Positions 1 through 42,354 of a DNA stretch of 42,354 nt are shown one piece after another. The position numbers and the translations under genes were made by a program. How positions within the stretch are numbered: the first letter of the stretch is position 1; the number at the start of each line of letters is the position of its first letter. Below the pieces are notes generated by a model, which was given only the letters and a program-made list of their open reading frames with translations, was not told the DNA's origin and ran no database searches. Source of the stretch: Ignavibacteria bacterium (lineage in GTDB: Bacteria; Bacteroidota; Ignavibacteria; Kapaibacteriales; Kapaibacteriaceae); assembly GCA_013204605.1 (NCBI GenBank), contig JABMNI010000036.1, positions 1-42,354 on the forward strand, given 5' to 3'.

Positions 1-67
1 CTCTTTCCACTATCAACCTTGATATCTCGCGAGCTTCGTTATATATTCTAAGATTTTCAATTGCCAT
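1..67 (-). CDS. Four-helix-bundle (S23-type) protein, N-terminal fragment cut by window edge
   Basis: Reading the minus strand from the ATG at 67 gives MAIENLRIYNEAREISRLIV and runs open to the window edge, so only about 22 codons are present. A strong Shine-Dalgarno, GGAGGT, lies about six bases upstream of the ATG, which supports this start. The N-terminal pattern (ENLR-Y-EAR-I) is typical of the small four helix bundle proteins related to the S23 23S rRNA intervening-sequence protein. Their function is unknown and they are often stand-alone in Bacteroidota-like genomes. The call rests on a short stretch, so the family is likely but not proven. Confidence 0.6.
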   Translation of the reverse strand, partial: MAIENLRIYNEAREISRLIVER

Positions 68-126
68 ATAGATACCTCCACTATTGAAGTGTCTAACAGC
101 CCACAAAACGTGACAATTGAAATTTC

Positions 127-322
127 GCCTTCAGCTTTCGCCTTTAGCTTTCGCCCTCCGGGTTTTGCCTTCAGCTTTCGCCCTCCGGGTTTCGCCCTCC
201 GGGTTTTGCCCTCCGGGTTTCGCCCTCCGGGTTTCGCCCTCCGGGTTTCGCCCTCCGGGTTTCGCCCTCCGGGTTTCGCCCTCCGGGTTTCGCCTTCAGC
301 TTTTGCCTTCAGCTTTCGCCCT
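127..322. repeat. 13-14 bp tandem repeat array at the 3' end of the DUF2339 gene
   Basis: Nine copies of CCCTCCGGGTTT(C/T)G start at 154, 181, 195, 209, 223, 237, 251, 265 and 279. The last eight are in perfect 14-bp register. They are flanked and interrupted by a related 13-bp unit, CCTTCAGCTTT(C/T)G, near 129, 142, 169, 293 and 307. The TGA stop of the DUF2339 gene lies inside one of the 13-bp units. The two unit types differ in the central bases only, which suggests one arose from the other. There are no spacers, so this is not a CRISPR array. The plus-strand open frames through it are repeat read-through and not genes. Confidence 0.9.
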
Positions 323-2651
323 TGGGAAAATATCGCTGGTACGCAAACGAAGCTGCAAGCAGTATGATGCCCAGAATTATAAAACTAAAAATCCGCTCAA
401 GCTGCGCAAGGTAGGAAAGATCGTAAAGGAAAATTTTAAGAATAGAGAGTCCAAGTAGGCCAATGCCGGTAATGCGTATGACGCGAAGTTTCTTGATGAA
501 TCCAAGCGTGAGAACGGCAACGGCATACAAGAGCCAGGTTATACTGAGTGTAAGGTGTAGGCTGTCGTAAACAGGGGCGTCATCCAAGCGATCGCCGGTT
601 AACTGAACAACGAACGGCCAAATGGCTTCGGTGCTTATGAGGATGAACGACACTACCGCAAATAAACTCCACATAAGCGGTTTGATAACGGAACGTAATC
701 TTGAAGCAATCTCATCCACCGAATACAAAGCAATTGTTGCGATGCAAACAAGAACCACAAAGCCCGCTTCGAAACGGAGATTAAGAATTGAATTGTACAT
801 TTCTTCTGGTAGTGATGAAATGCACAGAATTAGCCAAACAATGCTGCCAACAGAAGCAACCAAAACACCGCCCAAGGCCATGTATTGTTTTTGCCCAAAC
901 CTTGCAACTACATACATTACTGCTCCCAGCAGTATGGCACACATTATGCCGGCTGTTTGGGAAATGTAGGTAAGCGTTGAATGACTCTGCGCAAGTAGGT
1001 CTACACCTAACTGAGTTGATGATTGAACAATCTCATATACTACGTGATGCACGTCCGTAGCAATTGCTAGCGTTAGCAGGCCGTAGCCGAAAACGCGAAA
1101 AGTTGAGGGCCAATCTTGCACGCGACCGTTGCGATGCAACAGCATGAATTTGCCGGCAACATAACTGGCTATCGCCATTGCGGCTATGGCAAAGAATCGC
1201 AGGTTGAGCACCGGGTACAACCAAGTAGAATCTCCAGCGGTATTGGAATCCATTGCCCAGTAGGTTCTGTGTGACCCAACTATGTACCACATGGTGATTG
1301 CGCAAATAGTGTAGATGGCGAAAGCTGGGACGCGTAGCTCAAAATTGCGGTACCATACCGACGCAATAAAAATTGCTCCAGCAATTCCAGCTAGATAATA
1401 GAAAGTGTCTACCGACGTAGGAACGATGGTTAGTGCAGTAACAAACGTAAGCGTAGCAATAAGCGACGCCGTAGCATTCTTGCTGCCGTATCTGCGAATA
1501 TTTTCAATTAGAAGCGCCGCACAAATAATTGTAAACAAAATTTGTCCGCCGGCATCGATGTACCAGCTATAATCTGAAAGTTCATTGTTGGTTATGATGG
1601 CGATAAAAAAGTAAATGGATGCCACCCATCCTTTACGCGCTTCGTGGTTGCCATAACTTGGATTCGAGTTTAGTAGAACATCAAAACCAATTACCGGTAT
1701 CATTATCAATTGCAGTAGTAAAATGTCTACCAGTGGCCACGGCGACAAATCGCCGCCATTGAAACCCGAGAGCTCGAACGATAGCATGCCAACCAAAAAC
1801 AGAGCCCCCAAGCCCCCTACAAAACCAATGCTATACCACTTCCGTAACCACATCGGGATGGCCGTAAATGCGAGAACCAATAAAAATGCGTGGAGCAGAA
1901 GCCCGGTGCTGTTCACTGTTCCATCGCTGACCAAAACTGGCGTGAGCACCGCGCCAACTATCGATGCCATGCCTACGAACAAAGATTTGTGAACTGTTGC
2001 CAACCAAACCGTAAGTACTGTAACGCCAACCAAACACAAATAGGCTACGAGCTGCGGAATGAGATGATAAAAATCGAACGCCGCAAAAACGGCGAGATAC
2101 AGAATGGGAATTGCGGCGGCCACTACACCCTGAGATACCACCACAAAATTCTTTTTCTTGAGTCGGTCAGCTACAACAATTAACACTCCACTTGTAGCCA
2201 CACCAATTAATACACGCGCCCATTCGGTAATCCAATTGTTATCGAAAGCATATTTCAAGAAAAACATTACGCCAAGTATTGTTGCAACTGCGCCAATCCT
2301 GTTCAGTAATTTTCCACCGAGTAACATTTCAAGTTCGGCATTTGTGCGCTTTTCAGTTAGCTTGGTAGATGCCGTGAGAGGCGGCGCAGGAATACTCGGT
2401 AATTCGATGTGGGAAGGGGGCTCTGCAGACGCAACCACATCATTCAATGTTGAATCAGAATCAGAAACAGATTCAGATGACACGGCAGATTGGATGTTTG
2501 CACTCTGGCTGACTACGCGTTCTAACTCTGCCAGTTTGTTCGATAGGATGAGTAACGACGCCTGCATTTGTTGATACCGGCGGTGGATTGAAGAGGCAAG
2601 TACAATCGGGATAGACAGAATTATTACTATAAGTATGTACAGATATTCCAC
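309..2651 (-). CDS. DUF2339 family multi-pass inner-membrane protein
   Basis: This 780-residue protein starts with a hydrophobic helix, followed by a short coiled or low-complexity linker (about residues 25-110, rich in Ser and Pro). About twenty further membrane segments follow. The conserved DUF2339 signature begins near residue 110 (LGGKLLNRIGAVATILGVMF, then FLKYAFDNNWI). Proteins of this family are very hydrophobic and their role is unknown. The GTG start at 2651 is preceded by GGAGG about nine bases upstream. It is the last gene of a purC-rodA-pdxA run and starts 22 bases after pdxA. The stop codon is supplied by a unit of the tandem array at 127-322, so the last few residues are repeat-encoded. 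Confidence 0.85.
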   Translation of the reverse strand: MEYLYILIVIILSIPIVLASSIHRRYQQMQASLLILSNKLAELERVVSQSANIQSAVSSESVSDSDSTLNDVVASAEPPSHIELPSIPAPPLTASTKLTEKRTNAELEMLLGGKLLNRIGAVATILGVMFFLKYAFDNNWITEWARVLIGVATSGVLIVVADRLKKKNFVVVSQGVVAAAIPILYLAVFAAFDFYHLIPQLVAYLCLVGVTVLTVWLATVHKSLFVGMASIVGAVLTPVLVSDGTVNSTGLLLHAFLLVLAFTAIPMWLRKWYSIGFVGGLGALFLVGMLSFELSGFNGGDLSPWPLVDILLLQLIMIPVIGFDVLLNSNPSYGNHEARKGWVASIYFFIAIITNNELSDYSWYIDAGGQILFTIICAALLIENIRRYGSKNATASLIATLTFVTALTIVPTSVDTFYYLAGIAGAIFIASVWYRNFELRVPAFAIYTICAITMWYIVGSHRTYWAMDSNTAGDSTWLYPVLNLRFFAIAAMAIASYVAGKFMLLHRNGRVQDWPSTFRVFGYGLLTLAIATDVHHVVYEIVQSSTQLGVDLLAQSHSTLTYISQTAGIMCAILLGAVMYVVARFGQKQYMALGGVLVASVGSIVWLILCISSLPEEMYNSILNLRFEAGFVVLVCIATIALYSVDEIASRLRSVIKPLMWSLFAVVSFILISTEAIWPFVVQLTGDRLDDAPVYDSLHLTLSITWLLYAVAVLTLGFIKKLRVIRITGIGLLGLSILKIFLYDLSYLAQLERIFSFIILGIILLAASFAYQRYFPKGES

Positions 2652-2673
2652 GGTTTCCCTCCACCAGGTTTAA

Positions 2674-3660
2674 TCAATTTGCAAAAACTCTTCTACGCTT
2701 CGCAATTTCCATTGCTAAAATTATTGCCTCGGTAGTGCTGTGGTGATCAGCCTGATTTGTGCCTGCAATGTCGAACGCTGTTCCGTGATCGGGCGATGTG
2801 CGAACTACAGATAGTCCGGCAGTAACGTTCACACCGCCGCTTGATGCGAGGAGTTTGATAGGCGTTAAACCTTGGTCATGATACATAGCCAGCACACCGT
2901 CATGAAGCTTGTACATGCCAAAGCTGAAAAATCCATCGGCAGGAAATGGACCGTGCGAAGTAAACGTAGAATCGAGGGCTGCCATTTTATCCATGGCGGG
3001 TTTGATGATTTCAATTTCTTCCATTCCAAACACGCCTTCATCGCCGGCATGTGGATTCAATCCCAACACCGCGATTTTTGGATTCGGAATTCCAAAGTCG
3101 CGGCGTAGCGAAGTTGAAAATTCCTCCAGACGCTGCATTACAAGTTTCTCGGTAATGGTGTCGGCAACCGCTCGTAACGGAATGTGTGTGGTTACTTGCG
3201 CAACGCGTGTTGTGCCTGCGCATAATATCATAAGGGGCGAGCCAGCCGCGTTACTTCCTATCATTTCAGTTTGCCCGGCATATTTCCAGCCGGCATCTAC
3301 ACAGGCTTTTTTATTAAGTGGCAGCGTTACAATTGCATGCGCATGGTGTGCACCAACAATCTCAATGGCGCGGTCGATAGAAGCCAGTGCAAGTGCTCCC
3401 GCTTGCGCAGAGTTCTTTCCAAACTCCACCGGACACGTCAACCCTACATCGATGAGTTCTACCACGGCCTTACCCACGTGTAGGTCTGTGCCCACTATGG
3501 TTGCGTGGAGTTTTGCCTTGTCAATGTAGTCCTGCACCACTGTTGCACCAACCGTCATAACAAGGTGTGCATCGGGAATATTCTCAACGAGCGACTTCAC
3601 CAGACACTCAATACCTATTCCATTAACGTCGCCACAAGTGATAATTATTCTTGGTTTCAT
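2674..3660 (-). CDS. pdxA: 4-hydroxythreonine-4-phosphate dehydrogenase (PdxA)
   Basis: PdxA oxidises 4-phosphohydroxy-L-threonine, and the product decarboxylates to 3-amino-2-oxopropyl phosphate, in the DXP-dependent pyridoxal phosphate pathway in the cytoplasm. The 328-residue length is normal. The N-terminal GDVNGIGIE matches the family's GDPxGIGPE. The three metal-ligand histidines are present in TTHIPLR, NPHAGDEG and YHDQGL (about His261). The C-terminal PDHGTAFDIAG motif is also intact. The substrate-phosphate motif, usually GHTE, reads GQTE here, so one phosphate-contacting His appears replaced by Gln. The start codon overlaps the rodA stop by one base (TAATG), implying translational coupling. 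A PdxA2-type paralogue acting on another 4-phospho substrate is possible. Confidence 0.9.
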   Translation of the reverse strand: MKPRIIITCGDVNGIGIECLVKSLVENIPDAHLVMTVGATVVQDYIDKAKLHATIVGTDLHVGKAVVELIDVGLTCPVEFGKNSAQAGALALASIDRAIEIVGAHHAHAIVTLPLNKKACVDAGWKYAGQTEMIGSNAAGSPLMILCAGTTRVAQVTTHIPLRAVADTITEKLVMQRLEEFSTSLRRDFGIPNPKIAVLGLNPHAGDEGVFGMEEIEIIKPAMDKMAALDSTFTSHGPFPADGFFSFGMYKLHDGVLAMYHDQGLTPIKLLASSGGVNVTAGLSVVRTSPDHGTAFDIAGTNQADHHSTTEAIILAMEIAKRRRVFAN

Positions 3661-4949
3661 TATGCCCTACCTGCTCGCCTGCGACGAGTCTTATAAAAGT
3701 TCAACAACATTCCTACTAGCGATAAATACACAATCAGAGCGGTACCACCTGCGCTTAAGAAAGGCAGGGGAATACCCATAACGGGAAAGAGTCCAATAGA
3801 CATTCCAATGTTCACGGTGGTGTGGTACAGCAACAGCGCTCCAAATCCAATTGCTATAACGCTGGCAAACTTGGTGCGAACCTGTCCGGCAATACTCACA
3901 GCGCGAACTACAATCGAACCCAGTAATCCAATTACGATAACGCCCCCTACAAAGCCAAATTCTTCAGTAGGTACACAAAAAATAAAGTCGGTCCACTGCT
4001 CAGGAATGTATCGGAGTTGGGTTTGTGTGCCCTTCAAGAAACCTTTACCTGTTAATCCGCCCGATCCAACAGCAAGGATGGATTGAATAACGTGATAGCC
4101 TTCACCTCGCGGATTGCGTTCGGGCTCGAACAGCGTTATCATGCGCTTCTGTTTGTACGGTTCAAGACTATCAAAAATTGGCTTTACAGAAATGCCGGCG
4201 CCAAGGAGAATGATAACTGCCGTAGTAGTGAGAACTAGATTTCGACGGAACATAACTGCGCCTGCAGATGCAAGCACTACCACAACTATAAACCAAAAGG
4301 CAGAGTCGAATAACACACCATACAAAGCAGCCACGCAGACGAACGGAATTACTACCAACATGTACATCAAGAAAAGATCGCCACCCATCCATAAATACAA
4401 CCCAACCGCCATTGCCAAAAACACCGTTGCAGATCCGGTGTCGGGTTGAAACATTATTAATGCCACCGGCAACAACACCAAACCAGCCATTATTAGCACG
4501 TCTCGAATTGTGCGTATATCGAAACCCTTGCGACTTGCGTATCTAGCTATTGCCAACAACGTTGTGAATTTGGCCAACTCTGATGGCTGAAACGTAAAGC
4601 CCCCTATCTGAATCCAGCACCGTTGTCCATTTACTTCGTGACCAAGCGGTGTTAATACCGCAACCAGCATTATTATTCCCACGCCATACATGGGGATAGA
4701 CAGTTGGTTCATCCAGCGTTCGGGAACGAAGAATAGTCCAACGGCCACTACTATGCCAACAACGGAGTACCAGAGCTGGCGGGTGAAAAACGAGCTAGCG
4801 CCGGTTTCGTACGTGGCGGAGTAAATGGAAATCAGACCCATTCCTAGCACACCAACTACGGCAAGCAACAACCCCCAATCAAGTAAGTCGTTAACGCGCT
4901 TTTGCAGCGCAACGTCATCTTCATCGAACAAAAAAGTATTTATTGCCAT
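3660..4949 (-). CDS. rodA: Peptidoglycan glycosyltransferase RodA (SEDS family)
   Basis: RodA polymerises lipid II into glycan strands in the inner membrane with a class B penicillin-binding protein, driving side-wall growth. The 429-residue protein has about ten membrane helices. The SEDS signatures are clear: VNGQRCWI and QPSELAK, then FQPDTGSA, the loop with FEPERNPRGEGYHVIQS, and PEQWTDFIFCV holding the conserved Asp. Near the end are GLFPVMGIPLPFLSAGG and the final helices. The long interhelix segment (about residues 185-270) is hydrophobic, as in Bacteroidota RodA. It starts six bases after the purC stop and overlaps pdxA by one base. No mreBCD or PBP2 gene is in the window, so the usual shape operon has been separated. 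Confidence 0.93.
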   Translation of the reverse strand: MAINTFLFDEDDVALQKRVNDLLDWGLLLAVVGVLGMGLISIYSATYETGASSFFTRQLWYSVVGIVVAVGLFFVPERWMNQLSIPMYGVGIIMLVAVLTPLGHEVNGQRCWIQIGGFTFQPSELAKFTTLLAIARYASRKGFDIRTIRDVLIMAGLVLLPVALIMFQPDTGSATVFLAMAVGLYLWMGGDLFLMYMLVVIPFVCVAALYGVLFDSAFWFIVVVVLASAGAVMFRRNLVLTTTAVIILLGAGISVKPIFDSLEPYKQKRMITLFEPERNPRGEGYHVIQSILAVGSGGLTGKGFLKGTQTQLRYIPEQWTDFIFCVPTEEFGFVGGVIVIGLLGSIVVRAVSIAGQVRTKFASVIAIGFGALLLYHTTVNIGMSIGLFPVMGIPLPFLSAGGTALIVYLSLVGMLLNFYKTRRRRAGRA

Positions 4950-4955
4950 CGTTTT

Positions 4956-5849
4956 TTAATTCTTCCACTCCACGCCGGTAATTCGCTCATACGCTTCAAT
5001 ATATTTTTCACGCGTTCCAACAATAACATGTTCGGGAACTGTTGGTGGAGGGGGCTGTTTGTTCCAGCCACTCGTCTCCAACCAATCACGTAAAATTTGT
5101 TTGTCAAAATTTTCTTGCGCCTTGCCCGGTGCATACGAATCCCGAAGCCAGTATCGAGATGAGTCGGGTGTGAGCGCCTCATCAATTAACAACAACTCAC
5201 CCTGTTCTGTTACACCGAACTCGAATTTTGTGTCGGCCAAAATAAGACCTTTGCGCATACATTCGGCCGCGGCCGCATTATACAACTCAATACTCTTTTC
5301 TCGAACCTGTTCAGCAATACTTTGTGTGACCAATTGGGCTGCAACTTCAAATGAAATGTTCTCGTCGTGACCCTCTTCGGCCTTTGTTGCGGGCGTAAAA
5401 ATTGGAGCAGGCAGCGCCGAAGATTCTGCCAAGTTCGACGGCAACCGCACGCCACACACCGACTCTGAATTTTGGTATTCCTTCCACCCAGATCCGGCTA
5501 GATAGCCACGCACTACGCATTCAATGGTAAGGGGCTTGGTTTTACGTACAATCATAGAGCGTCCGCGCAGCACATCCCGCTCAGCTTCTGTTAAAACGGC
5601 AAGATCGTCTACTTCAACGTTCGTAAGGTGGTTGGGAATTATGTGTTGCAAGTTGCCAAACCAATACCGACTTATAGCGGTTAACAACGAACCTTTATCG
5701 GGCACCGCCTCATTCATAATTACGTCGAACGCCGAAATTCGATCTGTGGCCACCAATATTAGGTGCTCGCCTAAATCGTAAACATCGCGCACCTTGCCGC
5801 GCCGAAATAGCGGCACAGACTCTATACTGGTTGTGTGTATCAAACTCAT
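4956..5849 (-). CDS. purC: Phosphoribosylaminoimidazole-succinocarboxamide synthase (SAICAR synthetase)
   Basis: PurC joins CAIR and aspartate using ATP to make SAICAR in de novo purine synthesis. The 297-residue protein is of the longer bacterial/yeast-like class. Visible motifs are the N-terminal GKVRDVYDLG nucleotide-binding segment, ATDRISAFDV and PDKGSLLTAIS. Further on are IECVVRGYLAGSGWKEY, FTPATKAEEGHDENIS, and the C-terminal LILADTKFEFG followed by DEALTPDSSRYW. It starts with ATG at 5849, with only a weak ribosome-binding site, and lies just downstream of the 51-bp palindrome at 5881-5931. It heads the run purC-rodA-pdxA-DUF2339, in which spacing is six bases, minus one and about 13-22, so co-transcription is likely. 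Confidence 0.95.
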   Translation of the reverse strand: MSLIHTTSIESVPLFRRGKVRDVYDLGEHLILVATDRISAFDVIMNEAVPDKGSLLTAISRYWFGNLQHIIPNHLTNVEVDDLAVLTEAERDVLRGRSMIVRKTKPLTIECVVRGYLAGSGWKEYQNSESVCGVRLPSNLAESSALPAPIFTPATKAEEGHDENISFEVAAQLVTQSIAEQVREKSIELYNAAAAECMRKGLILADTKFEFGVTEQGELLLIDEALTPDSSRYWLRDSYAPGKAQENFDKQILRDWLETSGWNKQPPPPTVPEHVIVGTREKYIEAYERITGVEWKN

Positions 5850-5880
5850 GAGCAGCTAAATTACCAACCTCCGTCTAAAC

Positions 5881-5931
5881 GACCGGGTCAAATCGACCGG
5901 GTCAATTTGACCCGGTCGATTTGTCCCGGTC
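5881..5931. repeat. 51-bp near-perfect palindrome built from repeated GACCGGGTCAA units
   Basis: Two GACCGGGTCAA units at 5881-5905 are followed by two inverted copies at 5907-5931. The inner arms 5892-5905 and 5907-5920 match perfectly over 14 bp around a one-base centre. The outer arms extend the stem to about 25 bp with one mismatch. The stop codon of the SBBP/T9SS gene (TGA, 5930-5932) overlaps its edge. It lies 31 bases before purC, and both genes are on the minus strand. It could form a strong mRNA hairpin that protects the upstream transcript or limits read-through. There is no T run, so it is not a classical intrinsic terminator. Confidence 0.85.
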
Positions 5932-7513
5932 AACGATAAATGGATTGGAGGGTGGTGGATTGGAGGGTGCGAACTATGTACAGTCCGTTGGGCACAGTGG
6001 TGAATTGTAAGAGCGTGTTTTCAAATCGACCAACGAACTGTCCGGTAATGGTGTAAAGCTCAATCGTAAACACGCCTTCGGAGTCTTCGAAGGGTGTTTC
6101 GGGGTCTTGTTTGATGTTGGTTACCGGTGTTACGTATCTAAGCACGGCAACCCCGGTAGAGTCTGAGTGCAATGTCCCAGCCTCGGCGGTTGGAATGCTA
6201 CCTTGGAAAAGCGTAGTAACTACAACATCCTCTGCGCTAGTGCTGGCGCCAGTGCACCGCGACCATACTGTCGAGCCTACCAGCGTTGTAAACAGCGGTA
6301 TTCCATCCTCCGCAAATAGCGCTACAAAGCCGTCGGAGCCACTTAACGCAGCTACATCTTCCACACCCGCAACGGATTCCCACCGCACGTTTTTCTCGAT
6401 CATCCCCACCGCACACAATCTTGTCCCGCCAAAGTAACTCAATGAATTCACTTGCGAACCCCAGCCACCTACAGGAAAAGCACGCGTAATGGGCGGCTGA
6501 CTACCTATGTGAATTACTACGCTCGATTCCCGAGCATAATCGCATTCTTCGTGTTCAACCGCAGCGGTAACCAAGGTGTTGCCAAATGTTGCTGCGCCAA
6601 CAATTGAATCTGCGTTACAGGCGGCAAGTGCCACTATGTTCTGGTTAGCCCCCTCGCCATCAAAAACTAAACCAGCGGCAAAGTAGGGCTGCGTGAGGCT
6701 TATGCTGTCGTACACTGCCTCGCCCCACTGCACGCCACCGGCCACACCCGCTACACACATAATGCCGCGTTCGGTTCTGCCTAAGACGGATGGGTTGACC
6801 GCCAACCCGCGGTAGCCGCTGTGAAGCACTACACCGTAGGTCTGACGCAACCATACGTGATTACCGGAGCTGCTAAGTTTTTGGACGTATACCGTGGCCG
6901 CGCCGGAATCGGAAACAAAGTCTGAACCGAATCTGCTGCGCTGATAAAAATTTCCGGCAATGTAGATGTCGGAGTTTTCTTGAAAAATTTGCGACGGCAC
7001 CTCGCTGAACAGGTCGCCATCGTTACGCGCCCATCGTTGAACGCCGTACTCATCCGTGCTCACAACCACCGCATCGTATGAACCGCGTCCGGTAAATGTT
7101 GTACCACCAATCGTGTACGTAACCGTTTGCCCCGTCCCACCCCCGCACGCCAGCGCGCACAAATATCCGCCGGAATTATTCGCAACTATGGTGGTTAGCG
7201 AATCCTCGCCGCCACCGCCGTACGAGTTAATCCACAGCGGCTTCATCGGACGCTCGAACGCCACCACAAAGCCATCGCGCATCCCCGCCGAAGTTGCCGT
7301 GAGGTCGCCCACGTTAATGGTGCCGGAAAAAGTTCCCGCTACATAAAAAATGTTGGTGTTGACAGCGTCAGACGCTACAAAAATTTTCGACGTCTCACTC
7401 CAATTCCCACGAATAAGAATTCCCATGGAAGGGGGCTTTGTGTTTGCGCAAAGTGGAACCGTCGTACACATTAATGTTACGACAGTTGTTACTATGAAAA
7501 TGAGGCGCCGCAT
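5930..7513 (-). CDS. Secreted SBBP beta-propeller protein with T9SS-type C-terminal domain
   Basis: The 527-residue protein has a Sec signal peptide (about residues 1-24, ending ...VPLCA). It is followed by repeated blades in the style FYVAGTFSGTINVG ... GMRDGFVVAFE ... NSYGGGGEDS, which is the SBBP (seven-bladed propeller) pattern. Near residue 480 comes a T9SS type A-like sorting domain (FTIELYTITGQFVGRF ... VPNGLYIVRT), implying passage across the outer membrane and surface attachment or release. It is paralogous in layout to the gene at 24282-26363 but lacks that protein's Ig-like insert. The last residues, TLQSTTLQSIYR, are encoded by a duplicated 12-15 bp unit that leads into the palindrome at 5881-5931. 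Its function is unknown; adhesion or scaffolding is a guess. Confidence 0.8.
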   Translation of the reverse strand: MRRLIFIVTTVVTLMCTTVPLCANTKPPSMGILIRGNWSETSKIFVASDAVNTNIFYVAGTFSGTINVGDLTATSAGMRDGFVVAFERPMKPLWINSYGGGGEDSLTTIVANNSGGYLCALACGGGTGQTVTYTIGGTTFTGRGSYDAVVVSTDEYGVQRWARNDGDLFSEVPSQIFQENSDIYIAGNFYQRSRFGSDFVSDSGAATVYVQKLSSSGNHVWLRQTYGVVLHSGYRGLAVNPSVLGRTERGIMCVAGVAGGVQWGEAVYDSISLTQPYFAAGLVFDGEGANQNIVALAACNADSIVGAATFGNTLVTAAVEHEECDYARESSVVIHIGSQPPITRAFPVGGWGSQVNSLSYFGGTRLCAVGMIEKNVRWESVAGVEDVAALSGSDGFVALFAEDGIPLFTTLVGSTVWSRCTGASTSAEDVVVTTLFQGSIPTAEAGTLHSDSTGVAVLRYVTPVTNIKQDPETPFEDSEGVFTIELYTITGQFVGRFENTLLQFTTVPNGLYIVRTLQSTTLQSIYR

Positions 7514-7526
7514 ACCAATGGCTTTG

Positions 7527-7916
7527 TTATGCCAATTGGATCATGAAGATTCCCAACACCATAATAATTAGTGATCCACCCATCATTATTGCGGTATTGC
7601 GCGGACCACGGGGTGCCGGCACTCGCAAATATTTTTGCCCTATGTGAACTATGGCAACTGCAAGTAGCATCAGTCCGGCGTGCTCAAGGCGCTGTCTTGC
7701 ACCATCGCCAAAATCCGACCACCGCATAATCAATTGTGTAAGTCCCGTTAGGAATTGCACCGTAATAACAATCGCGTACGATCTGATTACAATCTTAGCA
7801 ATTGCATTCAGTTCTTTTTTTTGAACCACCGAGATTATCGGGAGCAACGTTGAAAGTCCTGCAACTAGCAGCAGCACATCGCGCATGTGCGCGTGAAAGG
7901 TCGTTAGTGTTTCCAT
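7527..7916 (-). CDS. Small four-helix integral membrane protein, unknown function
   Basis: This is a 129-residue protein with four evident membrane helices. They lie at about residues 12-30, 42-62, 80-97 and 107-127. Conserved-looking polar residues sit at the membrane edges: His8 and His10 at the N-terminus and LEHAGLMLLAVAIVHIG near residue 80-95. Two histidines facing a helical bundle would suit haem or quinone proximity, but I cannot assign a family. The gene starts at the ATG at 7916 and ends 13 bases before the SBBP gene, so the two are probably co-transcribed. It is divergent from the gene at 7963, with only 46 bases between starts. Confidence 0.6.
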   Translation of the reverse strand: METLTTFHAHMRDVLLLVAGLSTLLPIISVVQKKELNAIAKIVIRSYAIVITVQFLTGLTQLIMRWSDFGDGARQRLEHAGLMLLAVAIVHIGQKYLRVPAPRGPRNTAIMMGGSLIIMVLGIFMIQLA

Positions 7917-7962
7917 CCCGCAAAGTACAAAACATTACGTTGGGGATATATTGCGAGTTGTT

Positions 7963-9051
7963 ATGAATCGAATACTTTTTTGCATCTCAATATTTTTTCT
8001 CGGTTTCGGACTGCTGCACGGACAACAATCCGATTCGGCACAGCGCCGATATTTCTACCAACCGTACGCATACGGTAGCATGGCAATGTTCAGTCCGTGG
8101 AACGTGGTGATTAACGGAAGCTTTGATGTACTTCAGCTAGATGGAAAAAACCGAAACATTAATGAACTTCCGTATGGGGTTGGAATGAAAAATGTGTTCA
8201 AAAACACGTTTGTTCACCCAGGTGCTACTATTTCGCAGATTGGTTGGGGTAGGTGGTTCACCACCGAAGTATTGCCCATGAATTTTACTAAGGAGGGGGC
8301 TCAGTGGTTGCCTAATTATCAGCTGCATTTGATTGGTGGTGGTATGACGTTTCGGATGCTACAAGAATGGTATGCGTATCAAGGCGTATCTGCACCCGGC
8401 GCATGGGCTGCCGGAACCATTGCGTTGTACCATGTACTGAATGAAGCGGTGGAGAACGAAGATTATGTTGGGTATAATTCCGATCCTATTGCCGATCTGT
8501 TGGTGTTCGATTGGCTGGGTGCGGTGTTGTTTATGAATGATGATGTGGCCGAATTTTTTTCGCAGACCCTGCACTTAACAGATTGGTCGCAGTTGCCCAT
8601 GATCACGTTTCCCCATGGTCAGCTTGGAAACAATGGTTTGTACTATTCAATGAAATGGAACATCCCAACCTCCGATAAATGGAGCGCTTGGTACCTGATG
8701 GGAATGAGTAACATGGCTGGTGCATCCTACAAACTGGATGGCGAAAATTCAATTACAATTGGTGCTGGTGTACGAGGAAAAAATTTGTATCTGGTGGATC
8801 AGCGCGTGCGAGCTCTGACGCTGAATTTGGTTGCTACGGGTGGAATTTTTTGGGACAAGAATAATTCGTTAATGGCTTCGCTGACCGCCAGTGGTCAGCA
8901 AGATCAAACCGTAATTGTAAATGTATATCCGGGAGTTTTTGAAGTAGCCGGAATTTCACCTACAATTTGGGCGGCATGGGGCTCCACGGGTACGTTGGGT
9001 ATTGGCGTAGGGGTGCGCAGTGGAATTGGCGTTGGGTATAGGAATCGGTAG
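7963..9051 (+). CDS. Exported protein of unknown function (possible membrane-associated lipid/OM protein)
   Basis: I chose the ATG at 7963, which gives MNRILFCISIFFLGFGLLHG, a clean signal peptide, over a TTG four codons earlier. The mature part of the 362-residue protein is rich in Trp, Tyr and Gly. It has a central segment with small hydrophobic helices and acidic/His residues (GTIALYHVLNEAVENEDYVG and SDPIADLLVFDWLGAV). The C-terminal half reads as alternating beta strands (WSAWYLMGMSNMAGASYKL, ITIGAGVRGKNLYL, GIGVGVRSGIGVGYRNR), suggesting an outer-membrane barrel. I do not recognise the family. No Shine-Dalgarno is obvious. It is monocistronic and convergent with the gene at 9155. Confidence 0.6.
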   Translation: MNRILFCISIFFLGFGLLHGQQSDSAQRRYFYQPYAYGSMAMFSPWNVVINGSFDVLQLDGKNRNINELPYGVGMKNVFKNTFVHPGATISQIGWGRWFTTEVLPMNFTKEGAQWLPNYQLHLIGGGMTFRMLQEWYAYQGVSAPGAWAAGTIALYHVLNEAVENEDYVGYNSDPIADLLVFDWLGAVLFMNDDVAEFFSQTLHLTDWSQLPMITFPHGQLGNNGLYYSMKWNIPTSDKWSAWYLMGMSNMAGASYKLDGENSITIGAGVRGKNLYLVDQRVRALTLNLVATGGIFWDKNNSLMASLTASGQQDQTVIVNVYPGVFEVAGISPTIWAAWGSTGTLGIGVGVRSGIGVGYRNR

Positions 9052-9154
9052 CCTCAATTTGTAATCGCGTAAGAGCCACCGCGACAATTATCTGTTTCGC
9101 ACCAAAACCATTTGGCAACATAAATTGTTCGTATCAAAACACGCTTACCAAACA

Positions 9155-10177
9155 TCAATTCTGCAAGTGCTGCACCACAAAAGCAATCTGTGTTGCATCG
9201 GCGTTGATGGCCATGCGTGCTATATAGCCCCCTTTAATTTTTAACTCGTAAATGGTGGTAAGCGCACTTCCTTGATTGCCATTCCAGTGCAGAATTTTAT
9301 TGCCGTTGCTTAATAAAAGTGTGCCGTTGGGAAGCCAACACACATCTTCGGATCGGGGTGCGGTACTGCGCGTTTCTTGCAACGGCAGATCGAGCAAATG
9401 TTGAATGTTGCCATCTTCGCCAAGAGCATTGAGCGCCCACTTAGTTGAATCGGATTTATCTACAAAGGTGAGCTGCTTGGTGTATGGGTGCTGCGAAAGA
9501 CTGCGTCCGATGTTGTAGCCAACCTGGTGCACGTCCGTCTCGCCGATGTTCTGCCACACCAACGAATGTGGAATGTTTTCCTTCTCATTTCCAACCAAGA
9601 ACATCGCAAAAGATTTATCACTAAACCGTGTAAAATATCCAACGCGGTGCTGCTCCGAAATTACCTGATTTGGATTGCCCATTGGACTGAAATGCCAGAG
9701 CTCCTGACTCTCCGTATACGCTTCGTCCTCGGCATGCGGTTTGGTAACTCGCACCGCAATAATTCCACCATTGAACGGCAACGACAGCGGTGAAAACTCA
9801 GCCGACTTTGTAAACGTAACCTGCGCAGAAGTTTTTGTTGCCACGGTATATCGAAAAACATCCGTCGCGGAATCGCTATCCATTACGTACAACATTGTTG
9901 TCGTATCAGGCCCAAACGATGGCTGATTTACATACCCTTTGTGCGTGGTAATGGGCACGGGATTCTTCAATGTAAGCGCACTAAAATTGAAGGGGGCTAT
10001 GTAGATCTGTGTCTGTGGTAGTTGCGCAACAGCCGGCTGACTGATTGCAAAAAAAGACAATACCGTTAAACAAAGACCCAGAAATAATTTGAAATGTTTA
10101 TCAATTATTGGGTTCCCAATTTCCAATCTCACGTTTCTCATTCTCACGTTTCTCATTCTCACGTTTCTTACTCCCAC
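9155..10177 (-). CDS. Exported TolB-like beta-propeller protein
   Basis: This is a 340-residue protein with a hydrophobic signal segment ending SQPAVA. Six-bladed TolB/PD40-like repeats follow (GYVNQPSFGPDTTTMLYVMD, QHPYTKQLTFVDKSD, EDVCWLPNGTLLLSNG, ARMAINADATQIAFVV). The first 15 or so residues (GVRNVRMRNVRMRNVR) are encoded by the 15-bp repeat at 10127-10186. The GTG at 10177 lies four bases after the upstream stop. In-frame ATGs at 10156 and 10141, or a TTG further in, are equally possible starts, and the last would give a more usual signal peptide. It lies directly downstream of the lectin-fold gene and is probably co-transcribed with it. No substrate can be named. Confidence 0.65.
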   Translation of the reverse strand: MGVRNVRMRNVRMRNVRLEIGNPIIDKHFKLFLGLCLTVLSFFAISQPAVAQLPQTQIYIAPFNFSALTLKNPVPITTHKGYVNQPSFGPDTTTMLYVMDSDSATDVFRYTVATKTSAQVTFTKSAEFSPLSLPFNGGIIAVRVTKPHAEDEAYTESQELWHFSPMGNPNQVISEQHRVGYFTRFSDKSFAMFLVGNEKENIPHSLVWQNIGETDVHQVGYNIGRSLSQHPYTKQLTFVDKSDSTKWALNALGEDGNIQHLLDLPLQETRSTAPRSEDVCWLPNGTLLLSNGNKILHWNGNQGSALTTIYELKIKGGYIARMAINADATQIAFVVQHLQN

Positions 10178-10186
10178 GTTCTTACT
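10127..10186. repeat. 15-bp tandem repeat across a stop/start junction
   Basis: Four units of the type TCTCACGTTTCTCAT (plus strand) start at 10127, 10142, 10157 and 10172. The first two are identical and the last two diverged. On the coding strand the unit reads as five codons (RNVRM), so it stays in frame. It contains the stop of the gene at 10182 and candidate GTG and ATG starts of the gene ending at 9155. Confidence 0.85.
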
Positions 10187-11240
10187 CTTTCCATTTCATT
10201 TCTGTTTTCACCGAACCATTTTTTGCACGTGCAACAACAACACACACACCTCGTGGTGCATCCAATAAAGTTTTGGAAATGTGTCTGCCGAACAAGTCAT
10301 ACACTCCAATAATTTCATCGTCAGCAGCACTGATCCCATCTTCCAATACAGATGTTGTTCCAACCACAGTTCTCTTTGTGCCAACTACCAAATCATCAAT
10401 CCACATTGTTTGTGCAACCGGCGATCCATCTCCGATATACGGCACCACCAAAAACTGATTGAACGCCAAAGATGGTTGCATAGCAGTTCGCATTTCCACA
10501 TCTGATTTATCAATCAACAAAACATCATCGTACCAATATCGCACAATTCCATCATTCACACCCTTACCGTTTGCAATGGTATTCAACTGAAAGTAGGCTT
10601 CAATTTTATGCCAATCAGATTTATACCGTGGTCCCGCTTCGTCGGCAAACCAAACTCCTGCAGCGCGCCACTGCTTACCATTGCGCCACTCAGTGCCGGA
10701 ATTGTAACAATCTGTTGTGTACCCATCTATAGTTCCGTTGCATCCGCACGTTGATCGGTCTTGCGTGGTTTGCGAAACATCTTGCTTTACCACCGACACA
10801 TTAATGTTGCGTCCGTCCTGCAACGCCAAAACCGGCACGCCTTCATTATGCTCGATGTACGTTGTTAAATGCGTCCACGCCGGACCCACATACTTATCAT
10901 CGGCATTGGTCGTAAAGCTAAACTCATGCGGATGGTACGGCTTGTTCGATCCCGTCCAATTCTCCGAATACCGCACATAGTACCGCAGGTACACCGAGGT
11001 GGAAGGAGTAAACTGCCGACGCATTGCTTTTAGGGGGCTAGGTGTTAGCGCCCCTTTTGCAAAGTTGCACGCCAAGCTGGCAGCGCCTTCAAACTTCACG
11101 CTACTGTCAACACCAGCCACGTTGAAATCATACCAACCGCGTTGCAGCAAATTAGGATCGTCAAAACGTTCCACGAAAAGTGTGTCGGCACAGGCAGCCG
11201 TATGAACAAGAAACAATCCAACGATTATTTTCAGCCACAT
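10182..11240 (-). CDS. Secreted lectin-fold protein (polysaccharide-lyase-like) with T9SS-type tail
   Basis: This is a 352-residue protein with a short signal peptide (MWLKIIVGLFLVHTAACA). A beta-sandwich of about residues 20-290 has the look of concanavalin-A-like or family-14-like polysaccharide lyase domains (FDDPNLLQRGWYDF, VYLRYYVRYSENW, DWHKIEAYFQLNT, VRYWYDDVLLID, MWIDDLVVG). A CGC ... DCYNSG stretch near residue 165 may form a disulfide. The tail (about residue 305 onward, IIGVYDLFGRHISKTLLDAP) resembles a T9SS sorting domain ending in a basic segment. Catalytic residues cannot be assigned safely, so carbohydrate binding without cleavage is possible. The ATG at 11240 is the likely start. 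Confidence 0.65.
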   Translation of the reverse strand: MWLKIIVGLFLVHTAACADTLFVERFDDPNLLQRGWYDFNVAGVDSSVKFEGAASLACNFAKGALTPSPLKAMRRQFTPSTSVYLRYYVRYSENWTGSNKPYHPHEFSFTTNADDKYVGPAWTHLTTYIEHNEGVPVLALQDGRNINVSVVKQDVSQTTQDRSTCGCNGTIDGYTTDCYNSGTEWRNGKQWRAAGVWFADEAGPRYKSDWHKIEAYFQLNTIANGKGVNDGIVRYWYDDVLLIDKSDVEMRTAMQPSLAFNQFLVVPYIGDGSPVAQTMWIDDLVVGTKRTVVGTTSVLEDGISAADDEIIGVYDLFGRHISKTLLDAPRGVCVVVARAKNGSVKTEMKWKE

Positions 11241-11300
11241 AGTTCTGCTCCAACGTACATGTCAATGTTTTTCTACTTCAACGCATCGACCAATGCTATG

Positions 11301-12680
11301 CTACTCTAACGTACCTAATAGCGTGGCGCTGTTCACGGTGTGGACCCTTACGTTTACTAGATCACCAACCACATAGCCCCTTACATCTTCATGGGGGAAG
11401 ACGATAACCTTGTTGGTGTCTGTGCGGCCGCGCCATTCGTTGTTGCCGCGTTTGCTTGGGCCCTCGACCATGACGCTGTGCAGGATGCCGATTTCGGGTT
11501 GGTTGACCTCGGCTGAGTGGATGCGTTGTAGCGTGATAATTTCTTCGAGCCGGCGTTGTTTGACTTCGTCGGGGACGTCGTCGCCCATTTTCCAGGCCTT
11601 GGTGTTTTCGCGTGGGGAGTACGAGAACATGTAGGCGCCTTCGTATTTCACGGTGCGCATGACATCTAATGTGAGCTGGTGGTCTTCTTCGGTTTCGGTG
11701 CAGAAGCCGGAGATGATGTCTGTTGACATTGCGCAGTTTGGTATGAGCTGCTTGATTTTCTCAACGCGTTGCAGGTAGTGCTCGACCGTGTAGGTGCGGT
11801 TCATGAGCTCGAGGATTCGGTTGCTGCCCGATTGGATGGGCAGGTGAATGTAGTTGCAGATGCCCGGGTACTCGGCCATGGCGTAAATGAGTTTGTCGCT
11901 CATGTCTTGCGGGTGCGATGTTGAATAGCGAATTCGCATTTGCGGAACTGCCTTGGTGCAGGCAATGAGAAGGTCGGCAAAATCGGAACCCGAGGGTTCG
12001 TCGCGGTAGGAGTTTACGTTTTGTCCGAGAAGGGTTACTTCTTTGAAGCCGAGGTCCCACAGACTCTTCATCTCGTCCACCACACCGCTCAATGTGCGCG
12101 AGCGCTCGCGTCCACGCGTAAACGGAACCACACAAAACGTGCAAAACTTATCGCAGCCGCGCATGATGCTCACCCAGGCCGAGATGCCTTCGGTGCGGAG
12201 CGGCAAAATATCCTCGTATGTTTCTACGCGCGATAATTTGACGGCTATGCCTTTGTCGCCGTTTAGGGCAGATTCAACTAATTCGGGAACTCGACGGTAT
12301 TCATCGGGTCCAACCACAATGTCGACCAACTGCAGCTCAAGCAACTGTGCGCGCAGACGTTCGGCCATGCAGCCCAGCAGACCCACCACCAAATTCCGGT
12401 TTCGTTTTTTGTAATACTTAAGGTGGGTTAGCCGCTCGTGAATTTTCTTTTCGGCGTTATCACGAATGGCGCATGTGTTCAGCAAAATCACATCGGCCGT
12501 ATCGGGCGAGTGAATAATCTCGTAGCCGTTAGTGTCCATCACACTCTGCACAATCTCCGAATCGCTCACATTCATCTGGCAACCATACGTTTCAACGTAG
12601 ATCTTCTTTCCGTTTTTCAACGTAGCAGGTGCCGCCGTAGCGAGGCTAGAATTCAGTACTGGTAGTTCAAGCGTGGTCAT
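11301..12680 (-). CDS. miaB: tRNA-2-methylthio-N6-dimethylallyladenosine synthase (MiaB)
   Basis: MiaB is a radical-SAM methylthiotransferase that adds the 2-methylthio group to i6A37 of tRNAs reading UNN codons. The 459-residue protein has the N-terminal UPF0004 domain, with cysteines in YGCQMN, NTCAI and LLGCMAE for the auxiliary cluster. The radical-SAM core carries RGCDKFCTFCVVPFTRG (CxxxCxxC), GQNVNSY, HLPIQSGS and STDIISGFCTET. A C-terminal TRAM domain lies at about residues 385-455. All key cysteines are present. The ATG at 12680 abuts a small inverted repeat (12681-12702) that would place the start codon at the foot of an RNA hairpin. It is divergent from the gene at 12865 and not obviously in an operon. 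Confidence 0.95.
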   Translation of the reverse strand: MTTLELPVLNSSLATAAPATLKNGKKIYVETYGCQMNVSDSEIVQSVMDTNGYEIIHSPDTADVILLNTCAIRDNAEKKIHERLTHLKYYKKRNRNLVVGLLGCMAERLRAQLLELQLVDIVVGPDEYRRVPELVESALNGDKGIAVKLSRVETYEDILPLRTEGISAWVSIMRGCDKFCTFCVVPFTRGRERSRTLSGVVDEMKSLWDLGFKEVTLLGQNVNSYRDEPSGSDFADLLIACTKAVPQMRIRYSTSHPQDMSDKLIYAMAEYPGICNYIHLPIQSGSNRILELMNRTYTVEHYLQRVEKIKQLIPNCAMSTDIISGFCTETEEDHQLTLDVMRTVKYEGAYMFSYSPRENTKAWKMGDDVPDEVKQRRLEEIITLQRIHSAEVNQPEIGILHSVMVEGPSKRGNNEWRGRTDTNKVIVFPHEDVRGYVVGDLVNVRVHTVNSATLLGTLE

Positions 12681-12702
12681 AAGACCCCGAATTTACGGTC
12701 TT
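12681..12702. promoter_or_regulatory. Inverted repeat abutting the miaB start codon
   Basis: AAGACC (12681-12686) and GGTCTT (12697-12702) flank a ten-base loop. A run of T follows on the plus strand. On the minus strand the hairpin would end directly at the miaB ATG and hide its ribosome-binding region. On the plus strand it would look like a weak terminator, but no plus-strand gene ends here. It may therefore be a leader structure. The stem is short and chance is possible. Confidence 0.3.
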
Positions 12703-12864
12703 TTTTACGGACGCTCACTATATAACGAAAGCTCAACCAGATTACCGCCAGTGGCGCGTGTCGGATGCTACTTTTTAGTACAACGTGTTTTGCAAAATAT
12801 TTTTAAGCAAAGTGTCACACTTTCACACGCCGCCGTCACGGTATCCAAAACAAGGAGTATCACC

Positions 12865-13242
12865 ATGTCATCAACCATGCAACAACGCTCATACGAACTT
12901 GTGGTTCGTGTATCGCACTTATGGCGAGAGCAGCAAGGGGCTAACCAGAGCCGCGAGATCTATTACAAACTCTTTGCGGCCGCCTCGGAAGTAGGCGAGT
13001 GCATAGAGCGCGCCACCGGAGCCGCAAACCGGCAGCAATTCAGACGGTGTCTGTTTGCTGCAAACACGCAGATAAAAATCGTAAAACTCTGGATCGGAGT
13101 CCTGGACGACATAGGCGAGATCGAACCGGAAACCGCCTGCCCGCTCCAAGCCAATGCCGAAGAAGTGCACGCACTACTCTTGGCCAGCATCAGATCTTCG
13201 AAACCAGTTGTGGCAAACGGCCAAGCGGTAAGTCAAATCTGA
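12865..13242 (+). CDS. Four helix bundle protein (S23 / 23S rRNA intervening-sequence protein family)
   Basis: The start is the ATG at 12865, with AAGGAG seven bases upstream; longer in-frame extensions have no ribosome-binding site. The 125-residue product is all-alpha. Its segments YELVVRVSHLWREQ, REIYYKLFAAASEVGECIER, RRCLFAANTQIKIVKLWIGV and EEVHALLLASIRS form the four helices seen in this family. Some members are encoded inside 23S rRNA genes, but here no rRNA is nearby, so it is a stand-alone copy. Function is unknown. A second family member starts at 67. The stop codon lies inside the first TCTGATGATTTGATC repeat unit that follows. Confidence 0.75.
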   Translation: MSSTMQQRSYELVVRVSHLWREQQGANQSREIYYKLFAAASEVGECIERATGAANRQQFRRCLFAANTQIKIVKLWIGVLDDIGEIEPETACPLQANAEEVHALLLASIRSSKPVVANGQAVSQI

Positions 13243-13326
13243 TGATTTGATCATTTGATGAATTCAATCTGATGATTTGATCGTTTGGTCATCACAATTT
13301 GATGATGCCATTATCTCAATTGAGAT
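13236..13326. repeat. Direct repeats and a 14-bp palindrome between convergent genes
   Basis: AATCTGATGATTTGATC begins at 13236 and again at about 13267, with partial copies (TTTGATGA, TTTGGTCATC, TTTGATGATG) between and after. A perfect 14-bp palindrome, ATCTCAATTGAGAT, follows at 13313-13326. The region separates two converging genes, and the palindrome may act as a bidirectional transcription stop, although no T run follows. The TGA of the upstream gene belongs to the first repeat unit. A short TTTCCACA direct repeat lies at about 13347-13365. Confidence 0.7.
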
Positions 13327-13372
13327 TATTGATTGGCATTCTCAAATTTCCACATTTCCACATTAGACTTCA

Positions 13373-14122
13373 CTATCGTCCGCCTAGTCCGCCTTTTCCC
13401 GTTACCACAATTTCTACCTTAGGAGATCCGAAGTAAGCTATCTGGCCAGTGCCGGAGTGTACTCCCTTAAGTAGGTTGTTCACATACAACTCTACATTTC
13501 CGGAGCCAGATACATTAACTGTTGCGGTGTCGGTTTTTACGGTGAAAGCGTGGAAGGTTCCCTGGCCGCTGAGGTTAAGGTCGAGCGATATTGTTTTGGA
13601 TTCGTCAAAGAATACGTCGCCCGAGGAAGTCATTGCTGCGTTAATTTTTTGGGCTGTTACGCGGTGAATCCAAATGTCGGCAGTAGCGTGACTGGTTACG
13701 TTTATCTCATTGCCAACCAAGGAGTCGGGAACCGAAATAGCACCTGTGCCGTCGGACTCAATTGAGGTGATGTTGGGTGCGTAAATGTGAACGGTCATGG
13801 TTGAGAAAAGCGGAGCTGCAATGTTAACAGCTATCAATAGCGAATCGTTTCGAACGAAAGAGGTGATGTGGGAAATCACATTATCATCGGTGGCAACAAC
13901 AACACGGTGGTAGGACGCAACGTGCATGAACACGGTCATTGGACCACTTATTGAGACCGCGGAAAAACTGGAAAGATCTCTCGTTTCTTCAACTGTTCTG
14001 CCGGTGCCGATAGTATCTGATGAGCATCCGTATAGCAAGGCAACTACACACACACAACAAAGCCCAACGCCCTTGACAAGGGTTGACATTTTTGGTGCAA
14101 ATGATGTGTTGCGATTACTCAT
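13373..14122 (-). CDS. DUF2807 (GIN) domain lipoprotein
   Basis: This 249-residue protein has a lipoprotein signal ending LLYGC (lipobox Cys about residue 33). A DUF2807 beta-helix domain follows, opening with RDLSSFSAVSISGPMTVFMH, which matches the usual F..I.....F.V...Q opening. It continues with short beta repeats rich in S, G and T (TSIESDGTGAISVPDSL, TATVNVSGSGNVELYVNN). These domains occur in exported proteins of Bacteroidota as putative head domains of adhesins, but their function is not established. An internal ATG twelve codons in is an alternative start. It ends very close to a repeat region and is 33 bases after the esterase stop, although on the same strand, so co-transcription is possible. 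Confidence 0.75.
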   Translation of the reverse strand: MSNRNTSFAPKMSTLVKGVGLCCVCVVALLYGCSSDTIGTGRTVEETRDLSSFSAVSISGPMTVFMHVASYHRVVVATDDNVISHITSFVRNDSLLIAVNIAAPLFSTMTVHIYAPNITSIESDGTGAISVPDSLVGNEINVTSHATADIWIHRVTAQKINAAMTSSGDVFFDESKTISLDLNLSGQGTFHAFTVKTDTATVNVSGSGNVELYVNNLLKGVHSGTGQIAYFGSPKVEIVVTGKGGLGGR

Positions 14123-14155
14123 GTGGAGTGCTTACTTATGTGATGCGCTGACTAA

Positions 14156-14890
14156 TTAGATAAGTTTCGAGCCTACGTAGTGTGGAAGCATGGCGCGCCA
14201 TGTGGGCCAGTCGTGACCCCACTCGTAGCCCCATAAATCAACTTCGTGAGGAATGCTTTTAGCTTGTAGCACGGCACCAAAATCTATCGACGCTTTAGGA
14301 TCTTCATAGGCACCACGTCCCGATACGAAGTACACGTGCTTCTTAGCGCGAAGCAGATTTAGCCAGTATGGATCTTCCATATTTGGCATGTAGTCCATGG
14401 GAGAATTGAAGTAGCAATCTTCGTCGAAGTAACCCTTCGAATACGACTTCAAATCATAAATGCCACTCATTGCAATCACACCATCAAATACATCAGGTCT
14501 GCGAAAAAACGAGTTCGCTGCATGCAATGCGCCCAGCGAAACACCGCTGGTAATAATTGGCGTAGGGCCATCGCAGTCTCGATAGATAAACGGCACCACT
14601 TCATCAACAATGTACTGGTTGTATTGTTGGTGGCGGATAGCTTTATTACGCGGATGCATTTTATCGTTCAACCAGCTTTCGCTGTTGATGCTATTAATCG
14701 AGTACACCTTTACTTTAGAGGCCTCAATGAAGGGCTCGATAGTCTCGATTAAATTAAATCGTTCGTACTCCAAATAGTCGGCAGCGGCACTTGGAAACAT
14801 TAAAATGGGAGTACCAAAATGACCGTAGGCTACGATCTCCATGTCTTTGTTGAGGTTCGGACTCCACCAAGTTGTAATATCTCTTCGCAT
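14156..14890 (-). CDS. Alpha/beta-hydrolase of the esterase D (PF00756-like) family
   Basis: I start at the ATG at 14890 (244 residues), because the longer frame overlaps the upstream gene and adds no domain. The serine nucleophile is Ser118 in SGVSLGALHAA, and the catalytic His is probably His226 in GYEWGHDWPTW. The acidic partner is likely one of the Glu/Asp residues in GRGAYEDPKAS (about 194-200). No signal peptide is seen, so it is probably cytoplasmic. Proteins of this group hydrolyse acyl esters and include antigen 85-like acyltransferases. The substrate cannot be told from sequence. It lies 41 bases after the thiamine pyrophosphokinase gene on the same strand. Confidence 0.75.
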   Translation of the reverse strand: MRRDITTWWSPNLNKDMEIVAYGHFGTPILMFPSAAADYLEYERFNLIETIEPFIEASKVKVYSINSINSESWLNDKMHPRNKAIRHQQYNQYIVDEVVPFIYRDCDGPTPIITSGVSLGALHAANSFFRRPDVFDGVIAMSGIYDLKSYSKGYFDEDCYFNSPMDYMPNMEDPYWLNLLRAKKHVYFVSGRGAYEDPKASIDFGAVLQAKSIPHEVDLWGYEWGHDWPTWRAMLPHYVGSKLI

Positions 14891-14931
14891 TCTATCCGTT
14901 TTTGTAGTTGTAAATGGCCGTGCAATATACT

Positions 14932-15609
14932 TTAATCTGTCAGCTTTGGCGCATAAAGCGCCCTCGAATCGCAAAAAAATAACATCGACCCGGCGTGAAT
15001 GTCTATTTCAATAGTAGGTTCGACAGCTTGGTTACGCGCCCCCTCCCTAGTGCCAAGCCTAAGTTCGGCATCAGTTAGGTTCCACTTAAGCCCCCTAGTG
15101 GAAATTTTGACAAGGGGCTGAGGGAGAATAGATAAAATTTCGTTGGCGGTAGGTTGAAATTTGAATGACGTGAACATTGGAACGGCAATGCGTTGTGAAT
15201 CAATTACTCCGAGATTCATCGATTCGGCCATTTTCATGAGTACCGACCAGTTGTTGAGCGTGTGCTCTAAAAGCAGTCCGCTGAGTCCGAAAATTGCGAT
15301 GCTGTTCCAAAGTTGACTCTGAGCAAATCTCAGCGCCTTTTCGAAATCGTTAGTTTCTTGATCTGGGTCGTACACAAATTCCGCTGCGTCTTGTAGTGCT
15401 AGGTGAACGTCGGTGGTAATCGAATCCATATCACCAACAACAAAGTCTGGCACCACTCCTTGCTTGTACAAAATGTTTGCAGCTCCGTCGGCGGCGATTA
15501 AAGGAATCGATGCAAGCTCCTCGAATTCTGATAAGTCTGGGAAAGCCCCATTCAAACAAATTGCAGCTTCGAACGAAGTTTGGTTGAACGATAGAGTGGG
15601 AAACGACAT
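14932..15609 (-). CDS. Thiamine pyrophosphokinase
   Basis: The enzyme transfers pyrophosphate from ATP to thiamine, making thiamine diphosphate. The 225-residue protein (ATG at 15609) has the family motifs AADGAANIL, PDFVVGDMDSI and DQETNDFEKAL, and LLLEHTLNNW in the place of the usual G.R.DHTLAN. The latter two Asp-rich motifs bind metal-nucleotide and the last contacts the thiamine pocket. The start sits one base after the stop of the TPR-transglutaminase gene, so the two are translationally coupled. A longer start at 15639 would overlap that gene by 29 bases with no better ribosome-binding site. Confidence 0.85.
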   Translation of the reverse strand: MSFPTLSFNQTSFEAAICLNGAFPDLSEFEELASIPLIAADGAANILYKQGVVPDFVVGDMDSITTDVHLALQDAAEFVYDPDQETNDFEKALRFAQSQLWNSIAIFGLSGLLLEHTLNNWSVLMKMAESMNLGVIDSQRIAVPMFTSFKFQPTANEILSILPQPLVKISTRGLKWNLTDAELRLGTREGARNQAVEPTIEIDIHAGSMLFFCDSRALYAPKLTD

Positions 15610-15610
15610 G

Positions 15611-18600
15611 TCACTTTTTGATTTTAGGAGTGCGCACAACTGTTCCTTTGGGTGCGAAAAGTATACTCTGTTTATCGGACTTCACAATTTGATTGTACTC
15701 TGATTTATACGCCTCATAGTTTGTAGGCATAACATAATCGCTCTTCCAAACGTTGGTTCTTGTTACGTTAAACGTTGATTTATCGGTGACGGAATTTAGA
15801 GAGTAAGAGAAAACATTGTTTTCGGATTTGAACGAATTTTGTCCACCAAGAATCACGTATCCACTAGGAATGGAAATTTGCATCGATTCCGATAATGTGT
15901 CGGAATTACTTTTAAACACATACGGATAATTGCGCTTTGTGTAGCCTAAGGCGGTTTCAGGCAGATTCTTGTCGAACCATGGAACGTCCATTATCAGAAA
16001 CTCGCCGGCTTCGCGGAGAAAATCGGGGACGGTATAACTAACCGAATAGGTGAGCCGCGGCGAAAGTTGAATAAGATCGTCAACTTCGAAATTATCTAAC
16101 GTAACATTTGCATAACGCTGGCTCAAGTCTTCTAAAACCGAGCGCTCAATATCGGCAATCGTCTTTTCTTTCCACGAAGATCTGTATGGCTGCGTATGGG
16201 CGCCTGTAAACGTGAATACTTGATTGATCTTAGCCGACAAATTTGGAAGTAAATCGATTTTAGATTTCACATACACGTTGTTCGTTGCGAGCTGCTTGCG
16301 GTGCAACGTAATAGGGATTATCCAACCCGGTTTTATTATGAGTGCCAATGCATCTACGTCAGCCGAAGGTAAGCTGCGTATCGGCATGTCTGTGGCCGTC
16401 AAGTCCAAAAACAACGGACCCGACTCAGATTCAACAAGAACTATCGCGTGATCAAAAGGAATCGATGGCAATAGATTTCTTTGAAGGGGCGATGTGTGAG
16501 TTTGCACCAGAACGTGATATGAATCAATTCCACGTTCAGCAAGCATTGAAATACAAAGCGTAGCAACATCCTTGCAATCTCCAATACGGGTTGCTAAGAC
16601 ATCGCGCGCTTTTTGAGGCACTACACCTGATTGCCGAAACGGAACGTTGCTATATCGAATTTCTGATGTAATGTACTGATAAACGCCGGTTATAATTTCC
16701 TCTTCGGTATGTTGCACATCTTTAGGAAAAAGTTCATCCATTAAATCAGAAACTTCAAGAGAGGGTTTAATTTTTGCTCTTGCGATATCAGAGTACCACA
16801 TAACAATATCGCCCCAGGTTTTAAAAGAGGATATCTGTAATACTACGCCCGCGTCGCCCATCGAAGGCATACCTTCCTCATAAATCATTTCAGGAAGATT
16901 CACCATTTTCCATACATGAAGTTCCCCGTATCGTGTGCTCGTTGTTGTGGGTTGAGTTGAAGTATTTGTCATACTCCAATTGAAGGACTGCCCCTCAGGT
17001 ACTATCATACTGTACGTGCAAGACTCTACCGGCACGAATGTGTTAAACAGTTTTTCATCGAAAAATTGTTTTGCCATTTCACCGTAGGATGATTCTCGCG
17101 TTTTGGTTTTGATGTAAATGAAATCTCCAGGTTCGAGGGATTTAAAGACGGCTAAGGAGCCTTGACGGTCTGCTGGAATTTCCTTGCCATTTGGTTTACG
17201 TACTACCGCTTTGTCAACCGTAAAGCTCGCTGTTCCCGCGCCGGGTAAGTTCATCTCTTTGTATTGGTCAATGCCGGCACTCGTGAATACTCTCAACAAA
17301 ATTTCGTAGACAACTTCGCAATTGCTGCCATCGTAAACAACGCGACGCGTATCGTCCATCAGGTACACAGCTTTTGAATTCGGGTATTTCGCCGCCGTTG
17401 GTGCAGAGGCAATTAGCGCCTCAATATTTGTTGAAGGCATAAGCGTAAATGGCGAAGGTATCTGCAATACATCGCGAAGTGCTTCGCGTGCGTCGAAATT
17501 TGAAGGATCAAAATATATTGCGTTTTTGAATGACTCTACAGCATTATCCAACTGTCTTACGCTACGACAAATTACCCCTGCCTTATACCATTGCGAAGAA
17601 ACGCCGGGTGCAATCGCAATTGCTTTCTTCATCGATTCCATTGCTTTTTCAAAGTCTTTTCTGCCGGAATACATATCCGCTAGTATGGAGTAATAACCCG
17701 GAGCCGCCGGCGAAAAATCTACAAGTTTGGCAAACGTTTTTTCATAATCAGCAAAGTTGCCGGAATCCTTATACAAGTTCGCCAACACTAATAGTCCTTG
17801 CTCTGAATACGTTGCATCCAAATGTCGCTTCATTACTTCAATCGCGCCCTTATACCTCTCCTTACCCTTAAGTGTAAGTACCGCAGCTAACGTAGCATAC
17901 CTATAATTATCCGGATGTAACGTAAATGCCAAGTCTACAATTGCATTGAAAACTTGCATGCGATCGCGCTTCTGTGCCATTTCTATGGCGGCGTCAAAGT
18001 AGTCCACAGTGAGGGGCATAACATCCCGCATTACCACTACGATCTGTTCCGCGTCGTCAATGCGGTCGGCCGTCATAGCCTGACGGAATGTGTACGATAA
18101 AGATGCCGGCAAGTCCGGACGTAGGCTCGACATCTTTTCGGCAGTTGCTTGAAGCTCGTCAAATTTCGAACCGCGCGAGTACGCTTCGCCGGCCAGATTG
18201 AGTGTAACCAAACAATCCGGCGCAATAGCCAATGCTCTACGAATCACCTTCTCGGCTTCCATGGATTCATCGTTGCGCAAAAGCGATTCTGTTAGCAGAA
18301 AATAGTTTTCTAAATGCTTTGGATTGTTCTGAATAGCCCCCTTAAAAAAATCTACGAATGGGTTGGCGATTATCTTGGCTTGTGGGTCGGATATTTGATA
18401 CTCATGTTTTTCCGATGAGTATTTAATATTTGAAAGGGGCTGCCCGTGTTTGTCAGTAATTCTAAATAAAAAATTGCACCGACCCAATTCTGAGTTGGTG
18501 TTTTTAATCAGGATTCTATTCCAACCTTTGTTAAGCGTTACCTCGGTGATGTAGGTGTCGAGGTCGTTGTTGTGCTCGTCTGGCGTGCCATGAACTAGCG

Positions 18601-19393
18601 AGTCGTTTACAATGAGTTTAAAGCCGCCGCTCGTTCCGATACGCATATGCACGCGTTGTTCAACGTCGCTCCACGCATACGTAGTAGCGTAAAACGCAGC
18701 GAATACCGAGGGGAAATACCGGGCGTAATCTATCCAATAATCATTGCGAAAAAGCTTTGGAGTTTGCCATCTTACCTTCACGCCACTAAGACCATCGTAC
18801 ACGCCATTCGTGTCGTCTTCTTGTCGTGGCGGAAATATTCGATCGTACCCAGCGCCAGAAACATTATAAAAGGGGCCAATCAGGCGCCACTCTGTTACGG
18901 CACCAATCTTACTGTATAATTCCTTCGCTTTTGGAATATTTCCTGTGCGTTCGGCTATGCCGGCCAAATGTTCGTACGCCATGGTTTGCAGAATACCCAG
19001 TGAATCCGGTTTGGCAATTACTCTTTCCAACCACGCGCTTACGCCCGAAGTTGGGCGGTTTGCTTGATTCAAAAACCTTCGAGTAACGAATGAGGCGTAG
19101 AGGTATGGATACGGGTCATTGCTAACTTGAAGGGCGTTGTTGTAGGCATCCCATGAAGCCGAATCATCCAAGCTTAGGTCATAGGCAAAACTTAACCCAA
19201 GCCAAGCGCGAATATCGGCAGGGTGGGCGGCAACAGATCTGGTAAAATGATCAATCGCCGAAACATCGTCATTCTTAATTAAATAATTCCAACCCGATTC
19301 TGTAGTGGTTTCTTGAGCCGTCACATGGGTGGTTGAAATAAAAAGTACGCATGCTAGAATGAGGAGTAAGTTTATAGTGAGAGTCCATTTCAT
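15611..19393 (-). CDS. Large exported TPR protein with a transglutaminase-like protease core
   Basis: The 1260-residue protein starts at the ATG at 19393 (MKWTLTINLLLILACVLF...), which gives a signal peptide cut near VTAQ. An AGGA lies just upstream. About residues 30-620 are TPR-type helical repeats (AEKVIRRALAIAPDCLVTLN, KAMESMKKAIAIAPGVSSQW, NAVESFKNAIYFDPSNFDAR), after a beta-rich insertion near 190-330. A DUF3857-like beta domain follows (about 660-880). The transglutaminase-like core has Cys940 (GDCKDVATL), His982 (FDHAIV) and Asp997 (LFLDLTA), an intact triad. The tail is DUF3858-like. Such proteins are common in Bacteroidota envelopes. It may be a peptide-bond cleaving or cross-linking enzyme, but the substrate is unknown. 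It is coupled to the downstream thiamine pyrophosphokinase. Confidence 0.85.
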   Translation of the reverse strand: MKWTLTINLLLILACVLFISTTHVTAQETTTESGWNYLIKNDDVSAIDHFTRSVAAHPADIRAWLGLSFAYDLSLDDSASWDAYNNALQVSNDPYPYLYASFVTRRFLNQANRPTSGVSAWLERVIAKPDSLGILQTMAYEHLAGIAERTGNIPKAKELYSKIGAVTEWRLIGPFYNVSGAGYDRIFPPRQEDDTNGVYDGLSGVKVRWQTPKLFRNDYWIDYARYFPSVFAAFYATTYAWSDVEQRVHMRIGTSGGFKLIVNDSLVHGTPDEHNNDLDTYITEVTLNKGWNRILIKNTNSELGRCNFLFRITDKHGQPLSNIKYSSEKHEYQISDPQAKIIANPFVDFFKGAIQNNPKHLENYFLLTESLLRNDESMEAEKVIRRALAIAPDCLVTLNLAGEAYSRGSKFDELQATAEKMSSLRPDLPASLSYTFRQAMTADRIDDAEQIVVVMRDVMPLTVDYFDAAIEMAQKRDRMQVFNAIVDLAFTLHPDNYRYATLAAVLTLKGKERYKGAIEVMKRHLDATYSEQGLLVLANLYKDSGNFADYEKTFAKLVDFSPAAPGYYSILADMYSGRKDFEKAMESMKKAIAIAPGVSSQWYKAGVICRSVRQLDNAVESFKNAIYFDPSNFDAREALRDVLQIPSPFTLMPSTNIEALIASAPTAAKYPNSKAVYLMDDTRRVVYDGSNCEVVYEILLRVFTSAGIDQYKEMNLPGAGTASFTVDKAVVRKPNGKEIPADRQGSLAVFKSLEPGDFIYIKTKTRESSYGEMAKQFFDEKLFNTFVPVESCTYSMIVPEGQSFNWSMTNTSTQPTTTSTRYGELHVWKMVNLPEMIYEEGMPSMGDAGVVLQISSFKTWGDIVMWYSDIARAKIKPSLEVSDLMDELFPKDVQHTEEEIITGVYQYITSEIRYSNVPFRQSGVVPQKARDVLATRIGDCKDVATLCISMLAERGIDSYHVLVQTHTSPLQRNLLPSIPFDHAIVLVESESGPLFLDLTATDMPIRSLPSADVDALALIIKPGWIIPITLHRKQLATNNVYVKSKIDLLPNLSAKINQVFTFTGAHTQPYRSSWKEKTIADIERSVLEDLSQRYANVTLDNFEVDDLIQLSPRLTYSVSYTVPDFLREAGEFLIMDVPWFDKNLPETALGYTKRNYPYVFKSNSDTLSESMQISIPSGYVILGGQNSFKSENNVFSYSLNSVTDKSTFNVTRTNVWKSDYVMPTNYEAYKSEYNQIVKSDKQSILFAPKGTVVRTPKIKK

Positions 19394-19410
19394 GTCAAAA
19401 GTCCTATGAA

Positions 19411-19432
19411 GTTGTGGTACAACATTGGTACA
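19411..19432. promoter_or_regulatory. Candidate operator between the TPR-transglutaminase and uspA genes
   Basis: TGGTACA occurs at 19415-19421 and 19426-19432, 11 bp apart (one helical turn). The first copy sits in a small inverted repeat, GTTGT-GGT-ACAAC (19411-19423). This lies in the 78-base gap between two diverging genes, so it could control either. No sigma-factor box is confidently seen. Confidence 0.35.
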
Positions 19433-19471
19433 TTGCGCCACATACCCATTAATTTACCCAAAAAAAGCACC

Positions 19472-19930
19472 ATGTTTACTGTAAAAACACTACTCGTTCC
19501 AACGGACTTCTCCGAAAACGCCACTAAGGCTTTGGGGATGGCAAAGGAAATTGCAAAAGGTACAAAGGCCGTAATCCATCTGATTCACATAGTTGAACCC
19601 GTAGTATACCCTGCAGATTGGAGCTATGCTCAAGTTGGGTTTGCCGATATCGAACAAGAGTTGTTTTCAAATGCCGAGCGGGAACTAACCCATATTGCCA
19701 CCGTTTTGCGTGCCGATGGATTCACCGTTGTAACAGGCGTGAAACGAGGACGGGCATCCGATGAAATTTGTAATTATGCCGCCGAGCAAGACATTAGCAT
19801 TGTCTGCATTGGTACCCACGGTCGCAGCGGATTTGAACACTTTCTATTCGGCAGTACAACCGAACGTGTTTTGAGAAGTGCACCGTGCCCAGTACTTTCG
19901 GTACGACTCAAAGAAACAATTAGCAATTAG
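19472..19930 (+). CDS. Universal stress protein UspA family
   Basis: I start at the ATG at 19472, since the upstream extension has no ribosome-binding site and the domain begins here (MFTVKTLLVPTDFSENA). The 152-residue protein is a single Usp domain with the ATP-binding motif GTHGRSGFEHFLFGSTTERV (G-2x-G-9x-G-S/T). It ends at the usual CPVLSVR strand. Usp proteins bind ATP and are induced in stress or starvation in other bacteria; the exact role here is unknown. After the domain come about seven residues (KETISN) encoded by the AATTAGC repeat that also supplies the TAG stop. It is divergent from the TPR-transglutaminase gene. Confidence 0.88.
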   Translation: MFTVKTLLVPTDFSENATKALGMAKEIAKGTKAVIHLIHIVEPVVYPADWSYAQVGFADIEQELFSNAERELTHIATVLRADGFTVVTGVKRGRASDEICNYAAEQDISIVCIGTHGRSGFEHFLFGSTTERVLRSAPCPVLSVRLKETISN

Positions 19931-20095
19931 TAATTAGCAATTCCTCGTCGCTCATAATTGAAAGTTCGTAACTCGTAATTGAAAGTTCGTAACTCGTCGC
20001 TCGCAATGAAAGTTCGTAGCTCGTAACTCGTAATTCGTAACTCAGAAATAGAACTTCCATAATTCTTAATTACTAATTCTTAATTCATAATTGTT
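19919..20095. repeat. AT-rich degenerate tandem repeat downstream of uspA
   Basis: AATTAGC-type units (19919-19942) give way to GAAAGTTCGTA(A/G)CTCGT units at about 19960, 19981 and 20008, with CGTAACTCGTAATTCG variants. Then come inverted-looking TAATTCTTAATTACTAATTC copies (20062-20085). The region of about 170 bases between uspA and fbp holds nothing else that I can support. Confidence 0.7.
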
Positions 20096-20104
20096 GTTAG
20101 TGCT

Positions 20105-21121
20105 ATGCCCATTGTAAACATGTCCAAACTCATCACAATTGAACGACACATTGTTGAGGCGGGGGCGTTGCATCCGGAGGCAACGGGTGAGTTTTCAAGG
20201 CTGCTCCGAGACTTTATGTTGGCGCTTAGGATTGTAGCTAGGGATGTTCGACGAGCCGGATTGAACGACATGCTGGGAATGACGGAGGATACAAATGTGC
20301 ATGGCGAAAACGTAAAGCGTTTGGATATCCATGCGAACGAAGTGATTTTTAGATCGATGGATCACGGAGGCCACCTTTGCGTGATGGCATCGGAGGAAGC
20401 TGAATCTATTATTCCGATACCAGATGAGTATCGTAAAGGGAAGTATGTTTTGGTATTCGATCCGTTAGACGGGTCATCTAATATTGACGTAAATGTTTCG
20501 ATTGGAACAATTTTCTCGATATATCGAAGAATCGACGAATCTTCAGTGGAGGCCGGTACCGTTGAAGATTGTTTGCAGCCCGGATGGAAACAAGTGGCTG
20601 CCGGATATGCGATGTATGGCAGTAGTACGCAGTTCGTGTACACCACGGGAGATGGTGTTGATGTGTTTACGTTCGATCCAACCATCGGCGAATTCTTGTT
20701 GACGTTTGAAAAAATCCGGATTCCAGAGCGTGGAAAAATTTACTCCGTCAACAGTGGAAATGCGCACAAATGGAGCCCGGGTTTGCGAGAATATGTCACG
20801 CATTTATTGCGTCCGTCGGATGATGGCTGCCGACCCTATTCTTTGCGATATGTAGGAACCATGGTTGCCGATATACATCGCACGCTGTACTATGGCGGGA
20901 TATTTATGTACCCGGCCGACACCAGCGCACCCACGGGAAAACTGCGGTTGGTGTACGAGGTAAACCCGATGGCATTTATAATAGAACAAGCCGGCGGACG
21001 TGCTACGGACGGAAAAAACCGTATTATGGATGTCACACCCGAGTCACTCCACCAGCGCATTCCCTGCTTTATGGGAAGCACACAAGACGTTCTGGAAGTG
21101 GAATCCTATCTGAATACATAA
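20105..21121 (+). CDS. fbp: Class I fructose-1,6-bisphosphatase
   Basis: The enzyme removes the 1-phosphate from fructose-1,6-bisphosphate in gluconeogenesis. The 338 residues include the metal-binding region EEAESI..PDEYRKG, the family signature VFDPLDGSSNIDVNVS, the substrate-binding SGNAHKWSPGLREYV and SLRYVGTMVADIHRTL. Also seen are GGIFMYPAD, KLRLVYEVNPMAFIIEQAGG and a C-terminal CFMGSTQDVLEVESYL. The ATG at 20105 and a second ATG at 20120 are both possible starts. No Shine-Dalgarno is evident before either. It follows the repeat tract after uspA and is probably transcribed on its own. Confidence 0.95.
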   Translation: MPIVNMSKLITIERHIVEAGALHPEATGEFSRLLRDFMLALRIVARDVRRAGLNDMLGMTEDTNVHGENVKRLDIHANEVIFRSMDHGGHLCVMASEEAESIIPIPDEYRKGKYVLVFDPLDGSSNIDVNVSIGTIFSIYRRIDESSVEAGTVEDCLQPGWKQVAAGYAMYGSSTQFVYTTGDGVDVFTFDPTIGEFLLTFEKIRIPERGKIYSVNSGNAHKWSPGLREYVTHLLRPSDDGCRPYSLRYVGTMVADIHRTLYYGGIFMYPADTSAPTGKLRLVYEVNPMAFIIEQAGGRATDGKNRIMDVTPESLHQRIPCFMGSTQDVLEVESYLNT

Positions 21122-21231
21122 CCTCGGGATGTGTTAAACAAACACCTAGCCCCTTTCAATATTTGACAGCTATAAATTTTTTGTAAGCAAAATATGGATG
21201 GGTTTTTGAGAAGTAAAATGAGAGGCGAGTT

Positions 21232-21963
21232 ATGAAATCGAGACGAGCATTTATTAAAACAGTAGCCGCCGGATCTGTTGCGGCTGGTACAATGTTGAAT
21301 TCAAAGTTGCTGGAGGCGTCGCCCATTGCGTATGGTCCACCGCCATCCGGTCAGCCCCATGCCCTCCCAGATTTGCCCTACGCATACGATGCCCTAGAAC
21401 CATATATCGATGCTGAGACCATGAAACTGCATCACGATAAGCACCATCAGGGGTATGTGAACGGGCTGAATAAGGCCGAGGCGGAACTGGCAAAATGCAG
21501 GGAATCGAAGGATTATTCGCTCATCCAACACTGGAGTAGACAACTAGCTTTTAATGGCGGCGGACACTGGCTGCACTCCATGTTTTGGAAGACGATGGCA
21601 CCGAATGGTAAAGGGGGAGGGGGCTTACCAGGCGGAATAGTTGCCGAAGCTATAAAAGATAGTTTTGGAGATTTCGACCAATTTGCGGCTCATTTTTCAG
21701 CTGCCGCCGGAGCCGTAGAGGGTAGTGGTTGGGCGTTATTGCACTTCAGATACGATGATCAAAAGCTAGTTATTATGCAAGCTGAAAACCAGCAAAAGCT
21801 TAGTGCGTGGGGCTCTGTGCCAATTTTAGGTGTCGATGTTTGGGAACACGCTTACTACATTAAGTATCAAAATAAACGTGCCGATTACGTGAAAGCGTGG
21901 TGGAATGTGGTGAATTGGGGACAGGTTGAGAAGAATTTGCTCTGGATATTAAATAAAAAGTAA
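21232..21963 (+). CDS. Fe/Mn superoxide dismutase with a Tat-type signal peptide
   Basis: This 243-residue protein starts with MKSRRAFIKTVAAGSVAAGT, with S-R-R-x-F-x-K as in twin-arginine signals, and it ends in an Ala-rich h-region. It is therefore predicted to be exported folded with its metal. The catalytic part begins near residue 45 (PDLPYAYDALEPYID). Metal ligands are His in MKLHHDKHHQGYV, His in NGGGHWLHSMFW, and Asp and His in VDVWEHAYYIKY. The second metal loop reads GHWLHS where GHLNHS is common. Sequence alone does not settle iron versus manganese. A GAGAGGCGAG Shine-Dalgarno-like stretch precedes the ATG. Confidence 0.9.
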   Translation: MKSRRAFIKTVAAGSVAAGTMLNSKLLEASPIAYGPPPSGQPHALPDLPYAYDALEPYIDAETMKLHHDKHHQGYVNGLNKAEAELAKCRESKDYSLIQHWSRQLAFNGGGHWLHSMFWKTMAPNGKGGGGLPGGIVAEAIKDSFGDFDQFAAHFSAAAGAVEGSGWALLHFRYDDQKLVIMQAENQQKLSAWGSVPILGVDVWEHAYYIKYQNKRADYVKAWWNVVNWGQVEKNLLWILNKK

Positions 21964-21974
21964 TGTGGAAAAGT

Positions 21975-22005
21975 TTTGCTTGTTTGATAAACTATGGTAA
22001 CTTGC
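21975..22005 (+). promoter_or_regulatory. Possible Bacteroidota-type promoter of the RNA-binding protein gene
   Basis: TTTG (21975-21978), 19 bases, then TAACTTGC (21998-22005). This resembles the TTTG-N19-TAnnTTTG promoter of Bacteroidota. It would give a leader of about 95 bases before the RRM gene. It is a single-locus pattern match, so it is tentative. Confidence 0.3.
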
Positions 22006-22107
22006 ATGATTAGGCCGTGGGCGAGCTGCCGGTTTAATGATGCTAAGCAGTTTAATTAAGTGTGTCTTTATTGCATCCGTTAAGTAAGTTCGCAAAAGGT
22101 TGATTGT

Positions 22108-22386
22108 ATGAATATCTATGTAGGAAATCTTCCGTACTCTTTTGGTGACCCTGAACTCAAGCAAATGTTTGAAGAGTTTGGTGAAGTATCAAGCGCGTCG
22201 GTAGTAAAAGACAAATTCACAGGTCGTAGCCGTGGTTTCGGTTTTGTGGAAATGTCGGACAATGACGCGGGAAACCGTGCCATCGAAAACTCTAATGGTA
22301 GGAACTTCGGCGGTCGTAACCTCGTTGTAAACGAGGCACGTCCAAAAGAAGACCGTCCACGCCAAGAGCGCGGACCACGTCACTGA
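22108..22386 (+). CDS. RRM-type RNA-binding protein
   Basis: This 92-residue protein is a single RNA recognition motif. RNP2 is IYVGNLPYSF at the start, RNP1 is RGFGFVEM near residue 50, and an Arg/Lys/Pro-rich tail runs PKEDRPRQERGPRH. Bacterial homologues (cyanobacterial Rbp and Bacteroidota RRM proteins) are often cold- or stress-associated RNA chaperones. It probably acts in the cytoplasm on RNA. It stands between the superoxide dismutase and a clear intrinsic terminator, with a long AT-rich leader, so it is likely monocistronic. Confidence 0.93.
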   Translation: MNIYVGNLPYSFGDPELKQMFEEFGEVSSASVVKDKFTGRSRGFGFVEMSDNDAGNRAIENSNGRNFGGRNLVVNEARPKEDRPRQERGPRH

Positions 22387-22414
22387 TCCCGAATACGAGA
22401 TCTAGATAAAGAAG

Positions 22415-22447
22415 AGGAGCTTTCTGGAAACAGATGGCTCCTTTTTT
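22415..22447 (+). terminator. Intrinsic terminator after the RRM gene
   Basis: AGGAGC at 22415-22420 pairs with GCTCCT at 22437-22442 across a 16-base loop, followed by a run of T. It is well placed about 30 bases after the stop of the RNA-binding protein. Confidence 0.75.
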
Positions 22448-22545
22448 ATTAGTGGGGGAGTTGGTTTATATCGTTTAGCTCAGTTGATTTTAGCCGTTAG
22501 GTGAATGCGTCGTAAATTTGTGGTCCTATTTATAGCGGAGAGTGT

Positions 22546-23634
22546 ATGGAGTTCTTTGACGTCGTCAATTCAATGGGTCACGAACAAGTGGTTTTGTGCT
22601 CTGACCCAGTTACCGGCCTTCGGGCAATAATTTGTATCCACAATACCAGCCTTGGCCCGGCGCTTGGCGGTACACGCATGTGGAAGTATGAATCCGATCA
22701 GGCGGCATTGACTGACGCACTTCGATTATCTCGAGGTATGACGTATAAAGCAGCTGTCTCTGGGGTTAACCTAGGTGGTGGGAAAGCTGTTATTCTTGGC
22801 GATCCAAGAACCGATAAAAATGAAACTCTATTCCGTGCATACGGCAGAATGGTGGAAACACTCAGAGGTAGGTATATAACCGCCGAAGATGTGGGCACCA
22901 GTGTGCGGGATATGGAATGGATTAGAATGGAAACGAAATACGTTACTGGAGTGGGTGGTCCCGGCGGTTCCGGCGATCCTTCACCGGTTACCGCACTTGG
23001 AGTTTTCTCTGGTATGTTGGCTTCAGCAAAAAAAATGTGGGGCGCAGATACTCTGTCAGGGAAAAAGATTGTTGTACAAGGTGCCGGGAACGTTGCCTCG
23101 TATCTGATTTCTCATTTGACCGATGCCGGTGCTACCGTTTACGTTTCAGATATTTACGAAGAGAAAGCAGTTAACGTGGCTAAGAAAACGGGGGCCTCAG
23201 TAATCAAAGCCTCGGACGTGTTTACAACCAAGTGCGATATTTTTTCACCTAATGCCTTAGGCGGAATTCTTGATGACGATGTAATACCCCAGCTGACTTG
23301 TAGTATAGTTTGCGGTGGGGCTAACAATCAACTGAAGAGCGAGCAAAAGCATGCTCAGATGCTTCACGAACGTGGAATTATGTACGCGCCGGACTACGTA
23401 GTTAACTCAGGTGGTCTAATGAACGTGGCATCGGAAGTTGATGGATATGAGCAAAGCAAGGTTATGCGCCAGGCCGAAGGTATATACGATATCACTATGA
23501 ACATCCTGAACATTTCGGCAGACAGAAACATTTTGACAATCGACGCATCGAATGCAATTGCAGAAGAACGTTTAGCTAAGTTGAGACACGTTCACGGTAC
23601 GTACGTAGGCTCGCCAACAATTCGTGGTGTGTAA
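22546..23634 (+). CDS. ldh: Leucine (branched-chain amino acid) dehydrogenase
   Basis: This 362-residue protein belongs to the Glu/Leu/Phe/Val dehydrogenases. It catalyses NAD-dependent oxidative deamination of leucine, isoleucine and valine, or the reverse amination. The catalytic domain contains GPALGGTRMW, MTYKAAVSGVNLGGGKAVI (catalytic Lys) and ITAEDVGTSV. The Rossmann part carries VVQGAGNVASYL and CGGANNQL, and the C-terminal domain YAPDYVVNSGGLMNV. The length and the GGTR/GGGKAVI spacing fit leucine dehydrogenase rather than glutamate dehydrogenase. A GGAG precedes the ATG. It precedes nusB by 14 bases and may be co-transcribed with it. Confidence 0.9.
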   Translation: MEFFDVVNSMGHEQVVLCSDPVTGLRAIICIHNTSLGPALGGTRMWKYESDQAALTDALRLSRGMTYKAAVSGVNLGGGKAVILGDPRTDKNETLFRAYGRMVETLRGRYITAEDVGTSVRDMEWIRMETKYVTGVGGPGGSGDPSPVTALGVFSGMLASAKKMWGADTLSGKKIVVQGAGNVASYLISHLTDAGATVYVSDIYEEKAVNVAKKTGASVIKASDVFTTKCDIFSPNALGGILDDDVIPQLTCSIVCGGANNQLKSEQKHAQMLHERGIMYAPDYVVNSGGLMNVASEVDGYEQSKVMRQAEGIYDITMNILNISADRNILTIDASNAIAEERLAKLRHVHGTYVGSPTIRGV

Positions 23635-23648
23635 CCAGAAAACAATTA

Positions 23649-24230
23649 ATGAAACTATCCGACAATCCATTTCCAATCAGCAAGATTAAACAAGTCACAG
23701 GTTCACGCCATTTGGCAAGAGAAAAAGTGCTTCAGGTGATCGCTGCCACTGCAAACGGCGAAGTGTCTTTAGATGATGCCTTCCCTCATATTTTTTATCG
23801 ACAATTTTCTTTCGACGACGTAGAGAATACAGAAACCACGGGCAGAATCCTTCATCCTTCCGAGGTTGAAGAAATGGAAGCCGATATACCGATTACCTGG
23901 ATCCAGACCGATATAGACTATGCTATTCAGGTTGTGGAGAGTGCCAGAGATCTTCGTGAAAAGATACAGGAATTGCTAGAAAAATATTCCAAAAATTGGG
24001 ATGTAGAGCGCATTGCTCAGATGGACAAGAATCTGTTAATATTGTCGATCGCTGAATTGATTGGCTGCAAAGAAATACCAGTTAAAGTAACAATCAACGA
24101 AGTGATAGAACTTGCAAAGAGATACTCTACCGACAAGAGTGGTACGTTTATTAATGGCTTGTTAGATGCAGTTGTTGTTGACCTTACCGCCGACGGTAAA
24201 ATCAACAAATCAGGCCGAGGATTGAAGTGA
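23649..24230 (+). CDS. nusB: Transcription antitermination factor NusB
   Basis: NusB binds boxA RNA with S10 (NusE) and keeps RNA polymerase processive in rRNA operons. The protein has the opening SRHLAREKVLQVIAA and the C-terminal half ENWDVERIAQMD-like segment (NWDVERIAQMDKNLLILSIAEL), followed by IPVKVTINEVIELAKRYS and SGTFINGLLDAVV, all standard for the family. At 193 residues it is longer than the usual 140, with an N-terminal lead and an acidic insertion (about residues 35-85), a layout also known from Bacteroidota/Chlorobi NusB proteins. It follows leucine dehydrogenase by 14 bases. Confidence 0.9.
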   Translation: MKLSDNPFPISKIKQVTGSRHLAREKVLQVIAATANGEVSLDDAFPHIFYRQFSFDDVENTETTGRILHPSEVEEMEADIPITWIQTDIDYAIQVVESARDLREKIQELLEKYSKNWDVERIAQMDKNLLILSIAELIGCKEIPVKVTINEVIELAKRYSTDKSGTFINGLLDAVVVDLTADGKINKSGRGLK

Positions 24231-24281
24231 TTAGTTGTGAGAGATAAATAGCCATAGAAGTAAATTTCAAAGGATAAAAAC

Positions 24282-26363
24282 ATGAAACAATTTTACATTT
24301 TGACCAGCATCATTTTAACAATGATCGCATTGAAAACATCGGATGCGATGGCGCAGCCAAGATGGGATTGGGCCAAGCCCCTTGATGGATCTGGCTACGT
24401 AGAAGCGAGGTCGATATCGTGGTCACCATTTGGCAATCTGTTTGTTTCGGGTGTATTTAATGACACACTTAATATTGGTGGTCAAAAAATCCCTTCGATC
24501 GGTAATTACGACATCTTTACAGCTCTGATGTCCGATAAAGGAGCGTTTAAAAACTCTAATGGAGTTGGTGGCCCTGACGTAGATGATAATAAGTCATCTG
24601 CTTACGACAACAAAGGCAACTACTACGTTTGCGGAAATTTCGTTGAAAACGTTCAAGTGGGAATCTCATATTTCGAATCGAAAGAGCCGTTTGTTACCGA
24701 CTTGTTTCTTGCAAAGTTCAATAAGAATGGAGTGCAAGAGTGGGCTTGGGCCGACGGATCAGTTCTGAACGATGATGAAGTACCAATGGTGGCTGTAGAT
24801 AGCCTTGGCTCGATATACATGGCTGGTTCGTTTGGTGGAATTATCGAGTTTGGTGATAAGAAAGTAACTAGCTCAGGCAAGCTTGACGTGTATGTCGTAA
24901 AAATTTCATCGGCGGGTGCAATTACCTGGTTGCAAAGAGCCGGTGGTATCGAAAACGATGTAGTAAAATCTATTTCTGTGAGTCCCAACGGCGACCGAAT
25001 CTACCTGACCGGTACCTTTATGAAGACGGCAAATTTTGGAGGGCAAAGCCTTCAAGCCTTCTTTTCAAAACCAGACTTTTTCATTCAGTGCTTGAACGCC
25101 AATGGAGTGACGCAGTGGGCAAAACGTTTTGGAAATCCGGAAGACGACGCCAACATTTACGCTACGTGTGATAAGGATGGAAAACTTTTGGTAACAGGTG
25201 AGATGAAACTCACAATGACCTTCGATCAAACGAGCTTAGTTGCTAACGGCCAGCAAGAGTCTGACATGTTTGTTTGCCGAATGGCCAAGGATGGGACTAT
25301 CGAACTGCTCAAAGGTTTTGGTGGCGTATTTACTGAAGTAGGCCTGGGTATTGTTGGCGATGTGCGTGGCGGAATATTTGTAACCGGCTACTTTACGGAA
25401 ACCGGTAGTTTTGGTGGTACGGTTGTTAGCTCTGTAGGTGGAAGAGACGGGTTTATTGCGAAGATTACATCGGCGGGAATATTGGAATGGGTAAGATCTT
25501 TTGGAGGCCCTTACACGGACGAAGGTAGAGCCGTAGCCGTAAGCCCAGACAACATTCCCTTCATTACCGGAGTGTTTGAAACCGAAGCATACTTCGGCCC
25601 GATTACGTTAAAGGGTGAGTTCTTCACCAAATCCTTTGTTGCCTCCATCGAGTGTGGTCCAAACACCGCCGTTACCCCCGCCTCCCCAATCAACATTTGC
25701 GAGGGTCAAGACGAAGAAATTATTGCGGTAGGGGGCTATCCAGCATACGCTTGGTATGTAGATAAGGCGGAGGTTGCAGGGGCTACCAGAAACCGGTTTA
25801 TGTTAGACAATCTTTCTATAGGAACACATGCTGTTTATGTTCGAATTCGTGACTTTTACGATTGCTCACAAAATTCCGATACGTTAACTGTGGTTGTTCG
25901 CGCAGGTCTAGCCAAACCAACAATATTTAAAGACAACAACAACCTTGTTTGTTCTGAAAACAATGTCACGTATCAATGGTATCGCGAAGGAAACAAAATC
26001 ACCGCGGCTACTGAAAAGGTTATTCCTATCGTGGGTGAAGGTCTGTACCGTGTTCTTATTTCAGATACCACTGGTTGCAGACGCTGGTCGGATAACTTTT
26101 TGGTTGGTACTACCGATGTTTTCGAACCAGGATCAAACGATCACGGAATTAGCGTGTATCCGAATCCGGTTAACGACATTTTAACGATTGCTGGTCTCGG
26201 CAACGCAACAGTTACCATTCTAGATGTTACGGGCAGGACAATGTATTCAAGCCACAATCAATCAGGTTCAGCACGAATTACCATGACCGTTGTTCCGGGA
26301 ACATACGTTGTACGCGTGGACCAAGATGGAAAATCTATGATGACGTTAGTCGCGAAATTTTAA
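24282..26363 (+). CDS. Surface SBBP beta-propeller protein with Ig-like region and T9SS sorting domain
   Basis: This 693-residue protein has a signal peptide (about 1-24, ending SDAMA) and AAAGGA seven bases before the ATG. SBBP blades run to about residue 460 (ISWSPFGNLFVSGVFND, YDNKGNYYVCGNFVEN, VSPNGDRIYLTGTFMKTANF, VSPDNIPFITGVFETEAYF). A cysteine-bearing Ig-like segment follows (NICEGQDEEIIAVGGYPAYA, SENNVTYQWYREGN). It ends with a good T9SS type A domain (ISVYPNPVNDILTIAGLG ... GTYVVRVDQDG). It is thus secreted and probably surface-bound. It shares its architecture with the protein at 5930-7513. It converges with, and overlaps by 18 bases, the glycosyltransferase gene. Confidence 0.85.
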   Translation: MKQFYILTSIILTMIALKTSDAMAQPRWDWAKPLDGSGYVEARSISWSPFGNLFVSGVFNDTLNIGGQKIPSIGNYDIFTALMSDKGAFKNSNGVGGPDVDDNKSSAYDNKGNYYVCGNFVENVQVGISYFESKEPFVTDLFLAKFNKNGVQEWAWADGSVLNDDEVPMVAVDSLGSIYMAGSFGGIIEFGDKKVTSSGKLDVYVVKISSAGAITWLQRAGGIENDVVKSISVSPNGDRIYLTGTFMKTANFGGQSLQAFFSKPDFFIQCLNANGVTQWAKRFGNPEDDANIYATCDKDGKLLVTGEMKLTMTFDQTSLVANGQQESDMFVCRMAKDGTIELLKGFGGVFTEVGLGIVGDVRGGIFVTGYFTETGSFGGTVVSSVGGRDGFIAKITSAGILEWVRSFGGPYTDEGRAVAVSPDNIPFITGVFETEAYFGPITLKGEFFTKSFVASIECGPNTAVTPASPINICEGQDEEIIAVGGYPAYAWYVDKAEVAGATRNRFMLDNLSIGTHAVYVRIRDFYDCSQNSDTLTVVVRAGLAKPTIFKDNNNLVCSENNVTYQWYREGNKITAATEKVIPIVGEGLYRVLISDTTGCRRWSDNFLVGTTDVFEPGSNDHGISVYPNPVNDILTIAGLGNATVTILDVTGRTMYSSHNQSGSARITMTVVPGTYVVRVDQDGKSMMTLVAKF

Positions 26364-28376
26364 ACGCTCTATCCGGCCTGCTTTTATGGAGTTGTTAGTG
26401 CGCAGGTACTGAAAAATATCTACTGTCAGTAATAGAACGACAGGTAAAAATTCGAAAGCTAAAACGGCGGGATGTTCAAACCACATCCCGCTTTTTTTAT
26501 ACCCGAAATAAAATAAGCTGCTAAGCGAAATTGTTGCGCACAATAACACTCCACTGCGAAGACGGAAAAATGGTAGCGCAAAAAGTAGCGGAAGTAAATA
26601 CCAGGGGTGCAATACTGGCGACAGAATTGCCAGAAACATCATGATAAAAACTGCAGCGTGAAATTTATTCCGTACAATAACGAACGTCACCACAGACATT
26701 ATTCCAAATGCGCCGCTTACTACAATTCGGGCCGCATCGTTACTCAATACCGTTTTGAGCAACTTGAAAAACGCACCGTTCGATTCCCATCGGTTAATAA
26801 ATAACGACAAACTTCCCTGCGTTGCGGTTGGTGCAAAAAACACATAGCCCGTTACCGCAATTAACAGCGCGCCCACAACAACTACAAAACGATTCACTGT
26901 ACGATATCGCCACACAAGCGCCGGCAAAAAAAGGAGCGGTAGGAATTTAGTGAGTGCCGCCCAGCCCCACAACGCTCCCGATACCAATGGGTAACGAGAT
27001 AGAACGAGGCCCGCCAGGCAAAATAAAATCATGGCCACATCTACATGCGCGTCGGCAGTTGCGTGAATGAGTAGTAGAGGGCTAAACAGTACAAGTAAAA
27101 TGTACGAAGCCGAGAGTGATGATCGTTTGAGGAGAATCATGCCTGCAAGTAAGCTGAGCGCAATGGCAAAAAGCGTGGGAAGTTTCCAAGCAAGAACCGG
27201 TGAAATGGTTGGGCTGCATAACATCAGACTTCGATACTGCAACTCAAACCAAAACTGTGCTGCAGGTGGATATATTGTTTCGAGATTTGAAAATGGTAAC
27301 GAGTCTGGTAAAGATAATCCGCTGGTGAGTTGGCTTGGCGCATTGAATTTTGCGAGAGCTTCTGATGTTGGAAGTTCTGCAAAGGGGCTAACCCCATTCG
27401 CCATTAGTTTACCGTCCCACTCGTACCGCAAGTGATCATCTGTTAACAATCCCAGCGCGGGCGCCATGGCGAAGTGTCCAACAATTCCGACGGCTAACAA
27501 AATATAGGTGAGCTTTTTTGAGAGACCCCGAAGTTTGTGGACCACATAGCCCCCTATCAACCAAAGAGCGCTGGCGGCGATTGAAAACATCACGGCGTAG
27601 AGTCTGCTCGAGGAAGGATCGGAGTTTGCAAATGGAATTGTGCCGAGAAAAATTCCTAGAAACGAAAGCACGGCAATCAGTGGAAGTGTGCTTTGCTGTG
27701 CAATGGTGTACAGAATTTTTGTGCCGGCTTTGATGCTGCCGCATACGGTGCCGGAAATTTTTGAGACACCAATTCGGTTTCGGTATTGAACATCAACCTC
27801 GGTGCAGCGCATTTTTTGTTTGGCTGCCTTGAGTTGCATTTCAACTGTCCAACCCCAGCTTGTGTCGCGCATTTGTAGGTCTTCAAGCGCCTGCCAAGAA
27901 ATTGCTCGCATGGGTCCGAGATCAGAAAAACGCACTCCCCAAAGCACGTCGATTAATCCCGTTGAAAGCCAATTGCCGAATCTTTGTACCGGAGTTAGGC
28001 TGCCTTTTTCTGCTATTCCAGAATTCCGTGAGCCAATGCAGAGGTCGGCACCATCGTTGCTGACAGGTTGAATTACCTTCAATAAGTCTGTTGGATTATC
28101 ACTAAAGTCGGCATCGATGAAGGCCACTATATCGGGGGGATTTTTTTCAAGCTCGGCCAATGCAGCCAGGCAGGCGGCACCATAGCCACGCTTCGGTTCG
28201 TACACCACCGTTGCTCCACCGGCACGTGCTACGTGCGATGTGCTATCGGTACTGCCATTATCGCACACCACTACAACATCTATTGCCGATGGCATGGCAC
28301 GTAACACCTCGCCAATGGACTGTTCTTCGTTGAGTGCAGGAATTACAACGGCAATTCTCTTACCGTTTAAGCTCAC
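26346..28376 (-). CDS. Fused GT2 glycosyltransferase and multi-pass membrane mannosyltransferase-like protein
   Basis: I choose the GTG at 28376 (676 residues), which overlaps the upstream stop in GTGA. Residues about 1-215 are a family-2 glycosyltransferase (KRIAVVIPALNEEQSIGEVL, DNGSTDSTSHVA, AFIDADFSDNP with the DxD-like DAD, DLGPMRAISW, WGWTVEMQL). This resembles polyprenol-phosphate mannosyltransferase or dolichol-phosphate mannose synthases. Residues about 235-670 hold about ten to twelve membrane helices with loops resembling GT87/DUF2029-type integral mannosyltransferases (NLETIYPPAAQFWFELQYRS, ATADAHVDVAMILFCL, WGWAALTKFLPLLFL, HPWYLLPLLFALP). The fusion could charge a lipid carrier and use it in one protein. 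Its product glycan is unknown. Confidence 0.8.
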   Translation of the reverse strand: MSLNGKRIAVVIPALNEEQSIGEVLRAMPSAIDVVVVCDNGSTDSTSHVARAGGATVVYEPKRGYGAACLAALAELEKNPPDIVAFIDADFSDNPTDLLKVIQPVSNDGADLCIGSRNSGIAEKGSLTPVQRFGNWLSTGLIDVLWGVRFSDLGPMRAISWQALEDLQMRDTSWGWTVEMQLKAAKQKMRCTEVDVQYRNRIGVSKISGTVCGSIKAGTKILYTIAQQSTLPLIAVLSFLGIFLGTIPFANSDPSSSRLYAVMFSIAASALWLIGGYVVHKLRGLSKKLTYILLAVGIVGHFAMAPALGLLTDDHLRYEWDGKLMANGVSPFAELPTSEALAKFNAPSQLTSGLSLPDSLPFSNLETIYPPAAQFWFELQYRSLMLCSPTISPVLAWKLPTLFAIALSLLAGMILLKRSSLSASYILLVLFSPLLLIHATADAHVDVAMILFCLAGLVLSRYPLVSGALWGWAALTKFLPLLFLPALVWRYRTVNRFVVVVGALLIAVTGYVFFAPTATQGSLSLFINRWESNGAFFKLLKTVLSNDAARIVVSGAFGIMSVVTFVIVRNKFHAAVFIMMFLAILSPVLHPWYLLPLLFALPFFRLRSGVLLCATISLSSLFYFGYKKSGMWFEHPAVLAFEFLPVVLLLTVDIFQYLRTNNSIKAGRIERLKFRD

Positions 28377-28753
28377 TTGGGTGGGAAATACAGAGCGTTG
28401 TACTGAGACTTTTCCTCGCGCGACCAATGGTGTTCCACCATTTGCTTGTCTAGAATATCTCGTGCATCATCAACCGAAACGCCCGTTGTTGTAGCAAAAT
28501 TCGTAGCCTCAATAAAACCGTCCGCGGTCAGCATATTGCTAATGGTTGAGTTGAACAAAATATGCGCCTTTTTCCTGCGCTGCATTGCCAACTTAAATAC
28601 CACCAGCATGAGGACAGCAAAGACACTTCCCATCATTGCATTGCCAAATACGGCATCGTTTTCACCCACCATGGCACCAATCATCATGATATATCCGTAA
28701 ACGGCAAACATCATTAGCAGGCCACTCATCATTAACATTATGCGGTAGTTCAT
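28373..28753 (-). CDS. Small two-helix membrane protein with a C-terminal helical domain
   Basis: This is a 126-residue protein with two strong membrane helices (about 5-27 and 38-57), very rich in Met. A cytoplasmic segment follows (AHILFNSTISNMLTADGFIEATNFATTTGVSVDDARDILDKQM, quoted only for length), which looks like a short winged-helix or three-helix fold. The conserved order (NM-ADGFI-A--FA---GVS---A---LDK) resembles uncharacterised proteins in Bacteroidota-like genomes. Function is unknown. It heads a two-gene unit with the glycosyltransferase, overlapping it in GTGA, and is divergent from the carboxylase at 28846. Confidence 0.55.
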   Translation of the reverse strand: MNYRIMLMMSGLLMMFAVYGYIMMIGAMVGENDAVFGNAMMGSVFAVLMLVVFKLAMQRRKKAHILFNSTISNMLTADGFIEATNFATTTGVSVDDARDILDKQMVEHHWSREEKSQYNALYFPPK

Positions 28754-28772
28754 ATGGCACTAAAATACCCAG

Positions 28773-28805
28773 ACATTATTTACCATAGGTACGGAACATT
28801 ATTTA
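28773..28805. promoter_or_regulatory. Direct repeat in a divergent promoter region
   Basis: ACATTATTTA occurs twice, at 28773-28782 and 28796-28805. The copies are 23 bp apart (two helical turns), in the 92-base gap between the divergent genes starting at 28753 and 28846. A tandem operator for a regulator of the carboxylase is plausible but unproven. Confidence 0.4.
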
Positions 28806-28845
28806 GCCCGTATTTTCGGGTGAACGATTTGTAACGGAGAAAAGC

Positions 28846-30390
28846 GTGGTAGACAAAACAGAACGACTCAGACAATTGAAAGCCGAAGCTCTGCTTGGCG
28901 GTGGACAAGCCCGCATTGACGCTCAGCATGCTAAAGGAAAGCTTACAGCGCGCGAGCGACTGTCCATATTGGTCGACGAAGGTTCATTCCGTGAGTTCGA
29001 TATGCTAGCGCGTCACCGTTCAACAAAGTTCGGTCTAGAAAAACAACGTCCACTCGGTGATGGCGTTGTTACCGGCGAATGCACGATTCATGGCCGACCC
29101 GTCTGCGTTTTCGCGCAAGACTTCACAATTTTCGGTGGATCGTTGGGCGAAGTCCACGCCGAAAAAATTTGTAAGGTGATGGACCACGCAATGAAAATCG
29201 GTGTCCCTGTAATTGGTTTAAACGATTCCGGCGGCGCGCGAATTCAAGAAGGCGTAGTATCGCTTGGCGGATACGCCGATATCTTTTTGCGCAACACCAT
29301 GGCAAGTGGAGTGATACCGCAAATCTCAGTAGTACTCGGACCCTGCGCTGGCGGCGCTGTGTATTCACCTGCACTCACCGATTTTATTTTTATGGTGAAG
29401 GGGGCTTCGTACATGTTTGTAACCGGACCCGAAGTTGTAAAAACAGTAACGCACGAAGAGGTAACATTCGAAGAATTAGGTGGTGCCGACACTCATGCCG
29501 GGCGCAGCGGTGTGGCACACTTTGCAATGGACAATGAAGTTGAATGTTTGTTGGCTGTCAGAAAATTGATGAGCTATCTGCCGTTGAGCAATCGGGAAAA
29601 GCCCCCTACCAAGCCAACTACCGATACTGTAGACCGCGTGTGTGATAAATTGAAACACATCATTCCTGAAAATCCAAATCAGCCATACGACATTAAGGAA
29701 GTGATAAAAGAAATTGTTGACGAGCATGATTTTTTTGAAGTACATGCAGATTATGCGCAAAACCTGGTGGTTGGATTTGCAACTCTCAACGGACAGCCAA
29801 TTGGCGTGGTTGCCAACCAACCCGCATCGATGGCCGGTGTGTTAGATATTAACAGCTCGATAAAAGGTGCGCGGTTTGTACGCTTTTGCGATGCTTTTGG
29901 AATTGCATTGGTAGTGTTCGAGGACGTTCCCGGATTTCTACCGGGTACCGATCAGGAGTGGCGCGGAATTATCAGGCACGGCGCCAAACTGCTTTACGCT
30001 TTTTGCGAAGCTACCGTGCCCAAGGTAACCGTTATTACACGCAAGGCATACGGCGGGGCCTATGATGTGATGAACTCGAAACACATTCGCGGTGACTACA
30101 ATGTGGCGTGGCCTACGGCCGAAATTGCGGTGATGGGCGCGAAAGGCGCAGTGGAAATATTATACCGCAAGGAGTTGGACAAGGCCGACAACAAGGAAGT
30201 TCGTACGCAGGAGTTGCTGGATTCATACAACGAACAATTTGCAAACCCATACGAAGCTGCTGAAAGGGGCTTTATAGACGATGTTATTGAGCCACAAAAC
30301 ACACGAATAGAGTTAATCAAAGCGCTAACTTCTTTGAGAAATAAAGTTGACACAAACCCTTGGAAGAAGCACGGAAACATTCCGTTGTAA
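28846..30390 (+). CDS. Acyl-CoA (propionyl-CoA / methylmalonyl-CoA type) carboxyltransferase subunit
   Basis: This 514-residue protein is a full-length biotin-dependent carboxyltransferase beta subunit (PccB or MmdA class). It carries [62 protein letters not shown]-type [29 protein letters not shown], and [18 protein letters not shown]. The start is a GTG at 28846 with GGAGA six bases upstream. In the family it transfers a carboxyl group between carboxybiotin and propionyl-CoA, or takes part in methylmalonyl-CoA decarboxylation. No biotin carboxylase or biotin carrier gene is within this window. The C-terminus, [18 protein letters not shown], is typical. Confidence 0.88.
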
Positions 30391-30397
30391 TAGGCAA

Positions 30398-30435
30398 GGC
30401 GTTGGTTGATGCGTGGCAGGGCGTTGGTTAATGTG
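30398..30435. repeat. 22-bp duplicated unit at two convergent gene ends
   Basis: GGCGTTGGTTGATG (30398) and GGCGTTGGTTAATG (30420) are two diverged copies of a 22-bp unit in the gap between the carboxylase (stop at 30390) and the CAP-domain gene. The minus-strand stop of the latter (TTA on plus, 30428-30430) lies within the second copy. Confidence 0.7.
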
Positions 30436-31084
30436 CGGCTAGCATAACAACGCATTGAGTGTCGTACTTTGGATGAGAACCGATGCTCACTCCAATCAAG
30501 TTGAGTTGTGGATTTAGTAAACTTTCGCGGTGTCCACGATCGGGTGTGTTTTCATCAACAATAAAGGCGGCCACAATTCGCGCCGCCGTTGTCTGGCCAT
30601 ACGTAATGCATTCCGAAATTGTTGAATACCAACCAAGATCAGCAGCCCGAGTGGCGGGGTTGGAATTATCGGAACCTATGTGACCCAGTATTCCCATGTT
30701 TTCACCGTCTTTCACGTGCCTCATCGACGCCTTCACAAGTCCACTATCCAGCGCAAACAATGGCAAAGCTTGTTGCGTTTCTAACCGCGCTATTGCTTCG
30801 ATCCCGGCTTTCTCTAAGTTTTTTTTGTTTGAAACGAACGACTTCCAGAACGTGACGTATTTGTTTACTTCAGGAATGAATCCGCTAGGATTAGCACGCA
30901 ATTCATTAATAATTCGAGCTACTTCTGCACTAGTTTCGATGGACGGCTGCTGCGCAGATGTAGCGAGTACAACGCCAGCCAACGCTTCGGTCTTGGCAAA
31001 ATGCGTGATGCCGATTAGTAAGAACAGGACCGACAGAAGCATGCTGCCAAATGGAATTAGCTTGTCTCGCACGTAGTTCGCCAA
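30428..31084 (-). CDS. Exported CAP/SCP-domain protein
   Basis: The protein has an N-terminal hydrophobic helix (about residues 12-35, SMLLSVLFLLIGITHF). This is either a signal anchor or a cleaved signal peptide, since ...AKTEALAG follows. A CAP (cysteine-rich secretory protein) domain covers about residues 50-218. Typical elements are EVARIINELRANPSGFIPEV, LVKASMRHVKDGENMGILGHIGSDN, ISECITYG, GHRESLLNPQLNLIGVSI and a C-terminal hydrophobic strand. Acidic and His residues fit the CAP cavity. The assumed TTG start at 31084 has no good ribosome-binding site; GTG at 31072 or ATG at 31042 are alternatives. CAP proteins bind sterols, lipids or peptides; the role here is unknown. Confidence 0.75.
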   Translation of the reverse strand: MANYVRDKLIPFGSMLLSVLFLLIGITHFAKTEALAGVVLATSAQQPSIETSAEVARIINELRANPSGFIPEVNKYVTFWKSFVSNKKNLEKAGIEAIARLETQQALPLFALDSGLVKASMRHVKDGENMGILGHIGSDNSNPATRAADLGWYSTISECITYGQTTAARIVAAFIVDENTPDRGHRESLLNPQLNLIGVSIGSHPKYDTQCVVMLAAH

Positions 31085-31146
31085 TTGAATAAAGAAAAAT
31101 TATTTCGTTCAGGTAATGTCAGAAAACTTCGATCAAAAAAATAGGT

Positions 31147-31608
31147 TTAGTCTGAAAAAATCTGCGAACAAATTTTTGTCAGTGACTTCGCCTCGGGCCC
31201 TTTGAGTTTTTTCCGAACATCTTGTTCAAATCTCTGCATAATTGGTGTTAGCTTGGAAAGAAGGTCGCGCCCCTTAGGGGTTATAATGGTAACCGACAAC
31301 CTAGCATCTAACGTACTTTTTGTTCGCTTTGCAAAGCCAGCGTTTACCAGTCTGTCAATCAGCCTAGTAACATCTGGAGCTGTTTGAATCATTCGAGCTA
31401 TAATCTCGCAACGCGGATGACCCTCCGGATACACTCCGTTCAAAATCCGTAACACGTTGTATTGAGTAGATGTGATGTCAAATTCCTCACACGCCTGCTG
31501 CATCTTTGTGTTCAAATAGTCGGCGGCTACTAAGATGCTTAACATGGCCTCTTGGTATTCAGATGAAAACGTAGTCTGTTTGATACGTTCGTTTAACGTT
31601 GTGCTCAT
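31147..31608 (-). CDS. MarR-family transcriptional regulator
   Basis: This 153-residue winged-helix protein shows the MarR pattern. A dimerisation helix (EYQEAMLSILVAADYLNTKM) and the DNA-binding domain (ITSTQYNVLRILNGV, CEIIARMIQTAPDVTRLIDRL, AGFAKRTKSTLDARLSVTIIT) are followed by a final helix (LLSKLTPIMQRFEQDVRKKL). The wing carries D-x-R (LDARLS). It is expected to repress a promoter in response to a ligand. A palindrome sits just upstream of its own start (31629-31642), pointing to autoregulation. It is between prfA and the CAP-domain gene on the same strand. Confidence 0.88.
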   Translation of the reverse strand: MSTTLNERIKQTTFSSEYQEAMLSILVAADYLNTKMQQACEEFDITSTQYNVLRILNGVYPEGHPRCEIIARMIQTAPDVTRLIDRLVNAGFAKRTKSTLDARLSVTIITPKGRDLLSKLTPIMQRFEQDVRKKLKGPEAKSLTKICSQIFSD

Positions 31609-31628
31609 AACGGGAATATACGAATAAG

Positions 31629-31642
31629 TGTGTTACAACACA
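31629..31642. promoter_or_regulatory. Palindromic candidate MarR operator
   Basis: TGTGTTACAACACA is a palindrome with six-base arms and a two-base centre. It is centred about 28 bases before the MarR ATG and between it and the prfA stop. Its position and symmetry suit binding by a MarR dimer. Confidence 0.5.
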
Positions 31643-31657
31643 TTACTGCAGGGCACG

Positions 31658-32725
31658 CTATTGCAGAGCGTCTGCACTTTCCGCCATGCGTAATGCTGTG
31701 ATTAATGGTTCTAAATCTCCCTCAACAACTTGCTGTAGCGGATAATTCTTGACGTCGCCCTCGAGTCTGTGATCAGTAACTCTGTTTTGCGGCCAATTAT
31801 AGGTACGAATTTTTTCAGATCTATCGCCTGATTTTACCATGGTTTTCCGCACGCCTGCAATGGCTGCTTGTTGCTTAGCTAACTCCATTTCATACAGTCT
31901 TGCGCGGAGTACCTTCATAGCCTTGTCTTTGTTTTTAAGCTGTGAGCGTTCGTCCTGACACTGCACCACAATTCCCGAAGGAATGTGAACGAGTCTGACG
32001 GCAGTCTCCACCTTATTTACATTTTGACCCCCCTTGCCCCCTGACCTAAAAATATCTACCCTAAGATCGCCATCGTTGATTTGCACATCAACTTCTTCAG
32101 CCTCGGGCAATACGGCAACAGTTGCGGCGGATGTGTGTACGCGTCCCTGCGATTCTGTATCTGGAACTCGTTGCACGCGGTGGACACCACTTTCGAACTT
32201 CATGATACCAAAGGCTTCGTCGCCATTGAGTTCAAAAACTATTTCCTTATAGCCGCCTCGCTCGCTTTCAGTAAAGTCGATCGTATCTACTGCCCAGCCC
32301 CTGTTCTCTGCAAAACGATGGTACATTCTATGAAGATCACCAACAAACAGTGCTGCTTCATCGCCGCCGGTACCGGCACGGATTTCCACAATGCAGCTTT
32401 TCAAATCGTTGGGGTCTTTCGGAATCAACAGCACTCGCAACCTGGCATCCAGCTCCGTGAGTTGCTCTTCCAACGCGTGTTTTTCCTCGTACGCCAGATC
32501 CCTAAAATCTGCCGAAATAGCCGTGTCTGAAATCAGTGCTTCGTTTTCGCGCATTGAATTCTTAAGGGCAATGTAATCAGTGCAGGCTGTAGCAATTGGC
32601 TGCAGCTGCTTAAATTCACGCGATGCATCGCGTAGTAATCGAGGATTGTTCACAACATCAGGGTCGTTTAGACTCTGTTCGATGGCTGCAAATCGGTCGA
32701 GTATAGATTGTAATCGTTCTTCCAC
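31658..32725 (-). CDS. prfA: Peptide chain release factor 1
   Basis: RF1 recognises UAA and UAG and triggers hydrolysis on the ribosome. I use the GTG at 32725, which starts [19 protein letters not shown] like other RF1s (355 residues); the next in-frame start at 32761 adds an unrelated 12-residue lead. It carries the domain-2 PxT loop (here PDT in [10 protein letters not shown]), which is the RF1-type codon-recognition tripeptide pattern. The catalytic GGQ is in [14 protein letters not shown]. The C-terminal [17 protein letters not shown] is also present. It precedes the MarR and CAP-domain genes and is divergent from the DUF4397 lipoprotein. Confidence 0.93.
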
Positions 32726-32787
32726 ACCACAAAAATATCGCTTGTTGCAGTACGTTGGCACACAATTGCATTTCAGCTCTTAAATCA

Positions 32788-34749
32788 ATGAAACTTTTTT
32801 ACGCCTTTTTTACGTGTGCTTTGCTGTTTTGGGGCTGCGCGTCCGAGAATCCCAACATCGTAAATCCGCCTCCCGGAAATGCCAACGTTTCAGTTCGGTT
32901 TTTTAATATGGTGCCCGATAATTCAAAACGAGCGCTGGTGTTGGAGTTGGGCCGTGTTACTACCGATGTGGCACCTGGACGCATGTCGTCGACCATCGAT
33001 GCACCATCAGATTCCAGTTTTCTCGAAATCCTCGGAAACGGTACGAGAGAGTACTATTCAACGGAACGGTATAAATTTATCCGTCAGTCTGTTTATGATG
33101 TATTTGCCATTGCCAGTCACGCTAACCCAGAATCTTTCGATACAATTTTTGTTTCCAACGCCAACACTAGCCTCACCACGTTGCCTGTTGCCCAGGTGCG
33201 AGTGGTAAATGTTGTGCCCGACACGTCAATTTCAATAGATGTGCGCCGCGGATGCCCAAACGGTCTTCCGCTCAACAACTTCACAGTGCGTTTTGCTACC
33301 TCATCACTTTATTCCGACTCCGATCCGGGCAACAGTGTTTTTTCAGTGGTCGAGAATAGGGCAGGGGGCTCTGTGTTATTGGGAACATTTGAGTGTCTGC
33401 TGAAGGAGTACATGCCATATTCCATTATTGCATATCGCAATAAAGGAACACCAAAAACTCAGATAATGTTGTTGGAAGAGCAAGACTCAACTCCGAATGC
33501 CGATCGTTCATTTACGCCAATCCTTTCACGCACGGCCGAAGTGCGAGTGGTAAATGTTTCAAATCAGTCAGTGTCGGTGATTCAACAAACATTGAACACA
33601 TCCATAGCAAACAATCTTTCTTCAAATCGAATTTCAGACTACATCGAGCTGCCAACGTGCGAGTCGGAACAGTCAGATATTTTTCAAGTCACGTTTAGCA
33701 ATGGCGATATTGTTGTTGATAGTACGGCACTAATTGTTAGAAAGAAATTCACGGTAGTCTGTGCCGACTCCGGCACTATGGCCGATATGTTGATCGTGGC
33801 ACCTGCGGCAACAATATTCGACACGGATGGCAAGGCAATTGTTCGTGTGGTGAACATGTCAACTACTCGGGGGAACATCGTACTATCTACGGCGGCTAGA
33901 ACCGATAGCGATCAACCATCAAATTTCACCAGCGGCTTTACACTTGCCGATAATGTGTCATACCGCAGCGTTTCTAAGCCCACTGCAATAAAACCTGGCC
34001 AGGTTCCAATTACCATTGCAACTGCTTCGAAACCAACTAAGTTTATTCAAGTATCCAGAGTGGATGTAATTGCCGGACACGACTATTTGTTTGTTGTATC
34101 TGAGCAGAACGGCGAGTTTAGTGTGAGTGTGATTGACGAGACCGAAAGCAACACGGCAGTAACAAAGGCTCAACCAGCGGTACTAACCAGGGTGCTAAAC
34201 GGCTCGCCAACCAATAGCAGTGAAATGTGTAATCTGCACGATGTAATTGTGAATGCTAAACTGTTTTATCGCAATTCACTCACCACAACCGTCCCATCCG
34301 GCAGTGTGAACATCTCCATAGGTGGCGCATCTAAAGTGCTTACGTCCGAATTGAATAAGCGTCTGCTTTGCATCTATGCAGAAGGTGGTAATTCGGCCAA
34401 TATCATTTCCTTTAGTGCCGATCCTCTAGTGCCATCGCAGGGTAAATCGTTACGCAGATTTATCAACGCCACAGCCGATATCAAGCTTATATCAGTAGCC
34501 TTCGATTCGGTTCCAGCACAAAATCCCGATGCAGAACACATAGCGAAAGATATCGCCTACGGAACGTCGTCGGTAGTCTTCGAGCAGCAAACTGTCCGTC
34601 GCGGTTCCATATTTTTTTACGATTCAGACGAGAAGACAAGTTTATTTTCACTACCCATCGACTTTGGCCCACTAGGGAATAACTACTCGCTGATTATCGT
34701 CGGCAGAAAGCAGAGTGGCTACGAAGTGATTGTTACACAAGAGTTCTAA
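32788..34749 (+). CDS. DUF4397-repeat lipoprotein
   Basis: This 653-residue lipoprotein starts at the ATG at 32788. It has a signal peptide and lipobox (LLFWGC, Cys about residue 16), and is then Asn/Pro-rich. Repeated modules resemble DUF4397: NVSVRFFNMVPD, AQVRVVNVVPDTSI, AEVRVVNVSNQSVSV and AIVRVVNMSTTRGNI, with a diverged TRVLNGSPTNSSE. The DNA encoding two of these (33196-33213 and 33541-33558) is identical over 18 bases, a sign of recent internal duplication or conversion. Such beta-rich repeats are typical of cell-surface or periplasmic adhesion or scaffold proteins. It is the first gene of the envelope cluster. Confidence 0.75.
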   Translation: MKLFYAFFTCALLFWGCASENPNIVNPPPGNANVSVRFFNMVPDNSKRALVLELGRVTTDVAPGRMSSTIDAPSDSSFLEILGNGTREYYSTERYKFIRQSVYDVFAIASHANPESFDTIFVSNANTSLTTLPVAQVRVVNVVPDTSISIDVRRGCPNGLPLNNFTVRFATSSLYSDSDPGNSVFSVVENRAGGSVLLGTFECLLKEYMPYSIIAYRNKGTPKTQIMLLEEQDSTPNADRSFTPILSRTAEVRVVNVSNQSVSVIQQTLNTSIANNLSSNRISDYIELPTCESEQSDIFQVTFSNGDIVVDSTALIVRKKFTVVCADSGTMADMLIVAPAATIFDTDGKAIVRVVNMSTTRGNIVLSTAARTDSDQPSNFTSGFTLADNVSYRSVSKPTAIKPGQVPITIATASKPTKFIQVSRVDVIAGHDYLFVVSEQNGEFSVSVIDETESNTAVTKAQPAVLTRVLNGSPTNSSEMCNLHDVIVNAKLFYRNSLTTTVPSGSVNISIGGASKVLTSELNKRLLCIYAEGGNSANIISFSADPLVPSQGKSLRRFINATADIKLISVAFDSVPAQNPDAEHIAKDIAYGTSSVVFEQQTVRRGSIFFYDSDEKTSLFSLPIDFGPLGNNYSLIIVGRKQSGYEVIVTQEF

Positions 34750-34781
34750 GGCAAAAGGAAGTGGTATATTTGAGCCTTCTC

Positions 34782-35555
34782 ATGCGTTATACAAATCGTA
34801 CAAATCTTCTTTTGGCGTTCATTTTGAGTGCCTTTTTGGGGTTTTTAGCCAGTTCCTCTGCTGCTGAAAACCTAGGTTTCCCGGCATTCACCTCGGCGCC
34901 GGTAGGATCGATTATTCGAATTCCCGTTTCCGGGACCGTAACATCGACCGGAATCTTAACGATTTCTATCCAGTACACGCCAACCATGATGAGGGTATTG
35001 GGAGTGTACGGTGGACCCTCCTTTGCCTTCCGCTGCGCTGGAAAGTTCAACCCCATTGTAGATTCGTCAGCCGGCAGAACGGGCTTTTACAGCGTGGAAT
35101 GTGGTGCGGTTCAACCAATAGTAAATGGGCCTTTGTTTGAAGTTGAAGTTGAGTTACTTAACGGACCCGACACCTCGGGAGTTATAAGCATCACCCAATT
35201 GGTGGCAAACGATAGCGTAATCGCCGATGCCGAGTTCGTTCCCGGCACGGTGAATGTTGAAGGGGGCAATACGTTACGTCCAAACGAATTTCTCGGAATT
35301 GGCATGGTGTATCCAAATCCAATAGCATCCTCCTTTACCGTTAGCTATGTTGTTGCTACAGCGGGTACTGCAAAGTTCGATTTGTTTTCATCCGGCGGAA
35401 GGTTGGCCTTCGAATTGGGTACTTCAGTTAGTCACAAAGGAGTGAATACTGTTCAATTCACACCCAAACTTTGGGAAATTTCTCAGGGGTCGTTACTACT
35501 CCGAATGGTTACCGAAGATGGTACGTATTTCTATCCCGTAATGGTGGTTAAATAG
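34782..35555 (+). CDS. Cohesin-like domain protein with T9SS sorting tail
   Basis: The signal peptide is at the ATG at 34782 (MRYTNRTNLLLAFILSAFLG); a GTG seven codons before is an alternative. About residues 35-170 form a cohesin-like beta-sandwich: APVGSIIRIPVSGTV, TISIQYTPTMMRV, GPLFEVEVELL, SGVISITQLVANDS. The C-terminal domain, VYPNPIASSFTVSYV ... GGRLAF ... VKs, is a T9SS type A sorting domain (FLGIGMVYPNP start). The protein therefore is predicted to be surface-exported by T9SS. It is 23-33 bases after the DUF4397 gene and 16 before the IgGFc-like gene. Confidence 0.75.
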   Translation: MRYTNRTNLLLAFILSAFLGFLASSSAAENLGFPAFTSAPVGSIIRIPVSGTVTSTGILTISIQYTPTMMRVLGVYGGPSFAFRCAGKFNPIVDSSAGRTGFYSVECGAVQPIVNGPLFEVEVELLNGPDTSGVISITQLVANDSVIADAEFVPGTVNVEGGNTLRPNEFLGIGMVYPNPIASSFTVSYVVATAGTAKFDLFSSGGRLAFELGTSVSHKGVNTVQFTPKLWEISQGSLLLRMVTEDGTYFYPVMVVK

Positions 35556-35571
35556 GAGTTGCGAGCAAACT

Positions 35572-37932
35572 ATGAAGCCCCTTTCCATAATTGTTGCGTT
35601 AATAGTGCTGCTTGTAAACATAAATGTGACGGTTGCACGCGATCCGCAATTCTTGACCAAAAATTCTGAGGGAAAAGAATTTTGGTTGTGCTTTATGAAA
35701 AATTTTCGCGATGGTGCAACAAACGACAGACAAAATGCGCCGACTAATCTGAAGCTACAATTGTTTTTGACGAGCTCGTTCGATGCAAATGTTAAAATTG
35801 AAATTGAAGAGATAAACTATAACAACACCGTTTCAATTAAGGCAAACACAGTAGTAAATGTGCAGCTTCCGCCACGTACGCAGTTGCGCGGTGGCGATAC
35901 TCCCGAGCGGTTGGCAGTGCACGTTACAGCCGATACAGCCATTGCGGTGTACGGATTGAATAGCAGATACCAAACTACCGAGACGTTTTTGGGATTGCCG
36001 GTTAGCGTGCTGGGCACCTCGTACAGGGCAGTTGGTTACACGAAACTTGCCATGGACTTGCTTTCGGCGTTTAGCATTATTGCAACAGAAGATGACACGA
36101 AGATTGAGATCGAGCCAACTACGATGTTGTCTACCGGATTTGGCCCGGGACAGGTTATGAAACTAACGTTACGTAAAGGCGACGTATATACCGTAACGGC
36201 GAAATGGGAATCAATAGGTCCAAGCGATTTGACCGGGTCGAAGATTACAGCGAACAAAAAAATCGCCGTATTCAGCGGACACAACTGTGCATATGTACCA
36301 CCGAAGGTTGACGCTTGTAATCACCTAATCGAACAGCTTCCTCCCATCACTGCGTGGGGTAAGCACTACTACTTGGGAATGTTGCGGGAGAGGTCGAAAT
36401 ACACATATAGAGTTGTGGCATCAGAAGACAACACGCGGGTTTTTGAAGACGCAAAACTAGTTGCCGTTCTTAAGGCTGGCGAGTTTTATGAAAACCTAAA
36501 TGTGAGTAAGCATATTCAAGTAACGGCAGACAAACCAATTCTTGTTGCGCAGTATTCGCAAGGATTCAAGGTTGATAACGTTGGCGATCCAATGATGCTC
36601 TTGGTTAGCCCAACGCAACAGTTTTTAAATGAATATCGATTTGCCACACCGATTAATGGCGACTGGCATCACTACATTAACGTGGTGGCGCCCGTTGGGA
36701 CGATAAATGATATCCGGCTAAACGGTCGTCGGCTCGACTCCAGTCTTTTCAAATCATTCGGTGAAAGCCGCTACGTTATTGCGCAGATCGCAATTCCGTA
36801 CGGCACGCACGTTATTAGAAGTGAAGAGCCATTTGGACTGTATTCGTACGGGTTTGGGTTTCGAAACGATGCGTACGATGGTTATGGAAACATGACGGGT
36901 CAGTCGTTCATCGAACTCAACAAAATGGTCGATTCGTTACCTCCAATGGCTGATGGAAAAATTTCGCGCGACAACTTTTTGGTAACGTTTCGTGATGATA
37001 GAGTAATGGACAAAGGAATGAAGGCCGTAAAAATTCTCACGGCAGAATTTCTTGATGTTGAAGTACCAAAGCTCGAAGAAGGAACGCCGCACTTGAGTGT
37101 GAAAATTAGTCCTGCTGTTGCTGGCCGACAAGGGCGCGTAATTTTTCAAGCTGTAGATGTTGCCGGCAATCAATCAGAGTATACGCTATGCTACATATTC
37201 GATACTCGTTCAGAGCGCATGGTATATTATTTGAGCGAAGGCCGAAATGCTGTATGTGCGTCTGATGCCGCTTGGATTGTTGGAGTGTATGGCGCAGCCG
37301 TGCACGCGTACCATGCCGCCAACTTCACCAATTCTGGAAATCTTGGAAGCAAGGGAACGTTTGGTGAAGCTGAAGGCTTGGGGCTTGGCGTTGGCGCGTT
37401 GATTGGAAGAAGAATTTTACCCGGTGTGATTCTCAACGCTCGCATTCAGATGAATACCATTGGCGGTACATTGTTATCGGCCGATTCTACTAGATCAACC
37501 GTGTACGATGAAGCATCCGGTCAATTCCTTCAGTATTACGAAGGTTCGCTGCTTACCGTAACAGCGCCAATAGTGAAGTTTGGATTATTAGCACAGTGGT
37601 TCCCCGACAGATTTTTCTACGTTGCCGGTGGTGCAAACGTTGCCGTTACACTTGGGTCATCGGTTCAAGTTCAACGAGATATACTAACCCCACCAAACTG
37701 GCAATTTGCAAATGGTACTACACCACTTACGGTTTCTCCAGATAAGTTGACATCGTTAAACACATTCGGATTTGAATTGGTAGGGGGCGTTGGTTTCTCG
37801 TATCCGGTAAGTTTAAACGGATCGGTGTTTTTGGAATCGTTGTACACTCAGCGGCTCGGAGATGTGATAAGCGATGGCGCTTGGCGAATGGGTTCTTTAG
37901 GACTCAACGCCGGTTTTCTTTGGCGATTCTAA
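35572..37932 (+). CDS. IgGFc-binding-like surface domain fused to a C-terminal outer-membrane beta-barrel
   Basis: This 786-residue protein has a signal peptide (about 1-22). The N-terminal half (about 30-430) resembles the IgGFc-binding domain (GKEFWLCFMKNF, TAIAVYGLNSRYQTTETFLGLP, IAVFSGHNCAYVPP, EQLPPITAWGKHYYLGM). A linker near 440-540 has a Big/CHU-like beta region. Residues about 560-786 look like an outer-membrane barrel of alternating strands (GLGLGVGALIGRRILPGV, LLAQWFPDRFFYVAGGANV, LNTFGFELVGGVGFSYPV) ending with aromatic F. There is no obvious T9SS tail, so the barrel likely anchors the domain at the surface. An AGGAG overlaps the previous stop. Confidence 0.7.
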   Translation: MKPLSIIVALIVLLVNINVTVARDPQFLTKNSEGKEFWLCFMKNFRDGATNDRQNAPTNLKLQLFLTSSFDANVKIEIEEINYNNTVSIKANTVVNVQLPPRTQLRGGDTPERLAVHVTADTAIAVYGLNSRYQTTETFLGLPVSVLGTSYRAVGYTKLAMDLLSAFSIIATEDDTKIEIEPTTMLSTGFGPGQVMKLTLRKGDVYTVTAKWESIGPSDLTGSKITANKKIAVFSGHNCAYVPPKVDACNHLIEQLPPITAWGKHYYLGMLRERSKYTYRVVASEDNTRVFEDAKLVAVLKAGEFYENLNVSKHIQVTADKPILVAQYSQGFKVDNVGDPMMLLVSPTQQFLNEYRFATPINGDWHHYINVVAPVGTINDIRLNGRRLDSSLFKSFGESRYVIAQIAIPYGTHVIRSEEPFGLYSYGFGFRNDAYDGYGNMTGQSFIELNKMVDSLPPMADGKISRDNFLVTFRDDRVMDKGMKAVKILTAEFLDVEVPKLEEGTPHLSVKISPAVAGRQGRVIFQAVDVAGNQSEYTLCYIFDTRSERMVYYLSEGRNAVCASDAAWIVGVYGAAVHAYHAANFTNSGNLGSKGTFGEAEGLGLGVGALIGRRILPGVILNARIQMNTIGGTLLSADSTRSTVYDEASGQFLQYYEGSLLTVTAPIVKFGLLAQWFPDRFFYVAGGANVAVTLGSSVQVQRDILTPPNWQFANGTTPLTVSPDKLTSLNTFGFELVGGVGFSYPVSLNGSVFLESLYTQRLGDVISDGAWRMGSLGLNAGFLWRF

Positions 37933-37949
37933 ATTAAAAAGGTCTCGAC

Positions 37950-38609
37950 GTGCAGTTTTTAGCCGTCATAGAAAAGGACATTCGTTCCGAACTTCGCACT
38001 CGGTATGGTCTGACCGCTCTCGCACTCTTCGTTGTAACATCTGTGGCACTGGTTGCTTTTTCGGCGGCTGATGAGCCCCTTCCCAAACCTATTGCTGCCG
38101 GTGTACTTTGGGTAATAATGTTCTTCACAGCGTTAACAGGAATGGCTCGGGCGTTTGTGCATGAAGAAGAACGCGGAACGTGGTTGTTTTTGAGAATCAG
38201 TACGCGTCCGACAGATATTTACATGGGGAAGCTGGCAGTTAACACCGTGCTAAGCGTAACAACGAATTGTTTAACGGCATTGCTGTTTGTAATATTTCTC
38301 ACAGGTTTCACGGTGGGGAGTCCGTGGATACTCGTGCTTTGTGTAGCCGTAGGCAGCATTGGTCTGGCAGCTGTGCTCACCATCGTTTCAGCAATCGTAG
38401 CAAAAGCCGGATCGAAAAATTCGCTGCTGCCCGTACTTTCATTTCCACTTTTAGTGCCGTTACTTTTGCCCGGTACCAATGCCCTGCTAATGTCGGTAGG
38501 CGGATTTGAATTCACCGATGTACTTGCCGATCTTTCATTAATGCTTGCGTATTCCGGAATAGTTTCGGTTGTAGCATGGATAATTTTCCCAATAATCTGG
38601 TGCGATTAA
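37950..38609 (+). CDS. ccmB: CcmB-type heme exporter (ABC permease)
   Basis: CcmB is the membrane permease of the CcmAB transporter, which works with CcmC in the release of haem-loaded CcmE during cytochrome c maturation. The 219-residue protein has six membrane helices. The family-typical start is QFLAVIEKDIRSELRTRY, followed by ALTGMARAFVHEEERGTWLFLRIS and SLLPVLSFPLLVPLLL. The GTG start at 37950 has an AAAGG upstream. The gene stands alone: no ccmA, ccmC or ccmE is adjacent, and it follows the IgGFc-barrel gene by 17 bases and precedes the phosphoesterase gene. Its partners must lie elsewhere or be absent. Confidence 0.85.
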   Translation: MQFLAVIEKDIRSELRTRYGLTALALFVVTSVALVAFSAADEPLPKPIAAGVLWVIMFFTALTGMARAFVHEEERGTWLFLRISTRPTDIYMGKLAVNTVLSVTTNCLTALLFVIFLTGFTVGSPWILVLCVAVGSIGLAAVLTIVSAIVAKAGSKNSLLPVLSFPLLVPLLLPGTNALLMSVGGFEFTDVLADLSLMLAYSGIVSVVAWIIFPIIWCD

Positions 38610-38617
38610 AAAGCACC

Positions 38618-39553
38618 ATGCTATATGCGCTACTCATAGTGTGCGCAAATGGATGTTCCTCCTTCTATGCAATTCCCAAATACTCGGGAAGGATTCCCGA
38701 GGGCAAATCGCCGCTGAAAATTGCTGTAATTGGAGACCTTCAACAAACTTCGTTTTTGGAGACGTGGCGCGAGCGTAACAACCGTCCACAAATACGGCAA
38801 ATACAACTTCTTGCAGCAACAAATCCCGACCTTGTTGTTACGCTGGGCGATAATGTGTTTTGGGGTTCTAGCGATGATGACTGGGCATATTTCGACCGAC
38901 TACTGATTCCGCTGCGCAAACGAGGAATTCCAATAATGCCAGTGCTGGGCAACCATGAGTATTTTGGCAGCATCAGCGATATGTACAATCAAATTCAACA
39001 ACGATTTCCACTTTACAAAAGCCTGTGGTATTACCAGATTGTCGATTCAATTGGGTTTGTAATGATCAACACTAACTTCAGCGATCTTGGTGGAAAGGTA
39101 ATGGCGGAGCAGCGCGGCTGGTTTGTGCAGACAATGCGAAAGCTCGACCGTAATACCGCCGTTCAGTACATTGTGGTTTGCGGACATCACCCACCGTTCA
39201 CCAATAGTGTTATTGTGGACGACGATGAAATCTTGCAGTCATACTTTTTGCCTATCTATATGCAAAGTGTTAAGGGGGCCATCTGGTTCAGTGGGCACTG
39301 TCACGCGTATGAGCGGTTTTCAAAAGGTGGAAAACAATTTATAGTGTCGGGCGGCGGCGGTGGACCCCGTCAGAACTTAGTTACCGGTATTTTAGAACAG
39401 CACAAAGACCAGTACGCAGGATCAGATATACGACCAATGCATTATTGCACTCTTCAGCGAACTGCTTCGGCGCTTGTAATGGAAATGGTACCTTTACAGT
39501 ACCGTGAAGAATATCTTGCAGATACATTACGCATTGAGTTACAAGTAGAATGA
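38618..39553 (+). CDS. Calcineurin-like metallophosphoesterase lipoprotein
   Basis: I start at the ATG at 38618 (lipobox near CANGC), eight bases after the ccmB stop; an earlier ATG at 38576 would overlap ccmB. The 311-residue protein has the metallophosphoesterase set: AVIGDLQ, LGDNVFWGSS, GNHEYF, CGHHPPF and SGHCHAYERF. These provide the two-metal ligands (Asp, Asn and His). The order and Tyr-Glu-Arg after the last His resemble purple acid phosphatase-like enzymes. It is predicted to be anchored to the envelope as a phosphomonoesterase or phosphodiesterase. Its stop overlaps the next gene in ATGA. Confidence 0.8.
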   Translation: MLYALLIVCANGCSSFYAIPKYSGRIPEGKSPLKIAVIGDLQQTSFLETWRERNNRPQIRQIQLLAATNPDLVVTLGDNVFWGSSDDDWAYFDRLLIPLRKRGIPIMPVLGNHEYFGSISDMYNQIQQRFPLYKSLWYYQIVDSIGFVMINTNFSDLGGKVMAEQRGWFVQTMRKLDRNTAVQYIVVCGHHPPFTNSVIVDDDEILQSYFLPIYMQSVKGAIWFSGHCHAYERFSKGGKQFIVSGGGGGPRQNLVTGILEQHKDQYAGSDIRPMHYCTLQRTASALVMEMVPLQYREEYLADTLRIELQVE

Positions 39554-40311
39554 GCCACCACATCACCAAGATGATGATTGTAATGTCGATTTTTTTTGCA
39601 CTGTGCACAGCTGCGTATGCTTCAGATTCGACCGAAGTTGCAACTGAGCAGGCGCCTGTCGACCCAAATGCATACGATGAAACGCACTACGTGATGTCGG
39701 CATACCCATCATCAAACGTCAGTGTTAGAGGTTCACTCGGTTTGAGTTTAACACTCCTTCCACAACCGCTTACTGAATATCCAACGGCGGCACCAATGGC
39801 CGATGTCAGGCTAAAGTTCGCATTTCCACTTGGGATTAATGGCACAATGAGACTTGCAAGTAACATTGCAACCTCACTTGCGCAAGGTGGCGGTTTTTGG
39901 GGCGTAAATATTGGTCGATTGTCAGTGGGCGCAGGCTACTCGGTTGCATTTGTGTATGGAAATCTCACGTACGTTGATGGATTTAGAACTACTCAACAAC
40001 GTTGGATAAATTATCCAATGGTTACGGCATCGTGGAGTTTTCCTGGTGCAGCACTAACGGCAAAACTCGAAGCTGAGTACACCACGGCAGTTGAATCAAC
40101 TATCGAGGACCAACCAACAAAGTCAACCAAGAACACATTAACGGGTGGCGCATTAACAGTTTCAATTGAACAGCCGTTTTTCAAAACCACGCACGTGATA
40201 ATTGGTGTTACATTTCAATATTCTTCGGATCCGTACCAAGCTTGGTTCTTGTATAATCAGTTTAAGGATAGACTATTCTCGAGTGAGTTTTTTGTAGGAT
40301 TTATTTTATGA
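39550..40311 (+). CDS. Predicted outer-membrane beta-barrel protein
   Basis: This 253-residue protein with a signal peptide (about 1-24, ending YASDS) starts in an ATGA overlap with the phosphoesterase gene. The rest is alternating short strands (RGSLGLSLTLLPQPL, VRLKFAFPLGINGTMRLASN, LSVGAGYSVAFVYGNL, HVIIGVTFQYSS) ending FFVGFIL, consistent with a small barrel. The family is not recognised. It overlaps the next gene in ATGA, so the two are expected to be made together. It may serve as a partner or porin for the neighbouring lipoproteins. Confidence 0.6.
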   Translation: MSHHITKMMIVMSIFFALCTAAYASDSTEVATEQAPVDPNAYDETHYVMSAYPSSNVSVRGSLGLSLTLLPQPLTEYPTAAPMADVRLKFAFPLGINGTMRLASNIATSLAQGGGFWGVNIGRLSVGAGYSVAFVYGNLTYVDGFRTTQQRWINYPMVTASWSFPGAALTAKLEAEYTTAVESTIEDQPTKSTKNTLTGGALTVSIEQPFFKTTHVIIGVTFQYSSDPYQAWFLYNQFKDRLFSSEFFVGFIL

Positions 40312-41606
40312 TGCAAGCCACAAAGCCCCTTGCAAAAATTGCGCTGGTCATAGTTTTACTATTCGGACTGCATAGCTGTGTGCTGGACTTCGAGCCGGTG
40401 GAAACTCCAGCGGTTGATTACAACGTGATTGCGGGTACGCGCGCCTTGGATGCCGCGGCAAAAAAAGTGATTATCGACGGCGTGTATGAAGTTGATGGAG
40501 CGTCGAAAGTAAAAATATTCGGCAATGTTATGACGGTGAAGTTGGCTGAAAATGGCGACGTGAACATGTACACAACCGTAGGTGTAGTGTATTTCCGTAT
40601 GCGAGGAGGAATGCGCTCCGATACCGCAGTGTTTGCTGGTTATTGGCGTGGAGTGCAGGGTCCGCAAACGGGTGCCGCATACTTTGTAGTTCTTCCCGAC
40701 GAAGGAGGTACTCAACTTTCAAGCGGCGTAGGAACCAAAGACATAACAATTCGTGCCTTGATGAACGTGCCGAACGGCCAACCGGATTCATTGATACTCC
40801 GGCGGAAGCAGGATTTAAAGGATGACTCGAAGGGTTTCCAAATAATAGCGCATCGTGGCGGTGGCCGTAATTCAGAGCGACTGGGAGTTTCAGAGAATAC
40901 AATTGAAATGGTAAAGCTTGCAACGCACCTTGGTGCTACGGGAGTGGAGATAGATGTACGGAGATCGATGGATGGAATACCAATTGTGTTTCATGACCCT
41001 ACATTTACGCCACGAACAGTCAGGGGTGCATACATAATTGGTGCAATTGAAAATTACACGTATAAGCAAATGACGGAGCTAGCCATTCTAATCAATGGCG
41101 AAAAAATCCCCACGTTCGAAGCCTTGCTAAAGGCAGCCATCGATGAAACATCGTTGACCTTTGTATGGGTAGACATGAAGGATGAAACTATCACAGATAA
41201 GGTGTTGAAGATAATTAAAGATGCAACTGACTACGCTGCAATAAAGAATCGAGATATTAGGATTGTTTACGGCATTCCAACTCAGGAAGTTTTGGATGCA
41301 TATTATCAGAGTCCGCTGTACGGAACGGTCGAAACTCTATGCGAACTTGGAGCGGCAGATGCAATTAGGATCAAAGCCGCAGTATTTGGTCAGAGATTCA
41401 CCGAGGGCGTGCAACGAGCCACCGTGGAGCCTCTTCGCGATGCCGGGATGTCGGCCTACGTTTGGACGTTGGATGATGAAGATTTTATATCAACATACTT
41501 GCAGGAACGGTACACAGGGAAGGGGCTATTGTACAACGGGATTCTTACAAATTATCCTACGCTATTGGCATCGAAGTTTTACGCTGCGAAGTACAAACCA
41601 AAATGA
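40308..41606 (+). CDS. Glycerophosphodiester phosphodiesterase-family lipoprotein
   Basis: This 432-residue lipoprotein (lipobox LHSC, about residue 25) has an N-terminal beta domain of unknown type (about 40-170). A GDPD TIM-barrel then covers about 180-420 with all key elements: IAHRGG, SENTIEM, GVEIDVRRSMDG, VFHDPTF, YVWTLDD near the end. This predicts cleavage of glycerophosphodiesters to glycerol-3-phosphate and an alcohol, at the envelope. It is linked by ATGA overlaps to a barrel gene on each side. Ancillary N-terminal domain may bind a ligand. Substrate could be phospholipid-derived deacylated head groups. Confidence 0.82.
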   Translation: MMQATKPLAKIALVIVLLFGLHSCVLDFEPVETPAVDYNVIAGTRALDAAAKKVIIDGVYEVDGASKVKIFGNVMTVKLAENGDVNMYTTVGVVYFRMRGGMRSDTAVFAGYWRGVQGPQTGAAYFVVLPDEGGTQLSSGVGTKDITIRALMNVPNGQPDSLILRRKQDLKDDSKGFQIIAHRGGGRNSERLGVSENTIEMVKLATHLGATGVEIDVRRSMDGIPIVFHDPTFTPRTVRGAYIIGAIENYTYKQMTELAILINGEKIPTFEALLKAAIDETSLTFVWVDMKDETITDKVLKIIKDATDYAAIKNRDIRIVYGIPTQEVLDAYYQSPLYGTVETLCELGAADAIRIKAAVFGQRFTEGVQRATVEPLRDAGMSAYVWTLDDEDFISTYLQERYTGKGLLYNGILTNYPTLLASKFYAAKYKPK

Positions 41607-42247
41607 GAATTGCACTTATCATAATGCTTACCGTAGTTTTTGTAGCAGGCGTTGCGCAAAGTCAGCCCGATACTGGTACAAAATATACCGTAGAAGCTTT
41701 GTTAACAGTAGGATTGAAATATACTCGGTTTGTAAATCCAACCACTGAGTTTACTGACAGGCAAATTTTTCCAGGCGTTACTGTCAAAGCACGTTTGCAT
41801 TGGTTTCCGAATCATTTATTAGGGATCGGAATTCAAAGTGGGTACGAGTTATTCGCAATTGAAAAGCACATTATTTTAGATGATGAGGGTGTACCTAGTG
41901 TAATTGAAATGCAACTTTCCGGAGTCCCAATTCACGCAGTATTTGAAATGCGACCGAATAATTTCAGATTGGGTGTAGGGTTAGGAATCTACTTGTTAGA
42001 GTCAAAAATTTCTTTTAACGGGTCGATAACGAAAAGCTCCGATCTAGCATTTGGTGTGTCGGCATTAGTCGGCTATGAGTGGCATATTTTTGAAGACTTG
42101 CATGTCAGCCCCGAAATCGGATTATACATGATTAGCGATCGAAGCATCGTCTCTGTTTCACCTTCGATCACACTTCGGTACAGGCTCACTCCCTCCGCCT
42201 CTTCATATAGGGGATACATTCGCTATTTCCTTACCTCCGTTGATTGA
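41603..42247 (+). CDS. Predicted outer-membrane beta-barrel protein
   Basis: This 214-residue protein starts in ATGA overlap with the GDPD gene and has a signal peptide (MRIALIIMLTVVFVAGVAQS). Strands follow (YTVEALLTVGLKYTRFV, VKARLHWFPNHLLGIGIQSG, NFRLGVGLGIYLLES, LAFGVSALVGYEWHIFE) with a C-terminal SPSITLRYRL ... YIRYFLTSVD. It has the profile of an OmpA/PorT-like small barrel. The exact family is uncertain. It converges with, and overlaps by 17 bases, the fragment at 42231-42354. Confidence 0.65.
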   Translation: MRIALIIMLTVVFVAGVAQSQPDTGTKYTVEALLTVGLKYTRFVNPTTEFTDRQIFPGVTVKARLHWFPNHLLGIGIQSGYELFAIEKHIILDDEGVPSVIEMQLSGVPIHAVFEMRPNNFRLGVGLGIYLLESKISFNGSITKSSDLAFGVSALVGYEWHIFEDLHVSPEIGLYMISDRSIVSVSPSITLRYRLTPSASSYRGYIRYFLTSVD

Positions 42248-42354
42248 TCTTCGCCCAGATTTGCTTTGTACATTTCGAAACAGGACCATCGGCGTATTCC
42301 ACCACAGACACGCCCTCCATCTGCGCTTCAGTAACCTATGTATCGTACGGGATC
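42231..42354 (-). pseudogene. ParA/MinD-like ATPase C-terminus fragment with an in-frame TAG
   Basis: Minus-strand reading from the window edge gives IPYDT, a TAG (42336-42338), then VTEAQMEGVSVVEYADGPVS and a tail to a TAA (42231-42233). The pattern I-P-x-x-x-x-V-x-E-A-x-x-x-G-x-S-V-x-E-Y resembles the end of ParA-type partition ATPases. In that alignment the TAG stands for a Tyr-like residue, one base from TAC/TAT. It is either a nonsense mutation, a sequence error at the window edge, or a coincidental frame. I cannot see the rest of the gene. Confidence 0.45.

Follow-up and report, generated by a model that had tools for sequence, protein, structure and literature searches.

A lipoprotein GDPD encoded between two predicted small outer-membrane barrels: an apparently undescribed gene triad, often accompanied by a phosphatase gene, in Bacteroidota and relatives

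The stretch of DNA analysed here (the window) comprises 42,354 nucleotides of contig JABMNI010000036.1 from an Ignavibacteria bacterium, and carries four genes near its end, all on the + strand, as are all features given below. In order, these encode a DxQ-type calcineurin-like metallophosphoesterase (MPE, 38600-39553), a predicted ten-strand outer-membrane beta-barrel with a hydrophobic N-terminus (barrel 1, 39550-40311), a GDPD lipoprotein (40308-41606) and an OMP_b-brl-like small barrel (barrel 2, 41603-42247). Each junction consists of a 4-nt ATGA overlap visible in the sequence (39550-39553, 40308-40311 and 41603-41606), in agreement with the start-stop overlaps described in an earlier note on this DNA. 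The MPE start probably lies at GTG 38600, or at ATG 38576 if the longest open reading frame is taken, and in either case overlaps the gene of a CcmB-like ABC permease (37950-38609; PF03379, E 2.4e-19), which belongs to the context and not to the module. ATG 38618, adopted in the earlier note, is disfavored because it would leave a signal of 12 residues without a basic residue and because related proteins begin MVRL.../MGRL.... The four genes are probably not a free-standing operon in this contig, since they continue a longer same-strand run that starts at 32755 and includes genes for a DUF4397 protein, a 264-aa protein, an IgGFc_binding protein and the CcmB-like permease, separated by gaps of 11-17 nt. 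A sigma-70-like promoter search gave 14 matches versus 18.6 in shuffles of 31000-42354, thus no signal.

The MPE contains both a PF00149 domain match (E 1.3e-14, 55.5 bits against a cut-off of 21.5) and the expected metal ligands, with D40, Q42, D78, N112, H113, H190, H227 and H229 (numbered from 38618) invariant in all 28 aligned sequences, namely that of the window and 27 of the 36 listed loci sequences; four others of the 40-member cluster were excluded as over-long or of purple-acid type. It shares the D, D, NH, H and HxH metal-ligand motifs with purple acid phosphatases and ACP5-like proteins (PF00149), and its best PDB sequence matches are purple acid phosphatases. The usual first motif of calcineurin-like enzymes is DxH, and the MPE has Q in place of H; moreover, the tyrosine of GDxxY, a metal ligand in purple acid phosphatases, is F in the window and is found in none of the 28 proteins, which speaks against membership of that group. 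The DxQ filter is coarse and passed one purple-acid-type paralogue (L130_16), but the same locus also carries a true MPE, so the locus count is unaffected. The description of this protein as a metallophosphoesterase lipoprotein holds mainly for the family of the window, where, judged by its sequence, the MPE would be anchored through the Cys encoded at 38654-38656. It does not extend to six aligned Spirosoma-type sequences, whose first metal motif begins after just 10-14 residues, too few for a signal peptide; we preferred this count to a crude signal-peptide rule that misfires on some cytoplasmic-looking MPEs. Among the 12 MPEs of the window's family scored as lipoproteins by the crude rule, one has an acidic residue at +2 to +6.

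Barrel 1 (253 aa) has an N-terminus that, by inspection, looks like a signal peptide, and none of its 49 aligned members (the window and 48 of 74 loci) matches a Pfam family at E<=0.01. The barrel fold expected in the earlier note is borne out by AlphaFold2, which models the protein as a closed antiparallel barrel of ten strands (pLDDT 89.4, pTM 0.80). Its best VIA-align matches are outer-membrane barrels (Z 15-17.5, including OpcA at 17.5 and pOmpT at 17.1), with the soluble barrels Rv2717c and nitrobindin (Z about 14) likewise among the structural matches and OMPLA among many weak Foldseek matches. The model has the same strand number and fold as OpcA and OmpT/Pla (Z 17.5 and 15.3-17.1), but identity in the structural alignments is just 7-12%. 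P71, E76, P82, G137, E207 and W232 are invariant in all 49 sequences; on a general comparison, they do not seem to represent an omptin active site. The C-terminal residue is Leu and not an aromatic. Conservation is high in loops L1 and L5 (mean KL 2.06 and 2.55) but about equal in strands s8 and s10 (2.24 and 2.32), and we therefore give no weight to a conserved outward face.

The GDPD lipoprotein matches PF03009 over residues 182-417 (E 1.8e-19, 71.3 bits against a curated cut-off of 23.6), and its model (pLDDT 91.5, pTM 0.90) shows a C-terminal GDPD TIM barrel that aligns with the GDPDs 3qvq and 2pz0 at a VIA-align Z of 25.6. The GDPD catalytic motif consists of HR, EN, ExD, H and K residues, all of which are intact in the window. 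Across 49 aligned proteins (the window and 48 of 80 loci), E196, N197, E214, D216, H229 and K291 are invariant, H182 is present in 48 and R183 in 47, the HR motif being incomplete, in H and/or R, in two members (L142 and L158). The lipid-anchor Cys24 (codon 40377-40379) is likewise found in 49/49, and is followed by D/E at +4 in 33, by D/E at +6 in 22 and by K/R at +3 in 18 of them. Between anchor and catalytic domain lies a beta-rich N-terminal domain of about 125 residues (residues about 45-172, 40440-40823), with strands at 58-169 in the model and no Pfam match when the window protein was scanned. From Cys24 the window protein reads C-V-L-D-F-E, which is close to CxK(D/E)2X and SDDFE, two of the surface-export signals for lipoproteins that, together with SDDDD, have been published (PMC5080379), a rule derived from three other species.

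Barrel 2 (214 aa) is a candidate small barrel by its sequence family. Its own match to OMP_b-brl (PF13505; 19.3 bits, E 0.0014) falls under the curated cut-off of 28.7, while 22 of the 43 aligned members match this family at E<=0.01 and three weakly match PagL; the alignment holds the window and 42 of 69 loci, after L139 (over-long) and L161 (partial) were dropped from 44 listed. The window protein follows its own family only up to about 42187 (profile match 41603-42187), and its final ~19 residues, which are encoded no more than 170 bp from where the contig stops, differ from those of its relatives, whose ends sit near ...RYDLxRY. A profile comparison of the two barrels gave 75% probability over 62 columns, which is compatible with general barrel similarity, and we do not claim that they are duplicates.

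In at least 74 of 80 GDPD-homologue loci, barrel 1 lies no more than three genes away from the GDPD, and barrel 2 does so in at least 69. These are lower bounds, since the longest-ORF caller missed barrel 1 in L127 and L128, where translated searches recover it in place, and barrel 2 in L127 and L182; L145, L173 and L202 are flagged as near a locus edge. In a phylum sample, barrel 1, the long GDPD and barrel 2 (the triad) occur in identical sets of 22 out of 296 genomes, spread over 11 family codes, and within the window's family in the same 15 of 23 genomes, although the loci behind the barrel profiles had been located by way of the GDPD, which favors the detection of linked copies. Same-strand neighboring pairs of barrel 1 and GDPD in other genomes overlap in 56 of 66 cases, and the overlap is exactly 4 nt long in 44 (overlaps were measured from the first in-frame start, so that longer ones may be over-called), and an exact 4-nt overlap joins GDPD and barrel 2 in 10 of 62 pairs. 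The claim of one functional envelope unit is supported as far as the two barrels and the GDPD lipoprotein, with its preserved active-site residues, are concerned.

The association of the phosphoesterase with this unit also stands, as the MPE is genetically linked to the triad well beyond the window, albeit more loosely. In 38 of the 80 loci it is found no further than five genes from the GDPD, upstream, downstream or divergent. MPE and triad share 13 genomes (the MPE being present in 21 of the 296 and the triad in 22; Fisher p 5e-12, a value that, like all these co-occurrence counts, ignores ancestry), and are side by side in 11 of the 13. Eight genomes of the sample have the MPE without the triad and nine the triad without the MPE, indicating that the fixed ratios expected in the earlier note were over-stated; the overlapping starts suggest translational coupling rather than stoichiometry. 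On the GDPD tree the MPE-linkage label requires 11 changes (by a quick method, with 28 open forks), diverged triads without MPE occur at other sites in the window's family, and the CcmB-MPE pair is also retained in loci without an adjoining triad (L121, L122 and L124). The inherited unit is the barrel-GDPD-barrel triad, and the MPE is its frequent but optional partner. The module is sparse but widespread across Bacteroidota and Ignavibacteria-like lineages, with cultivated carriers including Spirosoma, Segetibacter, Ferruginibacter and Arcicella. That the four genes continue a longer run on the same strand, along with genes for CcmB-like and IgGFc-binding proteins, would fit unrelated envelope genes that share an operon by chance in this contig, but the identical genome sets and the overlaps conserved in changing surroundings refute this for the triad, and we consider a chance arrangement extremely improbable, the link to the MPE being the weaker one.

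The earlier note had proposed a scavenging unit in which the GDPD would release glycerol-3-phosphate and the MPE could release phosphate; spelled out, this would have the barrels pass substrates or products and phosphate starvation induce the genes. This order of enzymes is chemically sensible, the linkage of MPE and triad reaches far past the window, and the genome of the window does encode PstB, on a different contig. However, glycerol scavenging in this organism is not supported by its genome, in which neither glycerol kinase (TIGR01311) nor a GlpT-type transporter (TIGR00881) is matched at E<=1e-60. Glycerol kinase scores above the cut-off in four of the 22 genomes with the triad versus 0 of 25 without it (5 versus 3 at E<=1e-60), and GlpT exceeds its cut-off in none of these 47, with sub-cut-off GlpT-like proteins at E<=1e-60 in three triad genomes and in no comparison genome; the 25 were taken from earlier lists and are not a random draw. 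We reject glycerol scavenging as a general function, although all four kinase-bearing and all three GlpT-like genomes carry the triad and a glycerol link could still hold in the four with the kinase. As to phosphate, PstB is present in 15 of 22 triad genomes versus 22 of 25 without triad, so that 7 triad genomes lack it, besides the nine without MPE, and the six Spirosoma-type MPE sequences have no room for an export signal. From two genes on each side of the core we collected 181 flanking proteins of 130-520 aa, of which 150 were scanned; no pathway stands out among the 25 commonest of the 156 families found, phosphate-import families are absent from these 25, and CcmB recurs through Kapabacteria-type loci. 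The search for a Pho box suggested in the earlier note gave no E. coli-type match in the window where 3.2 are expected by chance; this box may not apply in the phylum. Altogether, we regard phosphate or glycerol scavenging as rather unlikely.

It is also conceivable that the unit serves no nutritional purpose and maintains outer-membrane lipids or surface glycans, with the GDPD acting as a lyso-phospholipase D or glycerophosphate trimmer and the MPE removing exposed phosphate. The anchoring of the GDPD beside barrels fits such a role, as do the match of 13 of the 49 GDPDs to the lysophosphatidylglycerol phospholipase D model (NF053857) at E<=1e-5, the structural similarity, at Z 22.1, to LPG phospholipase D of S. 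aureus, one neighbor amid many GDPDs, and the lack of recurring catabolic genes around the triad among the flanking families shown. On the other hand, the window protein scores 20.8 bits against the NF053857 cut-off of 450, more of the proteins (48 of 49) are matched by the general GDPD model, whose best E-value is also the better one, and lipid-metabolism genes do not recur beside the triad among the same families either. We hold lipid or glycan maintenance to be possible, but with the odds against it.

The reading that we favor, with some confidence, is that of an obligate three-gene outer-membrane module, in which a lipid-anchored GDPD is made together with two small barrels, often with the MPE beside them. 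Its probable activity is the hydrolysis of glycerol-phosphate compounds at the outer membrane. The two barrels would most likely hold the GDPD in the outer membrane or present it across that membrane, and the GDPD would cleave a glycerophosphodiester-like bond in head-groups released from phospholipids, in lyso-phospholipids or in glycerophosphate-bearing glycans. Wide pores are unusual in small barrels of 8-10 strands, which makes a channel role doubtful. The MPE would probably strip phosphate from the GDPD product further in, in the periplasm here and apparently in the cytoplasm in Spirosoma-type genomes. The physical complex, the surface exposure of the GDPD, its substrate and which of the two reactions comes first are all inferred.

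The paper listings that we searched contain no description of a barrel-GDPD-barrel module, and the triad, often with a phosphatase gene, apparently constitutes an undescribed module scattered in Bacteroidota and relatives. Its GDPD shares domain, fold and catalytic residues with GlpQ/UgpQ-type GDPDs (PF03009), including lipoprotein GDPDs, but adds the N-terminal domain, a lipid-anchor Cys in every aligned member and the two barrel genes as constant companions. The module may explain how phospholipid head-groups are processed at the outer membrane in some of these bacteria, and offers a case, open to experiment, of a lipoprotein assembling with barrels that are not part of the known nutrient receptors, with one component that belongs to no Pfam family. 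A parallel in Bacteroidota is offered by the SusCD- and PusCD-type pairs, in which an outer-membrane barrel and a lipoprotein, probably at the surface in our case, are likewise made together. However, the module does not belong to them, since none of the four proteins has a TonB-dependent receptor or SusD Pfam match, its barrels, of 253 and 214 aa, are too small to be the large TonB-dependent receptor, and its lipoprotein is an enzyme. More speculatively, and with less probability than we assign to the module itself, a surface GDPD might cleave glycerophosphodiesters or lyso-lipid head-groups while two dedicated barrels keep it in place and let the product through to the inside, where a DxQ phosphatase would strip the phosphate, a TonB-independent relay from the outside in that we consider rather unlikely. 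If true, it would represent a further kind of lipoprotein-barrel machine in Bacteroidota and Kapabacteria-like lineages, beside SusCD and BtuBG.

The four-gene block spans 38600-42247 on the + strand and encodes, in order, a calcineurin-like metallophosphoesterase (MPE) lipoprotein (Pfam Metallophos, 1.3e-14), a 253-aa protein with no Pfam match (barrel 1), a 432-aa GDPD lipoprotein (Pfam GDPD, 1.8e-19) and a 214-aa protein (barrel 2; Pfam OMP_b-brl, 0.0014). The start-stop overlaps that an earlier note had claimed for these genes are borne out, since the sequence reads ATGA at every junction. Upstream, a CcmB-like permease gene overlaps the MPE gene on the same strand, and further 5' there are same-strand genes for an IgGFc_binding protein, a 264-aa protein and a DUF4397 protein, separated by gaps of 11-17 nt; the four genes therefore probably form the 3' end of a longer transcript. 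The host genome comprises 2.69 Mb in 86 contigs, and the window is the entire 42,354-bp contig C29.

The final ~19 residues of barrel 2 (42187-42247 of 41603-42247) are unlike those of its family, whose members terminate near ...RYDLxRY, and the contig end is close by; this could be either true divergence or an assembly effect. The IgGFc_binding protein (35572-37932; PF17517, 1e-73), whose gene sits before the CcmB-like gene in several relatives, looks by eye like an outer-membrane barrel over its last ~200 residues. Elsewhere in the window, a beta-propeller (SBBP) protein (24282-26363) ends in a sorting tail for type IX secretion (PF18962, 2.7e-8), and four of ten further proteins scanned (5930-7513, 7951-9051, 9155-10177 and 10182-11240) match no Pfam family at E<=0.001 and have N-termini that resemble export signals by eye.

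Of 23 genomes belonging to the window's family, an identical set of 15 contained barrel 1 and barrel 2 (E<=0.001), and this set was also the one with the long GDPD (E<=1e-59). The orthologous MPE (E<=1e-67) was found in 19 of the 23, the remaining matches of that search being distant paralogues or fragments. Diverged copies of the triad (barrel 1, GDPD and barrel 2) lie in different surroundings at eight loci of seven genomes (L113-L120 among the fetched loci of relatives; the barrels of L114 and L120, missed by the gene caller, were supplied from the separate barrel searches), as an extra copy in genomes G002, G008, G013 and G016 and as the sole triad in G005, G006 and G007. No MPE gene was found in the fetched stretch of any of these eight loci, and the CcmB-MPE pair is retained without an adjoining triad in L121, L122 and L124. 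Therefore, the triad is a unit in its own right, from which the MPE is separable.

Genome contigs were scanned once with the GDPD alignment, and the best 80 of 211 relatives, mainly from Kapabacteria, Ignavibacteria, Chitinophagaceae, Spirosoma and its kin, Arcicella and Bacteroidales MAGs, were examined. Among these best 80, barrel 1 lay within three genes of the GDPD at 74 loci, barrel 2 within three genes at 69 and a DxQ-type MPE within five genes at 38. The prevailing order was barrel 1-GDPD-barrel 2, either by itself (30 loci), followed by the MPE (21) or preceded by it (6); barrel 1-barrel 2-GDPD occurred at six loci, and the other 17 loci had rarer or incomplete orders. Where barrel 1 and GDPD are same-strand neighbours, 56 of the 66 pairs overlap (44 of them by exactly 4 nt), as do 44 of the 62 GDPD-barrel 2 pairs (10 of them by exactly 4 nt). 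Two contigs binned as Desulfobulbaceae (L137) and Alphaproteobacteria (L160) carry GDPDs nearly identical to those of L136 (Ignavibacteria) and L149 (Bacteroidales), respectively, and are probably MAG contigs placed in the wrong bin. In some Bacteroidales-type loci (L155, L177, L184 and L197) a LytTR-type regulator gene recurs a few genes 5' of the triad, together with the gene of a membrane protein, possibly its sensor kinase.

In a phylum sample of 296 genomes, separate profile searches placed barrel 1 (E<=1e-54), GDPD (E<=1e-134) and barrel 2 (E<=1e-29) in the identical 22 genomes, with weak barrel 2 matches (1e-4 to 5e-4) in five additional ones. The MPE profile (E<=1e-30) matched 21 genomes, 13 of them in the triad set (Fisher p 5e-12, uncorrected for ancestry), leaving eight with the MPE and no triad and nine with the triad and no MPE. 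In 11 of the 13 shared genomes the MPE adjoins the triad; it is on a separate contig in G005 and G226. A GDPD tree with 87 rows, made by a quick method and leaving 28 of its 84 inner forks open, requires 11 changes in the position of the MPE: two separate clades have it upstream of the triad, the Spirosoma/Chitinophagaceae clade has it downstream, and three single loci have it in divergent orientation. This repeated linkage of the same MPE family at different positions is good evidence for a functional tie. Pairwise distances between components correlate at 0.845-0.91, as would be expected of co-inherited genes, in a comparison confined to the components themselves.

The metal-ligand positions of the MPE are invariant (28/28 aligned), with Q replacing H in the first motif, and the tyrosine at the purple-acid position is absent from all 28. 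Its sequence marks the MPE as a predicted lipoprotein in the window and in most of its family. Because an acidic residue at +2 to +6 occurs in 1 of 12 family MPEs classed as lipoproteins by a crude rule, these would face the periplasm. In six aligned Spirosoma-type MPEs, the first metal motif is reached after only 10-14 residues, leaving no room for a signal peptide. A second phosphoesterase, of the GDWGTGG purple-acid type and hydrophobic at its N-terminus, is encoded on the MPE-bearing contig of several relatives, several kb away from the MPE (L103 1570-2445, L108 1070-1951, L122 13714-14625, L124 8554-9462, L134 14738-15709).

The earlier note had proposed an envelope unit scavenging phosphate or glycerol. 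Neither glycerol kinase nor GlpT was matched in the window's genome at E<=1e-60, which speaks against glycerol scavenging in this organism; glycerol kinase nevertheless exceeded the cut-off in 4 of 22 triad genomes versus 0 of 25 others, so that all four of the sampled genomes above the cut-off carry the triad. Phosphate use is possible, given that PstB is present. No E. coli-type Pho box was found in the window, although Bacteroidota Pho sites may differ from that consensus, and no phosphate-gene neighbourhood was seen among the 25 commonest families of 150 flanking proteins. A Flavobacterium phosphate-starvation study (PMC8115612) has "glycerophosphodiester" a single time, among its references, and "metallophosph-" nowhere. 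A search of open-licence papers for the gene combination listed none that describes a module of this kind.

On the most likely reading, barrel 1, the GDPD and barrel 2 would make up one outer-membrane assembly hydrolysing substrates of the glycerophosphodiester kind, either for nutrition or for envelope upkeep, and the MPE, if present, would take phosphate off the GDPD product. The barrel fold postulated for barrel 1, of which 0 of 49 members match a Pfam family at E<=0.01, is supported by a ten-stranded model (pLDDT 89.4) structurally nearest to OpcA and OmpT/Pla, with soluble barrels, Rv2717c and nitrobindin among them, ranking lower (Z about 14). The GDPD model (pLDDT 91.5) combines a beta-rich N-domain with a GDPD TIM barrel (Z 25.6 against 3qvq and 2pz0). 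All 49 aligned sequences retain catalytic E196, N197, E214, D216, H229 and K291 and lipid-anchor Cys24; H182 is present in 48 of them and R183 in 47. After the cysteine the window's protein reads V-L-D-F-E, and the aligned set has D/E at +4 in 33/49 and at +6 in 22/49, and K/R at +3 in 18/49. This resemblance to the published Bacteroidetes surface-export signals C-X-K-(D/E)2-X, SDDDD and SDDFE (PMC5080379) favours a cell-surface location for the GDPD.
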